Assembly (NCBI RefSeq): GCF_900188125.1
Contig: NZ_FZOW01000008.1
Location: 186,001 to 250,000 of the forward strand
Length of the DNA stretch: 64,000 nt
DNA from: Rhodococcoides kyotonense
GTDB lineage: Bacteria > Actinomycetota > Actinomycetes > Mycobacteriales > Mycobacteriaceae
Reading direction: 5' to 3'
Below are positions 1 through 64,000 of this stretch, in pieces. Within the stretch, counting starts at the first letter, position 1. Every line of letters begins with the position of its first letter. The translations under genes were made by a program, and so were the position numbers. The notes under the pieces were generated by a model. That model saw only the letters and a list, made by a program, of their open reading frames with translations. It was not told where the DNA came from and made no database searches.

Positions 1-1146
1 CCGGACGATCTGGATCGCGTCGTCGGGACGCTCTCCGGTGGTGAGTCGATGCTGTTGGCGCTCACCGCGGAACTGCTCGCCGAGCCCGACGTGCTCTTAC
101 TCGACGAGCCGACCAACAACCTCGACCTCGATGCCCGAGCGCACCTCTACCAGGCCGTTCAGTCGTTCCAAGGCGTCATGGTCGTAACGAGCCACGACCT
201 CGATCTGCTCGAGATCATGGACGGCACAGCGGAAGTGCGCACCGAGCGCGACGGTGTGAGCCGGCTGCGCATGTTCGGCGGGAACTACAGCCATTATCGA
301 GCCGTCGTCGACGCGGAACAGGAGGCAGCGCGTGCAGCGTTGCACGACGCGAAGAACGACGTCCGCAAGCAGGAACGCGAATTGGTGGAGGCCAGAACCA
401 AACTCGACCGTCGGCTCCGTTACGGCAAGAAGATGGCGGAGCAGAAGCGCGAGCCGAAGATCGTCATGGGCAATCGCAAACGGGCAGCGCAGGTGTCGGC
501 CGGTAAGTTGCGCAACAATCACATCGAGAAGGTGAGCGACGCCCACGCCGTGCTGGCATCTGCCGAGGATCGGTTACGCGACGACCGAGAGGTACGCGTC
601 GACCTTCCGGCGACGAAAGTCCATGCGGGACAGCAGATCGTCTCGATAGACTCGTTGGACATCGTCGGCCCGGAACGAATCGCACTGATCGGGCCGAACG
701 GAAGCGGCAAGACGACCCTGTTGCGTGAGCTCGAGGCCGCGGAACCCGTGGTGCCGTGGCGGTACCTGCCGCAACGGCTCGACGTGTTCGACGAGTCACG
801 CACCGTCGCCGAGAACGTCGCCTCCGTCGCGGCACACGCGTCGAACGAGCAGATTCGAGCGCAGTTGGCGCGCTTCCTGTTTCGCGGGAGTGATGCAGAT
901 GCCGTCGTCGAGACGTTGTCCGGTGGCGAGCGCCTGCGAGCTGCACTTGCCCGCATCCTGCTGGCCGAACCGGCGCCGAAGTTGCTGATGCTCGACGAGC
1001 CGACCAACAACCTCGACCTCGCCAGTAGAGCGCATCTGGCGGAGGCGTTGGCGAGCTACCAGGGCGCGCTGATCGTCGCGAGCCACGACCTGCCGTTCCT
1101 GCGCGATCTCGAGCCGACGAGGTGGGTGGAATTGGAGCGTGCATGA
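1..1146 (+). CDS. ABC-F family ATP-binding protein, 5' end outside window
   Basis: The frame is already open at base 1, so the N-terminal part lies to the left. Visible in order are an ABC signature (LSGGES, about bases 31-48), Walker B with the ABC-F hallmark LLLDEPTNNLD, and a charged linker (about residues 90-180 of the visible protein). A second ATPase domain follows, with Walker A ALIGPNGSGKTTLL, signature LSGGERLRAALAR and Walker B LLMLDEPTNNLD. Two ABC domains in one chain and no membrane segments identify a soluble ABC-F protein. Members act at the ribosomal E site as translation factors or antibiotic-protection proteins; which role applies here cannot be told. The 3' end overlaps the next gene by 8 nt, suggesting coupling. 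Confidence 0.9.
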   Translation, partial: PDDLDRVVGTLSGGESMLLALTAELLAEPDVLLLDEPTNNLDLDARAHLYQAVQSFQGVMVVTSHDLDLLEIMDGTAEVRTERDGVSRLRMFGGNYSHYRAVVDAEQEAARAALHDAKNDVRKQERELVEARTKLDRRLRYGKKMAEQKREPKIVMGNRKRAAQVSAGKLRNNHIEKVSDAHAVLASAEDRLRDDREVRVDLPATKVHAGQQIVSIDSLDIVGPERIALIGPNGSGKTTLLRELEAAEPVVPWRYLPQRLDVFDESRTVAENVASVAAHASNEQIRAQLARFLFRGSDADAVVETLSGGERLRAALARILLAEPAPKLLMLDEPTNNLDLASRAHLAEALASYQGALIVASHDLPFLRDLEPTRWVELERA

Positions 1147-1957
1147 TGGACCGGTGGACTTCGCTACCAACCCGTCGGACGGAACCCGGATCGCCTACAC
1201 CGTCGTAGGGTCCGGTCCGCCATTGCTGATGGTGCACGGCAGCCTGCTCACGCACACCATCTGGCGCACGTTCGGCTATGTCAAAGCGCTGCGTCCGAGA
1301 AGGTCGTTGATCCTGCTCGACATGCGAGGGCACGGTCGAAGCGACAAGCCGCACGACGTCGACGCGTATCGCATGGACTCGATCGTCGGCGATCTCGTTG
1401 CGGTGCTCGACGAGGTGGGTGTCGACAAGGCCGACTACTGGGGCTATTCGTACGGTGCCCGCGCCGGACTGACGCTGGCAGCGCGGGCACCCGACCGCGT
1501 CGGCGCTCTCGTGGCGGGAGGTGGGTCGCACGGTCCGCAGAAGGGTGCGTTCGATCGGCTGTTCTTCCCGGGTTGCGCCGACGTCCTCGCGACGCGAGGG
1601 ATGGACGGGTTCATCGAGGAGTGGAACAAGCATCGACTGTTTCCGGTGGATCCGGCGACCCGGGCCGTGTTCACCGCCAACGATTCCGACGCCCTGGCCG
1701 CATACTTCCGCGCGTCCGACGCCGAACCCGGACTGGCCGACGACGTTCTGCGCGGCTTCGACATCCCGTCGTTGTTCTACGTCGGCTCGGAGGATACGAC
1801 GCGTCTCGTGGACTCCCGTTCCGCTGCCGCGCTGGTCCCTGATGCGGAGTTTCACCTGATCGACGGTTTCGATCACTCGACGACGCCCGCAGCGGGTGCG
1901 GAGGTCTTGGGTGTGGTGGAGCCGTTTCTGGAGCGAATGTCACCTTCGGTCACCTGA
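1139..1957 (+). CDS. alpha/beta-hydrolase fold protein
   Basis: 272 residues. An HG-containing oxyanion segment (LLMVHGS, about residues 28-34) precedes the nucleophile elbow GYSYGA (Ser near residue 102). The chain ends with the acid and His (GFDHS) expected of a Ser-Asp-His triad. There is no signal peptide, so it should be cytoplasmic. The substrate is unknown; the family includes haloperoxidase-like and ester or lactone hydrolases. The start is GTG at 1139 inside the ABC-F gene; an in-frame GTG at 1154 is also possible. The last codons (MSPSVT, stop) read through a TTCGGTCACC sequence that belongs to the family B intergenic repeat just downstream. Confidence 0.8.
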   Translation: MHDGPVDFATNPSDGTRIAYTVVGSGPPLLMVHGSLLTHTIWRTFGYVKALRPRRSLILLDMRGHGRSDKPHDVDAYRMDSIVGDLVAVLDEVGVDKADYWGYSYGARAGLTLAARAPDRVGALVAGGGSHGPQKGAFDRLFFPGCADVLATRGMDGFIEEWNKHRLFPVDPATRAVFTANDSDALAAYFRASDAEPGLADDVLRGFDIPSLFYVGSEDTTRLVDSRSAAALVPDAEFHLIDGFDHSTTPAAGAEVLGVVEPFLERMSPSVT

Positions 1958-1974
1958 ACCTTGGGCCGCTCGGG

Positions 1975-2044
1975 GGTGAGCGAGGGCGGCATTCGGTCAC
2001 TCTGAGTGAGCGAGGGTGACATTCGGTCACTCATTCGGTCACCC
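1975..2044. repeat. family B intergenic repeat, tandem copies
   Basis: Copies of a unit with core CATTCGGTCACTC occur in the same orientation (about 1990-2002 and 2020-2032), followed by ATTCGGTCACCC (2033-2044). Between the first two copies is GAGTGAGCGAGGGTGAC. The element lies between the convergent hydrolase and MFS genes. A related perfect hairpin occurs at 32317-32353. It probably acts at transcript ends; no U-tract is present. Confidence 0.6.
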
Positions 2045-2052
2045 CTGGGAGA

Positions 2053-3369
2053 TCAGAGGAACAGATCCCGCTTACGGATGAGCCCGGTGGCGATGACGCT
2101 GACCACCGAGGTGCCGACGAGGAATCCGCACGCCAGCCAGGGCGATCCGCTGCCCGCGGCGATGAGGGCCGTCAGGATCAGCGGAGTGATTCCGGACGCG
2201 TAGATGCCGGAGAACTGGTAGACGATCGACAGTCCGGTGTAGCGGATTTCCGTGGGGTACAGACTCGCGTACAGAGTGCCCTGCGCTCCGTAGAACAGTG
2301 CGTGCACGAATCCGAACACCAAGACGAGCCCGAGTCCGAAGAACCAGAGGCTGCCGGTTCCGAAGAGCGCGAACACCGGGAACACGGCGAGTCCGTACAG
2401 GGCGATGCCGATGATATAGATCCGCTGGGCGCCGTATCGGTCGACGAGGAGTCCGGAGAGCGGGAGCAGCAGTGCCATGACCACCGCGGCGACGGTGACG
2501 ACGAGCAGCACGGGGACCTTCTCGAAGTCGAGCTCGGTGGTCGCGTACGTGATGGCGAAGACACCCCACGTGTTGAATGCCGCGCCCTCACCCCAACGCG
2601 ACAGCAGTCCGAGAACGGTCGCACGAATCGACTTGCGCGCGAACACCTCTCGAACCGGCGCCGACGACCGTTGCTTGAGATCGGTGACTTCTTGGAACGC
2701 AGGGGTCTCCTCGACCTTGAGCCGCACGATCAGTCCGACGGCGACGAGAACGAGGCTGAGGAGGAACGCGATGCGCCATCCGTACGCCAGGAAGGCGGCG
2801 TCGTCGAACACTGTTTGCAGTAGCGCGAACACTGCTGTGCCCAAGGCCAATCCGAGCGCGAGACCGATTTGCGGGATGCTGCCGAACAGTCCGCGCTTCT
2901 TCGCCGGGCTGTGTTCGACGGCCAGGAGCACTGCTCCGGCCCATTCCCCGCCGAGCGCGAAACCTTGCAGAATTCGCAGGAGCAGCAACAGAATCGGGGC
3001 GAGGACACCGATCTGCTCGGCGGTCGGAAGTGCACCCATCAGCGCGGTGGCGATGCCCATGATGAACATCGTCAGCGCGAGCGTCTTCTTACGCCCGATG
3101 CGGTCGCCGAAGTGCCCGAAGACGACGCCGCCGATCGGGCGGACGACGAATCCGACGGCGAACGTCGCGAAGGACAGCATCGTGCCGACGAACGAGCTCT
3201 GGTCGGGGAAGAACAGTTGGTTGAACACCAGGCTTGCGGCGGTGGCGTAGAGGAAGAAGTCGTACCATTCGACGGTGGTTCCGAGAAGACTCGCAGCGAC
3301 GACGGTACGCAGGCGCTTTCGTCTGGCCGGGTCCGATTCGACCGGGGCGGGCTCGGCGATTGAAGTCAT
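2053..3369 (-). CDS. MFS transporter, metabolite:H+ symporter (MHS) type
   Basis: 438 residues with about 12 hydrophobic segments. The N-terminal TTVEWYDFFLYATAASLVF, followed by the loop GHFGDRIGRKKTL between TM2 and TM3, is the signature of the MHS subfamily (ShiA, ProP, KgtP, citrate-type carriers). These import small organic acids, betaines or shikimate with protons across the inner membrane. The substrate cannot be set from sequence. It stands alone, convergent with the hydrolase and divergent from the flavin monooxygenase at 3471; the 101 bp between them must hold both promoters. Confidence 0.88.
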   Translation of the reverse strand: MTSIAEPAPVESDPARRKRLRTVVAASLLGTTVEWYDFFLYATAASLVFNQLFFPDQSSFVGTMLSFATFAVGFVVRPIGGVVFGHFGDRIGRKKTLALTMFIMGIATALMGALPTAEQIGVLAPILLLLLRILQGFALGGEWAGAVLLAVEHSPAKKRGLFGSIPQIGLALGLALGTAVFALLQTVFDDAAFLAYGWRIAFLLSLVLVAVGLIVRLKVEETPAFQEVTDLKQRSSAPVREVFARKSIRATVLGLLSRWGEGAAFNTWGVFAITYATTELDFEKVPVLLVVTVAAVVMALLLPLSGLLVDRYGAQRIYIIGIALYGLAVFPVFALFGTGSLWFFGLGLVLVFGFVHALFYGAQGTLYASLYPTEIRYTGLSIVYQFSGIYASGITPLILTALIAAGSGSPWLACGFLVGTSVVSVIATGLIRKRDLFL

Positions 3370-3470
3370 GTGAAACCAGAGTAAGTACGCACCTTCTGCA
3401 GGTCACCAATTGAAATCACGGTGATTCGAAGTCTGGCGCATCGCCGACGCCACTGCCACAATCGGGCGAT

Positions 3471-4622
3471 ATGTCTTTGCGCTTTCACTGGTTCCTGCCC
3501 ACGTACGGGGATTCCCGCAACCTGATGGCAGGTGGCCACGGGTCGTCGATGTCCGGTGATCGGCCGGCGACATTGAGGTATCTCAATCAGATCGGCGCTG
3601 CGGCCGAGAGCAACGGGTTCGAGGCGGTCCTCACTCCGACCGGTGCGTGGTGCGAGGACGCATGGCTGACGACGGCCATGATGATCGACACAACAGAGAC
3701 CCTCAAGTTTCTCGTCGCGCTCCGGCCCGGTTTGATCGCACCGACACTTGCCGCACAGATGGCTGCGACGTTCCAGTGGCAATCCGGCGGTCGACTTCTG
3801 CTCAACGTCGTCACCGGCGGCGAGGATCACGAGCAACGACGGTTCGGCGACTTCCTCGACAAAAACGAGCGTTACGCGCGCTGCGGGGAATTCCTCGACG
3901 TGACGCGTCGACTGTGGGCCAACGACGGCCCGGTCACCTTCGACGGCAAGTACATCAAGGTCGAGGACGCGTCGCTGCAGCGCCATCCCGAACCGACACC
4001 GCCGATCTTCTTCGGCGGGTCGTCACCTGCGGCAGGCACCGTCGCGTCGCAGTTCGCCGATACCTATCTGACGTGGGGTGAACCGCCCGCGTCCGTGGCG
4101 TCGAAGATCGCGTGGATTCGAGACCTCGCCGAAGTACAGGGCCGCACACTGGATTACGGCATCCGCCTGCACGTGATCTCGCGTGACACGTCGGAGCAGG
4201 CGTGGGCCGAGGCGGATCGACTGCTGGCCAATCTCGACCCTGCGACCGTCGAAGCAGCGCAGGCGAGCCTGTCGCGCTCGGTGTCCGAAGGCCAGCGCCG
4301 CATGCGCGAATTGCACGGCGGCGGTGAGGCTTACAAGCAAGGTGCAGATGCCAGAAGCCTCGAGATCGCACCCAACCTATGGACAGGTGTCGGGCTGGTT
4401 CGCGGTGGCGCGGGCACTGCCCTCGTCGGATCGCACGAGGAAGTGGCCGACCGGATCGCGGAATACGCGTCGATCGGGCTCGATCACTTCGTTCTGTCGG
4501 GTTACCCGCATCTCGAGGAGGCGTTCCACTTCGGCGAAGGGGTGCGCCCGATCCTCGAGAAGCGCGGGCTCGTGCAGTCGCGGGTCCGGGAGAATGCCGT
4601 CACCGGGACGCCGTTCCGCTAA
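3471..4622 (+). CDS. LLM-class flavin-dependent monooxygenase, SsuD-like
   Basis: 383 residues, the length usual for alkanesulfonate monooxygenases. The N-terminus (RFHWFLPTYGDSR), LVALRPGLIAPTLAAQMAATF, LLLNVVTGGE and the late loop around NLWTGVGLVRGGAGTALVG match the SsuD-type bacterial luciferase-like fold. Such enzymes use FMNH2 and O2 to cleave C-S bonds of sulfonates or to oxidise related small molecules. No ssuABC transporter or flavin reductase is adjacent, so the desulfonation role is inferred from the family only. ATG at 3471 is the first good start. The stop is 4 nt before the left arm of repeat A1. Confidence 0.82.
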   Translation: MSLRFHWFLPTYGDSRNLMAGGHGSSMSGDRPATLRYLNQIGAAAESNGFEAVLTPTGAWCEDAWLTTAMMIDTTETLKFLVALRPGLIAPTLAAQMAATFQWQSGGRLLLNVVTGGEDHEQRRFGDFLDKNERYARCGEFLDVTRRLWANDGPVTFDGKYIKVEDASLQRHPEPTPPIFFGGSSPAAGTVASQFADTYLTWGEPPASVASKIAWIRDLAEVQGRTLDYGIRLHVISRDTSEQAWAEADRLLANLDPATVEAAQASLSRSVSEGQRRMRELHGGGEAYKQGADARSLEIAPNLWTGVGLVRGGAGTALVGSHEEVADRIAEYASIGLDHFVLSGYPHLEEAFHFGEGVRPILEKRGLVQSRVRENAVTGTPFR

Positions 4623-4626
4623 CCCC

Positions 4627-4704
4627 ATGTGCACGAAAATACATAGCGGGGCAGGAGTGGAGCCTGCGGAATGACCCGCAGGCACAGTGTATTTTCGTGC
4701 ACGT
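4627..4704. repeat. family A palindromic element, copy A1 (long loop)
   Basis: Left arm ATGTGCACGAAAATACATAG (4627-4646), right arm CAGTGTATTTTCGTGCACGT (4685-4704), an inverted repeat with small differences. The 38-nt loop contains the core GCAGGAGTGGAGCCTGCGGA and its own 8-bp hairpin (GCCTGCGG/CCGCAGGC). A small GCGCC-GAA-GGCGC hairpin follows the right arm. It sits between the convergent stops of the monooxygenase and the acyl-CoA synthetase. Confidence 0.85.
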
Positions 4705-4717
4705 GCGCCGAAGGCGC

Positions 4718-6385
4718 CTACTCGCGGAACTCCCCCGACAACACCTCACCCGAATTCTCCCGCGCCCGCAGTTCGACGCGCCGGATCTTGCCCGAGATGG
4801 TCTTCGGCAGCTCGAAGAACTCGATCCGGCGGATGCGCAGGTACGGCGCCAGGTTCTCACGGGCGTACTTCAGGATCTGAGATGCGGTGTCCTCGTTGGG
4901 TTCCCACCCGGCCGCGAGCGAGACGTACGCCTTCGGCACCGCCAGACGGGTCTCGTCGGGCGCGGGCACGACAGCCGCTTCCGCTACCGCAGGATGCTCG
5001 ATCAGCACGCTCTCGAGCTCGAACGGCGACACCTTGTAATCCGACGCTTTGAAGACGTCGTCGGTCCGGCCGACGTACGTGATGTAGCCGTCGGAGTCAC
5101 GGGATGCGACGTCGCCCGTGTGGTAGTAACCGCCGGACATGACCTCGTCGTTGCGCGCCGCATCACCCAGGTAGCCGGTCATCAGATTGAACGGTGACGC
5201 CGCGAGATCGAGGCAGATCTCACCCTCGTCCGCCTTCTCACCGGTCACCGGGTCGACGATGACGACCGGAACTCCTGGCAGCGGACGTCCCATCGACCCC
5301 GATTTCAGGTCCGCCCCGGGCGTATTACCCACGAGCGCAGTGGTTTCCGTCTGCCCGAAGCCGTCGCGAATACTGAGCCCCCACTGCTTCTGCACGTGCG
5401 AGATCACTTCGGGGTTCAGGGGCTCACCCGCACCGATCGCCTCACGCAGATTCCCCTTGCCGCCGGAGATGTCCGCCTGAATCAGCATGCGCCACACCGT
5501 CGGTGGCGCGCAGAACGTGGTGACCTCTGCGCGTCGAATCTGCTCGAGCAGTGCTGTCGCGTCGAACCTGCTGTAGTTGTAGATGAAGATGGTCGCCTCG
5601 GCGATCCACGGAGCGAAGAAACAACTCCACGCGTGCTTGGCCCACCCGGGCGAACTGATGTTGAGATGCACGTCGCCGGGCTTGACGCCGAGGAAGTACA
5701 TCGTCGTCAGATGCCCCACGGGGTACGACACCTGCGTGTGCTCGACGAGCTTCGGCTTGCTCGTCGTACCCGACGTGAAATACATGAGCAGACGGTCCGA
5801 CGGCGCGGTGACCGACTCGAACGGTGCCGGATCCTCGAGATCGTAGGCGGCGCGATAGTCGCTCCACCCGTCGACCTCGCTCGTTGCGATCCGCAGATAG
5901 TCGCCGGGTACGTCGTCGAACTTCGCGGTGTCCGACGGGTTGGCGATGACAGCTTTCGCCCGTCCCCTCTCGATCCGATCGGTCAGATCCGCCGAACCGA
6001 CGGCCGTCGTCGTCGGCATCAGCACTGCGCCGATCTTCATGACGGCAAGCATCGATTCCCACAGTTCCACCTGGTTGCCGAGCATGAGGATGACCGAGTC
6101 ACCGCGTCCGATGCCGAGGGATTCGAGCCAGCGGCCTACTCGGTCGGACCGGCGGGCCATGTCGTCGAAGCTGTATTTCGCCTCGGATCCGTCTTCCTCG
6201 ACGATCCACAGCGCGGTGCCGTCGTTGCCACGGGCGATCGCGTCGAACCAGTCGATCGCCCAGTTGAAAGTGCCTTCGAACGACGGCCACTCGAAGTCGG
6301 ACAGGGCCTTGTCGTACTGCCCGTATGCGCCGAGCAGCACATCCCGTGCCTGCTCGAACGCCTTGTATGCCGTTCCGTCCGTCAT
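4718..6385 (-). CDS. acyl-CoA synthetase (AMP-forming), medium-chain/acetyl-CoA synthetase type
   Basis: 555 residues from ATG at 6385, which has a GAGGAG ribosome site; the frame stays open another 54 codons upstream without such support. The ATP-binding loop YFTSGTTSKPK, the A5 motif DGFGQTET, the A8 region YHTGDVASRD..GYITYVGRTDDVFKASDYKVSPFE and the C-terminal PKTISGKIRR are complete. The last carries the catalytic lysine that is often acetylated. It activates a carboxylic acid to acyl-AMP and then acyl-CoA. It resembles ACSM/AcsA-like enzymes; chain length is not predictable. It is divergent from the hemerythrin gene. The C-terminal codons run up to the flank hairpin of repeat A1. Confidence 0.87.
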   Translation of the reverse strand: MTDGTAYKAFEQARDVLLGAYGQYDKALSDFEWPSFEGTFNWAIDWFDAIARGNDGTALWIVEEDGSEAKYSFDDMARRSDRVGRWLESLGIGRGDSVILMLGNQVELWESMLAVMKIGAVLMPTTTAVGSADLTDRIERGRAKAVIANPSDTAKFDDVPGDYLRIATSEVDGWSDYRAAYDLEDPAPFESVTAPSDRLLMYFTSGTTSKPKLVEHTQVSYPVGHLTTMYFLGVKPGDVHLNISSPGWAKHAWSCFFAPWIAEATIFIYNYSRFDATALLEQIRRAEVTTFCAPPTVWRMLIQADISGGKGNLREAIGAGEPLNPEVISHVQKQWGLSIRDGFGQTETTALVGNTPGADLKSGSMGRPLPGVPVVIVDPVTGEKADEGEICLDLAASPFNLMTGYLGDAARNDEVMSGGYYHTGDVASRDSDGYITYVGRTDDVFKASDYKVSPFELESVLIEHPAVAEAAVVPAPDETRLAVPKAYVSLAAGWEPNEDTASQILKYARENLAPYLRIRRIEFFELPKTISGKIRRVELRARENSGEVLSGEFRE

Positions 6386-6524
6386 CGAAAGCTCCTCGTG
6401 TGTGGCACAGGTCTCAGTCCGCCTCAGGCTAAACGCGCGCCGAACAGCGCCGCTACCCCCGAACAGGGGTGGCCGACAGTCGACGTTAAGTGCGCGCCAA
6501 GCGATCGAGCGCAGGCTTCGATCC

Positions 6525-7163
6525 ATGACAACGACACAGAAAATCACGACCGAATACGACCTCCTGGGAATCCAGCTCGCTCATCGCGCGATGCGACGCG
6601 ACGCCGCACGGCTCGTGACGCTGTGCGAGGGCCTGAAGAGTCCCGACGCGAAACAGATGACCGCGATCTCGGAGTACGTCCACCTGTTCGCCGACAGCAT
6701 CCATCATCACCACACGACCGAGGACGACGTCCTGTGGCCGAAGATCGTCGGATCCGTCGGCTCGCACATCGACTTGAGCGACCTCACCGAGGACCATGAG
6801 GCGCTCGACCCGTTGCTCGACGAACTACGAGCAGCAGCCGACGGCCTCCCCGAGAGCCTGGCGCGTCTGACGGCCGCGTTGGTTCAGCTGAAGAACGAAC
6901 TCGACGAGCACATCGAGGACGAGGAGCGGACGATCTTTCCGCTCATCACCGAGCACCTCCCGCTCGCCGAGTGGGAAGCCGTCGAGAACGCCGCACGCAA
7001 GGGAGGGAAGGTGGACTTCGAGCTCCCGCGTGTTATCGACGTCCTGAGTCCGGATGAGCTCGTGCGGGTGAAGAAGGAGGGTGGGGTGATGCTGCGCATC
7101 ATGCTGCCGTTCTTGCGTCGGAAGTATCGGCGGCGGGAGAAGGCCTGCGGCCTACGTGCATAG
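6525..7163 (+). CDS. hemerythrin (HHE) domain protein
   Basis: 212 residues from ATG 6525. Iron-ligand His/Glu residues are spaced as in hemerythrin HHE proteins: HRAMRRD (about residue 18), HHHHTTEDDVLWP (about 59-71), EDHEALDPLLDEL and HIEDEERTIFP. It should be an all-helical cytoplasmic di-iron protein binding O2 or NO, or sensing redox state. The neighbouring hydrogenase operon starts 97 bp on, but shared function is only a guess. The stop codon TAG is the TAG inside the degenerate left arm of repeat A2, so the final residues GLRA are encoded by repeat sequence. Confidence 0.85.
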   Translation: MTTTQKITTEYDLLGIQLAHRAMRRDAARLVTLCEGLKSPDAKQMTAISEYVHLFADSIHHHHTTEDDVLWPKIVGSVGSHIDLSDLTEDHEALDPLLDELRAAADGLPESLARLTAALVQLKNELDEHIEDEERTIFPLITEHLPLAEWEAVENAARKGGKVDFELPRVIDVLSPDELVRVKKEGGVMLRIMLPFLRRKYRRREKACGLRA

Positions 7164-7231
7164 AAGTACACGGCGCCGCTCGGTCGCTCCGCGGGCTCCG
7201 CTCCTGCCGACTATGTATTTTCGTGCACATG
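7154..7231. repeat. family A palindromic element, copy A2 (long loop, degenerate left arm)
   Basis: The right arm is intact (CTATGTATTTTCGTGCACAT from 7211) and followed by the mini-hairpin GGCGAAGCC. The left arm is degenerate (ACGTGCATAGAAGTACAC). The loop carries the core module in reverse orientation (GGCTCCGCTCCTGCC). Unlike most copies it lies between tandem genes, just ahead of the hydrogenase operon. GCACT...AGTGC (7247-7263) spans the hypA start. Confidence 0.75.
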
Positions 7232-7259
7232 GCGAAGCCCTGAGGCGCACTATTGAACA

Positions 7260-7589
7260 GTGCACGAACTTGCGATCACGCAGTGCATCGTCGACGCAGC
7301 CTGTGAGCGTGCCGACGGGAAGTCCGTGAGCCGAGTGCTGGTACGAGTGGGACAGCTGTGCGCTGTGATCCCCGATTCGATGCAATTCTGCTTCGAACTC
7401 GTCACCGAGGGCACGGTCGCGGAGGGCGCTCGGCTCGACATCGAAACCGAGACCGCGCGAGCTCGCTGCCGCACCTGCGACAGCGAGTTCGCGATACCCG
7501 ACGCAATCCTGTTGTGCCCGTGCGGGAGTGCCGACGTCGACGTACTCTCCGGGCGCGATCTACGAATCCTGTCGATGGAAACGAGGTGA
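7260..7589 (+). CDS. hypA: hydrogenase nickel insertion protein HypA
   Basis: 109 residues starting GTG at 7260. The N-terminal MHELAI includes His2, the Ni(II) ligand conserved in HypA. With HypB it delivers nickel to the hydrogenase large-subunit precursor in the cytoplasm. The zinc site has CRTC followed by CPCG. The second half is C-P-C rather than the usual C-x2-C, one residue short. No Shine-Dalgarno sequence is visible before the GTG, so a short-leader or leaderless transcript is possible. It is the first gene of the hydrogenase operon, 6 nt before hypB. Confidence 0.93.
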   Translation: MHELAITQCIVDAACERADGKSVSRVLVRVGQLCAVIPDSMQFCFELVTEGTVAEGARLDIETETARARCRTCDSEFAIPDAILLCPCGSADVDVLSGRDLRILSMETR

Positions 7590-7595
7590 CCTTCG

Positions 7596-8321
7596 ATGTG
7601 CGCAACATGCGGATGCGGCAACGACGCCCACGAGCACACACACGAGCATCCCCACGAACACGGCGGTGAGGTGATCACCCTCGAACAGAAAGTTCTGGCC
7701 AAGAACGATCTACTCGCCGAACGTAACCGCGGTTGGCTCGCGGGCCGGAGAATCTCGGCGTTCAACATCATGAGTTCACCGGGAGCAGGCAAGACGACGC
7801 TGCTCGTGCGGACGATAGAGGAACTCACGAGCACGACGCCCGTCAGCGTCATCGAAGGCGACCAGGAGACGACTCTCGACGCCGATCGCATCGAGGCGAC
7901 AGGATGTTCTGTCGTGCAGATCAATACGGGCACCGGCTGCCACCTCGACGCGGACATGGTCCGACGCGCACTCGAGACTCTCGACCCGCCCACTCGATCG
8001 TTGCTGTTCATCGAGAACGTCGGAAACCTGGTGTGCCCCGCACTGTTCGACCTCGGCGAGGAAGGCAAGGTTGTCCTAATCTCGGTGACCGAGGGCGACG
8101 ACAAGCCACTGAAATACCCACACATGTTCGCCGCGGCCGACGCGGTGATCGTCAACAAGATCGATCTACTGCCCTACGTCGACTTCGACATGGAAACCTT
8201 TGCAGCACATGCCGAGTCGATCAATCCGCATGTGCGAATTCTGCCTACTTCCGCGACCGCGGGCGACGGACTGGACGACTGGTACGGTTGGCTCACCCAA
8301 AACCAACACGCGGTTCATTGA
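7596..8321 (+). CDS. hypB: hydrogenase/urease nickel incorporation GTPase HypB
   Basis: 241 residues. The N-terminus MCATCGCG followed by a His-rich run (HEHTHEHPHEH) is a high-affinity nickel site, as in nickel-storing HypB forms. The P-loop SSPGAGKTTLL, ENVGNLVCP with its metal-binding Cys, and NKIDLLPYVD complete the SIMIBI-class G domain. GTP hydrolysis drives nickel transfer with HypA into the large subunit. It lies between hypA and the structural genes in the same operon. Confidence 0.95.
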   Translation: MCATCGCGNDAHEHTHEHPHEHGGEVITLEQKVLAKNDLLAERNRGWLAGRRISAFNIMSSPGAGKTTLLVRTIEELTSTTPVSVIEGDQETTLDADRIEATGCSVVQINTGTGCHLDADMVRRALETLDPPTRSLLFIENVGNLVCPALFDLGEEGKVVLISVTEGDDKPLKYPHMFAAADAVIVNKIDLLPYVDFDMETFAAHAESINPHVRILPTSATAGDGLDDWYGWLTQNQHAVH

Positions 8322-8344
8322 CAACTTTTCACCGCGGGTAGAAA

Positions 8345-9499
8345 GTGGAATACGTCACGGAAACGAGCCGAAGGTCGACTCCGGTGACGACAGGGGCGAA
8401 GGTGGGCCCCGGAGGGTGGGGACCCATGCCTACGTCGGCAGCGGAGACTGCAGAAGACACAGGGACTGCGGAAGAGCCACTGATTCACGTCCTGTGGATC
8501 AACGCCGGACTCAGTTGCGACGGCGATTCGGTGGCACTCACCGCCGCCACACAGCCGAGTATCGAAGAGATCGCGTTGGGTGCATTGCCCGGCCTACCCA
8601 AGATCGCTGTGCACTGGCCACTGATCGACTTCGAATGCGGCCCCGCCGGTGGGGCCGACGACTTCCTCGAGTGGTTCCGCAAAGCCGATCGCGGCGAACT
8701 CGAGCCATTCGTGCTGGTCGTCGAGGGGTCCATCCCCAACGAAGAGCTGCACGACGACGGCTACTGGTGCGGATTCGGCAACGATCCCGCCACCGATCAG
8801 CCCATCACGACGAGCGAATGGCTCGATCGACTCGTACCGAAAGCCACGGCCGTCGTCGCCGTCGGAACATGCGCGACGTATGGCGGAATCCACGCGATGG
8901 CGGGAAATCCGACGGGTGCGATGGGCGTCCCGGACTACCTCGGCTGGGACTGGAAATCCAAGGCGGGCATACCGATCGTCTGTGTACCCGGCTGCCCGAT
9001 TCAACCCGACAACCTGTCCGAGACGCTGACGTATCTGCTGTACATGGCGACCGATCAGGCGCCGATGATTCCGTTGGACGAAGCACTGAGGCCCACTTGG
9101 CTTTTCGGTCAGACAGTGCACGAGGGGTGTGACCGCGCAGGCTACTACGAACAGGGTGACTTCGCGGACGAGTACGGCTCACCCAAGTGCATCGTCAAAC
9201 TGGGCTGCTGGGGTCCGGTCGTCAAATGCAATGTGCCCAAGCGTGGTTGGATCAACGGGGTCGGAGGATGCCCGAACGTCGGTGGCATCTGCATCGGTTG
9301 CACCATGCCCGGGTTCCCTGACATGTTCATGCCGTTCATGGACCAACCGCCAGGCGGAAAACTGTCCACGACCGCGTCGGGTATGTACGGGTCCGTCATC
9401 AGGAGTCTGCGCCACATCACCGGCAAGACAGTCGATCACGAGCCTCGGTGGCGTCATCGTGGCGAAAAACTCGATACCGGAGCCAGCCGAACCTGGTAG
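8345..9499 (+). CDS. hhyS: [NiFe]-hydrogenase small subunit, group 1h/5 (high-affinity H2 uptake)
   Basis: 384 residues from GTG 8345. An ATG at 8426, preceded by GGAGGG, is an equally good start and would remove 27 residues. The Fe-S ligands are visible: C58, then D61 where standard hydrogenases have Cys (motif SCDGD), C176 (GTCATYGG) and C217 (PGCP). These form a 3Cys/1Asp proximal cluster, the feature known for the oxygen-tolerant actinobacterial-type hydrogenases. H259/C262/C282/C288 and C295/C309/C316/C319 supply the distal and medial clusters. There is no twin-arginine signal, so the enzyme should be cytoplasmic or membrane-associated on the inner side. It passes electrons from H2 to the respiratory chain. 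Confidence 0.94.
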   Translation: MEYVTETSRRSTPVTTGAKVGPGGWGPMPTSAAETAEDTGTAEEPLIHVLWINAGLSCDGDSVALTAATQPSIEEIALGALPGLPKIAVHWPLIDFECGPAGGADDFLEWFRKADRGELEPFVLVVEGSIPNEELHDDGYWCGFGNDPATDQPITTSEWLDRLVPKATAVVAVGTCATYGGIHAMAGNPTGAMGVPDYLGWDWKSKAGIPIVCVPGCPIQPDNLSETLTYLLYMATDQAPMIPLDEALRPTWLFGQTVHEGCDRAGYYEQGDFADEYGSPKCIVKLGCWGPVVKCNVPKRGWINGVGGCPNVGGICIGCTMPGFPDMFMPFMDQPPGGKLSTTASGMYGSVIRSLRHITGKTVDHEPRWRHRGEKLDTGASRTW

Positions 9500-9529
9500 A
9501 CATTCGCACGCAAGAGAGGCAGCTCCGTC

Positions 9530-11326
9530 ATGACAGCCACCATGCCCACTCCGTCTCACAAGAAGTCCGGCGACGACGGCTTGGTGGAGATGGCATGGGA
9601 TCCCATCACACGTATCGTCGGCAGCCTCGGGATCTACACCAAGATCGACTTCGCGAACAACGAAGTGGTCGAGTGCAAGAGCACGTCGTCGATCTTCCGC
9701 GGCTATTCGATCTTCATGAAAGGCAAGGATCCTCGCGACGCGCACTTCATCACAAGTCGCATCTGCGGCATCTGCGGGGACAACCACGCGACGTGCTCCT
9801 GCTACACCCAGAACATGGCGTACGGCGTCAAACCCCCGCACCTCGGTGAGTGGATCGTCAATCTCGGCGAGGCCGCGGAATACATGTTCGATCACAACAT
9901 CTTTCAGGAGAACCTCGTCGGCGTCGACTACTGCGAGAAGATGGTGTCCGAGACCAATCCGGGAGTGCTCGCGAAGGCCGAGAACACACGGGCGCCGAAC
10001 GAGGCGGCGCACGGCTACCGGACGATCGCGGACATCATGCGCTCGCTCAATCCGTTCACGGGCGAGTTCTATCGCGAGGCGCTCCTCGTCAGCCGATCGA
10101 CGCGAGAGATGTTCTGCCTCATGGAAGGCCGGCACGTTCACCCGTCGACGCTCTATCCCGGCGGCGTCGGAACCGTCGCGACCATCCAGCTGATGACCGA
10201 CTACATGACTCGACTCATGCGCTACGTCGAGTTCATGAAGAAGGTCGTCCCGATGCACGACGACCTGTTCGATTTCTTCTACGACGCGCTTCCCGGCTAC
10301 GAGAAGGTGGGGCTGCGCCGCACTCTGCTCGGCTGTTGGGGTTCGTTTCAGGATCCGGAAGTCTGCAATTTCGCGTACAAGGACATGACGGAGTGGGGAC
10401 GGCGGATGTTCGTCACCCCGGGTGTCGTCGTCGACGGCAAGCTCGTCACGACGGACCTCGTCGACATCAATCTCGGCATCCGAATACTGCTCGGCTCTTC
10501 GTATTACGACGACTGGACCGACCAGGAGACGTTCGTGAAGACGGACCCGTTGGGCAATCCCGTCGACCGTCGGCATCCGTGGAATCAGCACACCAACCCC
10601 AAGCCGCAGAAGCGCGATCTGGACGACAAGTACAGCTGGGTGATGTCCCCACGCTGGTACGACGGTAAGGACTACCTCGCGCTCGACACCGGCGGTGGAC
10701 CACTTGCACGGCTGTGGTCGACGGCACTGGCCGGTCTCGTCGACGTCGGGTACATCAAGTCCACAGGTCACAGCGTGCAGATCGAACTGCCGAAGACCGC
10801 GCTGAAGGGCCCCGTCACGCTGGAGTGGAAGATCCCCGAACACGGCAGCAACACCCTCGAACGCAATCGAGCGCGTACCTACTTCCAGGCCTACGCTGCC
10901 GCTGCCGCACTGCATTTCGCAGAGAAGGCGCTCGTCGAGATCCGGGCGGGCCGCACTGCGACGTGGGAACCGTTCGAGGTGCCGGACGAAGGCATCGGGT
11001 GCGGTTTCACCGAAGCGGTACGCGGAGTTCTGTCGCACCACATGGTGATTCGAGACGGAAAGATCGCCAACTACCACCCGTACCCGCCCACCCCGTGGAA
11101 TGCGAATCCACGCGACAGCTTCGGCACTCCCGGTCCGTACGAGGATGCGGTACAGGGCGGGCCGATCTTCGAGGAGAACGACCGAGATCATTTCAAGGGC
11201 ATCGACATCATGCGTACGGTCCGGAGTTTCGACCCGTGCCTTCCCTGCGGAGTGCACATGTATCTCGGCGATGGCAAGACACTGGAGAAGCTTCACTCCC
11301 CGACACAATCGGTGACCGGTGAGTGA
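9530..11326 (+). CDS. hhyL: [NiFe]-hydrogenase large subunit, group 1h/5
   Basis: 598 residues carrying the NiFe(CN)2CO active site. The N-terminal L1 motif RICGICGDNH (C79, C82) and C-terminal L2 motif DPCLPCGVH (C570, C573, H576) supply the four Cys ligands. Twenty-two residues follow H576, the peptide removed by the maturation protease after nickel insertion; the protease gene is at 14886. Together with the small subunit it oxidises H2, in this group at trace atmospheric levels. A good ribosome site precedes ATG 9530. The 3' end overlaps the next gene by 8 nt. Confidence 0.95.
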   Translation: MTATMPTPSHKKSGDDGLVEMAWDPITRIVGSLGIYTKIDFANNEVVECKSTSSIFRGYSIFMKGKDPRDAHFITSRICGICGDNHATCSCYTQNMAYGVKPPHLGEWIVNLGEAAEYMFDHNIFQENLVGVDYCEKMVSETNPGVLAKAENTRAPNEAAHGYRTIADIMRSLNPFTGEFYREALLVSRSTREMFCLMEGRHVHPSTLYPGGVGTVATIQLMTDYMTRLMRYVEFMKKVVPMHDDLFDFFYDALPGYEKVGLRRTLLGCWGSFQDPEVCNFAYKDMTEWGRRMFVTPGVVVDGKLVTTDLVDINLGIRILLGSSYYDDWTDQETFVKTDPLGNPVDRRHPWNQHTNPKPQKRDLDDKYSWVMSPRWYDGKDYLALDTGGGPLARLWSTALAGLVDVGYIKSTGHSVQIELPKTALKGPVTLEWKIPEHGSNTLERNRARTYFQAYAAAAALHFAEKALVEIRAGRTATWEPFEVPDEGIGCGFTEAVRGVLSHHMVIRDGKIANYHPYPPTPWNANPRDSFGTPGPYEDAVQGGPIFEENDRDHFKGIDIMRTVRSFDPCLPCGVHMYLGDGKTLEKLHSPTQSVTGE

Positions 11327-12179
11327 GGACACGTGGCGTAGCGCTGGAGAGCGGATCGACACTCTCGTCAATTCGTTCGGAGTCGGGGGCGCTGCGACAC
11401 GAGAACGAGCCGAACAGCTCGTGCGAGAGGTCGTCGACCTGTACGGCGAGGGTCTCGCACGAATACTGCGCATGTCCGACGCGCGGGCCGTCGACCGGTT
11501 CGTCCGGGACGATCTGGTCGCGAGTCTGTTGCTCGTCGGCGGACTTCACCCGGACGACACCGAAACCCGCATACGGACTGCACTCGACGGCGTCCGTCCG
11601 TACCTCGGCTCGCACGGCGGCGACGTCGAACTGGTCGGGGTGGAGAACGACGTCGTGACGCTTCGTCTGACCGGCAGCTGTCAGAGTTGTCCGTCGTCGT
11701 CGGTGACACTGGAACTGGCGGTGACCGACGCCGTGCACGCCGCAGCTCCCGAGACGACGTCCATCGAGGTCGTGCAGCCGGACGAGCCCTCTCTGATCGC
11801 CGCCGATTCGCTGATGTCGCGGATACACGCTGCGGCAGAACACGAATGGGTCGCCATGCCCGAACTCGAGTCCTTGGCCGACGGTGACGTCGCCGGGTTC
11901 GAGGTCGCTGCACTGCCGGTCCTGGTCTGCCGCGTCGACGTCACGCTCTATGCGTATCGCGACCGTTGTCCCAGCTGCACCGGCTCCATGGCGGGTGCAC
12001 GTCTCGGCCGGGTTCTGGGCGGTGGCGTGGCATTGACGTGCCCGGTGTGCCGCGTGCACTACGACGTCCGCGCGGCCGGGGCATGTATGGACGTCGACGA
12101 TCTTCACCTGGACCCGCTTCCCGTCCTCGTCCGCGACGGAGTCACCTCGGTCGCCGTTCCGACGGGGTCGATGTCATGA
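11319..12179 (+). CDS. NifU-like/Rieske-like iron-sulfur protein, HhyE-like
   Basis: 286 residues, GTG start. A helical N-terminus is followed by a NifU C-terminal-type domain (about residues 85-150; SCQSCPSSSVTLEL holds the C-x2-C cluster site). A C-terminal domain with the Rieske layout then follows, but with unusual ligands: RCPSC, then about 20 residues on TCPVCRVHYDV. Classical Rieske proteins have C-x-H and C-x2-H. Mycobacterial group 1h operons have an iron-sulfur protein next to the large subunit (HhyE), proposed as electron relay to quinone; position and domains match, so the same role is inferred. A scaffold role in cluster assembly is the alternative. Confidence 0.78.
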   Translation: MSEDTWRSAGERIDTLVNSFGVGGAATRERAEQLVREVVDLYGEGLARILRMSDARAVDRFVRDDLVASLLLVGGLHPDDTETRIRTALDGVRPYLGSHGGDVELVGVENDVVTLRLTGSCQSCPSSSVTLELAVTDAVHAAAPETTSIEVVQPDEPSLIAADSLMSRIHAAAEHEWVAMPELESLADGDVAGFEVAALPVLVCRVDVTLYAYRDRCPSCTGSMAGARLGRVLGGGVALTCPVCRVHYDVRAAGACMDVDDLHLDPLPVLVRDGVTSVAVPTGSMS

Positions 12180-12811
12180 CCAGCCCCCTGTCTTCTCTGT
12201 CCCGCATCAGCCGATCGCGGCCCCAGGCGCCCGCGTCGGAGCGATGTGACATGTGCGCGCAGCCGATCACCGCCCCCGATCCTTCACGCGGGGACAGCGA
12301 GCATCAGCACGTCGTCGACGTCGAGGCACGGCAGCTGATGTGCGTCTGTCGCGGTTGCTACCTGCTGTTCACCGACGACTCCGCGACGCTGCGCTACCGC
12401 GCGGTACCGGACCGATACCTGTCCTTCCCGACGTTTCGGCTCGTACCGGGAACCTGGGACACACTGCAGATCCCGGTCGGGCTCGCGTTCTTCTTCCGCA
12501 GCTCGCGCACCGGTCGGACGAGCGCGTTCTACCCCAGTCCCACGGGCGCAACGGAATCCGAACTGCCCTTCGACCGGAAGGACGCCGATGTCCCCCAACT
12601 CGACCTGTTACGCGACGACGTCGAGGCGCTGCTGATTCGTGTCCCCACCCGCGGCGACGCGTCGTGCCACCTCGTTCCGATAGACGCATGCTACGAACTC
12701 GTCGGCCGAATTCGCATGCTGTGGCGCGGTTTCGACGGCGGGCAGGACGTACGGAGAGCGATGGACGACTTCTTCGACGTCGTCGAGAGACGAAGTAGGC
12801 CGGCGTCATGA
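12176..12811 (+). CDS. DUF5947-like hydrogenase-operon protein
   Basis: 211 residues from ATG 12176, overlapping the previous stop by 4 nt. An N-terminal zinc-ribbon-like part has RCDMC (about residue 22-26) and CVCRGCYLLF (about 54-63). The RYRAVPDRY and PVGLAFFFRSS segments are as I remember from DUF5947 proteins of actinobacterial hydrogenase loci. No signal peptide or membrane segment. Function unknown; the four-Cys knuckle suggests a metal-binding adaptor or maturation factor for HhySL. The family name is from memory. Confidence 0.7.
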   Translation: MTSPLSSLSRISRSRPQAPASERCDMCAQPITAPDPSRGDSEHQHVVDVEARQLMCVCRGCYLLFTDDSATLRYRAVPDRYLSFPTFRLVPGTWDTLQIPVGLAFFFRSSRTGRTSAFYPSPTGATESELPFDRKDADVPQLDLLRDDVEALLIRVPTRGDASCHLVPIDACYELVGRIRMLWRGFDGGQDVRRAMDDFFDVVERRSRPAS

Positions 12812-13446
12812 CACACTTGTCCTTCAAGGTTCTCGGCATCACCCCCGAAACGTATGCTGCGGTGCCGAATCTCATTGCCCACGTGCGCATCACCGAAGAC
12901 ACGGACACGACGATTCATGCGATGGCGATGCGGGCTCAGGTCCGTATCGAACCACACCGCCGCCGGTACAGCGAGACGGAGGCCGCGGCACTGGTCGACA
13001 TGTTCGGGACCCCGGAACGTTGGGTGTCGACGCTGAAATCCTTCCAATGGATGCAGACTTCGACGCTCGTACAGGGATTCACCGGAACCTGTGACGTCGA
13101 CGTCACGATGCCATGCACGTACGATTTCGACGTCACCGCGAGCAGATACCTCCACGCGATGCACGACGACGGAACCATCCCGCTGGCATTGCTGTTCAGT
13201 GGCACCGTCTTCACGAACGGCAGCCGCAGATTCGGCGTCGAGCAGATCCCGTGGGATCTCGAAGCACACTACGACCTCCCGGTGCGCGTATGGAAAGCCC
13301 TTGTGCGGCTGCACTATCCGAACTCCGGCTGGTTGCGGCTTCGACACGACACCCTCGCCGCCCTGGCGCGGTACAAGGCCGAGGAAGGGTACCTCGGATT
13401 CGACGAAGCCCTGACCCGACTGCTGTCGAAGACCGAGGTGAGGTGA
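12808..13446 (+). CDS. DUF6084-like hydrogenase-operon protein
   Basis: 212 residues, overlapping the previous gene by 4 nt (ATGA). It begins with a beta-rich segment resembling a ligand- or protein-binding sandwich (LSFKVLGITPETYAAVPNLI..). A later LPVRVWKALVRLHYPNSGWLRL segment is typical of the family that accompanies group 1h hydrogenases. There is no obvious catalytic motif and few Cys (two near residues 93 and 100). Function unknown; co-translation with the DUF5947-like gene suggests they act together. Assignment to DUF6084 is from memory. Confidence 0.65.
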   Translation: MTHLSFKVLGITPETYAAVPNLIAHVRITEDTDTTIHAMAMRAQVRIEPHRRRYSETEAAALVDMFGTPERWVSTLKSFQWMQTSTLVQGFTGTCDVDVTMPCTYDFDVTASRYLHAMHDDGTIPLALLFSGTVFTNGSRRFGVEQIPWDLEAHYDLPVRVWKALVRLHYPNSGWLRLRHDTLAALARYKAEEGYLGFDEALTRLLSKTEVR

Positions 13447-14757
13447 ATGAACACAGACATAAGAAGCGTGGCCGACGCCATCCTCTACGAGGGCTATCTC
13501 CTCTATCCGTACCGTTCGACGTCCCTGAAGAACCGATCGCGTTGGCAGTTCGGCGTTCTCGGTCCCGAGCGCGCCAGCGAGACGGGCGTCGGGGAGGAGT
13601 CGACGCTGTCGACGGAATGCCTCGTCGAGACCCGTCCCGATGCGACGGTCGACGTGACTCTGCGGTTTCTCCAACTACAGGATCGGCGGGTCGAACGCCG
13701 CGTGGGCACCGAGTTCGTTCCGGTCGACGACCTCACCGTCGACGGCATGCACTGGTTGACGTGGGAAGAGGCTGTCGAGGTCGAACTGAACATGGGTCGA
13801 ATTCCGTTGTCGGAGCTGAGCAATGGTTCAACCCTCCCTGTGTCGGTCGAAGGCGACGTGCGCACCGAAGACTTGGGCGACGCCGGCCGAATCGTACGTT
13901 CGCGGCATTCCCTGTGCGGTGAGATCAACCTGTCCGGCGACCGGACGGGCAACTACACGAAACTGCACGTGGAAGTCAGCAACACGGGAGTGCCGGAACC
14001 CGATCGTGATTCGGCGATGCGATCGTCGTTCATCGGCACGCATTTGGTTCTGCACGCGGAGTGCACAGCGTTCTCGTCGCTACTCGAACCTGAGGAGCAG
14101 GCGGCACAGCCCGCCTCGGACTGCCACCAGCACAGGTGTTTTCCCGTGTTGGCGGGCAAACCGGGCAGCACCGACAACGTGCTGGTGTCACCCATCATCC
14201 TGTACGACTATCCCGAGATCGCCGAGCAGAGTGAGGGGGCATTGTTCGACTCGACCGAGATCGACGAGATCCTCACCCTTCGCGTCTTGACGATGACGGA
14301 CACCGAGAAGGCCGAGGCGCGGGCAACGGATCCACGGGCGGCGGAGATCATCGACCGTTGCGACGCCGCATCAGCCGAATCCATGCAGAGCCTGCATGGC
14401 GACACTCGCCTCGTACCAGAGATTCCCGACGGAATGGACTGGTGGGAAGCAGAAGCCGACAGCCTCGTCGAACCCGAGACGGACGCCGTTCTCGTCCAGG
14501 GCGTCCTGGTCGCCAAGGACAGCCTGGTACGCGTGCATCCGAGTCGCCGTGCGGACGCACAGGACCTGTTCTTCGAAGGCCGAACGGCACGTGTGGCCTC
14601 CGTGCACGAGGACGTCGACGGCGACACTCACGTCGGTGTCGTGATGCTCGACGATCCGGCGGCCGATCTCCACGGGTGGTACGGCCGCTACCTGTACTTC
14701 GCTCCGGACGAACTGGAGCCTGTTCCGGAAGAGTGCAGAAGGGAGAGAAGGACATGA
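13447..14757 (+). CDS. hydrogenase-operon protein of unknown function (436 aa)
   Basis: The start codon follows the previous stop directly. The N-terminus DAILYEGYLLYPYRSTSLKNRSRW is distinctive; similar proteins accompany actinobacterial hydrogenases, but I know no function. A central part has HAEC...C..HRCFPVL, possible metal ligands. An acidic C-terminal part (about residues 325-436) contains RVHPSRRADAQDLFFEGRTARVASVHEDVDG, which looks like a small beta-barrel. No signal peptide or membrane segment is visible. It is the longest unassigned protein in the operon and is likely needed for maturation or electron transfer of HhySL. Confidence 0.75.
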   Translation: MNTDIRSVADAILYEGYLLYPYRSTSLKNRSRWQFGVLGPERASETGVGEESTLSTECLVETRPDATVDVTLRFLQLQDRRVERRVGTEFVPVDDLTVDGMHWLTWEEAVEVELNMGRIPLSELSNGSTLPVSVEGDVRTEDLGDAGRIVRSRHSLCGEINLSGDRTGNYTKLHVEVSNTGVPEPDRDSAMRSSFIGTHLVLHAECTAFSSLLEPEEQAAQPASDCHQHRCFPVLAGKPGSTDNVLVSPIILYDYPEIAEQSEGALFDSTEIDEILTLRVLTMTDTEKAEARATDPRAAEIIDRCDAASAESMQSLHGDTRLVPEIPDGMDWWEAEADSLVEPETDAVLVQGVLVAKDSLVRVHPSRRADAQDLFFEGRTARVASVHEDVDGDTHVGVVMLDDPAADLHGWYGRYLYFAPDELEPVPEECRRERRT

Positions 14758-14873
14758 GCGTCCTGGGATACATCACCACGGTGGTGATAGCCGTCGCCGT
14801 CGCCGGTGCCGCGGTGATCGGGGTCAGATCGATCCCCGACATCAAGCGCTACGCCCGCATGCGGCGAATGTAA
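14754..14873 (+). CDS. 39-residue single-membrane-span peptide (DUF6893-like)
   Basis: ATG at 14754 overlaps the preceding stop by 4 nt and has GGGAGAGAAGG upstream, so it is a genuine translated gene. The peptide is one hydrophobic helix (residues about 5-25, VVIAVAVAGAAVIGV) followed by a basic tail (IKRYARMRRM), consistent with an N-out/C-in inner-membrane anchor. It may tether or link the cytoplasmic hydrogenase to the membrane; this is inference from position. Small DUF6893-type proteins are, as far as I recall, found in the same operons. Confidence 0.72.
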   Translation: MSVLGYITTVVIAVAVAGAAVIGVRSIPDIKRYARMRRM

Positions 14874-14885
14874 CGCGTCGACATC

Positions 14886-15335
14886 ATGCACGTTCTGATC
14901 GCAGGGATCGGAAACATCTTCTTCGGCGACGACGGCTTCGGCCCGGAGGTGTCGAGGCGGATACCGCTCGCCGACCTGCCGACGGGCGTGCGCAACGTCG
15001 ACTACGGCATCCGCGGGCTGCATCTGGCATACGACCTGCTGGAGAATCCCGATGCCCTGGTGTTGGTCGATGCCGTGCCCAATCGTGGTGAGCCCGGTGC
15101 ACTTCGACGCTTTCAGGTCACCGAATCCGATCTCGGCAACGGCGATTTCGACCCACACGGTATGAGCCCGATGACCGTCCTGTCGCTTCTGGACTCGATC
15201 GGGGCGCAACTGCCACCACGCACCGTCGTCATCGGATGCCAGGTGGACACCGTCGCGGAGGGGATCGGGTTGTCCGCACCCGTCGCCGCGGCAGTCGACG
15301 ACGCGGTGGCTCTCGTACTCGAGGAGGTGGTCTGA
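14886..15335 (+). CDS. hydrogenase maturation endopeptidase (M52 family)
   Basis: 149 residues, the usual length. GIGNIFFGDDGFGPEV at the N-terminus carries the first acidic nickel-sensing residue, VDAVPNRGEPG the second, and DPHGMSPM the His. The enzyme recognises nickel in the large-subunit precursor and cuts after the last His of the L2 motif (H576 of HhyL), here releasing a 22-residue tail. It lies 12 nt after the small membrane peptide and directly before hypC1. Confidence 0.92.
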   Translation: MHVLIAGIGNIFFGDDGFGPEVSRRIPLADLPTGVRNVDYGIRGLHLAYDLLENPDALVLVDAVPNRGEPGALRRFQVTESDLGNGDFDPHGMSPMTVLSLLDSIGAQLPPRTVVIGCQVDTVAEGIGLSAPVAAAVDDAVALVLEEVV

Positions 15336-15587
15336 ATGTGCCTCGGCATTCCGGGAAGGATCGTGACGATGCTCGACGGGTACGAGGGTCAATTGGCTCT
15401 CGTCGACGTCGTCGGCGAGCAGCGCAAGGTCAACGTCGGAATGATGCCCGACGAGACATTCGACTCGGGTGACTGGGTCATCATCCACATGGGATTCGTC
15501 GTCGAGAAGACGGACACCGAAGGCGCCGAGGCTGCGTTGGCCGGCCTGGAATTGATGGGACGCGGCGCAGTGACGGAGGAGTCGTGA
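15336..15587 (+). CDS. hypC: HypC/HybG/HupF family chaperone, first copy
   Basis: 83 residues starting MCLGIPGRI. The Cys2 exposed after Met removal holds the Fe(CN)2CO intermediate and contacts HypD. It follows the protease gene with no gap and overlaps hypF by 4 nt. A second HypC is encoded at 17820 in the same operon (MCLAVPG). With a single hydrogenase visible, the two may divide labour, one with HypD for cofactor assembly and one as large-subunit chaperone. That division is inference. Confidence 0.93.
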   Translation: MCLGIPGRIVTMLDGYEGQLALVDVVGEQRKVNVGMMPDETFDSGDWVIIHMGFVVEKTDTEGAEAALAGLELMGRGAVTEES

Positions 15588-17800
15588 GCATCCGCCGGGC
15601 ATACACGGTCACCGGCGTCGTCCAAGGCGTCGGCTTCCGCCCGTTCGCCTACGCGACGGCGACGGAGCTGTCGCTGACCGGCTTCGTCGGTAACACCAGC
15701 GCGGGAGTCGTCGTCGAGGTCGAGGGATCGCGCGAGTCGGTCGCCGAATTCGGACGCAGGCTCAGCGCGGCACCGCCGCCGCAGTCGGTCGTCGAGTCCG
15801 TCACCACGTGCACGGTTGCGGTGCGGGGCAGCAGCGGATTTCGCATAGACGAGACGGTCGCGGGAACCGGCCGCACGTTCGCGTCTCCGGATCTGGCGAT
15901 GTGCGCGGACTGCGTCGACGAGTTCTCCGACCCGGCCGACCGTCGCTATCGCCACCCGTTCATCTCGTGCACCAACTGCGGTCCGCGGTTCACGATCATC
16001 GAATCACTTCCCTACGACAGGTCCACGACGACGATGCGCCCGTTCCGCATGTGCGCCGCATGCGCCGCAGAATACGGCGACCCGTCGAACCGCCGGTTCC
16101 ACGCGCAGACCATCGCGTGCTGGAACTGCGGCCCGACGCTCTGCGCAACGAACGACGCGACGGGGGAGGATGCGATCGCTGCTGCGCACCGGATACTGAC
16201 CGAGGGAAAGATACTCGCCGTCAAGGGAATCGGCGGTTACCACCTGGCGTGCGACGCGACCGACGACGCAGCGGTGGCCGAACTTCGCGCGCGGAAACAG
16301 CGCGGCGACAAGCCTTTCGCCGTGATGGCCCGCGATGTGAACGAAGCCCGGCGGTACGCACGGGTCGGCAAGCGTGAGGCGGCCGTACTCACCGGCACAC
16401 AGCGACCGATCGTCGTGCTCGAAGCTCTACCGTCCACCCTCGCGTCATCCGTCGCACCGGGTAGCCGCGACGTCGGAATACTGTTGCCGTACAGCCCCGT
16501 TCATCATCTTCTTCTCGAACACGGCCCGTTGGTCATGACGTCGGGCAATCTGGCTGGCGAACCCATCGCCCATACCGCCCACGACGCACACACCAGGCTC
16601 GCCGACATCGCCGACGGCTGGCTCGACCACGATCGCGACATCGTCGTGCCGTGCGACGACTCGGTCGTCCGGGTCGTCGACGAGGTGGAACGTCCCATCC
16701 GACGCTCACGCGGATATGCGCCTATGCCCCTTGCGCTTCCGTTCCCTGTGGAACCCGTTCTCGCGGTGGGCGGCGACCTCAAGAACACGTGCGCCGTTGC
16801 AGACGGCCGGTACGCGTGGCTGGGCCAGCACGTCGGCGACATGGACGATCTCGCGACCCTCGACGCGTTCACCGCCAGCGAAGCGCACCTCGAGGTGCTG
16901 ACCGGTGTTCGACCGACACATCTCGTGTCCGACGCCCATCCTGGCTATCGATCGGCCGCCTGGGCGCGGCGGCACTCCGAGCACCGAGCGGTGCACCACG
17001 CGTGGCATCACCATGCGCACGTCGCGGCCGTGATGGCCGAACACGGTCTCGCCGGCGACGAGAAGGTTCTCGGATTCGCCTTCGACGGAACGGGGTACGG
17101 GACCGACGGGTCCGTGTGGGGTGGCGAGGTACTGGTCGCCGACTACAAGGGATGCGAACGCGTCGGACATCTGCGGAACGCGTCGTTGGCCGGAGGGGAC
17201 GTCAGCGTGCAGCGCCCGTATCGCATGGCGTTGGCCCATCTGCACGCCGCGGGTGTTCCGTGGACCGAGGATCTCCCGTGCGTGGCGGCCTGCCCTCCGC
17301 CGGAACGCCGAGTGCTGCTGCACCAGCTTCAGACCGGTCTCGGGTGCGTTCCGACGTCGAGCATGGGCCGACTGTTCGACGCGGTCGCGTCGATCGCCGG
17401 GGTCCGGCAGACCGTCGACTACGAGGCCCAGGCTGCGATCGAACTGGAAGCGCTGTCCCGTCATATCCCCTGTGACGGTTATCGATTCGGCTCGGATCTC
17501 GATCCGGGCCCTGTCATCCGAGCGATCGTCGACGACGTGTATGCAGGTGTCGCTCCCGCGATCATCGGAGCACGATTCCACCGCGCAGTCGCGAACCTGG
17601 TGGGGGCGGTCGCGTCGGATTTGCGAGCGATGTTCGGTGACATGCCGGTGGTACTGACCGGTGGCGTCTTCCAGAATCCCACCGTGCTGTCGCTGTGCAC
17701 GGAGGCGTTGCGCGACTTCACCGTTCTGACCCCACGTCTGCTGCCGGTCAACGACGGTGCGCTCGCATTCGGTCAGGTGCTCGTCGGGAGCACCTCGTGA
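15584..17800 (+). CDS. hypF: carbamoyltransferase HypF
   Basis: 738 residues with all four expected modules. An acylphosphatase domain comes first (GVVQGVGFRPFAYATA, about residues 9-24). Two zinc fingers (C-x2-C around residues 107-110 and the following C-x2-C sets, CTNCGPRFTI and CWNCGPTL) come next. A YrdC-like carbamoyl-adenylate domain follows (KGIGGYHLACDATDD), then a Kae1-like domain with HHHAHVAAVMAEHG. It makes carbamoyl-AMP from carbamoyl phosphate and loads it on HypE as precursor of the cyanide ligands. Start is GTG 15584, overlapping hypC1. Confidence 0.95.
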   Translation: MSIRRAYTVTGVVQGVGFRPFAYATATELSLTGFVGNTSAGVVVEVEGSRESVAEFGRRLSAAPPPQSVVESVTTCTVAVRGSSGFRIDETVAGTGRTFASPDLAMCADCVDEFSDPADRRYRHPFISCTNCGPRFTIIESLPYDRSTTTMRPFRMCAACAAEYGDPSNRRFHAQTIACWNCGPTLCATNDATGEDAIAAAHRILTEGKILAVKGIGGYHLACDATDDAAVAELRARKQRGDKPFAVMARDVNEARRYARVGKREAAVLTGTQRPIVVLEALPSTLASSVAPGSRDVGILLPYSPVHHLLLEHGPLVMTSGNLAGEPIAHTAHDAHTRLADIADGWLDHDRDIVVPCDDSVVRVVDEVERPIRRSRGYAPMPLALPFPVEPVLAVGGDLKNTCAVADGRYAWLGQHVGDMDDLATLDAFTASEAHLEVLTGVRPTHLVSDAHPGYRSAAWARRHSEHRAVHHAWHHHAHVAAVMAEHGLAGDEKVLGFAFDGTGYGTDGSVWGGEVLVADYKGCERVGHLRNASLAGGDVSVQRPYRMALAHLHAAGVPWTEDLPCVAACPPPERRVLLHQLQTGLGCVPTSSMGRLFDAVASIAGVRQTVDYEAQAAIELEALSRHIPCDGYRFGSDLDPGPVIRAIVDDVYAGVAPAIIGARFHRAVANLVGAVASDLRAMFGDMPVVLTGGVFQNPTVLSLCTEALRDFTVLTPRLLPVNDGALAFGQVLVGSTS

Positions 17801-17819
17801 CCTGCGAAGGAGTGAACCC

Positions 17820-18110
17820 ATGTGCCTAGCCGTTCCCGGGAAGATCGTCCGAGTGTTCGACCGCGACGGTACGACGATGGCCGACGTCGATTTCGGTGGT
17901 ATTCGCAAACAGGTGTGCTTGCACTACATTCCGGATGCCTCCGAGGGTGAGTACGTCGTCGTGCACGTCGGTTTCGCGATCCAACGCCTCGACGAGGAGT
18001 CGGCCAAGGCGACGCTCGCGGAGTTCGAACGCATGAACGTTCTCGACGAGGAGTTCGGTGACGGATTCGAGCGTGCGGCACGACAAGCAGGCGAGGTGGA
18101 GGGACCATGA
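17820..18110 (+). CDS. hypC: HypC family chaperone, second copy
   Basis: 96 residues from ATG 17820 (MCLAVPGKI), preceded by GAAGGAG. The frame is open further upstream inside hypF, but the Cys2 requirement fixes this start. It has the HypC beta-barrel pattern and a longer C-terminal tail than the copy at 15336. It overlaps hypD by 4 nt, the usual hypC-hypD coupling, so this is the better candidate for the HypD partner that carries Fe(CN)2CO. Confidence 0.92.
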
Positions 18111-19219
18111 AGTATCTCGACGAGTTCAGCAACCCCGAGCTGGCCCGACGGCTGCTCGATCAGATTCACGCTGCGACCACTCGACCGTGGGCAATCATGG
18201 AAGTGTGCGGTGGACAGACGCATTCGATCATCAGACACGGTATCGACCAATTGCTTCCCGAGCAGATCGAGATGATTCACGGACCAGGCTGCCCGGTGTG
18301 CGTCACCCCGCTCGAGATCATCGACCGCGCTCTGGCGATCGCGTCGACACCCGGGGTGATCTTCTGCTCGTTCGGAGACATGCTGCGTGTGCCAGGAAGC
18401 GAGAAGGACCTGTTCCACGTCAAGAGCGAGGGGGGCGACGTTCGCGTCGTCTACTCCCCTCTCGATGCACTCGAGATCGCCCGAGCGAATCCGACACGCC
18501 AGGTGGTGTTCTTCGGTATCGGATTCGAGACCACGGCGCCTGCGAATGCGATGACGGTGTTCCAGGCGAAACGGCAAGGCATCGAGAACTTCTCGCTGTT
18601 GGTGTCACACGTGCTGGTGCCTCCGGCCGTCGCTGCGATCATGGAATCCCCCACGTGCAGAGTACAGGCGTTCCTCGCCGCGGGGCACGTGTGCAGCGTC
18701 ATGGGCACACGCGACTACCCCGCGCTCGCGGAGAAGTACCGCGTTCCCATGGTCGTCACCGGATTCGAGCCACTTGACATCCTCGAAGGCATCAGACGCA
18801 CTGTGCTGCAGCTCGAATCGGGTCGGCACGAGCTGGAGAACGCGTATCCGCGCGCTGTCACAGCCGAAGGGAACGTTGCCGCTCAGTCGATGCTCGCCGA
18901 CGTCTTCGAGGTCACCGACAGGACGTGGAGGGGAATCGGCATGATCCCGAACAGCGGTTGGCGACTGTCCGACAGCTACCGGGAGTACGACGCGGAATCA
19001 CGATTCGACGTCGACGGTATCCGCACTGCCGAGTCGTCGATCTGCCGATCCGGTGAGGTCCTGCAAGGACTGCTCAAGCCGAACGAATGCGGCGCGTTCG
19101 GCAAGGAATGCACACCGCGCACCCCACTCGGTGCGACGATGGTGTCGTCGGAAGGTGCGTGCGCGGCCTACTACCTCTACCGGCGCCTCGAACAACCCGC
19201 GCAGGTGAGCCATGCCTGA
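18107..19219 (+). CDS. hypD: hydrogenase formation protein HypD
   Basis: 370 residues. [20 protein letters not shown] (the paired Cys of the active site) and GFETTAP are present. The C-terminal [31 protein letters not shown] region holds the [4Fe-4S] cluster ligands. HypD with HypC assembles the Fe(CN)2CO unit, taking cyanide from HypE. The start overlaps hypC2, and the stop overlaps hypE by 8 nt. Confidence 0.95.
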
Positions 19220-20264
19220 CATCGACATCGAGTCCTGGACTTGTCCTGCACCGCTGCGAGATTCGCCGAACGTCGTCATGGGTCACGGCGGCGGAGGGGC
19301 CCTGTCGGCCGAACTGATCGAGCATCTGTTCCTCCCCGCGTTCGGGTCGGCGGCGACGGCAGGCCTCGGCGATTCGGCCGTCGTCGAAATCGGTGCTGCG
19401 CGCCTTGCATTCTCGACGGATTCGTACGTCGTGCGACCCATGGTGTTTCCCGGCGGGACCATCGGCGATCTGGCCGTCAACGGCACGGTCAACGATCTCG
19501 CGATGTCGGGTGCGCGGCCACTCGTCCTGTCGACGGCCTTCATCCTCGAGGAAGGCACACCCCTCGGGGACATTCGGCACATCGCGGAGGCAATGGGGAC
19601 CGCGGCGCTGGCTGCCGGTGTCGCGCTCGTCACCGGGGATACCAAAGTCGTCGACTCCGGTCACGGGGACGGCGTTTTCGTCAACACTGCGGGTATCGGC
19701 GTGATCGACGACGGTGTCGACATCGCACCCGAGCGCGCTGCACCCGGTGACGTCGTCATCGTCAGCGGCGACATCGGCGTGCACGGCATTGCCGTCATGA
19801 GTTGCCGAGAGGGTCTGGAGTTCGGTACCACGGTCTGCTCCGACACCGCTCCGTTGAACGGCCTCGTCGCCGCGATGATCGAGGCCGGCACTGTGCACAC
19901 GTTGCGCGATCCCACGCGAGGTGGCGTCGCAGCGACTCTCAACGAGATCGCCACGGCCGCAAGCGTTGGGATCTCCATCGTCGAGCAGGCACTGCCGATT
20001 CCCGACGCGGTGCGTGATGCGTGCGGCGTTCTCGGCCTCGATCCGCTGTTCGTGGCGAACGAAGGCAAGCTGGTCGCATTCGTGCCCGAACCGGATGCCG
20101 ACGCGGTGCTGGCCGCCATGCGTGCGCATCCGCTCGGCGTCTCCGCGGCCGTCATCGGGCGGTGTGTCGACGCCCATCGCGGTACCGTTGTCGCGCGCAC
20201 CGGTCTCGGCGCTCGACGCGTCGTCGATCTTCCTCTGGGAGAGCAACTTCCGAGGATCTGCTGA
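19212..20264 (+). CDS. hypE: hydrogenase expression/formation protein HypE
   Basis: 350 residues of the AIR-synthase/PurM fold: [20 protein letters not shown] near the N-terminus and [13 protein letters not shown] in the ATP site. The chain ends PRIC; the terminal Cys is the residue carbamoylated by HypF and dehydrated to thiocyanate. Its TGA overlaps the ATG of the next gene by one base. Confidence 0.95.
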
Positions 20265-21037
20265 TGTCTCGGGGGCCTGCGCTGTTCGGGCGCTACGCGT
20301 TTCCGCCGAACGAGCTGGGCTATTGCGGACCACCCGGCGCGGGCGCGTTGCTCGAGGCGATCACCAACGGTGACGGCGTCGGGCGTCGGGCGCGTGAATT
20401 CGACGGCGCATGGACATATCTCGATGTGCTCGCGCGTTCGGGCGGCTACACCGACCGCCTGGATCCGGCCGTCGTCAAGGCCTACTGGGTCGGCTCCGAC
20501 CTGGTCGACGAGATCGATCCCGCCGATCTTCGACGACGGCTACGTGTCGCATTCGCAGGGCAACCCGGTGGCATTCTCCACGAGCTCCGTCCACAGGATT
20601 GTCTGGCGCACCACAGTTTTCACGTCCTTGCGGTGTATCCGTGGCTGCGGATGCTGCCGCGGGGAGGTGCCATCGCTCTGTCGATGTTGCAGCAGTGCCG
20701 CATCCGATGGGGCCGCGTCGTCGATCGCGACGGCGACGATGCGACGGTGCTGTCCCGCCCGCTGTTGTTCGACGGCACGCAACTCCACCTCGGTGACGCG
20801 GTACCGGAACAGGTCAGATGGCAATCGGCGGGGCGGGCATTGGTGCCCGACCCCGCCGAAGGAGATCTCGTGTCACTGCACTGGAGCTGGATGTGCGACC
20901 GCCTGTCCTACGACGACATCGGTCAGCTCGAGCGCCTCACCGACCGCTCGCTGGCAGTGGCCAACCGAGCGCTCAGATCCGCTCACCCGTCTCCGGGTGG
21001 AACAGGTGCACCGGCCCGTCGATCTTCGTCAGACTGA
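20264..21037 (+). CDS. DUF6390-like hydrogenase-operon protein
   Basis: 257 residues from ATG 20264. Segments FGRYAFPPNELGYCGPP, LRPQDCLAHHSFHVLAVYPWLRML and WSWMCDRLS are conserved-looking; the paired Cys/His suggest a cofactor or metal role. I recall this family only from hydrogenase loci; function unknown. The last 21 codons (from 20973) overlap, antisense, the end of the ABC ATPase gene on the minus strand. The low-complexity tail after about residue 236 (SAHPSPGGTGAPARRSSSD) therefore looks like read-through into the neighbour after loss of the original stop. Confidence 0.72.
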   Translation: MSRGPALFGRYAFPPNELGYCGPPGAGALLEAITNGDGVGRRAREFDGAWTYLDVLARSGGYTDRLDPAVVKAYWVGSDLVDEIDPADLRRRLRVAFAGQPGGILHELRPQDCLAHHSFHVLAVYPWLRMLPRGGAIALSMLQQCRIRWGRVVDRDGDDATVLSRPLLFDGTQLHLGDAVPEQVRWQSAGRALVPDPAEGDLVSLHWSWMCDRLSYDDIGQLERLTDRSLAVANRALRSAHPSPGGTGAPARRSSSD

Positions 21038-22073
21038 CGCTCTCCCCGATGCGCGCAGGAGCGCGGACAGCCGAGCGCGCAACGAGATTCACCGGTCCGC
21101 CGTCGAGACCCTTGACCTTGGCGTCGTCGAGGTGCGCGTACACGTACGACTCGCTGCCGAGTTCCTCGATCAGGTCGACCTTGGCGGCGAAGCCCTCACC
21201 GTGGTCGATGCCGAGCTGCTCGGGACGCAGCCCGACGGTGACGGTGTCGAGGCCCGCACTCGCGAGCTTCGTCAGCGCGTCACGTTCGAGAGGCAGCAAC
21301 GTGTCGCCGATCTGCACTCCGCCGGACCCGATCGGCACCGTCATCAGGTTCATCGCCGGTGATCCGATGAATCCGGCGACGAACGCATTGACCGGGTTGT
21401 CGTACAGATCGGTCGGCGACGCGAACTGCTGCAGCTTGCCGCCGCGCAGCACGGCGACCCGGTCGCCCATCGTCATGGCCTCGACCTGGTCGTGCGTGAC
21501 GTACACGGTGGTGGTACCGAGGCGACGTTGCAACGCGGCGATCTGCGTACGAGTCTGCACGCGGAGCTTGGCGTCGAGGTTCGACAGCGGCTCGTCCATG
21601 CAGAACACCTGAGGTTCACGAACGATGGCCCGTCCCATGGCAACTCGCTGTCGCTGACCACCCGACAGCTTGCCCGGCTTGCGGTCGAGGTATTCGGTCA
21701 GATCCAGGATCTTCGCTGCCTCGGCGACCTTCTTCTTACGCTCCTCGAGCGACACGCCGCGCATCTTGAGCGCGAATCCCATGTTCTCCCCGACGGTCTT
21801 GTTCGGATACAGCGCGTAGTTCTGGAACACCATCGCGATGTCGCGGTCCTTCGACGGAACGCCGACCATGTTCTTGCCACCGATCTCGATGGCGCCACCG
21901 TCGATGTCCTCCAGTCCAGCGAGCATCCGCAGGGCGGTGGACTTTCCTGAGCCCGAGGGCCCGACGAGGACGACGAATTCACCGTCGGCGATGTCGAGAT
22001 CGAGCGAGTCGACGGCAAGCTTGTCGGCGCCTTCGTAGACGCAGGAAGCCTTCTTGTAATTGATTGCAGCCAT
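20973..22073 (-). CDS. sugar/polyol ABC transporter ATP-binding protein (UgpC/MsmK family)
   Basis: 366 residues: Walker A GPSGSGKSTAL (about 38-48), signature LSGGQRQRVAMGRA, Walker B VFCMDEPLSNLDAKLR, switch His in YVTHDQVEAM, then a C-terminal regulatory TOBE/MalK-type domain. It powers the permease pair immediately upstream (22086-23890). It is the last gene of the regulator-SBP-permease-permease-ATPase operon. Its 3' 65 bp overlap the end of the DUF6390-like gene on the other strand. Confidence 0.92.
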   Translation of the reverse strand: MAAINYKKASCVYEGADKLAVDSLDLDIADGEFVVLVGPSGSGKSTALRMLAGLEDIDGGAIEIGGKNMVGVPSKDRDIAMVFQNYALYPNKTVGENMGFALKMRGVSLEERKKKVAEAAKILDLTEYLDRKPGKLSGGQRQRVAMGRAIVREPQVFCMDEPLSNLDAKLRVQTRTQIAALQRRLGTTTVYVTHDQVEAMTMGDRVAVLRGGKLQQFASPTDLYDNPVNAFVAGFIGSPAMNLMTVPIGSGGVQIGDTLLPLERDALTKLASAGLDTVTVGLRPEQLGIDHGEGFAAKVDLIEELGSESYVYAHLDDAKVKGLDGGPVNLVARSAVRAPARIGESVSLTKIDGPVHLFHPETGERI

Positions 22074-22085
22074 TGCGAACTCCTG

Positions 22086-22940
22086 TTACTTGATGGCACC
22101 GAAGGACAGACCGCGCACGAGCTTGTTCTGTGCGATCCAGCCGGCGAGGATGACGGGCAGTGCTGCGAGGGTCGCAGCGGCGGACAGGCGGGCCCAGTAC
22201 AGCCCTTCGCCGGTGATGAATCCGACCAGCGCAACCGGAACGGTCTGTGCCTGAACAGCAGTGAGGTTGACGGCGAAGAAGAACTCGTTCCACGAGAAGA
22301 TCACGCAGATGAGCGCCGTCGCGGCGATTCCGGGTGAGACGAGAGGAAGAATCACCTCGCGGACCGATGTCCAGAGCGACGCACCGTCCATGCTCGCGGC
22401 TTCGAGGAGTTCGCTCGGGACCTCCAGGAAGAACGAACGCATCATCCACACCGCGATCGGCAGGTTCATCGCCGTGTACAGGATGATCAGGGCCCAGATG
22501 TTGTCGAGCAGACCGATGTCGCCGACGATGACGTACAGCGGCACGATCGCCGCGACGACCGGGAGCATCTTGGTGGAGATGAAGAAGAACAGCACGTCCT
22601 TCGTCTTCTTGACCGGGCGCAGCGACAGCGCGAATGCAGCCGGAATGCCCAGCAGCAGAACGAGAAGCGTCGACACGATCGTCGCGAACGCCGAATTCAA
22701 CAGCGCCGTACCGATTCCGCTCGACAGAACAGCGCTGTACTGATCCAACGTCGGGGTGAAGAACAGCTTCGGCGGATCGGAGTACGCGTCACCTTCCTGC
22801 TTGAAACTGGTGACCACCATCCACAGGACGGGGAAGAAGAACCCGATCCCGACGACCCACGCGACGACGGTCCAGAAAGTGCCTGCGCCGAGCTTCTTCT
22901 TGTGTTTGACGACGGGCGCGGTTGCGGTTGTCGTGGTCAT
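22086..22940 (-). CDS. carbohydrate ABC transporter permease (MalG-type)
   Basis: 284 residues from ATG 22940; a longer open frame upstream lies over the partner permease. Six membrane spans and the EAA loop (ELLEAASMDGASLWTSVREVILPLVSPG) that docks the ATPase are visible. The start overlaps the stop of the upstream permease by one base (TGATG), indicating coupled translation. The neighbouring dehydrogenases make mannitol, sorbitol or arabitol the likely cargo. Confidence 0.9.
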   Translation of the reverse strand: MTTTTATAPVVKHKKKLGAGTFWTVVAWVVGIGFFFPVLWMVVTSFKQEGDAYSDPPKLFFTPTLDQYSAVLSSGIGTALLNSAFATIVSTLLVLLLGIPAAFALSLRPVKKTKDVLFFFISTKMLPVVAAIVPLYVIVGDIGLLDNIWALIILYTAMNLPIAVWMMRSFFLEVPSELLEAASMDGASLWTSVREVILPLVSPGIAATALICVIFSWNEFFFAVNLTAVQAQTVPVALVGFITGEGLYWARLSAAATLAALPVILAGWIAQNKLVRGLSFGAIK

Positions 22941-23890
22941 CAGGCTGCCTCCTCGTTCCCGCTGAAACTCTTGAAGATCAATCGCAGCGCGAGGGTGCTG
23001 ACGACGATGGTCGCGACGACGGTCACCACGCCCATCGCTGCTGCCTGGCCGATGTCGAAGCCGAGGAACGCGCGTTGGTAGATGTAATACGGAAGATTCG
23101 AGCTCGCGACGCCAGGGCCACCGGACGTCATCATGTACACCGCGTCGAACGTGTTGACGAGGTAGATCGCACCGAGCACCGCACCGAGTTCGATGAACCG
23201 TCGCAGGTGCGGCAGCGTCAGCTCGCGGAACAGCGCGACAGCGCTTGCACCGTCGACGCGTGCCGCCTCGGCGATGTCCTTGGGCATCGACTGCAGCCCC
23301 GCGAGGATCAGCAGCATCATGAACGGTGTCCACTGCCAGATCAGGTTCACCATGACCGCCGCGAGCGGAAAGCGTGAGACCCAGTCGATCTGCTCGACGC
23401 CGAACGGGCTGAGCGCGAAGTTGATCAGACCGAAGACCGGATCGAACATCGTGGTCTTCCAGATCAACGCTCCGGCAACGGGAGTGACGAGGAACGGAGT
23501 GATCAGCAGCGTTCGGATCAGGCTGCGGCCGATGAACTTTCGGTCGAGAAGTAGTGCGAGGAACAGACCGAGGATCACCGAGATGACGACGGTGCCGACG
23601 ATCATGATGACCGTGTTGAGGGCCACCTCGCGGAACTGGCTGTCACGGAAGACGTCGACGTAGTTGTTGAGCCAGTTGAACTCTCGCGAACCCGGGCGGA
23701 CCAGGTTCCACGACTGCGTCGAGTAATACAGCGTGAACAGGAACGGAATCTGCGTGACGACGATCGCGAAGATCAGTGCCGGCAGGAGTGGCCCGCGTCG
23801 GCGCCAGCCTTCCGCTTTCGAGATGGTGCGCGGACGTGGAACGAACTTCTCGGGTTCGGCTTCGGTCGCCCGAGCCTCGGTCGTGGTCAT
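22940..23890 (-). CDS. carbohydrate ABC transporter permease (MalF-type)
   Basis: 316 residues, six membrane spans after a charged cytoplasmic N-terminus. The EAA loop is DIAEAARVDGASAVALFRELTLPHLRR. It forms a heterodimer with the permease at 22086. Its start overlaps the stop of the binding-protein gene by 4 nt. The order of genes resembles the mtlEFGK polyol transporter of pseudomonads. Confidence 0.9.
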   Translation of the reverse strand: MTTTEARATEAEPEKFVPRPRTISKAEGWRRRGPLLPALIFAIVVTQIPFLFTLYYSTQSWNLVRPGSREFNWLNNYVDVFRDSQFREVALNTVIMIVGTVVISVILGLFLALLLDRKFIGRSLIRTLLITPFLVTPVAGALIWKTTMFDPVFGLINFALSPFGVEQIDWVSRFPLAAVMVNLIWQWTPFMMLLILAGLQSMPKDIAEAARVDGASAVALFRELTLPHLRRFIELGAVLGAIYLVNTFDAVYMMTSGGPGVASSNLPYYIYQRAFLGFDIGQAAAMGVVTVVATIVVSTLALRLIFKSFSGNEEAA

Positions 23891-25239
23891 CCCTGGCCCT
23901 CCTGATACGTCTTGCCGACCACTTCGGCGTACTGCTGCGCTTGAGCTAGCGCGTCCTGGACGCTGATTCGTCCTGCCACTGCTGCACTGATCTGTTGACT
24001 GACACGGGTTCCCAGGTCTTGGAACTCGGGGATCGTGAGGAACTGAACGCCGGTGTACGGCACCGGATCGACCGTCGGATTCTGGGGATCGGCGCTGTCG
24101 ATCGAGTCGAGGGTGAGTTGCCCGTACGCCTGCGACGCTTCCTTGTACTCGGGAATCTCGTACGTGCTGAGGCGGCTTCCCGGAGGTACACGTTCCCAGC
24201 CGAGCTCGTTACCGACCTTGTTCAGGTACTCCTTGCTCGTCATCCAGGAGACGAACTTCCATGCGTCGTCGGGGTTCTCGGACGTCGTCGGAATGCCCAG
24301 TGCCCACGAGTAGAGCCAGCCGTTGTCACCCTTGGCCTCGCTCGGCGCCTTGGCGTAGCCGATATTGCCGACGACATTGCTGGACGACGGGTCTTCCAGA
24401 ACCGAGACTGCCGACGTCGCGTCGTACCACATCGCGGTGTTGCCCTGGGACAGCTGCGTTGCACACTCGCTGAAACCGCTTGTCGCAGCGCCTGCTTGGC
24501 CGTGTTCGCGCACGGTGTCGACGTAGAACTGCACGGCCTTCTCGACCTCGGGGCTGTCGAGCTGCGCGTTCCAGTCCTCGTCGTACCAGCGTCCGCCGAA
24601 GGCGTTGATGACGGTGTCGAGCGGCGCGAGAACCTCACCCCAGCCGGGCTTTCCGCGGAGGCAGATGCCGGAGACGTCGGGGCTGTCGAGCGTGGCGGCC
24701 GCGTCGGCGACTTGCTGCCACGTCGGCTCCTCGGGCATCTGGATGCCCGCTGCTTCCATGAGATCCTTGCGGTACATCAGGAACGACGACTCACCGTAGA
24801 ACGGCACCGCGTACATGCTGCCTTCGTACGACAGTGACTCCTTCAGCGTCGGAATGAAGTCGTCCTCGTCGTAACCCGGTGTCGCATCGGCATAGTCGGA
24901 CAGATTGGTGAGCCATCCGTTCTCGGCCCACTGCGGGGTCTCGAAGTTGCTGATCATGACGACGTCGAACTCGCCGCCGCCCGTCGCGACGGACGCGGTG
25001 ATCTTCGCTCGCGCCTCGTTCTCCGACAAGGACACGAATTTCAGGTTGACGCCCGGGTTCTCCGCCTCGAAGGCCGGAGCCAGCGAAATGGCGTCGGACA
25101 TCTGCGAATTCGAGACGATGGCCACGGTGATGGTCGTACCGTCACCACCGCCACCGAACGAGCCCGCGCCGGCACAGCCGGACAGGACCAAGGTCGTCGC
25201 GAGCGAAGCCGCGACGGCCACCTTCGGTAGTGCCTTCAC
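23887..25239 (-). CDS. polyol/sugar ABC transporter substrate-binding lipoprotein
   Basis: 450 residues starting GTG 25239, chosen for the GAAGGGAAGG ribosome site and the lipoprotein signal directly after it (VKALPKVAVAASLATTLVLSGC; lipobox LSGC). After the Cys comes an extracytoplasmic solute-binding family 1 domain (TITVAIVSNSQMSDAISLAPAFEAENPGV). It captures the ligand outside and hands it to the two permeases. The GTG overlaps the stop of the SorC-type regulator gene. Confidence 0.88.
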   Translation of the reverse strand: MKALPKVAVAASLATTLVLSGCAGAGSFGGGGDGTTITVAIVSNSQMSDAISLAPAFEAENPGVNLKFVSLSENEARAKITASVATGGGEFDVVMISNFETPQWAENGWLTNLSDYADATPGYDEDDFIPTLKESLSYEGSMYAVPFYGESSFLMYRKDLMEAAGIQMPEEPTWQQVADAAATLDSPDVSGICLRGKPGWGEVLAPLDTVINAFGGRWYDEDWNAQLDSPEVEKAVQFYVDTVREHGQAGAATSGFSECATQLSQGNTAMWYDATSAVSVLEDPSSSNVVGNIGYAKAPSEAKGDNGWLYSWALGIPTTSENPDDAWKFVSWMTSKEYLNKVGNELGWERVPPGSRLSTYEIPEYKEASQAYGQLTLDSIDSADPQNPTVDPVPYTGVQFLTIPEFQDLGTRVSQQISAAVAGRISVQDALAQAQQYAEVVGKTYQEGQG

Positions 25240-26240
25240 TTGAGTACCTTCCCTTCTTGGGCGACCAGCCAACGCGCGCTCTCGATGTCGGTCACCAGAA
25301 TCGATGCGAAACCGCCACGCAGAGCGCCGAGAATCGCGTCGTGCTTCTTCTTCCCACCTGAAATCAACACCGCACGTTCACATGTCGCGATCGCGTCGAG
25401 TGGCACAGACACCGTTCGCGCCGGAAGCGAGCCGGCCGTTTCGCGCCCGTCGATGTCGAAGAATCTCCCACCGATCTCGCCGACGGCACCGAGGCCGTGC
25501 AGTTCGTCGAGCACCGACGAGTCGATGAAGCTCCCTTCGAACAGCGTCGTCGACGTGGAAACGGGACCGAGGCCGTACATCATCGCATCAGCCCCGGTCC
25601 CGGTCTCGAGGGCGCGTGAGATCACCGAATCCTGGTGCAGCGCAGTGACCGTCGCATGATCCGCGTACAGCGGAGCATTCAGACGTACAGGCTTGGCCTG
25701 CAAATACTGCGCGCATCGACCCAGGGTGAACTCCACGCCGGTCTGGTAGTCGGCGGACGTCATCGATCCGTCGAGCTGCACGACCTGCGCACATCGGGCG
25801 CTTCGTGTCTTGAGCGACTGCGCGACCGCCACGGTTTCCGGGCCCCAGGTGAAACCGAGCGTGTCCGACGGCTGCAGCCGCCTGCTGAGCACCGCGGCCG
25901 CCGCGCGTCCGAGAGAGCCGTATCCGGTGTCGGTGCCGTCGACGACGTCGGGAACGACGAGCGCCTCGGTGAGTCCGAACAGCTTCTCGAGCTCTCGCTC
26001 GATATCCGCGTGGACGGTGCCCTGCAAGTCGTCGGGCACATGCACTTCGATCGTCACGAGGCCGAGCGTCCGCGCTTTCGCGACGAGACGACCCGCGGTG
26101 GGGCGCGAGACTCCGAGCTTCGCCGCGATCTCGGCCTGCGTCGCACCTTCGAGGTGATACATCGTGGCCGCACGCACTGCGAGGCGCAGATCGTCGTTCG
26201 ATTTCGACGAGCGCTGCGGCTCGGGTACCGCTGTGGTCAC
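25236..26240 (-). CDS. SorC-family sugar-binding transcriptional regulator
   Basis: 334 residues. An N-terminal helix-turn-helix (ATQAEIAAKLGVSRPTAGRLVAKARTLGLV, about 33-62) precedes a SorC C-terminal effector domain related to sugar-phosphate isomerases (GYGSLGRAAAAVLSRRL, MYGLGP.., ISGGKKKHDAILGALRGG). It is the first gene of the leftward transporter operon, and a perfect palindrome lies 21-34 bp upstream of its start. It likely senses a polyol or its phosphorylated product and controls both divergent transcripts. Confidence 0.85.
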   Translation of the reverse strand: MTTAVPEPQRSSKSNDDLRLAVRAATMYHLEGATQAEIAAKLGVSRPTAGRLVAKARTLGLVTIEVHVPDDLQGTVHADIERELEKLFGLTEALVVPDVVDGTDTGYGSLGRAAAAVLSRRLQPSDTLGFTWGPETVAVAQSLKTRSARCAQVVQLDGSMTSADYQTGVEFTLGRCAQYLQAKPVRLNAPLYADHATVTALHQDSVISRALETGTGADAMMYGLGPVSTSTTLFEGSFIDSSVLDELHGLGAVGEIGGRFFDIDGRETAGSLPARTVSVPLDAIATCERAVLISGGKKKHDAILGALRGGFASILVTDIESARWLVAQEGKVLK

Positions 26241-26260
26241 GATCCCTCCTCGTCGCTAAG

Positions 26261-26274
26261 TGAGCAAATGCTCA
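26261..26274. promoter_or_regulatory. SorC-type operator
   Basis: TGAGCAAATGCTCA is a perfect 6-bp inverted repeat with an AA centre. A further half site TGCTCA lies at 26288-26293. Both are in the 71-bp region between the divergent regulator and sorbitol-type dehydrogenase genes. The regulator at 25236 is the obvious ligand, which is inference. Confidence 0.65.
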
Positions 26275-26311
26275 GGGTGTGTTCTTCTGCTCATTAAGCT
26301 AACATTCAGGT

Positions 26312-27382
26312 GTGATCTACACAACACCCGACGCCAGTCAGTCGCCGATCCCACAGTCGATGCAGGCCAGCGTGCTCAGCGGTCCACACGAGATCCGGCT
26401 GGAGGAGCGGCCGGTACCCACCCCCGCCGCCGACGAGGTTCTGGTCCGCGTCACCGCGGTCGGCGTGTGCGGATCGGATGCTCACTACTACCGCGAAGGC
26501 CGCATCGGAGACCACGTCGTCAACGGGCCGCTCGTCCTCGGACACGAGGCGGCAGGAGTGATCGTCGCCGTGGGATCCGCGATCGCCGACACACGCGTCG
26601 GCCAGCGCGTGTCGATCGAGCCGCAACGCCCCGACCCGACGAGCGCTCAGTCCCGCGCCGGCCGATACAACCTGTGCCCATCCATGGAGTTCTTCGCGAC
26701 GCCACCCATCGACGGCGCGCTCGCCGAGTACGTACTGATCCAGTCGGTCTTCGCGCACGAGGTTCCGGACGAGATCTCCGACGAAGCGGCCGCATTGTTC
26801 GAGCCGCTGTCGGTCGGAATCGCGTCGGCGCAGAAGGCGGGCATCACCGCCGGATCGAGTGTGCTGATCGCAGGCGCGGGTCCGGTCGGGCTCGTCACCG
26901 CCCAGGTCGCTCGTGCGTTCGGCGCGACCGAGGTGATCGTCAGTGATATCGACTCCGCGCGTCGGACCAACGCGTCGACGTTCGGAGCGACGCGGGTCAT
27001 CGACCCGGCCGTCGAGGATGTCACCACGCTCGAGGTCGACGCGTTCATCGATGCATCAGGCGCGCCGCGAGCCGTCGTCGACGGAATTCATGCCGTTCGT
27101 CCTGCCGGTACCGTGGTGCTCGTGGGTATGGGTGCGGCCGATTATGCGTTGCCGATCTCACTGATCCAGAATCGAGAACTGGTTCTGACGGGCGTGTTTC
27201 GGTACGCGAACACCTGGCCCATCGCACGACGGCTCGTACTGGCCGGTCTGGTCGACCTCGATGCGATGGTCACTGCCCGATTCGATCTGGCGCACGTCGA
27301 GGACGCGCTCGATGCCGACCGAGTGGCCGGCAGCATCAAAGCCGTTGTGATTCCCGGCCTTTCGAAGGAGAAAGACGCATGA
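26312..27382 (+). CDS. zinc-dependent sorbitol/xylitol-type alcohol dehydrogenase
   Basis: 356 residues from GTG 26312 (ATG 16 codons in is possible). Catalytic zinc residues are in GVCGSDAHYY and GHEAAGVI; the NAD-binding Rossmann motif is GAGPVGL. The structural-zinc lobe, normally four Cys, is reduced to a single Cys (PQRPDPTSAQSRAGRYNLC), the condition seen in sorbitol dehydrogenases that lack structural zinc. It would oxidise a polyol to a ketose with NAD+. It overlaps mannitol dehydrogenase by 4 nt. Confidence 0.83.
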   Translation: MIYTTPDASQSPIPQSMQASVLSGPHEIRLEERPVPTPAADEVLVRVTAVGVCGSDAHYYREGRIGDHVVNGPLVLGHEAAGVIVAVGSAIADTRVGQRVSIEPQRPDPTSAQSRAGRYNLCPSMEFFATPPIDGALAEYVLIQSVFAHEVPDEISDEAAALFEPLSVGIASAQKAGITAGSSVLIAGAGPVGLVTAQVARAFGATEVIVSDIDSARRTNASTFGATRVIDPAVEDVTTLEVDAFIDASGAPRAVVDGIHAVRPAGTVVLVGMGAADYALPISLIQNRELVLTGVFRYANTWPIARRLVLAGLVDLDAMVTARFDLAHVEDALDADRVAGSIKAVVIPGLSKEKDA

Positions 27383-28866
27383 AGCTGAACAAGCACACGT
27401 TGGGCGATTTCATCGAAGATGTCGCGGTACCCACCTACGATCGGTCCGACGTGCAGGTCGGGATCGTGCACTTCGGTGTCGGCGGGTTCCACCGTGCGCA
27501 TCAGGCGATGTACGTCGACCGGCTGCTGCAGCAGGGCGAGGCGTCGGACTGGGGTATCTGTGGTGTCGGCGTCCTTCCGGGAGACCGGAAGATGAAGGAC
27601 GTCATGGACGCCCAGAACTGCCTGTACACGTTGGCGCTCAAGCATTCCGACGGAACGTGGGACACCCGCATCATCGGCTCCATCGTCGAATACCTCTTCG
27701 CGCCCGACGACGCGGATGCCGTCGTCGAGAAGATGGCGGCGGAAACCACGCGCATCGTGTCGCTCACCATCACCGAGGGCGGGTACAACTTCTCTGCGAC
27801 GACGGGTGAGTTCGACACCGAGAATCCGGCCATCACGGCCGATCTGGAGGCGGGTGCTGTTCCGTCGACCACGTTCGGTCTCGTCGTCGAAGCTCTGGCG
27901 CGCCGCAAGGATCGAGGCCTGAAGCCGTTCACGATCATGTCGTGCGACAACATCGAAGGCAACGGTCACATCGCGGAGTCGACGTTCACTGCCTTTGGAC
28001 AGCTGAAGGATCCGGCGCTCGCATCGTGGCTGACCACAGAGGGAGCCTTCCCCAACTCGATGGTCGACCGCATCACGCCCGTCACCACTCCCGAAGTGGT
28101 GCAGGAGCTTTCGGAGCGATACGCGATCGACGACAGATGGCCCGTCGCCGGCGAACCGTTCACTCAGTGGGTGCTCGAGGACAAGTTCACGCTCGGCCGA
28201 CCGCCGTTCGAGGACGTCGGAGTGCAGGTCGTCGACGACGTGACGCCCTACGAACTGATGAAGCTGCGCTTGCTCAACGCGAGCCATCAGGCGCTCGCGT
28301 ACTTCGGCTACCTCAGCGGCTACCGTCTCGTGCACGAGGTGGCGCAGGACTCGCTGTTCTCCGAATTCCTGTTGGCGTACATGGACAACGAGGCCACGCC
28401 GACGCTCCAGCCGGTGCCCGGAATCGATCTCGACGAGTACAAGAAGACGCTCATCGAGCGCTTCTCGAATCCGGAGATCCGCGACACCGTCGCGCGGTTG
28501 TGCGCCGAGTCGTCGGACCGAATTCCGAAGTGGCTCTTGCCCGTCATCCGCAAGAACCTCGAGACGGGTGGGGACATCACCCGCTCGACGGCCGTCGTCG
28601 CGAGTTGGGCGCGCTACGCCGAGGGCGTCGACGAGCTCGGGCAGCCGATCGAGATCGTCGATCAGTTGAAGGACTCGCTCGTCCCACTTGCGCAGTCGCA
28701 GAAGGACGATCCGACGGCGTTCATCGCCAACCGTGCGGTGTTCGGTGACCTCGTGGACGACGAGCGTTTCGTCGCCGAGTACACGCGTCAGCTCGCGTCG
28801 CTGCACTCGGTCGGTGCGCGGCGGACTTTGGAGGCGCTCCGCGCCCATGTGCACGAAAATACATAG
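27379..28866 (+). CDS. mtlD: mannitol 2-dehydrogenase (long-chain polyol dehydrogenase)
   Basis: 495 residues. VGIVHFGVGGFHRAHQA (28-44) is the NAD(H) site. K295, N300 and H303 in YELMKLRLLNASHQALAYF match the catalytic Lys-Asn-His set of the Pseudomonas fluorescens enzyme, even in numbering as I recall it. It converts D-mannitol (or D-arabitol) to D-fructose (or D-xylulose); xylulokinase at 55657 could take D-xylulose onward. The last six residues, HVHENT, and the TAG stop are encoded by the left arm of repeat A3. Confidence 0.93.
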   Translation: MKLNKHTLGDFIEDVAVPTYDRSDVQVGIVHFGVGGFHRAHQAMYVDRLLQQGEASDWGICGVGVLPGDRKMKDVMDAQNCLYTLALKHSDGTWDTRIIGSIVEYLFAPDDADAVVEKMAAETTRIVSLTITEGGYNFSATTGEFDTENPAITADLEAGAVPSTTFGLVVEALARRKDRGLKPFTIMSCDNIEGNGHIAESTFTAFGQLKDPALASWLTTEGAFPNSMVDRITPVTTPEVVQELSERYAIDDRWPVAGEPFTQWVLEDKFTLGRPPFEDVGVQVVDDVTPYELMKLRLLNASHQALAYFGYLSGYRLVHEVAQDSLFSEFLLAYMDNEATPTLQPVPGIDLDEYKKTLIERFSNPEIRDTVARLCAESSDRIPKWLLPVIRKNLETGGDITRSTAVVASWARYAEGVDELGQPIEIVDQLKDSLVPLAQSQKDDPTAFIANRAVFGDLVDDERFVAEYTRQLASLHSVGARRTLEALRAHVHENT

Positions 28867-28891
28867 AGGGCTATGTATTTTCGTGCACATG
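28846..28891. repeat. family A palindromic element, copy A3 (short loop)
   Basis: Left arm CATGTGCACGAAAATACATA plus G (28846-28866), 4-nt loop AGGG, right arm CTATGTATTTTCGTGCACAT plus G (28871-28891): 21-bp perfect arms. Flanked by GGCGCTCCGCGCC on the left and GGGGCGTCAGCCGCC on the right. It lies between convergent mtlD and talarate/galactarate dehydratase, and the mtlD stop is inside it. Confidence 0.92.
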
Positions 28892-28896
28892 GGGCG

Positions 28897-30114
28897 TCAG
28901 CCGCCGAATTCCGCGGTCCCGATCGTCCAGGCCTTGGCCTGCTCGCTGAGAGTGAAGCCGAGGCCGGGGCGGTCGGAGAGGTGCATTCTGCCGTCACGGG
29001 TTTCGAGGTGCTCGTTGAACAGCGGGTCCAGCCAGTCGAAGTGCTCGACCCACGTCTGCAGCGGGTACACCGCGGCCAGATGAAGGTGGATCTCCATCGC
29101 GAAGTGCGGTGCGAGCTGCAGGTTGCGGTGCTCGGCCAGGCCGGCGAGCTTGAGGAACTGCGTGATGCCACCGATGCGCGGGGCGTCGGGCTGGATGATG
29201 TCGACGGAACCCGCCTCGATGAGACGAACGTGCTCGCCGACGCTGGCGAGCATCTCACCGGTCGCGATGGAGGTGTCGAAATTGGCGGCGAGTTGAGCGT
29301 GGCCTTCGGCGTCGTACGCGTCGAGCGGCTCCTCGATCCACACGAGGTCGAACTGTTCGAGGATGCGGCACATACGGTTTGCCGTCGGCCGATCCCACTG
29401 CTGGTTGGCGTCGACCATGAGTGGGACGTCGTCGCCTAGATGTTCCCTGACGGCCGTGACCCGTGCGATGTCGGTGCGCCAATCAGGCTGGCCGACTTTG
29501 AGTTTGATGCCGCCGATGCCGGCCGCCAGTGACGCGGTCGCGTTCTCGAGCACCTCTTCGATGGGCGTGTGCAGGAAACCGCCGGACGTGTTGTAGGTCT
29601 GGACCGAGTCGCGCGTCGAGCCGATGAGCTTGGCGAGCGGCAACTGAGCGCGCTTCGCCTTGAGGTCCCACAGAGCGATGTCGATGGCCGCGATCGCCTG
29701 CGTCGCAACACCACTGCGCCCGACGGACGCGCCCGCCCACTGCAGCTTGGTCCAGATCTTGCCGATGTCGCTGGGATCCTCACCGATCAGAACAGGTGCG
29801 ATCTCTTGTGCGTGCGCGAATTGCGCTGGGCCGCCGGCTCTTTTGGAGTAGCTGAACCCGATGCCCTCGTGGCCCTGTTCGGTCCGGATCTCGGCGAACA
29901 GGAATGCGACCTCGGTCATCGGCTTCTGGCGGCCGGTCAGCACCTTCGCGTCGCTGATCGGGTTCTTCAGCGGCAGCGTGATCGACGACAGCTTCACGTG
30001 CGCGATGCGATCGATCGTCGCGTCCCCGGCGGCCAGGGCCTTGATCGCGGCATCGGGTGCGGTGAGTCCGCTGGTCGGCTTCGGCGCTGTTCTGGTTCCC
30101 ACATCGATGGACAC
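28897..30114 (-). CDS. L-talarate/galactarate dehydratase-like, enolase superfamily
   Basis: 405 residues from GTG 30114, which has AAAGAGG 5 nt upstream; TTG at 30129 would add five residues. The sequence closely follows the Salmonella-type TalrD/GalrD: TYNTSGGFLHTP, GIKLKVGQPD (K204/K206), MVDANQQWD (D235, N237), WIEEPLDAYD (E261), IIQPDAPRIGGI (D310), LAPHFAMEIHLHL (H337). It dehydrates galactarate or talarate to 5-keto-4-deoxyglucarate. The C-terminal ..FGG and stop come from the GC-rich flank of repeat A3. Transcribed from the promoter at 30154-30204. Confidence 0.87.
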   Translation of the reverse strand: MSIDVGTRTAPKPTSGLTAPDAAIKALAAGDATIDRIAHVKLSSITLPLKNPISDAKVLTGRQKPMTEVAFLFAEIRTEQGHEGIGFSYSKRAGGPAQFAHAQEIAPVLIGEDPSDIGKIWTKLQWAGASVGRSGVATQAIAAIDIALWDLKAKRAQLPLAKLIGSTRDSVQTYNTSGGFLHTPIEEVLENATASLAAGIGGIKLKVGQPDWRTDIARVTAVREHLGDDVPLMVDANQQWDRPTANRMCRILEQFDLVWIEEPLDAYDAEGHAQLAANFDTSIATGEMLASVGEHVRLIEAGSVDIIQPDAPRIGGITQFLKLAGLAEHRNLQLAPHFAMEIHLHLAAVYPLQTWVEHFDWLDPLFNEHLETRDGRMHLSDRPGLGFTLSEQAKAWTIGTAEFGG

Positions 30115-30153
30115 TGCGACCTCTTTCAACGGTGATGGTGTGCTGGCTCACAG

Positions 30154-30204
30154 CCTATGACCGGTCATTCATGCACGTCCAACACTATTTGTGCATCCAT
30201 CAAT
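30154..30204 (-). promoter_or_regulatory. acid-sugar regulon promoter, site 1
   Basis: On the minus strand, TTGGAC (complement of 30177-30182), 17-bp spacer, CATAGG (30154-30159). Upstream, with GTG before the -35 and 9 further bases, is ATTGATGGAT (30195-30204). Identical spacing occurs at 42367 and 49064. It drives the dehydratase at 28897. Confidence 0.65.
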
Positions 30205-30223
30205 TCAATAACAGCAATGCCCT

Positions 30224-30267
30224 ATGTGCACGAAAGTACATAGTGGGCTATGTACTTTCGTGCACGT
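30224..30267. repeat. family A palindromic element, copy A4 (short loop, compensatory change)
   Basis: ATGTGCACGAAAGTACATAG (30224-30243), loop TGGG, CTATGTACTTTCGTGCACGT (30248-30267). Relative to the other copies both arms changed at the paired position (A to G on the left, T to C on the right), so pairing is kept. It follows the stop of the ABC ATPase at 30274, whose ..VGG C-terminus is encoded by the GCGGCGTCAGCCGCC flank. Confidence 0.9.
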
Positions 30268-30273
30268 GCGGCG

Positions 30274-31353
<1,080 letters not shown>

Positions 31354-31404
31354 GATGGAAGTACTCCTTCACCGGCAGGAACGTGCCGGACGGTCCGAGT
31401 GAGT

Positions 31405-31420
31405 GTTCATGTATGTGAAT
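31405..31420. promoter_or_regulatory. operator shared with the 34647 site
   Basis: GTTCATGTATGTGAAT, nearly identical to GTTCATATACGTGAAC at 34647-34662. It lies 52 bp upstream of the ABC ATPase and 82 bp upstream of uronate dehydrogenase. The regulator is not identified; the IclR protein at 39176 is the nearest candidate. Confidence 0.6.
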
Positions 31421-31436
31421 GTGAGTCAAGATAGTG

Positions 31437-31451
31437 ACTTCGTTTCGAAGT
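31437..31451. promoter_or_regulatory. 15-bp perfect palindrome before uronate dehydrogenase
   Basis: ACTTCGTTTCGAAGT has 6-bp perfect arms and a 3-bp centre. It lies about 50 bp upstream of the uronate dehydrogenase start and probably overlaps its promoter. It may be a second operator in the divergent region. Confidence 0.5.
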
Positions 31452-31501
31452 ATGTACTACCGTGATGCACAGCACAAGGATTTCGAGAGAAACGAGAGAC
31501 G

Positions 31502-32311
31502 ATGACACGGCTGTTGATCACCGGCGCCGCCGGGAACATGGGAAAGATGTTGCGCCCGTTGCTGGCTCGACCCGACCGGTCGGTACGACTGTTCGACATC
31601 GCCGCGATCGACGACGTCTCTGCCTCCGAGGAGTTCGTCCAAGGTTCCGTGACGGACCGCGCAGCGGTGTCCGCAGCGGTGGACGGGGTCGACGCGATTC
31701 TGCACCTCGGCGGCCTGAGCACCGAGGACTCGTGGGCGAACATTCTGTCGGTCAACGTCGACGGCACGCAGGCGATCTTCGATGCGGCGGTCACGCACGA
31801 CGTCAGCCGCGTCGTGGTCGCGTCGAGCAATCACGCCGTCGGCTTCTGGACCCACGCGGAAGCGGGTGGCTCGGATTTGCCCGGAGACGTCCCACCCCGT
31901 CCCGACGGCTTCTACGGCTGGTCGAAGGCTGCCGTAGAAGCGCTCGGTCGGATGTACCACGACCGATTCGGCATCGACGTCGTCAACCTGCGCATCGGGT
32001 CCAGCTTCGAGAAGCCGCCGAACTATCGCGGTCTGGCCAGCTGGATGTCGCCGGCCGACACGGCGCGGCTCGTCGAGGCGTCGTTGTCCGACAGCGCCAA
32101 GGGCTTTCACACGGTGTGGGGGATTTCGAAGAACGCGCGGGCATGGTGGTCGGGTGCCGAGGGTGCCGCCATCGGCTACGAACCGCAGGACGACGCCGAA
32201 CAATTCGCCGACGAGTTCCTCGCCGACCACGAGTGGACCTTCGACGACCCGATCCTCCAGCGAGTCGGCGGTGCGTTCTGCGATCACCCGCTCGGCCAGC
32301 GCATGAGGTGA
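31502..32311 (+). CDS. udh: uronate dehydrogenase (NAD+-dependent hexuronate oxidation)
   Basis: 269 residues, an extended short-chain dehydrogenase: TGAAGNMGKML (7-17) binds NAD+, VASSNHAVGFW is the characteristic substrate-loop motif of uronate dehydrogenases, and YGWSK supplies the catalytic Tyr-Lys. It oxidises D-glucuronate or D-galacturonate to aldarolactones that hydrolyse to glucarate or galactarate, feeding the dehydratases of this island. The stop overlaps the start of the family B hairpin region. Confidence 0.9.
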   Translation: MTRLLITGAAGNMGKMLRPLLARPDRSVRLFDIAAIDDVSASEEFVQGSVTDRAAVSAAVDGVDAILHLGGLSTEDSWANILSVNVDGTQAIFDAAVTHDVSRVVVASSNHAVGFWTHAEAGGSDLPGDVPPRPDGFYGWSKAAVEALGRMYHDRFGIDVVNLRIGSSFEKPPNYRGLASWMSPADTARLVEASLSDSAKGFHTVWGISKNARAWWSGAEGAAIGYEPQDDAEQFADEFLADHEWTFDDPILQRVGGAFCDHPLGQRMR

Positions 32312-32316
32312 GCGAA

Positions 32317-32353
32317 GGCGTCATTCGGTCACTCTGAGTGACCGAATGACGCC
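32317..32353. repeat. family B hairpin, perfect 18-bp inverted repeat
   Basis: GGCGTCATTCGGTCACTC, one base, GAGTGACCGAATGACGCC. It lies 5 nt after the udh stop and 16 nt before the convergent stop of the 32370 gene, so it may end both transcripts. The CATTCGGTCACTC core is shared with the tandem element at 1975-2044. No U-tract follows. Confidence 0.8.
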
Positions 32354-32369
32354 CTCGGTCCGGCAAAAG

Positions 32370-33542
32370 TCAGAAAAATTCAGCCACGATCGAACCCAGC
32401 GCGTCGAGCTGCGGACGGTTGACGAGCCCGAGGTGATAGAGGTGCAGCTCGTCCGCCCCGGCAGCGACCGTCGCGGCCACGTGTGCACCGACTTCGTCGA
32501 GTTTCTTCGGCGGAAGGACCGAAACATACGCACCGACAGCAACATCCGGGCCGACGAGCGCGCGAGTCCTCTCCACCACGGACACCGTTTCGGCCGTTCC
32601 CGGCCATGCCGACACCAGAACCGCGTCGACGTCGGACGGGGCGCTGGCGGTCAGCGCGGGCGACGGCCCGGTCTTCCATGGATCCGGATGACCGTGCAGC
32701 GTGACCCGCACGTCGGGACTGTCCGCACGGACAGCCTCGAGCACCTCCCCGCGCAGACGATCGGCATCGGCATGCCTCACCGCCAGTACCGCGTCGGCCT
32801 CGTCGTCACTCAGAACCTCACCGATGGACGCACCAGGAGACAGCATTCCCGACGCCAGTGCATCGATACCGTCGCGCAATTTGGTGACGATCTTGTCGGA
32901 ATCGACTCCAAGGAGTGCCCATTGGGACAACTCACGTGGTGTGCAGCTGATCGACATCAATGTGTCCCCGATACCCGGATACGCGCCGTCGGTCTTCTCG
33001 TGCGGCCCCACGTGCGCGAATCCCATTTGCCCACAGGTCTCCACCGATACTCCGTGCAGGTCGACGCCGCGCACGGCCTCGACCGCGAGAGTGCGGGCAT
33101 AGGCGACGACGTCAGGATGCCCCGGCGCCAACGCGTATGGGTAGCGATCGCCGAACGCGTTGACAACGGTGGCGTCGGGATGCGCGTGACCGAGGACCGT
33201 GCTGTGCGACAACACGATCCACGCATTCACGGCGATTCCCGCATCGCTCAGAATCGCGGCCGCGTCGGCGAATGCGTCGTCGGAGCCGGCCCACGACGCA
33301 GTCCGCGCCCTGATCGGCAGCTCACCCCACGCCTCCGAACGGACGGGCCGGTACAGCGCTGCGTGGTGCGCGTCGACGACCTTGTGCGACGGATGCAGCG
33401 GCGTCGCAGCCCTGGTCGAGTGGTAGCTGGCGGCGAGCGCGATTTCACGTATACCAAGCTCGAGTGCACGTTCGACGAACCGAGGATCACCCAGAACGTC
33501 CCACGGATATGCATGCGCGACGACGCGACCGACGATGGCCAT
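32370..33542 (-). CDS. conserved TIM-barrel-like protein of unknown function
   Basis: 390 residues, alanine-rich, no signal peptide. Repeating beta-alpha pattern with conserved-looking segments VAHAYPWDVLGDP, ALAASYHSTRAATPLHPSHKVVDAHHAALYRPV, WIVLSHSTVLGHAHPDATVVNAFGDRYPYAL, HGVSVETCGQMGFAHVGPHEKTDG and VTLHGHPDPW. The His- and Glu-rich strand ends suggest an enzyme of the glycosidase-like TIM-barrel type. I know homologues only as actinobacterial proteins without function. It is divergent, by 40 bp, from the hydrolase at 33583, and lies between udh and the sugar transporter; a role in processing uronic-acid-containing glycans is a guess. Confidence 0.65.
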   Translation of the reverse strand: MAIVGRVVAHAYPWDVLGDPRFVERALELGIREIALAASYHSTRAATPLHPSHKVVDAHHAALYRPVRSEAWGELPIRARTASWAGSDDAFADAAAILSDAGIAVNAWIVLSHSTVLGHAHPDATVVNAFGDRYPYALAPGHPDVVAYARTLAVEAVRGVDLHGVSVETCGQMGFAHVGPHEKTDGAYPGIGDTLMSISCTPRELSQWALLGVDSDKIVTKLRDGIDALASGMLSPGASIGEVLSDDEADAVLAVRHADADRLRGEVLEAVRADSPDVRVTLHGHPDPWKTGPSPALTASAPSDVDAVLVSAWPGTAETVSVVERTRALVGPDVAVGAYVSVLPPKKLDEVGAHVAATVAAGADELHLYHLGLVNRPQLDALGSIVAEFF

Positions 33543-33582
33543 GAAAGCCCCTAACGTTCAAAATGCAGGACGGAGTTCACAC

Positions 33583-34578
33583 ATGGGAACACAAGACAAG
33601 TCCGAATGTCTACGGTCCCGGATCCGCGATGCCCTCGGCGTGCCCTCAGAAGACCCCGCGCCGGCCGTCCACGAGCAGCGCAACTGGTCCGACAAGGGAG
33701 TCGAGGGCACCGCACTGACCTGGGGCAACACCGACGCGTGGCTGCTGCGACCTGCCGGCACGACGCAAGATCTCCCCGCCGTCCTTCTCCTCCACGGCCA
33801 CGACGGCATGAAGTTCTACGGCAAGGAGAAGGTCGCCGACGGTCCAGACCCCATCCCAGACAAGGTCGTCGAGCTGCGGAAACGCGGATACGACGGCAGA
33901 TCGGCGGCCACAACCTTGGTCCAGGCAGGCTTTGCCGTCTTGGTCCACGACGTCTTCCCGTGGGGTAGCCGCCGCGTCGAATGGGACGATTTCCCAGACA
34001 GAGCAAGGAAAGCCGCAGGCCAAGACCCGGAGAACTACGAAGCCGCCGCGCGCGAACACGAGCACGGCCTGGCCAAGATCGCTGCACTGAGCGGAACGTC
34101 CCTCGCCGGCCAGGCGCTGCGGGAAGACCTCACCGCACTCGCCGTTCTACGCAGCACACCGGGCATCGACCCCACGCGAATCGCGGCGGCGGGCTTCTCG
34201 GGCGGCGGTGCACGCGTCGTACATCTTCTGGCGGCCGCCGACCTGAAGGCCGCCGTGGTCACAGCCATGATGAGCACGTTCGCCGACGTCGCGAACGGGC
34301 ACGCCGACGACACAACGTGGCTGATGATCACCCCGGGACTCCCCGCGGTGTGCGACTGGCCCGACGTCGCCGCATCGGCCGCTCCGACGCCACTCCTGGT
34401 CCAATTCGCCTCGGACGACCGCCATTTCAGCGCCACAGGCATGTACGACGCCGAAGCAGCCCTCCAGCTCGCGTACGACGGCACCGACGCACTGACCACA
34501 CAATGGTTCCCACACGGCCACCGGTTCTCCACCGACATGCAGGTCGCGGCCACAGGCTGGCTACACGGACGAGTCTGA
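33583..34578 (+). CDS. dienelactone hydrolase-family esterase
   Basis: 331 residues from ATG 33583 (AGGACGGAG upstream); an earlier in-frame ATG at 33535 would overlap the divergent gene. LLLHGHDGMKFYGKE holds the oxyanion site, AAGFSGGGARV the nucleophile Ser, FASDDRHF the Asp and PHGHRF the His. No secretion signal. The family contains dienelactone hydrolases and acetylxylan-type esterases; in this island a lactonase or an esterase acting on uronate esters is plausible. The aldarolactone made by Udh could be a substrate, but nothing in the sequence proves it. Confidence 0.72.
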   Translation: MGTQDKSECLRSRIRDALGVPSEDPAPAVHEQRNWSDKGVEGTALTWGNTDAWLLRPAGTTQDLPAVLLLHGHDGMKFYGKEKVADGPDPIPDKVVELRKRGYDGRSAATTLVQAGFAVLVHDVFPWGSRRVEWDDFPDRARKAAGQDPENYEAAAREHEHGLAKIAALSGTSLAGQALREDLTALAVLRSTPGIDPTRIAAAGFSGGGARVVHLLAAADLKAAVVTAMMSTFADVANGHADDTTWLMITPGLPAVCDWPDVAASAAPTPLLVQFASDDRHFSATGMYDAEAALQLAYDGTDALTTQWFPHGHRFSTDMQVAATGWLHGRV

Positions 34579-34588
34579 GCCGTCACGC

Positions 34589-34662
34589 TTGACATGGCTT
34601 GTGACTGCCGTCATAGTGAATCCAGCAATTCACATAGAAGACGTGAGTTCATATACGTGAAC
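34589..34662 (+). promoter_or_regulatory. promoter and operators of the acid-sugar ABC transporter
   Basis: TTGACA (34589-34594), 17-bp spacer, CATAGT (34612-34617). Overlapping the -10 is the perfect palindrome GTGAATCCAGCAATTCAC (34616-34633). Downstream is GTTCATATACGTGAAC (34647-34662), the partner of the site at 31405. The remaining leader to the permease start at 34790 holds no gene that I can support. Confidence 0.6.
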
Positions 34663-34789
34663 GGCGAGGCAAGTATCGAGATGAACACAGAGCGACTCCC
34701 TTCACGCTGAATCTTCCGGCGTCACAGCCGATTCGACAGACCCAGACCCGCCGGCCCCATCCGGCCCCGAAAACTTCGGAGCGTCAACC

Positions 34790-35728
34790 ATGGTCACCAC
34801 CACCGAACCCAGATCGAGCGGGAAGCAGTCACCTCCCGCCGCTCGACCGCGCCGACGGCGCCGCATCCCCGCGCCGTACATCCTCATTGCACCGGTCGTC
34901 GTGCTGCTCGTCGTCTTCATCTTCTACCCGGTCGGCAGCGTCTTCTACTACAGCCTGCAGTTCTACAATCCGACCACGCCGTGGGACAACGGCTTCGCCG
35001 GGCTCGAGAACTTCAAGATGATGTTCGCCGACGACGCGTTCTGGAACAGCCTCGTCGTCACCGCCAAATGGGTCGGTGTGCAGGTGGTCTTCCAGCTGAT
35101 CCTCGGACTCGGACTGGCACTGCTCGTCAACGAGGTCTTCCGCGGCCGCGGACTCGCGCGTGCATTGGTGTTCTCGCCGTGGGCAGTCTCGGGCGTTCTC
35201 ACCACCGGCATCTGGCTGCTGATCTACAACCCATCAACCGGGTTGTTCAAGCTCCTCGGCTCCATGGGCATCGGCGACGGCACCGCCGCACCGATCGCCG
35301 ATCCCGACACCGCATTCTGGGCCACCAGCGTCGCCGAATTGTGGCGTGGTGTTCCGTTTTTCGCGATTCTGATTCTCGCCGAACTCCAGAGTGCACCGAA
35401 GGATCTGTACGAGGCCGCGAACGTCGACGGCGCAAACCGGTGGCAGCGTTTCCGATTCGTCACCCTTCCCCACCTGAAGGCAGTCATCATCCTGTCGACA
35501 CTGCTTCGTGGCGTGTGGGAGTTCAACAATGTCGACCTCCTCTACACGCTCACGTCGGGCGGACCGGCCGACGTCACGACGACACTGCCGCTATATGTTT
35601 CCCAACTCGCCACCACCGCACAGGACTTCGGATACGGCTCGGCACTGACCACCGTGGCATTCGTGATCCTGCTCTTCTGCTCGATCCTCTACTTGCGCCT
35701 CAGCAAGTTCAACAGTGACAAGGCCTGA
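34790..35728 (+). CDS. carbohydrate ABC transporter permease (MalF-type)
   Basis: 312 residues; a basic N-terminus (RPRRRRRIPAP), then six membrane spans, with the EAA loop DLYEAANVDGANRWQRFRFVTLPHL. First gene of a permease-permease-binding protein set, 5 nt before the next. The island around it degrades uronic and aldaric acids, so one of these, or an oligouronide, is the probable cargo. Confidence 0.9.
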   Translation: MVTTTEPRSSGKQSPPAARPRRRRRIPAPYILIAPVVVLLVVFIFYPVGSVFYYSLQFYNPTTPWDNGFAGLENFKMMFADDAFWNSLVVTAKWVGVQVVFQLILGLGLALLVNEVFRGRGLARALVFSPWAVSGVLTTGIWLLIYNPSTGLFKLLGSMGIGDGTAAPIADPDTAFWATSVAELWRGVPFFAILILAELQSAPKDLYEAANVDGANRWQRFRFVTLPHLKAVIILSTLLRGVWEFNNVDLLYTLTSGGPADVTTTLPLYVSQLATTAQDFGYGSALTTVAFVILLFCSILYLRLSKFNSDKA

Positions 35729-35733
35729 GAGAT

Positions 35734-36615
35734 ATGACCACTACCGCCGATCGACCGGTGATCCACACGCCGGTGCCCGAATCCGCTGACGAGTTCCGAG
35801 TACACAAGAAGAAGCCGCGCTTTCTCAGCGTCGGATTCCCTCTCGCGCTCTACCTTCTGTTCACCCTCGTTCCGTTCTACTGGATGATCGTCTTCGCGTT
35901 CCGGCCCGCAGGCTCGAACTCGATGCTCCCGTGGCCCATCACGTTCGAGCACTTCGACACCGTCTGGAACACACTGGGATTCAGCTTCTTCTTCAAGAAC
36001 AGTCTCATCGTCGCCGGACTGTCGCTCGTCCTGACAACGTTCGTCGCACTCGCGACCGGATACGCCCTGGCACGCTTCAAGTTCCGCGCCAAGATCCCCC
36101 TCGTGATGGCGCTGCTGTGCAGCCAGTTCGTCCCGGGCGCCATGCTTCTCATCCCGCTGTTCCAGGTCTTCCGCGAGATGGGTCTGGTCAACAACCTGTT
36201 CGGCCTCATCGTCGCCGACACCGTCTTCCAGCTCCCGCTCGCCGCAATGCTGATGGCAGGCTTCATCGCTCAGATCCCCGTAGAACTCGAAGAAGCAGCA
36301 ATGGTCGACGGCTGTTCCCGCATGCGTGCGTTCCGGATCATCATGCTGCCGTTGTTGCGCCCGGGGCTCATCGCGGTCGGATCGTTCGCGTTCATCGGCA
36401 GCTGGAACAACTTCCTCTTCGGCTTGATGTTCATCAGTAGCCAGGAGAAGTTCACGCTCCCTGTCGGATTGAGCTACACCATCGGCTCCTACAACGTCGA
36501 CTTCGGCGTCCTCGCTGCCGGCGGTCTCATCGCTGCGGTTCCGGTCGTCGCCGTGTTCGCCGTCATCCAGAAGTACCTCGTCCAGGGCCTCAGCGCCGGC
36601 GCAGTGAAGGGCTGA
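35734..36615 (+). CDS. carbohydrate ABC transporter permease (MalG-type)
   Basis: 293 residues with six membrane spans and the EAA loop ELEEAAMVDGCSRMRAFRIIMLPLLRPG. Partner of the permease at 34790. Only two bases separate it from the binding-protein gene, so the set is co-translated. Confidence 0.9.
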   Translation: MTTTADRPVIHTPVPESADEFRVHKKKPRFLSVGFPLALYLLFTLVPFYWMIVFAFRPAGSNSMLPWPITFEHFDTVWNTLGFSFFFKNSLIVAGLSLVLTTFVALATGYALARFKFRAKIPLVMALLCSQFVPGAMLLIPLFQVFREMGLVNNLFGLIVADTVFQLPLAAMLMAGFIAQIPVELEEAAMVDGCSRMRAFRIIMLPLLRPGLIAVGSFAFIGSWNNFLFGLMFISSQEKFTLPVGLSYTIGSYNVDFGVLAAGGLIAAVPVVAVFAVIQKYLVQGLSAGAVKG

Positions 36616-36617
36616 TC

Positions 36618-37940
36618 ATGTTGAACCACTTGACAAGAAGAACCCTGCTCGTCGGCACCGTCGCCGCCGTCGTTCTCGCCGGATGCAGCTCCGAAACATC
36701 GTTGCCCGACGGCGCACTCGGCGACCCGAACAGCGGCACACTCACGTTCTGGGACAACAATGCGGGCCCAGATCGAACTCCGTTGTACGAAGAGCTGATT
36801 CGACGGTTCGAGGCCGCCAATCCCGGCATCGACATCGAGTACGTCGGACTGCCGTCGGACAGTGCGCAGCAGAAGTATCAGACCGCCCTGGCCGGCGGCT
36901 CGGCACCCGACCTCGGAATCGTGTCGACGGCCTATCTCGCGCCGCTGGTCGCGCAGAACGCCGTCATCCCGCTCGACGATTTCGTGGCCGCGTCGCCGCA
37001 GAAGGACGAGTACGACCCCAAGATCATCGAGTCCGCGAAGGAGTCCGGAGGCGGCCAGAACCTGTACGGGCTTCCCTACACCAGCAACAACGCGACGCTC
37101 TGGTACCGCGCCGACTGGTTCGACGAGGCAGGCATCGCGCCGCCCGACACGTGGGACGAGTTCTACTCTGCCGCACAGGAACTGACCGACAAGGACGCCG
37201 GTCGATACGGCTTCACCATTCGCGGCGGCGCCGGATCGATCTACCCACTGCTGCAGTACATGTTCGCCTCCACCGGCATCACCAACTTCTTCGACGGTGA
37301 CACCTCGACGGTCAACCGGCCCGACATGGTCGACGCGATCGAGCGTTTCGCCGCGTTGTACGACGTCGACACACCCACCGCCGACGTCAACAACGGCTTT
37401 CCCCAGATGGTCGCCAGCTTCGGTGGCGGCTCTGTTGCGATGATGCAACACAATCTCGGCTCCTTGAGCAACCACGAGAAAGCATTGGGCGACAAGGTCG
37501 GAGCCGTCGCACTCCCCGTCGCGGACAACGGCGTCCGAACGGTCATGACGGACCCGTTCCCGTCGTACACGATCTTCAAGAGCAGCAAACATCAGGCCGC
37601 AGCGTGGAAGTTCCTCGAGTTCATGACGTCTCCGGACTCGCAGGCGTACTGGAACGAGAACGTCGGACAGATCCCGGTCAACACTGTGGCACGTTCGGCG
37701 CCGTCGTTCCAGAACATGCCGTCGGTCCAGGCGGCACAAGCGGTGCTCGACGACCCGAAGACCGTGCTCGTCACACCGCCGGACTACCTCGCGGCGTTCG
37801 GCAAGATCGTCCAGGTCCAGATGCTGGGCGAATGGCAGAAGGTGTTGATCGGCCAGCTCAGCGCTCAGGACTTCGCCGACGACTTCGCCGACAAGCTCGA
37901 CCGCGCAAAAGCCAAATACGATGCCCGCCAGGGTAAATAG
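36618..37940 (+). CDS. sugar ABC transporter substrate-binding lipoprotein
   Basis: 440 residues. A lipoprotein signal (LLVGTVAAVVLAGC, Cys near residue 20) is followed by a solute-binding family 1 domain: GTLTFWDNNAGPDRTPLYEELIRRFEAANPGI, LPYTSNNATLWYRADWFDEAG, ASTGITNFFDGD. It is anchored outside the membrane and hands its ligand to the two permeases. The ATPase is probably the one encoded at 30274. Confidence 0.9.
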   Translation: MLNHLTRRTLLVGTVAAVVLAGCSSETSLPDGALGDPNSGTLTFWDNNAGPDRTPLYEELIRRFEAANPGIDIEYVGLPSDSAQQKYQTALAGGSAPDLGIVSTAYLAPLVAQNAVIPLDDFVAASPQKDEYDPKIIESAKESGGGQNLYGLPYTSNNATLWYRADWFDEAGIAPPDTWDEFYSAAQELTDKDAGRYGFTIRGGAGSIYPLLQYMFASTGITNFFDGDTSTVNRPDMVDAIERFAALYDVDTPTADVNNGFPQMVASFGGGSVAMMQHNLGSLSNHEKALGDKVGAVALPVADNGVRTVMTDPFPSYTIFKSSKHQAAAWKFLEFMTSPDSQAYWNENVGQIPVNTVARSAPSFQNMPSVQAAQAVLDDPKTVLVTPPDYLAAFGKIVQVQMLGEWQKVLIGQLSAQDFADDFADKLDRAKAKYDARQGK

Positions 37941-37953
37941 GGGATCATCCATC

Positions 37954-39114
37954 ATGTCCAGCGTCATCACGGAAGTTGCCGTGCAGGTGTTCAAGACGGA
38001 GGCACGCACTGCGGTCGACTCGTACGGACACCGCCATCCAGGACCGTCGATTCAGACCACGCAAGCATTGCTGCGAATCACCGACTCCGACGGCGTGAGC
38101 GGCTACGCACTCGGAAAGCCGAACTACCTGCGTCAGGATCAGGTGGAGCAATCGTTCCGCTCGGTGTTGATCGGGACGGACCCGCTCGCCCGAGAAGCCA
38201 TCGAGAAGAAATTCGCGATTCGCCAGCGGACCAAGGCCGTCGAACTGCCCGAGCACACACTCAGCTACATCGACCAGGCTCTGTGGGACCTGGCGGGCAA
38301 CAAGTTCGACACCCCGGTGTGGAAGTTGTTGGGCGGCTCTCGGTCCGAGGTCAAGGCGTACGCCAGTACGATGTGCGGCGACGACATCGACGGTGGGCTG
38401 GCCACCCCCGAGGACTATGCGAATTTCGCTATCGACCTGAAAGCGCGCGGTTACCAAGGGATCAAGCTGCACACGTGGATGCCGCCGCTGCCGGGAGCAC
38501 CGAACGTCAGCCGCGACATCGATGCATGCGCGGCGGTACGAGATGCCGTCGGGCCAGGGTTTTCGTTGATGCTCGACGGCTATCACTGGTACTCGCGGAC
38601 CGAGGCACTCACGCTCGGTCGCGAGCTCGACCGGCTGAAGTTCGCGTGGTTCGAGGAGCCGATGGACGAGTTCTCGCTGCGCTCGTACAAGTGGCTCGCG
38701 GATCAGATCGACACCCCCGTGATCGGGCCCGAGACGACGCCCGGTCGTCACAAGTCACGGTCGGAGTGGATCGTCAACGAGGCATGCGACATCCTCCGCG
38801 TCGGAGCGATGAACGGCGGCGGCATCACACCTGCCCTCAAGACGGTGCACATGGCCGACGGCTTCGGCTTGGAGTGCGAGATCCACGGCAACGGTGCGCC
38901 GAACCTCGCGCTCGTCGGCGGCGCTCCGAATATCCAGTGGTACGAGCGCGGACTGCTGCACCCGCACACCGATTACGACTGGGTTCCGCCGCACCTGAAG
39001 TCCATCGTCGACGCCATCGACTCGAACGGCATCGTGCAGATGCCGGAGCGCCCGGGCCTGGGTGAGGAGTTCGACCACGAGTTCATCTCGGCGAATCTCG
39101 TCGGCGAATACTGA
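37954..39114 (+). CDS. enolase-superfamily (mandelate racemase group) acid-sugar dehydratase, specificity unknown
   Basis: 386 residues from ATG 37954, 13 nt after the binding-protein gene. Metal ligands D208 (LMLDGYHWY), E234 (WFEEPMDE) and E260 (GPETTPG) are present, with a base pair K171-x-H173 (GIKLHTWMPP) and H311 (EIHGNGAPN). The K-x-H motif differs from the K-x-K of the other three dehydratases in the island. The family dehydrates or epimerises sugar acids; co-transcription with the transporter suggests the substrate is the imported compound. Confidence 0.8.
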   Translation: MSSVITEVAVQVFKTEARTAVDSYGHRHPGPSIQTTQALLRITDSDGVSGYALGKPNYLRQDQVEQSFRSVLIGTDPLAREAIEKKFAIRQRTKAVELPEHTLSYIDQALWDLAGNKFDTPVWKLLGGSRSEVKAYASTMCGDDIDGGLATPEDYANFAIDLKARGYQGIKLHTWMPPLPGAPNVSRDIDACAAVRDAVGPGFSLMLDGYHWYSRTEALTLGRELDRLKFAWFEEPMDEFSLRSYKWLADQIDTPVIGPETTPGRHKSRSEWIVNEACDILRVGAMNGGGITPALKTVHMADGFGLECEIHGNGAPNLALVGGAPNIQWYERGLLHPHTDYDWVPPHLKSIVDAIDSNGIVQMPERPGLGEEFDHEFISANLVGEY

Positions 39115-39162
39115 GTTCGTCGTGAAAAGTGCGTCCGTGGGTGAAACATCGTTCGAAATGAG

Positions 39163-39173
39163 GGACACTGTCC
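39163..39173. promoter_or_regulatory. palindrome at the IclR gene start
   Basis: GGACACTGTCC, 5-bp arms round one base, lies just ahead of the ATG at 39176, inside a wider ATGAGG...CCTCAT dyad (39158-39177). A protein bound here would block translation initiation or transcription of the IclR gene, as in autoregulation. Confidence 0.4.
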
Positions 39174-39175
39174 TC

Positions 39176-39961
39176 ATGGTGAACGACGTCAAAGAGGCCA
39201 CTACCCCGGTGAAGTCCGCCGAACGCACCATCCACATTCTCGAGACGTTGGCGGCGTCGCCGACGCGCATGAGTCTGGGCGAACTGCAGGAGGCGTGCAA
39301 GTACCCGCGATCGAGCTTGCACGCGCTCCTGCGCACCCTGAAGGACCTGCGGTGGATCGAGGCCGACGAGTCCGGTTCGCGCTACGGCATCGGAACGCAC
39401 GCACTGCTGACCGGCACGTCCTACCTCGACAAGGATTCGGTGGTGGGGCGTGCTGCGGCCGTGCTCGAGGCTCTACGTTCCGATGTGCGGCACACCGTTC
39501 ACTTCGCCCGACGTGACGAGGACCAGGTCATCTACCTCGCCAGCCGCGGGTCGAAGCTCGAGGTCAGGCGCATGCACCGCGTCGGCCGCAAGTTGCCGTG
39601 TCACGTCACCGCGTTGGGCCAGGCGCTGCTCGCGGAGCTGACCACCGACGAGGTCACGCAGCTGCTCCCCCAGAAGCTCGAGCGGTACACCGACAACACC
39701 ATCGTCGACCGGGATGCACTGATCGCCGAGCTCGCCGAGGTTCGCAAGCGCGGGTGGTCGCTCGAGCAGGAACAGGGCACGCCCGGTGTCGTCTGTATCG
39801 CCACTGTCGTGCCCTATCGAATTCCGGCTACCGACGCATTGAGCGTGTCGATGCCGGCGGAGGTGGCGTCGTACCCGGGTGAGTTGGAGCGGATCGCGGG
39901 TGTACTGACCAAGCACGCCGACGCGTGGGCCCGGGAGCTCAGGGCCGAAGGCGTGCGGTAG
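39176..39961 (+). CDS. IclR-family transcriptional regulator
   Basis: 261 residues from ATG 39176; ATG at 39158 is an alternative. The winged helix (SAERTIHILETLAASPTRMSLGELQEACKYPRSSLHALLRTL) is followed by the IclR effector domain (RVGRKLPCHVTALGQALLAEL, SLEQEQGTPGVVCIATVV). It sits at the end of the transporter/dehydratase operon and is the natural candidate for the operators at 31405, 34616 and 34647. The stop is followed at once by GGGGGCTTCGCCCC and repeat A5. Confidence 0.88.
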   Translation: MVNDVKEATTPVKSAERTIHILETLAASPTRMSLGELQEACKYPRSSLHALLRTLKDLRWIEADESGSRYGIGTHALLTGTSYLDKDSVVGRAAAVLEALRSDVRHTVHFARRDEDQVIYLASRGSKLEVRRMHRVGRKLPCHVTALGQALLAELTTDEVTQLLPQKLERYTDNTIVDRDALIAELAEVRKRGWSLEQEQGTPGVVCIATVVPYRIPATDALSVSMPAEVASYPGELERIAGVLTKHADAWARELRAEGVR

Positions 39962-39974
39962 GGGGCTTCGCCCC

Positions 39975-40050
39975 ATGTGCACGAAAATACATAGCGGCAG
40001 GAGTGGAGCCTGCGGAACGACCCGAAGGCACTATGTATTTTCGTGCACAT
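39975..40050. repeat. family A palindromic element, copy A5 (long loop)
   Basis: ATGTGCACGAAAATACATAG (39975-39994) and CTATGTATTTTCGTGCACAT (40031-40050), perfect 20-bp arms. The 36-nt loop holds the GCAGGAGTGGAGCCTGCGGA core. GGGGGCTTCGCCCC precedes the left arm. It lies between the convergent IclR and 2-hydroxyacid dehydrogenase genes; the dehydrogenase stop and its HVHENT tail are in the right arm. Confidence 0.92.
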
Positions 40051-40975
40051 GGCGGATGCGCTGCGCGATATCGCCTACCCGCCCGACGAACGTGTGATGC
40101 GTGACGCCCGACGAGTGCGGGGTCATCAGGATGTTCGGAAGCTCCTCGAAGGCAAGAGAACTCGGCTTCCCGACGCCATCAGGCCCCGGGTACCGGTACC
40201 AGACATCGATGGCGGCAGCGGCGATGGTCCTGTCCGACAACGCGTCGAACAGTGCCTGCTCCTGAACCAACGGTCCGCGACCGACGTTCACCAGGACCCC
40301 GTCCGGCCCGAGAGCCGCCAGTTCGGACGCGCCGATCATCCCTCGCGTGGCGTCGGTCAGCGGCGCCGATACGACGACGACGTCGGACCACTCCATCAGC
40401 TTTCCGAGATCCGAAATATCGGAGTGCCATTCGAGTGCACCGTCGGCGTTCCCGCTGCCGGTCACCGCAGCCCCGACGCATCCGTACGCCTCGAACAACG
40501 CCCACGCCCTCTGGCCGATGTGCCCGAACCCGACGAATCCGATTCGAGCGCCGCTCAGCGACAACGGCTGCGGGATCGACGGGTCGTAGACCGACGTCTC
40601 GAACAGTCCGGTCCGCAGGGCCCGGTCCTGCGACAAGAATTTACGACGCATCATGACCGTGGCCGCGACGATGTACTCGGCTATCGACTGCTCGTGGTGA
40701 AAGGTGTTGCAGACCTGAACATCCGGCCCGAGTCCTGATCGGTCGACGTTGTCCGTCCCGGCGCCGACGACGTGCACCATCTTCAGCTGTGGAGCAGCCT
40801 TGCCCATCGCGGCGCTGAACTTGCCGCCGACGTAGACGTCCGCGTCGGCCAACTCGGTGATCACCGCAGCCTCGTCGAACGGCACGACCCAGACCACGTC
40901 GGCATCATCGGGGAGCTCGCGAAGGAACTGCTCCTTGTGCGGCAGTACGTTTCGATCACCTACGACGATCTTCAT
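40031..40975 (-). CDS. D-isomer-specific 2-hydroxyacid dehydrogenase
   Basis: 314 residues from ATG 40975, overlapping the glucarate dehydratase stop by 4 nt. NAD site [13 protein letters not shown]; active-site Arg in [10 protein letters not shown], and catalytic His in TPHSSG. It would interconvert a 2-oxoacid and a D-2-hydroxyacid. No such step is needed in the standard glucarate route, so it may reduce a side product such as hydroxypyruvate or tartronate semialdehyde. The C-terminal HVHENT and stop are repeat-derived (A5), identical to mtlD. Confidence 0.85.
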
Positions 40976-42318
40976 CGCACGAGCGCAGGACGCTTGCTGT
41001 CGAACGCCCAGCCGTCGATCAGGTACCGCATGCCGATCGAGTCGTCGCGCGCGCCGAGCCCTTCGCGCTGGTACAGCTCGTGCGCCGCATCGACTCTCTC
41101 CCAATCGAGTTCGACGCCCAAGCCTGGCTTGTCCGGCACAGTGAGGTAACCGCCCTCGATCTCGTAGGGCTCCTTCGTGACTCGCTGCCCGTCCTGCCAG
41201 ATCCAGTGCGTGTCGATGGCGGTGATGTTGCCCGGAGCTGCAGCGGCGACATGAGTGAACATCGCAAGGGAGACGTCGAAGTGGTTGTTGGAGTGCGATC
41301 CCCACGTCAGGCCCCACGCGTCGCACAGTTGCGCGACGCGGACGGAACCGTTCATCGTCCAGAAGTGCGGGTCGGCAAGCGGAATGTCGACGGCACCCGA
41401 GCGGATGGTGTGGCCCATTTCGCGCCAGTCCGTGGCGATCATGTTGGTCGCGGTCGGCAGTCCGGTGGCACGTTTGAACTCGGCCATCACTTCACGGCCG
41501 GAGAAGCCGCCCTCGGGGCCGACAGGATCCTCTGCGTAGGCGAGTACATCGCGCAACCCGCGGCATGTCTGAATGGCTTCCTGCAGTAGCCATCCTCCGT
41601 TGGGATCCAACGTGATTCGCGCATCCGGGAACCGCTCGGCCAGTGCCGTCACCGCCGCAGCTTCCTCGGCCGCAGGCAACACACCACCCTTGAGCTTGAA
41701 ATCCTGGAACCCGTAGCGCGCCTGGGCCGCCTCGGCGAGCCGGACCACCGCGTCGGGAGTCAGGGCTTCCTCGTGACGCACCCGCTGCCACGCGTCGGCG
41801 CCTGCCTCTTCGTCACCGGGGGTGCGGTACGCGAGGTCCGTCTTGGCCGAATCGCCGACGAAGAACAGGTAGCCGAGAGCCTGGACCTTCTCGCGCTGCT
41901 GGCCGTCACCGAGAAGGGCGGCGACGCTGACGCCGAGATGCTGTCCCAGCAGATCCAGCAGCGCCGACTCCACAGCGGTGACCGCGTGCACCGCGATGCG
42001 GAGATCGAACGTCTGCGCACCACGCCCTCCGGAGTCTCTGTCTGCGAATGCCTTTCGCATCGAACCGAGAATCGCGTTGTAGGCACCGACCGACTGGCCT
42101 TCGACGAGAGGCCGTGCATCCTCGAGGCAGCGCCGGATAGGCTCGCCGCCGGGCACCTCACCGACGCCTACTCGACCGTCGGAATCGGTCAGCACGACCA
42201 AGTTTCTCGTGAAGTACGGCGCATGGGCGCCACTGAGGTTGAGCAGCATGCCGTCGTGCCCGGCGATCGGGACTACGCGCATCTGGGCGACGACGGGAGT
42301 GGTGTTCTGCGCGTTCAT
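40972..42318 (-). CDS. gudD: D-glucarate dehydratase
   Basis: 448 residues, full length for GudD. Catalytic residues are visible: K208/K210 (DFKLKGG), D238/N240 (LDPNGGW), E263 ([15 protein letters not shown]), N292 (ATNMIATDW), D316 (ADPHFW), H342 ([15 protein letters not shown]). It dehydrates D-glucarate (and L-idarate) to 5-keto-4-deoxyglucarate. It is the first gene of a two-gene minus-strand operon driven from the promoter at 42367, divergent from the semialdehyde dehydrogenase operon. Confidence 0.95.
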
Positions 42319-42366
42319 GATCGAACCTTCTTCGGCGGGGAGATTCAGTGACTCGGCTCACAAAAA

Positions 42367-42421
42367 CCTAAGCACTTAAATTGATTCCTGTCCAACACCA
42401 TCAACGCATGGATTGATCCAT
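42367..42421 (-). promoter_or_regulatory. acid-sugar regulon promoter, site 2 (gudD)
   Basis: Minus strand: TTGGAC (42390-42395 complement), 17-bp spacer, CTTAGG (42367-42372). The upstream box ATCAATCCAT (42408-42417) is at the same distance as in sites 1 and 3, and here extends to the perfect palindrome ATGGATTGATCCAT (42408-42421). Confidence 0.65.
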
Positions 42422-42506
42422 CATCGGCATCGGTGCGGCCGTTCGCCCACGTCACGTCCAGACGTGCAGTGATACCCATGTTGCATCGACAGCGCAGTTA
42501 AAGGTC

Positions 42507-42534
42507 TTGGACACGTATCAATCGAAGGCATAGC
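42507..42534 (+). promoter_or_regulatory. probable promoter of the semialdehyde dehydrogenase operon
   Basis: TTGGAC (42507-42512), 16-bp spacer, CATAGC (42529-42534), resembling the three minus-strand regulon promoters and pointing at the gene starting 42594. The ATNNATNNAT box is not clearly present at the expected distance upstream; the gudD box lies about 90 bp away. Confidence 0.45.
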
Positions 42535-42593
42535 GTCGTCGCCAGTGAGTCAGGTCACGTAGCTGACCGAACAACACGGAACAGGAGTCTCCT

Positions 42594-44192
42594 ATGACAG
42601 CTTCATTGACGCAGTCCACCGAACTCGTCGGCGCGTCGATCATCGCCGGACAGTCCGTTCAAGGCACCGGCACCGCCGTTCACGGGATCGACCCGAGCAC
42701 CGGACAGACATTGGAGCCGTCCTACCGGCACGGGGACCTCGGACAGGTCGAACAGGCTGCAGCTGCCGCGGCCGCGGCGTTCGACGAATACCGATCGACG
42801 TCGTCGGAGACCCGTGCACAGTTCCTCGACGCCATCGCCGACAACATCGCTGCCCTCGGCGACACCCTGATCGAGCGGGCCGTCGCCGAGTCCGGCCTTC
42901 CCGTCGGACGCATCACCGGCGAGGTCGGCCGCACGACGGGTCAGCTGCGACTGTTCGCATCGGTGCTGCGTGAGGGCAGTTGGAACGGCGCCCGCATCGA
43001 CCCGGCACTCCCCGACCGCGCGCCACTCCCGCGCGCCGACATCCGTCAGCGAAAGGTCGCCCTCGGCCCCGTCGTCGTGTTCGGCGCCAGCAACTTTCCG
43101 CTCGCGTTCTCCGTCGCAGGCGGCGACACCGCGTCGGCGCTCGCTGCAGGCTGCCCCGTCATCGTCAAGGCGCACGACGCGCATCCCGGCACCTCCGAGC
43201 TCGTCGGCCGCGCCATCGCCGACGCCGTGGCCTCCACGGGAATGCCGTCGGGCACGTTCTCGCTGCTGTACGGCTCAGGTCGCACACTCGGCACTGCGCT
43301 CGTCACCGACCCTCGCGTCAAGGCAGTCGGTTTCACCGGATCACGTTCGGGTGGAACAGCTCTCGTCGCCGCAGCCGCAGGACGCCGGGAGCCGATCCCC
43401 GTCTACGCCGAGATGAGTTCCATCAACCCGGTCTTCGTGCTCGACGCGGCTCTCGAGACACGAGGAGCCGATCTCGGACGTGCCTTCGTCGCATCCCTGA
43501 CGCTCGGCTCCGGCCAGTTCTGCACCAACCCCGGACTCGTGATCGCCGTCGACGGCCCAGGCCTCGAAGCCTTCGTGCAGGCCGCGGACGAGGCTGTATC
43601 CGCGAGCACCCCGACGACGATGTTGACCCCGAACATCGCCGCGTCCTACGCAAGTGGCGTCGAAGAACTCGCAAAGTCGGCGACCACCGTCGCGCGCGGC
43701 ACCGAGACGGATGCACCGAACGCCTGCCGCGCGGCACTGTTCGTCACGGACGCAGACAGTTTCGTCACGAGTGAGGTCGAGCAGCAGGAAGTGTTCGGAT
43801 CGTCCAGCCTGATCGTCCGCTGCACCGACGCGCAGCAGGTACGCGATGTCGCAGCACTCCTCGAAGGCCAGCTCACCGCGACCATCCACGGTGACGAAGC
43901 GGACCACGCCGACGCAGGCAAGCTGCTGAACATCCTCGAACTCAAGGCCGGACGAATCCTGTTCGACGGCTGGCCCACCGGCGTCGAGGTCGGCCACGCC
44001 ATGGTCCACGGCGGACCGTTCCCCGCCACCTCCGATTCGCGCACCACCTCGGTCGGATCGCTTGCCATCGAACGCTTCCTCCGTCCGGTCGCGTACCAGG
44101 ACGTGCCGAAGTCGTTGCTGCCCAGCGCAATCGCCGACGGTAATCCGGACAAGATCTGGCGCCGCATCGACGGCCAGCTCACCCAAGACTGA
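42594..44192 (+). CDS. 2,5-dioxovalerate (alpha-ketoglutarate semialdehyde) dehydrogenase
   Basis: 532 residues, the length of the NADP+-type KGSADH group. N167 ([10 protein letters not shown]), E273 ([11 protein letters not shown]) and C310 (GQFCTNPG) form the aldehyde dehydrogenase active site. It oxidises 2-oxoglutarate semialdehyde to 2-oxoglutarate, the last step of the oxidative uronate pathway. It is first in the operon with KdgD and the second glucarate dehydratase. Confidence 0.92.
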
Positions 44193-44222
44193 CACCTTCC
44201 CCCTTCACATCTAGGAGACACA

Positions 44223-45149
44223 ATGCTCGACGGAGTCCTCTTCTTCCCCGTCACCCCGTTCACCGATGCAGGCGAGGTCGACTACGACCTTCTCGCCGCA
44301 CACGTAGCCAAGGGTGTCGACGCAGGCCCCGGTGGAGTCTTCATCGCTTGCGGCACCGGCGAATTCCATGCGCTGGACCTCGAGGAGTTCGGCAAGATCG
44401 TCCGTACCGCGGTCGACGTCGTCGCCGGTCGCGTCCCCGTCTACGCCGGTGCGGGCGGATCCGTCGCACAGGCCAAGGCATTTGCTCGTAGCGCAAAGGC
44501 GAATGGCGCCAACGGTATTCTTCTCCTTCCGCCGTACCTCGTGACGATGCCGCAGGCCGGACTCGTCGGATACACCAAGGCCGTTGCCGACACCACCGAC
44601 CTGCCCCTGATCGTCTACAACCGCGGCAACGCACGCTTCACCGAAGCATCCGCCGTCGAGGTCGCCCAGTTCCCGACAGTCGTCGGATTCAAGGACGGCA
44701 CAGGCGATCTCGATCAGGTCGGCCGCATCGTCCGTGCAGTGCTGGACTCACTCGAGGCGTCGGGCAAGGGTTTCCAGTTCTTCAACGGCCTTCCGACGGC
44801 CGAGGTGTCCCAGCAGGCCTACAAGGCGATCGGTGTCACGCTGTACTCGTCGGCGACGTTCGCGTTCGCTCCCGAACTGGCACTCGCCTTCTACCAGTCG
44901 CTCGAGACCGGAAACGAGAAGCTCACGGCGGCACTGCTTCGCGACTTCTTCCACCCGCTCGTGCGTCTGCGTGACCAGGTCCCCGGCTACGCGGTCTCGC
45001 TGATCAAGGCAGGCGTCACGCTCGAGGGCATCGAGGCCGGACCGGTTCGCCCGCCGCTCGTCGACATCAGCGCGCAGCACCTGACCGAACTCACGCAGAT
45101 CGTCGCCGCGGGACGCGCAGTACTCGCGGACGAGCTCGCGGTGCACTGA
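44223..45149 (+). CDS. kdgD: 5-dehydro-4-deoxyglucarate dehydratase
   Basis: 308 residues of the DapA/NAL class I aldolase fold. K157 in GFKDGTGD is the Schiff-base lysine and Y132 (VYNRGN) the partner tyrosine; CGTGEFHALD is characteristic of KdgD. It decarboxylates and dehydrates 5-keto-4-deoxyglucarate to 2-oxoglutarate semialdehyde, the substrate of the preceding gene product. A clear AGGAG lies before ATG 44223. It shares one base with the next gene start. Confidence 0.94.
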   Translation: MLDGVLFFPVTPFTDAGEVDYDLLAAHVAKGVDAGPGGVFIACGTGEFHALDLEEFGKIVRTAVDVVAGRVPVYAGAGGSVAQAKAFARSAKANGANGILLLPPYLVTMPQAGLVGYTKAVADTTDLPLIVYNRGNARFTEASAVEVAQFPTVVGFKDGTGDLDQVGRIVRAVLDSLEASGKGFQFFNGLPTAEVSQQAYKAIGVTLYSSATFAFAPELALAFYQSLETGNEKLTAALLRDFFHPLVRLRDQVPGYAVSLIKAGVTLEGIEAGPVRPPLVDISAQHLTELTQIVAAGRAVLADELAVH

Positions 45150-46417
45150 TGGTCGACTCCATCCGCATCACCGGAGCCCGAATCACACCGGTAGCCTTCG
45201 TCGATCCTCCCCTGCTCAACACCGTCGGCGTGCACCAGCCGTACGCTCTGCGGGCAATCATCCAGCTGGACACCGAGGCCGGCATCGTCGGCCTCGGTGA
45301 GACGTACGCCGACACCGCGCACGTCGCCAGGCTGGAAGCGGCTGCCGAGGCCATCACCGGCTTGGACGTGTTCGCACTCAACGCGATTCGCGAGGCGATC
45401 GACACCCAGTTGGCGTCGTCGACCATCACCGGCGGTGACGGGGTCGCAGGCATGATCACGACGGCGAGCACGACGGATCGCGTCTTCTCCCCGTTCGAGG
45501 TCGCATGTCTGGACGTTCAGGGCAAAGCTCTCGGTCGTCCGGTGTCGGATCTGTTGGGCGGCAAGGTAAGAGACACGGTGCCGTTCAGCGCCTACCTGTT
45601 CTACAAGTGGGCGGCGCATCCCGGAGCCGAGCCCGACGAGTGGGGTGAGGCGATCGATCCCGAAGGCCTCGTCCGTCAGGCGCGAAAGATGATCGACGAG
45701 TACGGCTTCGGCGCGATCAAGGTCAAGGGTGGGGTGTTCCCGCCCGACGAGGAGATCGCCGGCATCAAGGCGTTGCGGGAGGCATTCCCGGAACTCCCGC
45801 TACGCCTCGATCCGAACGCCGCATGGACCGTCGACACGTCCATCCGGGTGGCGAGCGAACTCGACGGCATCGTCGAATATCTCGAGGACCCGACACCCGG
45901 GCTCGACGGGATGGCCGAGGTCGCGCGCGAGGCGAAGATGCCGCTGGCGACCAACATGTGCGTCGTCGCGTTCGATCAGCTCAAGCCTGCAGTACTGAAG
46001 GACTCCGTTCAGGTCGTCCTGTCCGACCATCACTACTGGGGTGGACTGCAGCGCTCCCGCCTGCTCGCAGGTGTGTGCGACAACTTCGACATGGGTCTGT
46101 CCATGCACTCCAACAGCCATCTGGGTATCAGCCTGGCGGCCATGGTGCATCTGGCAGCGGCCACGCCGAACCTCACCTACGCCTGTGACACGCACTGGCC
46201 GTGGAAGAACGAGGACGTCGTCAAGCCTGGGGTTCTGAAGATCGTCGACGGTGCGGTCGCGGTTCCCACCGGGCCTGGCCTCGGTATCGAGATCGACGAC
46301 GACGCTCTTGCCGCACTGCATCAGCAGTATCTGGACTGCGGTCTTCGAGACCGCGACGACACCGGATACATGCAGAGCATCGACGCGACCTTCGAGAACA
46401 CCAGTCCACGCTGGTAA
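45149..46417 (+). CDS. glucarate dehydratase-family protein, second copy
   Basis: 422 residues. K191/K193 (AIKVKGG), D221/N223 (LDPNAAW), E246 (EDPTPG), N269 (ATNMCV), D293 (SDHHYWGG) and H320 (MHSNSHLGIS) give a complete GudD-type active site. The sequence is quite different from the gudD at 40972, especially round the N-terminal specificity loops. It may prefer another aldarate (idarate, galactarate) or be a GudX-like relative. It is co-translated with kdgD. Confidence 0.88.
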   Translation: MVDSIRITGARITPVAFVDPPLLNTVGVHQPYALRAIIQLDTEAGIVGLGETYADTAHVARLEAAAEAITGLDVFALNAIREAIDTQLASSTITGGDGVAGMITTASTTDRVFSPFEVACLDVQGKALGRPVSDLLGGKVRDTVPFSAYLFYKWAAHPGAEPDEWGEAIDPEGLVRQARKMIDEYGFGAIKVKGGVFPPDEEIAGIKALREAFPELPLRLDPNAAWTVDTSIRVASELDGIVEYLEDPTPGLDGMAEVAREAKMPLATNMCVVAFDQLKPAVLKDSVQVVLSDHHYWGGLQRSRLLAGVCDNFDMGLSMHSNSHLGISLAAMVHLAAATPNLTYACDTHWPWKNEDVVKPGVLKIVDGAVAVPTGPGLGIEIDDDALAALHQQYLDCGLRDRDDTGYMQSIDATFENTSPRW

Positions 46418-46427
46418 CCGATCGTCG

Positions 46428-46480
46428 AAGGCCGCTCGTGCGTTAGGTTGATACCCGACCTGACCGCGAGCGGCTTTCTT
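46428..46480 (+). terminator. probable intrinsic terminator after the kdgD operon
   Basis: GCCGCTCG (46431-46438) pairs with CGAGCGGC (46467-46474), followed by TTTCTT. The loop is long but contains AGGT...ACCT, which can form an inner stem. It is placed 11-60 nt after the dehydratase stop and ahead of the LysR gene. Confidence 0.5.
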
Positions 46481-46500
46481 CGATATCAGGAGTGAATGAA

Positions 46501-47394
46501 TTGTTCTCTCTCAACCGGCTGACCTGCTTCATCGCGGTGGCAGAAGAGCTGCATTTCGGTCGCGCCGCCGAGAGACTGCACATGACGCAACCTCCGTTGA
46601 GCCGACAGATCCAGCAGCTCGAGAACGAAGTCGGTGTGCAACTCATCGACCGCACCAGCCGCTCCGTCACCCTCACCGCAGCCGGCGTCGCTTTTCTACC
46701 CGATGCCCGACGCATCGTCCATCTCGCCGAAGGCGCCGTCCTGACGGTCCGCCGTGTCCCCACCGGCGATCTCGGCACTGTGACAGTCGGTTTCACCGGG
46801 GCATCGGCCCACGCCGTGCTGCCGCAACTGCTCGAGAAGGCGCGAGAAGAGCTGCCCGACGTCAAAATCGTTCTGCGCGAGATGGTCTCGGCTGTCCAGA
46901 TGGAGTCGCTCGCGATCGGCGACATCGACCTGGGACTCGCCAGGCCCCCTCTGAACCGCCCCGGCATCGCGTCACGACCGGTTCTGCACGAATCCTTCGT
47001 CGCCGCCCTGCCTGCCGCGCACCCGCTCGCCCAGCAGGAGAAGCTGACGATCGAGGAGTTCGACGACCAGGCGATCGTCATGTACTCACCCGTCGACGCT
47101 CGTTATTTTCACGAGCTGCTGATCAGCACGTTCACCGTCGTCGGTGTCACGCCCCGATACGTGCAATACGTGACGCAGGTGCACACGATGCTCGTGCTGG
47201 TGCGCTCCGGAATCGGCATGGCGTTGGTTCCCGAATCGGCCCGCACGATGCAACCGGAGGGGGTCGTCTTCCGACCCATCGACACGACACCCAAGCGGCC
47301 CGTCGAGCTGCACGCCGCCTGGCGACCGGACAACGACAACCCCGCACTGCACAGGTTCATGTCGGACGTCCTGCCGACTCGCGAGTGGAGCTGA
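46501..47394 (+). CDS. LysR-family transcriptional regulator
   Basis: About 297 residues. TTG at 46501 is chosen because AGGAG (46488-46492) sits 8 nt upstream; GTG at 46492 would overlap that site. The N-terminal HTH (LTCFIAVAEELHFGRAAERLHMTQPPLSRQIQQLE) and a LysR substrate domain (GTVTVGFTGASAHAVLPQLLEKAR) are complete. LysR proteins usually activate with a small-molecule inducer. It is the best candidate for the box shared by sites 30154, 42367 and 49064. Confidence 0.88.
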   Translation: MFSLNRLTCFIAVAEELHFGRAAERLHMTQPPLSRQIQQLENEVGVQLIDRTSRSVTLTAAGVAFLPDARRIVHLAEGAVLTVRRVPTGDLGTVTVGFTGASAHAVLPQLLEKAREELPDVKIVLREMVSAVQMESLAIGDIDLGLARPPLNRPGIASRPVLHESFVAALPAAHPLAQQEKLTIEEFDDQAIVMYSPVDARYFHELLISTFTVVGVTPRYVQYVTQVHTMLVLVRSGIGMALVPESARTMQPEGVVFRPIDTTPKRPVELHAAWRPDNDNPALHRFMSDVLPTREWS

Positions 47395-47492
47395 TCGAAG
47401 CACTGCTAACGAAATCGGTCGTACCGACGACATAGAGTCGACACCCGGGGCGACGGAATCTCGGACAGCACTACGAAAGGAACACCCCTCAC

Positions 47493-47570
47493 ATGCTCGG
47501 CATCCTGTTCTCTCTGCTCGGCGACGCGTTCAACATCTTCACCAACGGTCAGAGCCTCGGCTGGTGGTGA
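47493..47570 (+). CDS. 25-residue hydrophobic peptide, independent small gene
   Basis: ATG 47493 with AAAGGA upstream; the peptide begins MLGILFSLLGDAF and ends QSLGWW before TGA. A strong intrinsic terminator starts 16 nt later, and TCGGTCGTACCGA (47415-47427) lies upstream, so the unit looks like its own transcript. The peptide is amphipathic, with no basic residue, and carries a double-Trp end. Possible roles are a small membrane or envelope peptide (mycolata use short porin-like peptides) or a leader peptide; neither is shown. Confidence 0.5.
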   Translation: MLGILFSLLGDAFNIFTNGQSLGWW

Positions 47571-47586
47571 TTCCGCCCCGATAGAG

Positions 47587-47622
47587 AAAAGCCCCCGGAC
47601 TCCACAGGAGCCGGGGGCTTTC
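47587..47622. terminator. strong intrinsic terminator, probably bidirectional
   Basis: AAAGCCCCCGG with a bulged A and CTCC, loop ACA, then GGAG and CCGGGGGCTTT. It has A-rich and T-rich flanks on both sides. It separates the 25-residue peptide gene from the convergent universal stress protein gene ending at 47642. Confidence 0.85.
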
Positions 47623-47641
47623 TCGTCGCGTTCGACGCTGT

Positions 47642-48037
47642 TCAGCGCGGCAACCCCACCGGCGGCTTGACGGCCGTCACGGGACTCTGCGACTCGAGGA
47701 TGACGCGCTGAGAAATACTGCCCATCAACAGCTTTCCGACGGGTGAGCGACGACGGATGCCGATCACCACGAGGTCGGTTCCCTCGGCGTACGACAGATC
47801 GATCAGGTTGTCGGCGTGCGAGCGACCCGACTCGTTGTCGTGGACCTTCACGACCACACCTGCGGCGTCGGCTTCGTCGCGCGCCGATTGCACGGCGGCA
47901 CCGAAACTTTCCTCGGACGCGCTGTCCTCTTCCGCGACGATGATCAGATCGGTCCCACGCTGCAGGGCCTCGCCGAATGCGAACGGCAACGCGCCCTTGC
48001 CTTCTGCGGTCGGCGAGTAGCCGACGACGACGGTCAC
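47642..48037 (-). CDS. universal stress protein (UspA family)
   Basis: 131 residues, one Usp domain: VVVGYSPTAEGKGALPFAFGEAL at the N-terminus and GIRRRSPVGKLLMGSISQRVILESQSPVTAVKP, the GxnG-type ATP-binding motif, at the end. It overlaps the 2-hydroxyacid dehydrogenase by 4 nt, so it is expressed with an acid-sugar-type promoter (site 3) rather than from a stress-specific one. Function in the cytoplasm is unclear. Confidence 0.9.
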   Translation of the reverse strand: MTVVVGYSPTAEGKGALPFAFGEALQRGTDLIIVAEEDSASEESFGAAVQSARDEADAAGVVVKVHDNESGRSHADNLIDLSYAEGTDLVVIGIRRRSPVGKLLMGSISQRVILESQSPVTAVKPPVGLPR

Positions 48038-49029
48038 CGGTTCACCGGCGTCGTCAGTGTGCCGTCGGCGAGGAACTGATCCAGGTTCTGCACGGTCAAA
48101 GCCTCCATGGCTGCTCGGGTTTCCACCGTGCCACTACCCACGTGGGGAAGCAGGACGACGTTGTCCAATTCCAGTAGTTTCTCCGGCACCGACGGTTCGT
48201 GTGCAAAGACGTCGAGACCCGCGCCCGCGAGGCGCCCATCGGCGAGGCGCTCGACAAGAGCATTCTCGTCGACGACGCTTCCCCGAGCCACGTTCACCAG
48301 ATACCCCTGCGGTCCCAGCGCGTCCAGAACGTCACAGTCGACGAGGTGGCGAGTTCCCGAGCCACCCGACGCCGCCACCACGAGAATGTCCACGCCGGCG
48401 GCCAGAGCCGCAGGCGTCGAGTAATAGGTGTAAAGCGAACCGTCGATCTCGTTCCGATTGTGATAGCTGACGGCACAACGGAAACCGACGAGACGGTCTG
48501 CGATGGCACTTCCGATGCGGCCGAGCCCGATGATGCCGACTCGCTTGCCGGTGACCTGACGCGTCAGCGGGGTGTTGCCTTCCGACAGCCAGCGGCCCGC
48601 ACGAACGTAGCGGTCCGAGAACGACACCTGACGCACGGCGTCGATGACCAAACCGACAGCGAGGTCGGCGACGCAGTCGGTCAGTACGTCGGGAGTATTG
48701 CTGACGCCGATGCCGCGCGCGCTTGCCGCCTCGACGTCCGTGGTGTCGTACCCGACGCCGAAGTGCACGATCGCGCCCAGGTTCGGCAGCTGCGAGATCA
48801 GTTCCGCGTCGACGCCGGTGCGGCCCGACGTCACAGCCGCGGTGATCGAGTCGCCGTGCTCGGCCAGGAAGCCTGCCCGCTCCGGGGAATCGGGGAGCAC
48901 GAGGGCGTCGTAGTCGTCGGTAAGTGTGTCCACCAGTGACGGCTTCAGCGGGCCGACCCTGAGCACCCGGCCGCTGGTTCTCGAATCCTGTTGTTGCTCA
49001 ACCGATTTCTTCGACTCGACCGTTGTCAT
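48034..49029 (-). CDS. D-isomer-specific 2-hydroxyacid dehydrogenase (hydroxypyruvate/glyoxylate reductase-like)
   Basis: 331 residues from ATG 49029, chosen for its GGAG site. NAD motif GIIGLGRIGSAIADRL, active-site Arg in VNVARGSVVDE, Glu in LDVFAHEPSVPEKL and His in LPHVGSGT. It would reduce a 2-oxoacid such as glyoxylate, hydroxypyruvate or a ketoaldonate. It is the second enzyme of this family within 8 kb, and both sit behind regulon promoters of the same type. Confidence 0.87.
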   Translation of the reverse strand: MTTVESKKSVEQQQDSRTSGRVLRVGPLKPSLVDTLTDDYDALVLPDSPERAGFLAEHGDSITAAVTSGRTGVDAELISQLPNLGAIVHFGVGYDTTDVEAASARGIGVSNTPDVLTDCVADLAVGLVIDAVRQVSFSDRYVRAGRWLSEGNTPLTRQVTGKRVGIIGLGRIGSAIADRLVGFRCAVSYHNRNEIDGSLYTYYSTPAALAAGVDILVVAASGGSGTRHLVDCDVLDALGPQGYLVNVARGSVVDENALVERLADGRLAGAGLDVFAHEPSVPEKLLELDNVVLLPHVGSGTVETRAAMEALTVQNLDQFLADGTLTTPVNR

Positions 49030-49063
49030 CGCGAAACTCCTCACCGTGCGCGTTTCCCAGTAC

Positions 49064-49114
49064 GTTATGCCGGATTACAGATACCTGTCCAACACGTAAA
49101 TAACATGGATTGAT
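49064..49114 (-). promoter_or_regulatory. acid-sugar regulon promoter, site 3
   Basis: Minus strand: TTGGAC (complement of 49087-49092), 17-bp spacer, CATAAC (49064-49069), box ATCAATCCAT (49105-49114) nine bases beyond GTG. Spacing is identical to sites 1 and 2. It drives the dehydrogenase and Usp genes. Confidence 0.65.
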
Positions 49115-49264
49115 ACTCAAACGGCATGATAACGCTCTTCTGCCAACCATGGGTCTCCTAACAAAACCGCGTCCTACCAGGTCAGATGCCGTAAGTTGTG
49201 ACGTCGGACGCATAATCTGCTCGATTGTGACGCGGGAAACTCCCTGTACACAGCCTCGAGCGCG

Positions 49265-49293
49265 GTTGACGGCGATTTCCCCTGCTCCTACCG
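49265..49293 (+). promoter_or_regulatory. probable promoter of the oligopeptide-type transporter
   Basis: TTGACG (49265-49270), 17-bp spacer, TACCGT (49288-49293), matching the actinobacterial housekeeping pattern. The gene-free stretch 49030-49363 holds this promoter and the leftward site 3, and nothing else that I can support. Confidence 0.55.
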
Positions 49294-49363
49294 TGTGTCT
49301 ACCGTCACAGGTGCGGCTACTGCACTGACGAAGACGCACATCACTTCTCCCTTGGAGGCCCCC

Positions 49364-50944
49364 ATGAGCCCTGCACGAGCAGTGCAGCAGGGACGGACCA
49401 CGCGCTCGGCGGTCATCACCGCTGGCGCCCTTGCCTTTTCGATGATCGCGAGCGGATGCACGGTGGCGAACTCCGGCAGCGGGACAGCCGCCAGTGCCGA
49501 CACGCTCCGCATCGTTCTGCAGGAAGAGCCACCCACACTCGAAGCCTGCGATGTTTCCCTGACATCCGTCGGCGTCGTCACGAGGTCCAACATCACCGAA
49601 CCGCTGATGGAACGGAACCCGAGCGAGGGCACACTCGAGCCGAAGCTCGCCGACTCCTGGACTCAGGTCTCGGACCGTGAGTGGACGTTCCAGTTGCACC
49701 CCGGCGTGACGTTCAGCGACGGCAGCCCGTTCGAAGCCGAGGACGCCGCGCACTCGATCGAACGAGCGGTCAACTCCGACCTCGGGTGCAACGTCGAAGG
49801 CTACGTCTTCGGTGACGCCGATCTGACGGTCCGCGTCGTCGATCCACTCACGATCAGTGTGGCCGCGCCGGCCGCGGACCCCATCCTCCCGCTGAAGCTG
49901 TCCTTCGTCGAGATGGTGCCGCGGACGTACAGCATGACCGAACGTGTCCGCGAACCGATCGGTACGGGACCGTTCGCGATCGACTACTGGGACTACGGCC
50001 AGAGACTGTCACTCGTCCGCAACGAGACGTACTGGGGACAAGCACCCGACTACGCCCGTGCCACGTACCAGTGGCGCAGCGAAGGCAGCGTTCGCGCGTC
50101 GATGGTCGCGAACGGCGAGGCGGAGATCGCCACGTCACTCGGACCCGAGGACGGCGCAGGCGACCTCGGCGTCGCGTACCCCAACAACGAGACCACCGCG
50201 GTGCGCATCCAACTCGAGGAACCGCCCCTCGACGACATCCGCGTGCGGCAGGCGATCAACTACTCCGTCAATCGCGACGGCATCGTCGACGCACTGTTCC
50301 AGGGGCTCGGAAAGCCTGCAGCGCAGCTGGTGTCGGACGGCGTGATCGGCTACAACGACGACATGACGCCCTGGCCCTACGATCCGGCGAGGGCGCAGCA
50401 ACTGATCGACGAGGCGCGCGCCGACGGCGTCCCGGTCGACGCACCGATCAGACTCATCGGTCGGACCGGCCAGTTCCCGAAGGTCAACGAGACCCTCGAA
50501 GTGATCCAGTACGCCCTGTCCGAGCTCGGCATGAACGTGTCGATCGAGATGACGGACTCAGCCGGAACCGCCGAATACCAGGAGCGCCCGTTCCCGAAGG
50601 TCGGGCCCTACCTCCTCGTCATCCAGCACGGCAACCAGGCAGGCGACGCAGCCTTCACCGCCGACCAGTACCTGATGAGCGAAGGGTTCCAGAGCGCAGG
50701 CGGTACACCGGAGTTCGACAAGCGAGTCGAGGAGGCCGCCGTGCTGACCGGTGACGCTCGACAGGATGCGTACGCCCAGCTGTTCGCCGACGAGCCCAAG
50801 GAGATCATGCAGATGGCGTTCATCGCGCATATGGAAGGTGTTCTCGCCAAGGCGGACTCGGTCGACTACACACCCAACTCCGCAACCGTCGACGAGATGC
50901 ATCTCGCCGCCATGACCCGCGCCGACGCGGCCGAAACGGACTGA
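49364..50944 (+). CDS. ABC transporter substrate-binding lipoprotein, Dpp/Opp family 5
   Basis: 526 residues from ATG 49364 (GGAGG upstream). The signal peptide ends in a lipobox (MIASGC, Cys near residue 33). The body is SBP family 5: TLRIVLQEEPPTLEACD, ITEPLMERNPSEGTLEPKLADSW, VRQAINYSVNRDGIVDALFQG. Ligands of this family include peptides, nickel chelates, opines and some sugars or oligosaccharides. Position beside the acid-sugar regulon makes a carbohydrate ligand possible, but nickel for the hydrogenase cannot be ruled out. Confidence 0.88.
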   Translation: MSPARAVQQGRTTRSAVITAGALAFSMIASGCTVANSGSGTAASADTLRIVLQEEPPTLEACDVSLTSVGVVTRSNITEPLMERNPSEGTLEPKLADSWTQVSDREWTFQLHPGVTFSDGSPFEAEDAAHSIERAVNSDLGCNVEGYVFGDADLTVRVVDPLTISVAAPAADPILPLKLSFVEMVPRTYSMTERVREPIGTGPFAIDYWDYGQRLSLVRNETYWGQAPDYARATYQWRSEGSVRASMVANGEAEIATSLGPEDGAGDLGVAYPNNETTAVRIQLEEPPLDDIRVRQAINYSVNRDGIVDALFQGLGKPAAQLVSDGVIGYNDDMTPWPYDPARAQQLIDEARADGVPVDAPIRLIGRTGQFPKVNETLEVIQYALSELGMNVSIEMTDSAGTAEYQERPFPKVGPYLLVIQHGNQAGDAAFTADQYLMSEGFQSAGGTPEFDKRVEEAAVLTGDARQDAYAQLFADEPKEIMQMAFIAHMEGVLAKADSVDYTPNSATVDEMHLAAMTRADAAETD

Positions 50945-50952
50945 GGCCCACC

Positions 50953-51882
50953 ATGTTCAGATTCCTTCGCCGCCGGATCTACACCAGCCTGGTACCGCTG
51001 ATCGTCGTGCTGTTGGGCGTGTTCTTCCTGGCGCGACTCACCGGTGACCCCACCAGCCTCTACCTTCCCGAGTCCGCCACGCAGGCACAGCGAGAGGCGT
51101 TCCGGGCAACCAACGGCCTCGACCAACCGCTCCTGACGCAGCTGTGGGACTACTTGCAAGGCGTCGTACATCTCGATTTCGGCGACTCGCTGCGGACCGG
51201 CGAGGCCGCGTCGACGATGGCTCTTCGCGCATTCCCGGCCACGCTGCAGTTGGCGTTCATGACGATGTTCCTGGCAATCCTGGGCGCCGTCGTCATCGGC
51301 TGCTGGGCCGCGTACCGCCCGAACTCGCTGGCCGACCGGATCTCGAGCCTGCTGTCCATGACGGCCGCGAGCATCCCGGACTTCTGGTTCGCGATCATGG
51401 GCGTCTGGCTCTTCGCGGTCACCTTCGGCGTGCTCCCGACGTCGGGAACCGGTGCAGGAATGCTGTCGTGGATCCTGCCGATCGCCACGCTGCTCATCCG
51501 CCCGCTCGGTGTACTGACTCAAGTGGTCCGCGGTGCGATGGTCGCGGCGCTGTCGGCGCCCTACGTGCGGCTCGCACGAAGCAAGGGCGCGAGCGACGTT
51601 CGCGTCGTCACCCACCATGCGCTGCGCAACGCAGCCGCTCCCGCACTGACCGTCGCCGGTGATCTCATGGTCGGTCTCGTCAACGGCGCGGTCGTCGTCG
51701 AGGCCATCTTCGGCTGGCCCGGAATCGGCAAGCTCATGATCGACGCGATCCTGCAGCGCGACTTCGCCGTTCTTCAAGCGGCTGTGCTGCTGACGGCCGT
51801 CAGTATCTTCGTGCTCAACATCGTCATCGACGCCTGCTACGCACTGCTCGACGCCCGTGTTCGCGACAAGGCGAAGGTCTAG
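50953..51882 (+). CDS. ABC transporter permease, DppB type
   Basis: 309 residues; N-terminal RRRIYTSLVPLIVVLLGVFFLARLTGDP is typical of DppB, then a periplasmic loop and five further spans. The EAA loop reads ARSKGASDVRVVTHHALRNAAAP. It pairs with the permease at 51892, 9 nt downstream. Confidence 0.9.
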   Translation: MFRFLRRRIYTSLVPLIVVLLGVFFLARLTGDPTSLYLPESATQAQREAFRATNGLDQPLLTQLWDYLQGVVHLDFGDSLRTGEAASTMALRAFPATLQLAFMTMFLAILGAVVIGCWAAYRPNSLADRISSLLSMTAASIPDFWFAIMGVWLFAVTFGVLPTSGTGAGMLSWILPIATLLIRPLGVLTQVVRGAMVAALSAPYVRLARSKGASDVRVVTHHALRNAAAPALTVAGDLMVGLVNGAVVVEAIFGWPGIGKLMIDAILQRDFAVLQAAVLLTAVSIFVLNIVIDACYALLDARVRDKAKV

Positions 51883-51891
51883 GAGGCCATC

Positions 51892-52875
51892 ATGTCACTC
51901 GATTTCGAAGCCCCGAAAACCTCGGAGCCGGAGGATGTTCCGGAGCCCACGCCCGTGTCCAGGAAGAGCTCCGCTCCACTGTGGAAGCTGCTTCTACGTG
52001 ACCGTGTCGCCACCGTCGCCGCGGGAATTCTCGTCCTGGTGTTCCTGACGGCGATCTTCGGGCCGATGCTCGTCGGCGATGCCGCGTCCGATCAGGATCT
52101 GAACCAGTCGAATCTGCCGCCGTTCACCCTCGACACGGGATGGATGAACGTGCTCGGCACCGATCCGCTCGGCCGAAGCATGCTCGCCCGGCTGATCGTC
52201 GCGTGCCAGACCACGCTCTCGGTCGCGATTCCCGCTGTCGTCCTGTCTGCCATCATCGGGTCGATCATCGGTATGTGGGCCGGCTACCACCGCGGGTGGC
52301 GCGAAACCACCGCGATGCGCGTGGCCGACGTCATCATGAGCTTCCCGTCGCTGCTGATGGCCGTCGTCGTGCTGTACGTCTTCTCCCCGAGCGCCGCGAA
52401 CATCGTTCTGGTGCTTGCCATCACGCGCATTCCGATCTACCTCCGCACCGCTCGTGCCGAGTCGGCCGAGCTGCAGAGCCGGCTGTTCGTCGACGCCGCC
52501 CGCACCTTCGGCGCATCCAGCGGAGCGGTGATCCGACGCCACGTCGCGCCGATCCTGCTGCCCACGTTGCTCACCGTCGCGACCCTCGACTTCTGCTTCG
52601 TCATGTTGGCCGAATCGTCACTCAGCTTCCTGGGCATCGGAATTCAGCCGCCCGACGTCAGCTGGGGACTCATGGTCGCGCAGGGCCGCACCTACCTGCA
52701 GACCGCATGGTGGCTGTCGTTCTTCCCCGGCCTCGCCATCGTCATCACGACCGTCTCCGCGACGGTGCTCGCAGCCTGGGCACGCATCGCAACGGATCCG
52801 GCGCAGCGCTGGCGTCTCACCGTTCCCCGCTCGGCGAAGTCCCGCCTTCTCCCCGTCCGAAAGGTCGTCTCATGA
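51892..52875 (+). CDS. ABC transporter permease, DppC type
   Basis: 327 residues; cytoplasmic N-terminus of about 40 residues, then six spans. GTDPLGRSMLARLIVACQTTLSVAIPAVVLSAIIG and the EAA loop DAARTFGASSGAVIRRHVAPILLPTL mark DppC. The stop overlaps the next ATG by 4 nt. Confidence 0.9.
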   Translation: MSLDFEAPKTSEPEDVPEPTPVSRKSSAPLWKLLLRDRVATVAAGILVLVFLTAIFGPMLVGDAASDQDLNQSNLPPFTLDTGWMNVLGTDPLGRSMLARLIVACQTTLSVAIPAVVLSAIIGSIIGMWAGYHRGWRETTAMRVADVIMSFPSLLMAVVVLYVFSPSAANIVLVLAITRIPIYLRTARAESAELQSRLFVDAARTFGASSGAVIRRHVAPILLPTLLTVATLDFCFVMLAESSLSFLGIGIQPPDVSWGLMVAQGRTYLQTAWWLSFFPGLAIVITTVSATVLAAWARIATDPAQRWRLTVPRSAKSRLLPVRKVVS

Positions 52876-53891
52876 GTGCACCTGCAGTTGCCCGGGAACA
52901 GGATTCCGACACCGACCGTGTCGCGATGGACGTCCACGATCTAACCGTCGATCTCCGCACACCGTCGGGCGTCATCCGCGCGGTCGACCACGTGAGCTTC
53001 AGCGCGCGACGCGGCGAAACCCTCGCTCTCCTTGGTGAATCCGGCTGCGGCAAGTCGATGACGGCGCAGGCCATCGTCGGCCTGCTCGAACCGATCGCGG
53101 ACATCACCGACGGATCCGTCGAACTCGGAGACGTGGACCTCGTCACCGCCAAGAACAAGGTACGACGCCACATCGCCGCCACCGAGCTGGCAATCGTCTT
53201 TCAGGACGCGTTGACGGCACTGAACCCCGTCTACACCGTCGGCACGCAGTTGGCCGAGCCATTCCGGATACACCGCGGCATGAGTGCGAAAGACGCACGA
53301 AAAGAAGCGATCTCGCTGATGCAACGCGTCGGGATCCCGCAGCCCGAATCGCGCGCGGACTCCTATCCGCACCAGTTCTCCGGCGGCATGCGTCAGCGTC
53401 TGCTCATCGCGATGGCCGTGGCGCTCAGCCCGTCGGTGCTGCTGGCCGACGAACCGACCACGGCCCTCGACGTGACCGTTCAGGCGCAGATCATGACGCT
53501 GCTGCGAGATCTCCGGACCGAACACGACATGGCCGTCGTCCTCATCACCCACGACCTCGCACTGGTCGCCGAGGAAGCCGACCGTGTCGCCATCATGTAC
53601 GCCGGCAACGTCGTCGAAACCGGCTTGGTGTCCGAGGTTTTCGGAAGTCCACGCCATCCGTACACGAAGGGTCTGCTCGACTCGGTCCCGGTACACGCAG
53701 AACGCGGCGAGGACCTCAAGTCCATCGGCGGCACCCCGCCCGATCTCCACTCCGTTCCCGACGGCTGTGTCTACCAAGCCAGATGCCCACTGGCACGCGA
53801 CATCTGCGTCGCACAGCGCCCGAAGCTCGAGCCCGTCGGCGACGGCCGTTACTCTGCTTGCCACTTTTCGAACGAGGTGTCTCATGCCTGA
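52872..53891 (+). CDS. ABC transporter ATP-binding protein, DppD type
   Basis: 339 residues from ATG 52872; the frame is open far upstream, but over the permease gene. Walker A GESGCGKSMTA, signature FSGGMRQRLLIAMA, Walker B VLLADEPTTALDVT, and the oligopeptide-type C-terminus with four Cys (GCVYQARCPLARDIC..C) that hold an Fe-S cluster in DppD-like proteins. It overlaps the DppF-type gene by 8 nt. Confidence 0.91.
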   Translation: MSAPAVAREQDSDTDRVAMDVHDLTVDLRTPSGVIRAVDHVSFSARRGETLALLGESGCGKSMTAQAIVGLLEPIADITDGSVELGDVDLVTAKNKVRRHIAATELAIVFQDALTALNPVYTVGTQLAEPFRIHRGMSAKDARKEAISLMQRVGIPQPESRADSYPHQFSGGMRQRLLIAMAVALSPSVLLADEPTTALDVTVQAQIMTLLRDLRTEHDMAVVLITHDLALVAEEADRVAIMYAGNVVETGLVSEVFGSPRHPYTKGLLDSVPVHAERGEDLKSIGGTPPDLHSVPDGCVYQARCPLARDICVAQRPKLEPVGDGRYSACHFSNEVSHA

Positions 53892-54879
53892 TCAGCTACT
53901 GACCGTCCGCGGCTTGAACAAGACGTTCAAGGTCGGCGGCGGGAATCTCCGAGCACTCGACTCCATCGATCTCGATCTACGACGCGGCGAGACCCTCGGT
54001 CTGGTCGGTGAATCCGGTTGTGGCAAATCGACTCTCGCGCGAACGTTGATGATGCTCGAGCGGCCCGATGCCGGCACCGTCGACTTCGATGGCGTCGACC
54101 CCTTCTCGCTTCGGGGCAAGGACCTTCTCGGATTTCGTCGACGCGTCCAGATGGTGTTCCAGGATCCGTACGGCTCGCTCAATTCGCGCATGAACGCAGG
54201 CGACATCATCAGCGAGCCGTGGCGAACACACAAGAGCCTGTACAAGACTCGTCGTGATCGCTCTGCACGCGTACGTGAGTTGCTGCACCTCGTGGGTCTG
54301 CGGCCCAGTGACGAACACCGGTTCCCGCAGGAATTCTCCGGTGGACAACGTCAGCGTCTCGGTATCGCACGTGCTCTGGCATTGAACCCGGATGTGATCA
54401 TCTGCGACGAACCCGTTTCCGCGCTGGACCTTTCGGTGCAGGCTCAAGTGTTGAACCTGCTCAACGACCTGCAGAAGCAACTGGGCATCTCTTATGTGTT
54501 CATCTCGCACGACCTGTCCGTCGTTCGGCACGTCGCCGACCGCGTCGCCGTCATGTACCTCGGGCGGATCGTCGAATCCGGCGCTACCGACGCGGTGTTC
54601 GACCGGCCGAGTCACCCGTACTCCGCAGCACTCATGTCGGCAGCACCCAAGCTCGACGCCGAGTCGCGCGGTGAGCGCATTCTGCTGAAGGGCGAGGTTC
54701 CGTCGCCGCTGAATCCCCCGTCGGGCTGCCGGTTCAGGACGCGATGCTGGAAGGCGACGGACAAGTGCGCGGCAGATGCACCTCCCGTTGCACTCGACCG
54801 CAGCGAAGCCGACCACATGGCCGAATGCCACTACCCTCTCGTCGACGACGACCTGGGGCTCGTGGCAGCCTCGTCGTGA
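53884..54879 (+). CDS. ABC transporter ATP-binding protein, DppF type
   Basis: 331 residues from ATG 53884. Walker A GESGCGKSTLA, Q-loop MVFQDPYGSLNSRM, signature FSGGQRQRLGIARA, Walker B VIICDEPVSALDLS. The C-terminus has the GCRFRTRCWKATDKC..C cluster. Forms the ATPase heterodimer with the preceding protein. The stop overlaps the GTG of the TSUP gene. Confidence 0.92.
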   Translation: MPDQLLTVRGLNKTFKVGGGNLRALDSIDLDLRRGETLGLVGESGCGKSTLARTLMMLERPDAGTVDFDGVDPFSLRGKDLLGFRRRVQMVFQDPYGSLNSRMNAGDIISEPWRTHKSLYKTRRDRSARVRELLHLVGLRPSDEHRFPQEFSGGQRQRLGIARALALNPDVIICDEPVSALDLSVQAQVLNLLNDLQKQLGISYVFISHDLSVVRHVADRVAVMYLGRIVESGATDAVFDRPSHPYSAALMSAAPKLDAESRGERILLKGEVPSPLNPPSGCRFRTRCWKATDKCAADAPPVALDRSEADHMAECHYPLVDDDLGLVAASS

Positions 54880-55595
54880 CCACCGTCGAGTTCACAGTTG
54901 TCGCTTTCGCTATCTTCTTCGCCTCGTGCATGCAGGCCTCGATCGGGTTCGGCATGGGAATGCTGGCCGCACCGATCGTCGCGATCGTCGATCCCGGGTT
55001 GGTGCCGGGCACGCTGATCATGTTGGCGATCGTCGTCAGCCTGATGGTGTTGGCGCGAGACGGGGCAGCTCTGGATTTCTCGGGCGCGAGTTGGGCCCTC
55101 GCAGGTCGCGTACCCGGAACCGTGGCGGGCGCTCTGCTGTTGGTCGCACTGCCGGAGCGGGGACTGGCGTTGATGCTGGCGCTCGTCGTCCTGCTCGGTA
55201 TCGCTCTGACGTCCTTCGGTTGGATCCCGTTGCCGCGCAGGCGAAATCTGGTGTTCGCCGGCGCGACATCGGGCCTCCTCGCCACGGCGACGTCCATCGG
55301 CGGCCCGCCGATGGCGTTGGTGTGGCAACGCAACACCGGCGCGAAGTTGCGCAGCACGATGAGCGCATTCTTCCTCGTCGGGTCGGTGATGTCGCTCGCC
55401 GCGCTGGCTGCCGCGGGCGCGGTGACGTCGCACACCGCGTTCTTGTTCGTCCTGCTGACGCCGGCCGCGGTGCTCGGTTACGTGTTGTCGCGCTTCGTGA
55501 ATCGCGTCATGGACCGCCGGCGACTCCGGCTGACTGCGATCGCGGTCTCGACCGTCGGCGCGGTCGTCCTGATCGGTCAGCAACTCCTCATGTGA
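54876..55595 (+). CDS. TSUP family sulfite exporter TauE/SafE-like membrane protein
   Basis: 239 residues from GTG 54876. About seven to eight hydrophobic segments, with SIGFGMGMLAAPIVAIVDPGLVPG in the first half and SIGGPPMALVWQ in the second, the inverted-repeat pattern of the TSUP (DUF81) family. Relatives export sulfite, sulfonates or organic acids. It is translationally coupled to the ABC genes, so it may export a product of the imported compound. It ends 15 nt before repeat A6. Confidence 0.83.
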   Translation: MTTVEFTVVAFAIFFASCMQASIGFGMGMLAAPIVAIVDPGLVPGTLIMLAIVVSLMVLARDGAALDFSGASWALAGRVPGTVAGALLLVALPERGLALMLALVVLLGIALTSFGWIPLPRRRNLVFAGATSGLLATATSIGGPPMALVWQRNTGAKLRSTMSAFFLVGSVMSLAALAAAGAVTSHTAFLFVLLTPAAVLGYVLSRFVNRVMDRRRLRLTAIAVSTVGAVVLIGQQLLM

Positions 55596-55609
55596 GGGGG
55601 CTGCGCCCC

Positions 55610-55653
55610 ATGTGCACGAAAATACATAGTGGGCTATGCATTTTCGTGCACAT
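55610..55653. repeat. family A palindromic element, copy A6 (short loop)
   Basis: ATGTGCACGAAAATACATAG (55610-55629), loop TGGG, CTATGCATTTTCGTGCACAT (55634-55653), one mismatch. Flanked by GGGGGCTGCGCCCC (left) and GGGCTACGCCCC (right). It sits between the convergent TSUP and xylulokinase genes; the xylulokinase stop is the CTA in the loop of the right flank hairpin. Confidence 0.92.
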
Positions 55654-55656
55654 GGG

Positions 55657-57045
55657 CTACGCCCCTTCCGTCAGATCCCGGACCTCCGCGTATCTTTCGC
55701 GGATCGCCGGTGTCGGATCTGCCTCGTACGTCCGAGCGGGCGCCGACGCCCACTGCGGCGGTTCGGGCGTACCGGCGAGGGCCCATGCTGCCTGACGCGC
55801 CGCGCCGTCGGCGACATATTCGCCCGGCTCCGGAACCACAACGGGCACACCGAGTATCGCGGGGGCCAACTCGCGCAAGGCCTCCGATTTCGCGCCGCCG
55901 CCGACGAGCAGAACGCGTCGTGTCTCGATTCCCGCGTTGCGCAGTGCATCGATACCGTCGGCCAATCCGCACAGCAGACCTTCGACCGCGGCCCTCGCGA
56001 GATGCCCGGGCGTCGAATTCCCCAGTCGGAGACCATGAATGGCGCCCGACGCATCGGGACGGTTCGGCGTTCGTTCGCCTTCGAGGTACGGGACGAGAAC
56101 GAGCCCCTCGCTGGGGCTGGACAACGCCAACCTGGACAGTTCCGCGTGATCGACTCCCAGCAGCGACGCGGTCGCGTCGAGCACCCGCGCGGCATTCAAC
56201 GTGCAGACCAGAGGCAACTGCCGTCCCGTCGCGTCGGCGAATCCGGCGATGATGCCCGACGGGTCCGCCGCCGCGACATCGGTGACCGCGGACACGACCC
56301 CCGACGTGCCGATGGACACGACGACGTCGCCGACACCAGCAGCGAGCCCGAGCGCCGCCGCGGCATTGTCACCGGTGCCGGGCCCGATGAGCGCCCCGCC
56401 CGCGGTCTCGCCGATGCGCTCGGACGGTCCAGCCACTCGCGGCAGCTGCGGCTGTCGGCCTCGCATACCCAGCTCGAGCAGGTCCCGTCGATACGCGTTC
56501 GCTCCTGCAGAGAAGTAGCCGGTGCCGCTGGCGTCACCACGATCGGTGGCCAACGAGTCGAGTCCCGACGCGCCCCCGAGCTGCCAACTCAGCCAATCGT
56601 GCGGAAGACACACGGCCGCAGCGCGATCCGCGCTCGTAGGTTCGTTGTCCGCGAGCCATCGCAGTTTGCTGACGGTGATCGATGCAAGAGGAACCACGCC
56701 GACCGCGTCGGCCCATTCCTGCGCGCCCAACTCGTCGACCAGATCGCGGCCGGACGACGCCGACCTGGTGTCGTTCCACAGCAAAGCCGGACGTACGACG
56801 CTTCCCTGCTCGTCGAGACAGATCATCCCGTGCTGCTGAGCACCGACGGCCACGGCGTCGACGTCACCCAGACCACCCGCGTCGGCGATCGCCGTCTCGA
56901 GCGCGTCCTTCCAGACCGCGGGGTCGATCTCGGTACCGTCCGGATGCTTCGCCCGCCCGCTGCGAACCACCTCACCCGAATCTGCATCGCGGACAAAGAC
57001 TTTGCACGATTGAGTGGACGAATCGATACCTGCGACGAGAGCCAA
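55657..57045 (-). CDS. xylB: xylulokinase (FGGY family)
   Basis: 462 residues from TTG 57045, preferred because GGAAGG lies 9 nt upstream; the ATG at 57054 is immediately adjacent to that site. [11 protein letters not shown] is the N-terminal phosphate-1 motif, [10 protein letters not shown] and LLWNDTRS the substrate site, [13 protein letters not shown] the phosphate-2 motif and [25 protein letters not shown] the FGGY signature. It phosphorylates D-xylulose, which the polyol module (27379) can make from arabitol or xylitol. Confidence 0.92.
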
Positions 57046-57120
57046 GACGTGCATCCTTCCAGCGCGGTGGTGCGTACAGGCGACTCTACCGGCCACACCG
57101 TGAGCACCCGCACGAATCCA

Positions 57121-57176
57121 CTCCCCTATTCGGAATCCGAACCCTCTGCAGGGGGTTCGGATTCCGAATGGGGGAG
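57121..57176. promoter_or_regulatory. long perfect inverted repeat, tandem TetR-like operators
   Basis: ATTCGGAATCCGAACCC (57128-57144) and GGGTTCGGATTCCGAAT (57153-57169) are exact inverse complements, extended by CTCCCC/GGGGAG-type ends. Each arm holds its own 13-bp palindrome TTCGGANTCCGAA (57129-57141, 57156-57168), 27 bp apart centre to centre. It lies between xylB and tetR starts. Confidence 0.75.
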
Positions 57177-57219
57177 GTTATTTTCCGGCGGACTCCGAAC
57201 TCGACTACCTTCGTCACCT

Positions 57220-57870
57220 ATGCGCGACACCGAGGACCCCGAGGCATTCCGCCTCTCCGTGGCAAAGCGAGCTCTCGACCTGTTCTCGGTCGACGGGTAC
57301 GACGCGACTTCGGTCGACGACATCGCCGAAGCCGCCGGGATTTCGCGTCGTACATTCTTTCGTCAGTTCCGGGGCAAAGACGACGTCATCTTCGCCGACC
57401 ACGAAATCCTGCTGACACAGGCCGCGGAATTCCTGGATCAGGAGCACGACGACCCATGGGTGGCAGTGTGCGATGCGGCCCAGCTCGTCTTCGACCGCTT
57501 CTCCGGATGGAAGGAGTATGCGCGGCTCCGCTACCAGGTGGTACACGTCAATCCGGCCTTGCGTGACCGCGAGATCGTGACCGTGTTCCGGTACGAACGC
57601 CTGTTCGTCGACTACCTACGACGCGCGATCCCCGAGCATTCTCACCTGGAAACCATCCAGTACTGCGCGAGCGTCACCGCAACCCACAACTACATGCTCC
57701 GACGCATGATTCGCGACGGGATCGAGACCGCCCCGGCGGACCTGCAGGCCGCACTGTCCAAGGTCAGGGCCGGCTTCGAGCCGTCGTCGGACGAGGTCGT
57801 GGTCGCCGTTTTCCCGCGCGGGGCGTCACGCGATGCCATCGCCCGGGCGTTGGGTGAGCACTTTTCCTGA
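57220..57870 (+). CDS. TetR-family transcriptional regulator
   Basis: 216 residues from ATG 57220. The open frame extends far upstream, but antisense to xylB. The HTH is ALDLFSVDGYDATSVDDIAEAAGISRRTFFRQFRGKDDVI (about 18-56), followed by a helical ligand domain (SGWKEYARLRYQVVHVNPALRDRE). The double TTCGGANTCCGAA site upstream and the acyl-CoA dehydrogenase downstream suggest it senses an acyl-CoA or related ligand. The stop codon lies inside the left arm of repeat C1. Confidence 0.87.
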   Translation: MRDTEDPEAFRLSVAKRALDLFSVDGYDATSVDDIAEAAGISRRTFFRQFRGKDDVIFADHEILLTQAAEFLDQEHDDPWVAVCDAAQLVFDRFSGWKEYARLRYQVVHVNPALRDREIVTVFRYERLFVDYLRRAIPEHSHLETIQYCASVTATHNYMLRRMIRDGIETAPADLQAALSKVRAGFEPSSDEVVVAVFPRGASRDAIARALGEHFS

Positions 57871-57930
57871 CCGCTTGAATGTTCACATCCAAGCCATCAG
57901 ATCGTATGAATGAACCATTCAAGCGGTCAG
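57867..57930. repeat. family C palindrome, copy C1
   Basis: CTGACCGCTTGAATG (57867-57881) and CATTCAAGCGGTCAG (57916-57930), perfect 15-bp arms, with ATCGTATGAA in the loop. Copy C2 is at 60073-60125. The tetR stop TGA is within the left arm. Confidence 0.85.
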
Positions 57931-57943
57931 GAGGCACCAGGCC

Positions 57944-58021
57944 TGGCACCCAGTGCCACCGACTCTTGATTTCCGCCCATCCTCTCCCTTACTCTGGATC
58001 TATCCGTGGCACTCAGTGCCC
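57944..58021. promoter_or_regulatory. paired operators upstream of the acyl-CoA dehydrogenase
   Basis: TGGCACCCAGTGCCA (57944-57958) and TGGCACTCAGTGCCC (58007-58021), the same dyad TGGCAC-N3-GTGCC(A) placed 63 bp apart. The second copy is 31 bp before the gene start. A TetR-type protein is the likely ligand. Confidence 0.65.
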
Positions 58022-58051
58022 ACTGGTCGACCCCCAAGGAGAGTGCCACCC

Positions 58052-59209
58052 ATGGCCGGAAATCCGGACTTCGATCTCTTCCAGCTGCCCGAGGAGCACG
58101 GTGAGCTGCGCGCTGCTATCCGCGCCCTCGCCGAGAAGGAGATCGCGCCGTACGCGAAGGACGTCGACGAGAACTCGCGCTTCCCCGAGGAAGCGCTGAT
58201 TGCTCTCAACAACTCGGGATTCAATGCCATCCACGTCCCCGAAGAGTACGACGGCCAGGGCGCCGACTCGGTCGCGACGTGCATCGTCATCGAAGAGGTC
58301 GCTCGCGTCTGCGGGTCGTCGTCGCTGATTCCCGCCGTCAACAAGCTCGGCACGATGGGCCTGATCCTCAACGGCTCCGAGGAGCTCAAGCAGCAGGTCC
58401 TTCCGTCGCTGGCAGGCGGCGCGATGGCGTCGTACGCGCTGTCCGAGCGTGAGGCAGGGTCCGACGCGGCCAGCATGCGCACTCGCGCCGCGGCCGACGG
58501 TGACGACTGGGTCCTCAACGGCTCCAAGTGTTGGATCACCAACGGCGGCAAGTCCGACTGGTACACCGTCATGGCTGTGACCGATCCCGACAAGGGCGCC
58601 AACGGGATTTCCTCGTTCATCGTGCACAAGGACGACGAAGGATTCGTCGTAGGCCCCAAGGAGAAGAAGCTCGGAATCAAGGGCTCGCCGACGGCCGAGC
58701 TGTACTTCGAGAACTGCAAGATCCCCGGCGACCGCATCATCGGCGAGCCCGGCACCGGCTTCAAGACCGCACTGCAGACGCTCGACCACACCCGCCCGAC
58801 CATCGGTGCTCAGGCCGTCGGCCTCGCTCAGGGTGCGCTCGACGCCGCGATCGAATACACCAAGGACCGCAAGCAGTTCGGGCAGTCGATCTCGAGCTTC
58901 CAGGCTGTTCAGTTCATGCTCGCCGACATGGCGATGAAGGTCGAGGCCGCCCGCCTCATGGTCTACACCTCGGCAGCTCGCGCCGAGCGAGGCGAAAAGA
59001 ACCTCGGCTTCATCTCCGCTGCGGCCAAGTGCTTCGCATCCGACGTCGCGATGGAGGTCACCACCGACGCCGTCCAGCTGTTCGGCGGAGCCGGCTACAC
59101 GACGGACTTCCCGGTCGAGCGCATGATGCGCGACGCCAAGATCACGCAGATCTACGAGGGCACCAACCAGATTCAGCGTGTCGTCATGTCCCGGGCGCTG
59201 CTCAAATGA
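58052..59209 (+). CDS. acyl-CoA dehydrogenase
   Basis: 385 residues from ATG 58052 (AAGGAGAG upstream). YALSEREAGSDAASM and WITNGGKSDWYTV bind FAD and substrate. KQFGQSISSFQAVQFMLADM and AVQLFGGAGYTTDFPVERMMRDAKITQIYEGTNQIQR are family signatures; E369 in YEGTNQ is the catalytic base, the short/medium-chain position. It carries out the first oxidation of an acyl-CoA. Co-translated with the 3-hydroxyacyl-CoA dehydrogenase (4-nt overlap). Confidence 0.94.
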   Translation: MAGNPDFDLFQLPEEHGELRAAIRALAEKEIAPYAKDVDENSRFPEEALIALNNSGFNAIHVPEEYDGQGADSVATCIVIEEVARVCGSSSLIPAVNKLGTMGLILNGSEELKQQVLPSLAGGAMASYALSEREAGSDAASMRTRAAADGDDWVLNGSKCWITNGGKSDWYTVMAVTDPDKGANGISSFIVHKDDEGFVVGPKEKKLGIKGSPTAELYFENCKIPGDRIIGEPGTGFKTALQTLDHTRPTIGAQAVGLAQGALDAAIEYTKDRKQFGQSISSFQAVQFMLADMAMKVEAARLMVYTSAARAERGEKNLGFISAAAKCFASDVAMEVTTDAVQLFGGAGYTTDFPVERMMRDAKITQIYEGTNQIQRVVMSRALLK

Positions 59210-60060
59210 GCAACATCGAACTGGTAGGCGTCATCGGCGGCGGCACGATGGGCGCCGGTATCGCAGAAGTTGCAGCGCGCGCAGGGTCGACGGTCAAGAT
59301 CCTCGAAACCTCGCAGACGACGGCCGATGCCGCGGAGGCCCGACTCGACAAGTCGTTCGCTCGCGCCGTGAAGTCCGGTCGCATCGAGGCCGACGCGGCC
59401 GAAAAGGCCCGTGCGGCAATCACTCTGACGCTCGATATCGAGGATTTCGCGGACCGTGACCTCGTCGTCGAAGCTGCCCCGGAGATCGAGTCGCTCAAGC
59501 TGGATCTGTTCGGCAAGCTCGATTCGATCGTCAAGCCCGAGGGCATTCTGGCGACCAACACGTCGTCGATCCCGGTCATCAAGATGGCGAACGCAACTCA
59601 GCGTCCGGGCAAGGTCGTCGGCGTTCACTTCTTCAATCCGGTGCCGGTGCTGCCGTTGGTGGAGATCGTCGTCAGCCTCGTGACCGAAGAGAACACAGTT
59701 GCTGCGGTCACCGAGTACGCCGGAAACACGCTCGGTAAGAAGACGATTCGCTCCGGAGACAGAGCGGGCTTCATCGTCAACGCGCTGCTGATCCCGTACA
59801 TGGTGTCGGCGATCCGGATGTTCGAGTCCGGATTCGCGAGCGCCGAGGACATCGACGACGGCATGGTCAGCGGATGCGCGCATCCGATGGGACCGTTGCG
59901 TCTGACCGACACGGTCGGACTGGATGTGACTCTGGCCGTCGCCGAGTCCCTGTACGCGGAGTTCGGCGAACCGCACTACGCGCCGCCGCCACTGCTGCGT
60001 CGCAAGGTCGAAGCCGGCCAGCTCGGCCGCAAGACGGGTAAGGGTTTCTACACTTACTGA
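59206..60060 (+). CDS. 3-hydroxybutyryl-CoA dehydrogenase
   Basis: 284 residues from ATG 59206. VGVIGGGTMGAGIAEVAARAG is the NAD(P) site; ATNTSSIPV and VGVHFFNPVPVLPLVEIV carry catalytic residues including His. The C-terminal dimerisation part ends LGRKTGKGFYTY. It oxidises or forms 3-hydroxybutyryl-CoA, in butyrate-type beta-oxidation or PHB-related metabolism. Convergent with the SDR gene at 60136 across hairpin C2. Confidence 0.93.
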   Translation: MSNIELVGVIGGGTMGAGIAEVAARAGSTVKILETSQTTADAAEARLDKSFARAVKSGRIEADAAEKARAAITLTLDIEDFADRDLVVEAAPEIESLKLDLFGKLDSIVKPEGILATNTSSIPVIKMANATQRPGKVVGVHFFNPVPVLPLVEIVVSLVTEENTVAAVTEYAGNTLGKKTIRSGDRAGFIVNALLIPYMVSAIRMFESGFASAEDIDDGMVSGCAHPMGPLRLTDTVGLDVTLAVAESLYAEFGEPHYAPPPLLRRKVEAGQLGRKTGKGFYTY

Positions 60061-60072
60061 CGTGCACCCCAC

Positions 60073-60125
60073 CGCTTGACTGGTGCTTTCATACGGTCTG
60101 ATCGTATGAAAGCACCATTCAAGCG
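60073..60125. repeat. family C palindrome, copy C2
   Basis: CGCTTGACTGGTGCTTTCAT continuing to 60095 pairs with CGTATGAAAGCACC-AT-TCAAGCG (60103-60125): 23-bp arms with one mismatch and a 7-nt loop. Shares CCGCTTGA, ATCGTATGAA and CATTCAAGCG with C1, but the inner sequence differs while pairing is kept. It lies between convergent genes and may terminate both. Confidence 0.85.
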
Positions 60126-60135
60126 AAGACGGATG

Positions 60136-60894
60136 TCAGTCCTTCGGACCACCCGCGGCGTAGACGACCTGGCCGGAGATGAAGCCCGCACCCTCGCTGA
60201 CGAAGAACGACGCGAGGTGCGCGATGTCGTCGGGATGCCCGACGCGATTGACCGGAATCTGTGATGCCGCAGCCGCTTTGAAATCCTCGAACGAGACTCC
60301 GACGCGTTCGGCGGTGGCCGCGGTCATCTCCGTCTCGATGAAACCCGGTGCGATGGCGTTGGCAGTGACACCGAATTTGCCGAGCTCGATGGCGAGGGTC
60401 TTGGTGAACCCCTGCATACCTGCCTTGGCCGCTGCGTAGTTCGCCTGACCCCGGTTGCCGAGCGCCGACGTGCTCGACAGATTCACGATCCGCCCCCACT
60501 TGGCGTCGATCATGTGCTTCTGCACTGCACGCGTCATCAGGAACGAGCCACGTAGGTGCACGCCGAGCACGGAATCCCAGTCGTCGACGGTCATCTTGAA
60601 CAGCAGGTTGTCGCGTGTGATGCCCGCGTTGTTGACGAGGACCGTCGGCGCTCCGAATTCGGAGGCGATCCGATCGACCGCGGTCTGAACCGACTGCTCG
60701 TCGGCGACGTTCGCGCCGACAGCCACAGCCTGGCCTCCCGCAGCCTGGATGGCGCCGACGGTGTCGGCGCACGCGCCCTCGTCGAGGTCGACGACTGCGA
60801 CTCCGAATCCGTCCTTGGCCAGGCGTTTGGCGACAGCGGCTCCGATTCCGCGGGCGCTTCCGGTCACGACGGCAGTTTTGATCTGATCACTCAC
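60136..60894 (-). CDS. short-chain dehydrogenase/reductase, 3-oxoacyl reductase (FabG/PhaB-like)
   Basis: 252 residues from GTG 60894, which has AGGAG 7 nt upstream; ATG at 60900 touches that site. VVTGSARGIGAAVAKRLA binds NAD(P)H, VNNAGITRDNLLFKMT is the FabG/PhaB-type motif, and S-x12-Y-x3-K is in LSSTSALGNRGQANYAAAKAG. It reduces a 3-oxoacyl thioester or the reverse. Adjacent acyl-CoA enzymes favour a CoA-linked role. Confidence 0.88.
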   Translation of the reverse strand: MSDQIKTAVVTGSARGIGAAVAKRLAKDGFGVAVVDLDEGACADTVGAIQAAGGQAVAVGANVADEQSVQTAVDRIASEFGAPTVLVNNAGITRDNLLFKMTVDDWDSVLGVHLRGSFLMTRAVQKHMIDAKWGRIVNLSSTSALGNRGQANYAAAKAGMQGFTKTLAIELGKFGVTANAIAPGFIETEMTAATAERVGVSFEDFKAAAASQIPVNRVGHPDDIAHLASFFVSEGAGFISGQVVYAAGGPKD

Positions 60895-60960
60895 GTGCAT
60901 CTCCTGAAGTTGCGATCGATGAGAACCTCGCACTGTTTCTACCAAACCGAGCGATCGGTC

Positions 60961-61020
60961 AGCAGGAGTGGAGCCCGCGGAATGACCAGATCAGCAGGAG
61001 TGGAGCCCGCGGAACGACCC
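60961..61020. repeat. tandem pair of the family A loop module
   Basis: AGCAGGAGTGGAGCCCGCGG followed by AATGACC (60961-60987) is repeated at 60993-61020 with AACGACC. The same module fills the loop of A1, A2 and A5, but here it stands without the ATGTGCACG arms. It lies between the SDR gene start and the acyltransferase stop. Confidence 0.8.
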
Positions 61021-61022
61021 GC

Positions 61023-61757
61023 TCAGTACGCCGCTACCGCCCCGTCGAGTGCCTTTTGCATTCCGGCCGCGACGACGCGCGAGATGTCGATCGGCTTGTC
61101 GGGCAGATCGGTGATCGGTGAGTCGATGTAGACACTGGCGGATTTCAGCTTCTGTGGAGATCCGTAGCTGAGGCCGATACAGATCAGAACCGGGTCGACG
61201 CCCAGCTTGCGGGCGCGCGCCGCGATGTGCCCGATTCCGCTGCCGACGTGCTGGACCCGCAACGGATTCTCCAGATTGCAGGTCCCCTCGGGGAACACTG
61301 CAAGGTCGTCGCCACGGCGCATCCTCTCGGCGCTGACGTCCATCATTCGGTTGCCTGCTGCGCTGACGGCGCGCATGCCGTGATTCTTTCCGCGGAAGAC
61401 CGGGATGCCGCCCATCATGTCTATTCGCCTGCGCTGCTTGGGTTCCTCGAACAGCTCGTCCTTCGCCAGCACACGAGTACGCCCAATGACGGGACGCAGC
61501 GGCGACGCCCATGCCGTCGCCGCAACGGTGTACGGATCGGTTTCGGTGAGGTGATTGATCGCGATGATCAGCCGCGTGTCGTCGTAGACGAGCCTGCGCA
61601 GTTCCTCGCGTGCGCCGTCGGAGTAGCTCAGCCGCGGCTTGAAGCGTCGGGCAAGTGCTGCATACGCGAGACGTGCCACCTGGCGGTTCTGCTGATGCCG
61701 CAGATAGAAGTCGTAGACCGTCTCATCGTTCTCGAGAATTACCGCTGGTCGCTCCAT
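61023..61757 (-). CDS. lysophospholipid acyltransferase-like (PlsC) protein
   Basis: 244 residues. NHLTETDP fits the catalytic H-x4-D motif, DMMGGIPVFRGKNHG is block II-like and FPEGT is block III. These are the acyltransferase signatures for transfer of acyl chains to glycerolipids or related acceptors. No clear membrane anchor is visible. The spacing and low-hydrophobicity N-terminus differ from standard PlsC, so the acceptor is uncertain. Confidence 0.75.
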   Translation of the reverse strand: MERPAVILENDETVYDFYLRHQQNRQVARLAYAALARRFKPRLSYSDGAREELRRLVYDDTRLIIAINHLTETDPYTVAATAWASPLRPVIGRTRVLAKDELFEEPKQRRRIDMMGGIPVFRGKNHGMRAVSAAGNRMMDVSAERMRRGDDLAVFPEGTCNLENPLRVQHVGSGIGHIAARARKLGVDPVLICIGLSYGSPQKLKSASVYIDSPITDLPDKPIDISRVVAAGMQKALDGAVAAY

Positions 61758-61854
61758 TCGTGAAGCTTAACTGCCTCGATTTTCGGTCACGTCCGGGAGT
61801 GAAACGGCGATACACGGGTATTCGATGTGAGCCGGATCACGAAAGGATGGAGCC

Positions 61855-62166
61855 ATGACTCAGCCCAGGAATGCGGCAAATCGGAGGTGGATCAAGACCG
61901 CCGAGAACAGGGCGGCGGTGATCATGCTGATGACCGGCGTCGTAGCCGCGGCGCTCTTCTTGACGGCCCTCGGCAGCGGGTACGGAGGGTGGGCGACGAT
62001 TGCGGGACTCGCGGCCGTCGTCCTGATCGGCGGTGGCTTCCTTTCGCTGATCGCGGGAGCGAGACGCGCAGGCGATCCACGGCCGATCCACTACCACCCG
62101 GATTCGCCCGACGTGCTCTACGACGTCGACCGGAAGACGGGAAAGCGCACCCCTCACACCACTTGA
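61855..62166 (+). CDS. small membrane protein of unknown function
   Basis: 103 residues from ATG 61855 with AAAGGATGGAG upstream. Two hydrophobic segments (about 21-41 and 47-66) form a hairpin, followed by a hydrophilic tail DPRPIHYHPDSPDVLYDVDRKTGKRTPHTT on the cytoplasmic side. I do not recognise a family. The last 13 bp overlap the convergent SDR gene. Confidence 0.7.
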   Translation: MTQPRNAANRRWIKTAENRAAVIMLMTGVVAAALFLTALGSGYGGWATIAGLAAVVLIGGGFLSLIAGARRAGDPRPIHYHPDSPDVLYDVDRKTGKRTPHTT

Positions 62167-62963
62167 CGGGACGCGCTGACGTTGCCAAGCATCCGCCCGG
62201 AGATGAGTACCGCGAGCCTCCTGGTCACCAACCGAGTGCTGATCGAGGAAATCCAGTTCGCGATGCCGGATACGGTGCTCGGCGGGTTGAACGTGCGGTC
62301 GAGCGCCGAGAATGCCGCCGCTACAACCTGTTCCGCCGTCTGTTTGCGTCCTACCGCAGCATCCTCGGTCCCGACGACGTCGAAGAATTCGGTCTCGGTG
62401 GGGCCGGGTGACACGGCGAGAACCGACAGCGTCGTCCCGCGCGCCTCGAACCACAACGCCTCGGTGAAGCTCAGGACGAACGCCTTGGTCGCCCCGTACA
62501 CAGCCATCCCGGGAGTGGGCTGATAGGCAGCCGTGCTCGCGATGTTCACCAGCGCACCGTGGCCGGTGAGCAGATCCGGCATGAAGACTCTCGAAAGCTC
62601 CACGAGGGAGCCGACATTCAGCTGAATTTCACGGGCAGCTCGATCGGCGTCGGCGCCGACGAAAGCGCCGTGCGACCCGAAGCCTGCGTTGTTGACGAGC
62701 GACGACACGGTGATTCCTCTGTCGTCCAACTGCTGCTTGAGCCTTGCACCGGCGCCGGGTTTGGCGAGATCGGCCGGCAACACCGTCACGGCAACATCGT
62801 GTTTCGAACGAATCTGTGCCGCAACATCTTCGAGCCGATCGACACGCCGAGCTACCAACACCAGATCGGCCCCTCGCGCAGCAAACCGATGCGCGAATTC
62901 GGTACCGAGCCCCGCGCTGGCCCCAGTGATGAGAACGGTGGTGTTTCGAACGTCGAGCGTCAT
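62154..62963 (-). CDS. short-chain dehydrogenase of the YqjQ/DltE-like class
   Basis: 269 residues from ATG 62963 (GGGAGG upstream); the frame stays open into the divergent TetR gene. LITGASAGLGTEFAHRFAARGADLVLVARR is the NADP site, VNNAGFGSHGAF and YGATKAFVLSFTEAL hold the catalytic Asn, Tyr and Lys. Substrate unknown. It shares the operator at 63015 with the TetR gene, which probably represses it. Confidence 0.87.
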   Translation of the reverse strand: MTLDVRNTTVLITGASAGLGTEFAHRFAARGADLVLVARRVDRLEDVAAQIRSKHDVAVTVLPADLAKPGAGARLKQQLDDRGITVSSLVNNAGFGSHGAFVGADADRAAREIQLNVGSLVELSRVFMPDLLTGHGALVNIASTAAYQPTPGMAVYGATKAFVLSFTEALWFEARGTTLSVLAVSPGPTETEFFDVVGTEDAAVGRKQTAEQVVAAAFSALDRTFNPPSTVSGIANWISSISTRLVTRRLAVLISGRMLGNVSASRQVV

Positions 62964-63014
62964 GAGATGCCTCCCTCGAATCGGATGAAGACCAATGTAG
63001 GCAGTGACACCATA

Positions 63015-63029
63015 GTTGTCAATGACAAC
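63015..63029. promoter_or_regulatory. TetR operator between SDR and tetR
   Basis: GTTGTCAATGACAAC, a perfect 7-bp dyad with one central base, in the 86-bp divergent region. Position and symmetry fit a TetR autoregulatory operator controlling both genes. Confidence 0.7.
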
Positions 63030-63049
63030 ATTGAGATAGGCTGAACTCC

Positions 63050-63637
63050 GTGCCCGAACAGCCCTACCACCACGGAAACCTGCGATCGACCCTTCTCGAA
63101 CAAGCAGAGGCGACGCTGACCCGAGTGGGTGTCGAGGGCTTGTCGCTGCGACAGTTGGCCCGGGACGTCGGCGTGAGTCATGCAGCACCGAGCAAGCACT
63201 TTCGCGACAAACAAACGCTGCTCGACGCCCTGGCCGAATCCGGGTTCCACAGGATGACCGCGGCCATGACCAATGCCGTCGACGGTCCGGCGGACGCCCG
63301 CTCCCGAATGTTCGCGCTCGCGCACACCTACGTCCACTTCGCGTTGGACAACGCCGCGCTCCTGGCGCTGATGTACAGCACCAAACACACACCGGGCGCG
63401 ACGGCGCAGCTGATAGCCGCCGGGCAGTCGTCGATGGATCTGACGGTCTCGGTCGTCGAGGACGCTCAGGCGTCGGGAGACATCCGATCAGGTGACGCCA
63501 AGACCATTGCCCTCGTGACGTTCTCGACGTTCCACGGGATCGCAACTCTTGCCGCAGGTCAAATGCTCGACGGTGCCGATGTCGACGTGGTCGTCGAGGC
63601 CGCGGCCAGTCTGCTGTGGGCCGGCCTTACCGCCTGA
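63050..63637 (+). CDS. TetR-family transcriptional regulator
   Basis: 195 residues from GTG 63050. HTH: LEQAEATLTRVGVEGLSLRQLARDVGVSHAAPSKHFRDKQTLLDAL (about 16-61), with the WHG-type C-terminal domain (YVHFALDNAALLALMYS). It is divergent from the SDR at 62154 and likely responds to that enzyme's substrate. Confidence 0.87.
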   Translation: MPEQPYHHGNLRSTLLEQAEATLTRVGVEGLSLRQLARDVGVSHAAPSKHFRDKQTLLDALAESGFHRMTAAMTNAVDGPADARSRMFALAHTYVHFALDNAALLALMYSTKHTPGATAQLIAAGQSSMDLTVSVVEDAQASGDIRSGDAKTIALVTFSTFHGIATLAAGQMLDGADVDVVVEAAASLLWAGLTA

Positions 63638-63773
63638 TCACCCTGGAATAATTCACCGAACTTGATTGTCTTAACATTCGCACATGGAGTGGTGTACTCT
63701 TCAATCACAATAGTGACACAGCACACATGACGGGTCCCACACCGACCCGTCCCGAATCCGGAAGGACACATCG

Positions 63774-64000
63774 ATGTCTGTATCCAACACAGTCGTGTCC
63801 AACACGCCAGAACTCACCCCGGCCCTCGCCCGGCGAGTTCACCGGCATCACGTCGTCATCATCGGCTCCGGGTTCGGTGGGCTGTTCGCAGCGAAACAAC
63901 TGCGCAAAGCCAACGTCGACGTCACGTTGATCGCGAAGACCACCCACCACCTGTTCCAGCCGCTGCTGTACCAGGTGGCCACCGGCATCCTCTCCGAAGG
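63774..64000 (+). CDS. ndh: type II NADH dehydrogenase, 3' end outside window
   Basis: The first 75 codons are visible from ATG 63774 (GGAAGG upstream). HHVVIIGSGFGGLFAAKQLRKANVDVTLIAKTTHHLFQPLLYQVATGILSEG is the FAD-binding start typical of actinobacterial Ndh. The enzyme passes electrons from NADH to menaquinone without pumping protons. The 136 bp upstream are AT-rich for this genome (TTGATT, AATAGT) and hold the promoter; no other gene is seen there. Confidence 0.85.
   Translation, partial: MSVSNTVVSNTPELTPALARRVHRHHVVIIGSGFGGLFAAKQLRKANVDVTLIAKTTHHLFQPLLYQVATGILSE

What the first reader, a model, noticed from the sequence alone, without database searches (positions are those of the whole stretch)
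28846..40050. Repeat-derived C-termini: two unrelated enzymes end in the same HVHENT tail
Seen: mannitol dehydrogenase (stop 28866) and the 2-hydroxyacid dehydrogenase (stop at 40031) both terminate ..HVHENT-stop because a family A arm supplies the last codons. The hemerythrin stop (7161-7163) lies in a degenerate arm. The stops of xylulokinase, the talarate-type dehydratase and the 30274 ATPase lie in the GC-rich flank hairpins, the last two giving ..GG tails. Inference: the element carries stop codons, inserts at or captures gene ends, and rewrites C-termini while ending translation, somewhat like coding palindromic elements known elsewhere.
Basis: partly seen in the sequence, partly recalled or inferred. 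Interest (0 to 1): 0.8.

Follow-up and report, generated by a model that had tools for sequence, protein, structure and literature searches.

The report
Palindromic repeats that end genes
In this soil bacterium a short mirror-image DNA repeat sits directly at the stop codons of many genes and often supplies the stop itself, so that at least twenty proteins end in the same six amino acids; repeats that end genes were known before, but this family is a new variant.

Summary
Mannitol dehydrogenase and the 2-hydroxyacid dehydrogenase both end HVHENT because a 20-nt palindrome arm supplies the last codons and the TAG. The genome has 127+125 such arms at up to 3 mismatches, i.e. about 126 elements. 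Of 70 sampled, 42 lie between convergent, 26 between tandem and 2 between divergent genes. Of 110 gene 3' ends facing them, 109 stop within -20 to +17 nt of the arm and 29 use the arm's TAG. None of 19 orthologues in a repeat-poor relative has the tail. Relatives carry other arm variants, often at the same sites, with their own tails such as HVSANT or HVSGNT. The element also has outer mini-hairpins preceded by TAG, a second stop source. Architecture and position match GTAG-tagged REP dimers, already reported to supply TAG stops (PMC3733652), but no REP-associated transposase was found. Best reading: a genus-restricted, REP-like palindromic repeat that persists where it leaves an in-frame stop; the tails are probably by-products. 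How it spreads is unknown.

The parts
28847..28890 (.). Element with both arms (28847-28866 and 28871-28890); its left arm codes VHENT-stop of mannitol dehydrogenase (H codon starts at 28846)
28891..28905 (-). Right outer hairpin of that element, holding the TGA stop of the talarate-type dehydratase
27379..28866 (+). Mannitol dehydrogenase, ends LEALRAHVHENT
   Evidence: 29 orthologues
39959..39974 (+). TAG stop plus 13-nt hairpin at the left end of the element (TAGGGGGCTTCGCCCC)
39975..40050 (.). Element with arms 39975-39994 and 40031-40050 and a 36-nt loop insert of another repeat; right arm ends the 2-hydroxyacid dehydrogenase
40031..40975 (-). 2-hydroxyacid dehydrogenase, ends [11 protein letters not shown]
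   Evidence: 25 orthologues
4627..4704 (.). Element with arms 4627-4646 and 4685-4704 and a long loop insert, between convergent genes
7154..7230 (.). Element with a degenerate left arm (7154-7173) holding the hemerythrin stop 7161-7163 and an intact right arm 7211-7230
30224..30282 (.). Element (arms 30224-30243, 30248-30267) and outer hairpin 30268-30282 with the TGA stop of the ABC ATPase 30274-31353
55596..55668 (.). Element (arms 55610-55629, 55634-55653) with both outer hairpins; the xylulokinase stop lies in the right one

Best explanation
A high-copy, genus-restricted, REP-like palindromic repeat. The unit reads (G)TAG - small GC-rich hairpin - 20-nt arm - 4-nt loop - inverted arm - hairpin - CTA(C). 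It occupies gene 3' ends, mostly between convergent genes, and is tied to the stop codon itself. It can end a gene at the outer TAG, at a stop inside the hairpin region, or at the TAG at the inner end of the arm (in relatives also at a TGA near the outer end of the arm). Where the native stop remains, the element lies just behind it. Where the native stop was lost, or the element landed in the last codons, the arm's TAG ends translation and leaves HVHENT. Genes running through an arm without a stop were not seen in the sample, most simply because selection removes them. The tails are by-products of the DNA sequence. Shown: anatomy, positions, stop use, rewritten ends, an element-free relative at single sites. 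Inferred: selection as the filter, mobility by an unknown enzyme, by-product status of the tail.
For: 109 of 110 facing gene ends stop within -20..+17 nt of the arm, while in 26 tandem cases the distance to the next start ranges from -18 to 870 nt. Of 32 ends at least 3 nt inside an arm, 29 are in the frame with the TAG, P 2e-11 against one third. Stops 9-17 nt before the arm are TAG in 33 of 38, against 21 of 127 elsewhere. TAG plus a 13-nt hairpin: 17 of 17 beside an arm, 0 in the reversed control. Outer hairpins pair in 15 of 18 with 8 different stems. None of 19 G036 orthologues has the tail. G006 lacks the element at L095, where both proteins differ here. Other arm variants with their own tails occur in relatives. 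Translated and untranslated arms share one consensus. The arm pattern is confined to this genus in a 151-genome family sample at up to 2 mismatches.
Against: No transposase or target-site duplication was found; Y1 transposases are absent from this genome. Many sites are shared with relatives that carry other arms, which fixed structures would also explain. The stem sequences of the outer hairpins vary, unlike a freshly copied element. Genes away from elements come partly from element-centred stretches, so the background is not a random genome sample. One G006 gene reads through a whole element (L279). The position-20 G of the arm is intact in 29 of 29 translated arms and 66 of 75 untranslated ones, but that contrast is circular because the class is defined by the stop.
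Confidence: 0.75

Rival explanations
1. The palindromes are the cell's own bidirectional 3'-end structures (terminators or mRNA 3' protectors), fixed in place and kept alike by gene conversion; they are not mobile.
For: Positions at 3' ends, strong folds with z from -5.2 to -10.9 in 6 of 6 folded, sites shared with relatives that have other arms, 3 of 46 orthologous flanks identical beside different arms against 58 of 6348 non-orthologous.
Against: G006 and other relatives lack an element at single sites where this genome has one (L095, L111, L112). No U-tract terminator is scored at the elements of 27000-42000. In 29 ends the ribosome would reach into the hairpin. A conserved loop and arm sequence is not needed for a terminator.
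Confidence: 0.13
2. The arms are binding sites of a DNA-binding protein that marks gene ends.
For: A long palindrome with a preferred sequence in each genome.
Against: Several arm variants coexist in this genome; the outer hairpins and the stop codons have no place in this reading.
Confidence: 0.06
3. The HVHENT tail is selected as a peptide tag (for example for turnover or location).
For: 21 sampled proteins end exactly HVHENT, and relatives have similar HVxxN tails.
Against: Untranslated arms have the same sequence as translated ones. The proteins are unrelated and the relatives' tails differ, including single-residue ends at the TGA variant.
Confidence: 0.04
4. Chance or a gene-calling artefact.
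For: Gene ends were called with a home-made gene finder.
Against: 0 matches in 100 shuffles, 0 in the reversed genome control; orthologue alignments fix the reading frames; Pfam domains were found for 9 of the 10 frames scanned, the tenth being a mechanical ORF.
Confidence: 0.01

Closest known systems
GTAG-tagged REPs and REP dimers (Di Nocera et al. 2013, PMC3733652; section 15 read, other passages and outline seen)
   Same: Short palindromes at 3' ends; convergent ones mostly under 20 bp from both ORFs; ends tagged GTAG that often give the TAG stop to flanking ORFs; inverted pairs.
   Different: Here a conserved 20-nt palindrome lies between the tagged hairpins, hairpin stems vary, a second stop in the arm leaves a fixed tail, no RAYT was found; the words Actinobacteria, Mycobacterium and Rhodococcus do not occur in the main text of that paper.
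REPINs with RAYT transposases (PMC3116915, search listing only; otherwise recalled)
   Same: Inverted pair of tagged hairpins, high copy number, genome-specific sequence.
   Different: No RAYT in this genome or, by Pfam Y1_Tnp, in 36 of 37 genus genomes; the one Y1 gene is IS200/IS605-like.
Coxiella QMITEs (PMC5896051, passages seen)
   Same: Repeats overlapping 3' ends of genes; one in-frame copy gives a C-terminal extension.
   Different: QMITEs have MITE features; no TIR-bearing transposon or duplication was found here, and the arm here supplies a stop repeatedly at the same place.
Rickettsia palindromic elements (named in PMC3733652 section 15; otherwise recalled)
   Same: Palindromic repeats that become protein sequence.
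   Different: Described inside genes with the frame kept open; here the repeat sits at the end and closes the frame.

Membership tests
GTAG-tagged REP superfamily | Short stem-loop with an unpaired GTAG at one end | tested here: inconclusive
   TAG abuts the hairpin in 33 of 38 such ends and G precedes the stop in 23 of 38, against 35 of 127 background; 12 of 17 TAG-hairpins have GTAG. About 65% of the 110 ends have no stop in this class, so the tag is not universal.
GTAG-tagged REP superfamily | Located at 3' ends, under 20 bp from both ORFs when convergent | tested here: met
   109 of 110 facing ends
GTAG-tagged REP superfamily | Often found near RAYT genes | tested here: not met
   No Y1_Tnp in this genome; 1 of 37 in the genus, IS200/IS605-like
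REPIN / RAYT system | A RAYT gene in the genome | tested here: not met
MITE | Target-site duplication and terminal inverted repeats shared with a full transposon | not tested
   Orthologous sites are too diverged to see a duplication; no genome-wide search for a transposon with these ends was made. No single unpaired arm was seen among the 70 sampled elements.
Rho-independent terminator | GC-rich hairpin followed by a U-tract | tested here: not met
   No scored site at the elements of 27000-42000; 3 found elsewhere there against 7.2 expected
Known RNA family | Match to an Rfam model at the elements | tested here: not met
   Only msiK RNA at 31358-31413 in the window

The most novel reading that the evidence does not exclude
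The element is a two-part stop cassette whose position and outer hairpins are inherited at a site while its 20-nt arms are exchanged for each species' own version. The arms of a whole genome would then evolve in concert without RAYT, by a process (gene conversion at hairpins or cassette exchange) that I have not seen described for REPs, so that C-terminal tails of many proteins change together when a species' arm changes (HVHENT here, HVSANT or HVSGNT in relatives).
Probability: 0.25. Interest if true: 0.7.

Novelty: new variant of a known kind. Interest (0 to 1): 0.5.

Why it matters
It is a clean case in which a repeat, not the gene, decides where many proteins end, with relatives that serve as controls. 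It makes testable whether REP-like repeats can spread without a RAYT, whether selection on frame alone explains why such repeats hug stop codons, and how free C-terminal sequence is. It also warns annotators that a shared C-terminal motif in this genus is a DNA repeat and not a protein domain.

Tried and rejected
Chance: rejected. Hairpins as ordinary features of gene ends: not supported for the TAG + 13-nt type, since all 17 found in the window and fetched stretches of this genome are beside arms; outside the 64-kb window those stretches are element-centred, so this is not a whole-genome statement.

RAYT-driven REPIN: not supported for this genome. The one Y1 gene in the genus (L161, G030) has no family palindrome in its 3.4-kb locus.

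TAG mutated to a sense codon as the general origin of the HVHENT class: AAG, CAG or GAG stands at the tag position in 11 of 29, against 115 of 1270 background codons (P 2e-5). By my reading of the orthologues, at WL, L001R, L022L, L093L and L116R that position is a native coding position, so this can be at most one route.

Automatic detection of palindromes in orthologues was unreliable: it missed plainly visible arms (L267, L273, L242) and flagged coding sequence (L280, L284). Its tallies are not used; the sequences were read by eye.

In one search the 46 flank comparisons come from 23 locus pairs, which include one duplicate locus (L062 repeats L032) and four palindromes of other kinds (L034, L065, L067, L255); they were not dropped.

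A pattern scan of genome contigs with the whole exact palindrome found nothing, but the record of this genome may be left out there. A plasmid search gave only relatives of the dehydratase. Nine paper searches were made: searches showed nothing on this family in their listings; 23 led to PMC5896051, 38 to PMC3733652 and PMC1590033 (passages); one gave nothing used. No supplements were read.
Full report
What was checked. The window lies in genome G000 (6.31 Mb, 50 contigs, C6:186001-250000). Equal contig lengths place its relatives among Rhodococcoides / Rhodococcus of the fascians group: G006 matches R. kyotonense KB10, G018 Rhodococcus sp. KRD197, G031 a metagenome-assembled Rhodococcus (nzgw98), G036 R. 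yunnanensis NBRC 103083. Both proteins named in the finding end in HVHENT, coded CAT GTG CAC GAA AAT ACA TAG, and the last 20 bases are an exact palindrome arm.

The element. Seventy elements (6 in the window, 64 in fetched stretches of the same genome) share one plan: outer mini-hairpin, arm ATGTGCACGAAAATACATAG, a 4-nt loop that is NGGG or its complement in 56 of 70, the inverted arm, outer mini-hairpin. Four of 70 have a 36-38-nt loop; in the window's two such copies it is another repeat (GGCAGGAGTGGAGCC..). The outer hairpins are GC-rich, typically 13 nt. A hairpin of 4 or more pairs abuts the arm in 76 of 140 flanks, against 4.4% of shuffled flanks. Of 18 flanks chosen only because the stop lies 13 nt from the arm, 15 pair fully, with 8 different stems, against a mean of 2.7 when halves are permuted.

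Where it sits. Of the 70, 42 lie between convergent genes, 26 between tandem genes, 2 between divergent genes. In 110 cases a gene's 3' end faces the element; in 109 the stop codon ends between 20 nt inside the arm and 17 nt before it, the exception lying 73 nt away. In the 26 tandem cases the distance to the downstream start ranges from -18 to 870 nt, so the element is tied to the stop codon and not just squeezed into short gaps.

Stops supplied. Of the 110 ends, 29 stop at the arm's TAG, 3 at a stop mutated into that copy's arm, 3 straddle the arm's edge and 75 stop before it. Of the 32 at least 3 nt inside the arm, 29 are in the frame that meets the TAG (P 2e-11 against one third), and no sampled gene passes through. 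Stops 9-17 nt before the arm are TAG in 33 of 38, against 21 of 127 for genes away from elements, which mostly use TGA (P 2e-15). Stops 1-6 nt before the arm are TAG in only 12 of 36, so many of these are likely native. TAG followed by a fully paired 13-nt hairpin was found 17 times in the window and fetched stretches, always beside an arm, never in the reversed control; G precedes it in 12 of 17. The string GTAGGCGCCTTCGGCGC occurs 30 times in 7 of 37 genus genomes, with one reversed-control hit. So the element seems to bring stops of its own. The frame bias shows that stop-less copies are missing, not why; selection is the simplest reason.

Orthologues. None of 29 mannitol dehydrogenase orthologues (of 36 genomes with a relative) and none of 25 2-hydroxyacid dehydrogenase relatives read ends HVHENT. 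For 24 of the 29 arm-ended genes I searched four relatives with one composite query. In G036, which has almost no such repeats (0 arms, 1), 19 orthologues were read: none has the tail; homology ends at the arm or up to 9 residues before it (once one residue inside, by a chance H); the proteins here are between 9 residues shorter and 8 longer, median 5 longer. At L097 and L095R native last residues are replaced, not merely extended. At L095 in G006 the two convergent genes overlap at their stop codons without an element, while here an element has replaced roughly 30 bases, by eye, and changed both proteins.

Other arms, same sites. At many of these sites relatives carry a palindrome with a different arm. 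Read by eye, eight orthologues end in the same kind of tail from another arm: HVHKNT, HVSANT, RVHGNP, HVSRNV and LVRANA in G006, HVSGNT twice in G018, HVSANT in G031. Others stop at a TGA near the outer end of the arm (ATG TGA), which the arm here lacks. One G006 gene reads through a whole element (L279). A looser arm pattern occurs in 31 of 37 genus genomes, with 8 reversed-control hits in all; at up to 2 mismatches it was found in 4 of 151 family genomes, all 4 of this genus. Three of 46 orthologous outer flanks are identical over 13 bases while the arms beside them differ in 7-9 of 20; among non-orthologous pairs 58 of 6348 differ by at most one base. This hints that arms are exchanged in place, but three cases are few, and independent insertion at favoured sites is not excluded.

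Comparison with known kinds. Di Nocera and colleagues (PMC3733652; section 15 read, outline and passages) describe GTAG-tagged REPs mostly under 20 bp from both 3' ends of convergent ORFs, whose ends often give the TAG stop to flanking ORFs. The phenomenon is thus known in kind. Coxiella QMITEs overlap the 3' ends of genes and once give a 33-residue extension (PMC5896051, passages). What differs here: a conserved 20-nt palindrome between the tagged hairpins, variable hairpin stems, a second stop with a fixed tail in 29 of 110 facing ends, and no RAYT found. Hence 'new variant of a known kind'. The listings showed no paper on this family; that library holds openly licensed papers only.

How it probably works. 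An element comes to a gene end by an unknown route. Copies that leave a stop in frame survive: behind the native stop, at the outer TAG, in the hairpin, or at the arm's TAG. The tails follow from the DNA, since untranslated arms have the same consensus as translated ones. A role as a 3'-end RNA structure is possible: six of six folds are far more stable than shuffled sequence (z -5.2 to -10.9). But no U-tract terminator is scored at the elements of 27000-42000, and in genes ended by the arm the ribosome would occupy the hairpin (inference).

Noticed in passing
1978-2030 and 32308-32360: A second palindromic repeat (GTGACCGAATGACGCC..) at two places at or beside convergent gene ends.
   Followed up: no
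4650-4678, 7182-7211, 39996-40024, 60955-61021: Another repeat (GGCAGGAGTGGAGCCTGCGGAACGACC) that occurs on its own and inside the loop of three of the six window elements.
   Followed up: partly
31358-31413 (-): msiK leader RNA (RF01747) upstream of the ABC ATPase 30274-31353.
   Followed up: no
57121-57176: A 28-bp inverted repeat with no gap between its arms, 93% complementary.
   Followed up: no
L034, L065, L067 (G027, G009): A different palindromic repeat (AGTGGCACGGTTAGGGCCCC..) fills the same two gene-end sites in other relatives.
   Followed up: no
L066 (G031) and L304 (G031): Short tandem arrays behind gene ends: ATGTGAGATCGTGGGCCTCCGGCCC units and CAAACGCACGTGCTTTTGCG units.
   Followed up: no
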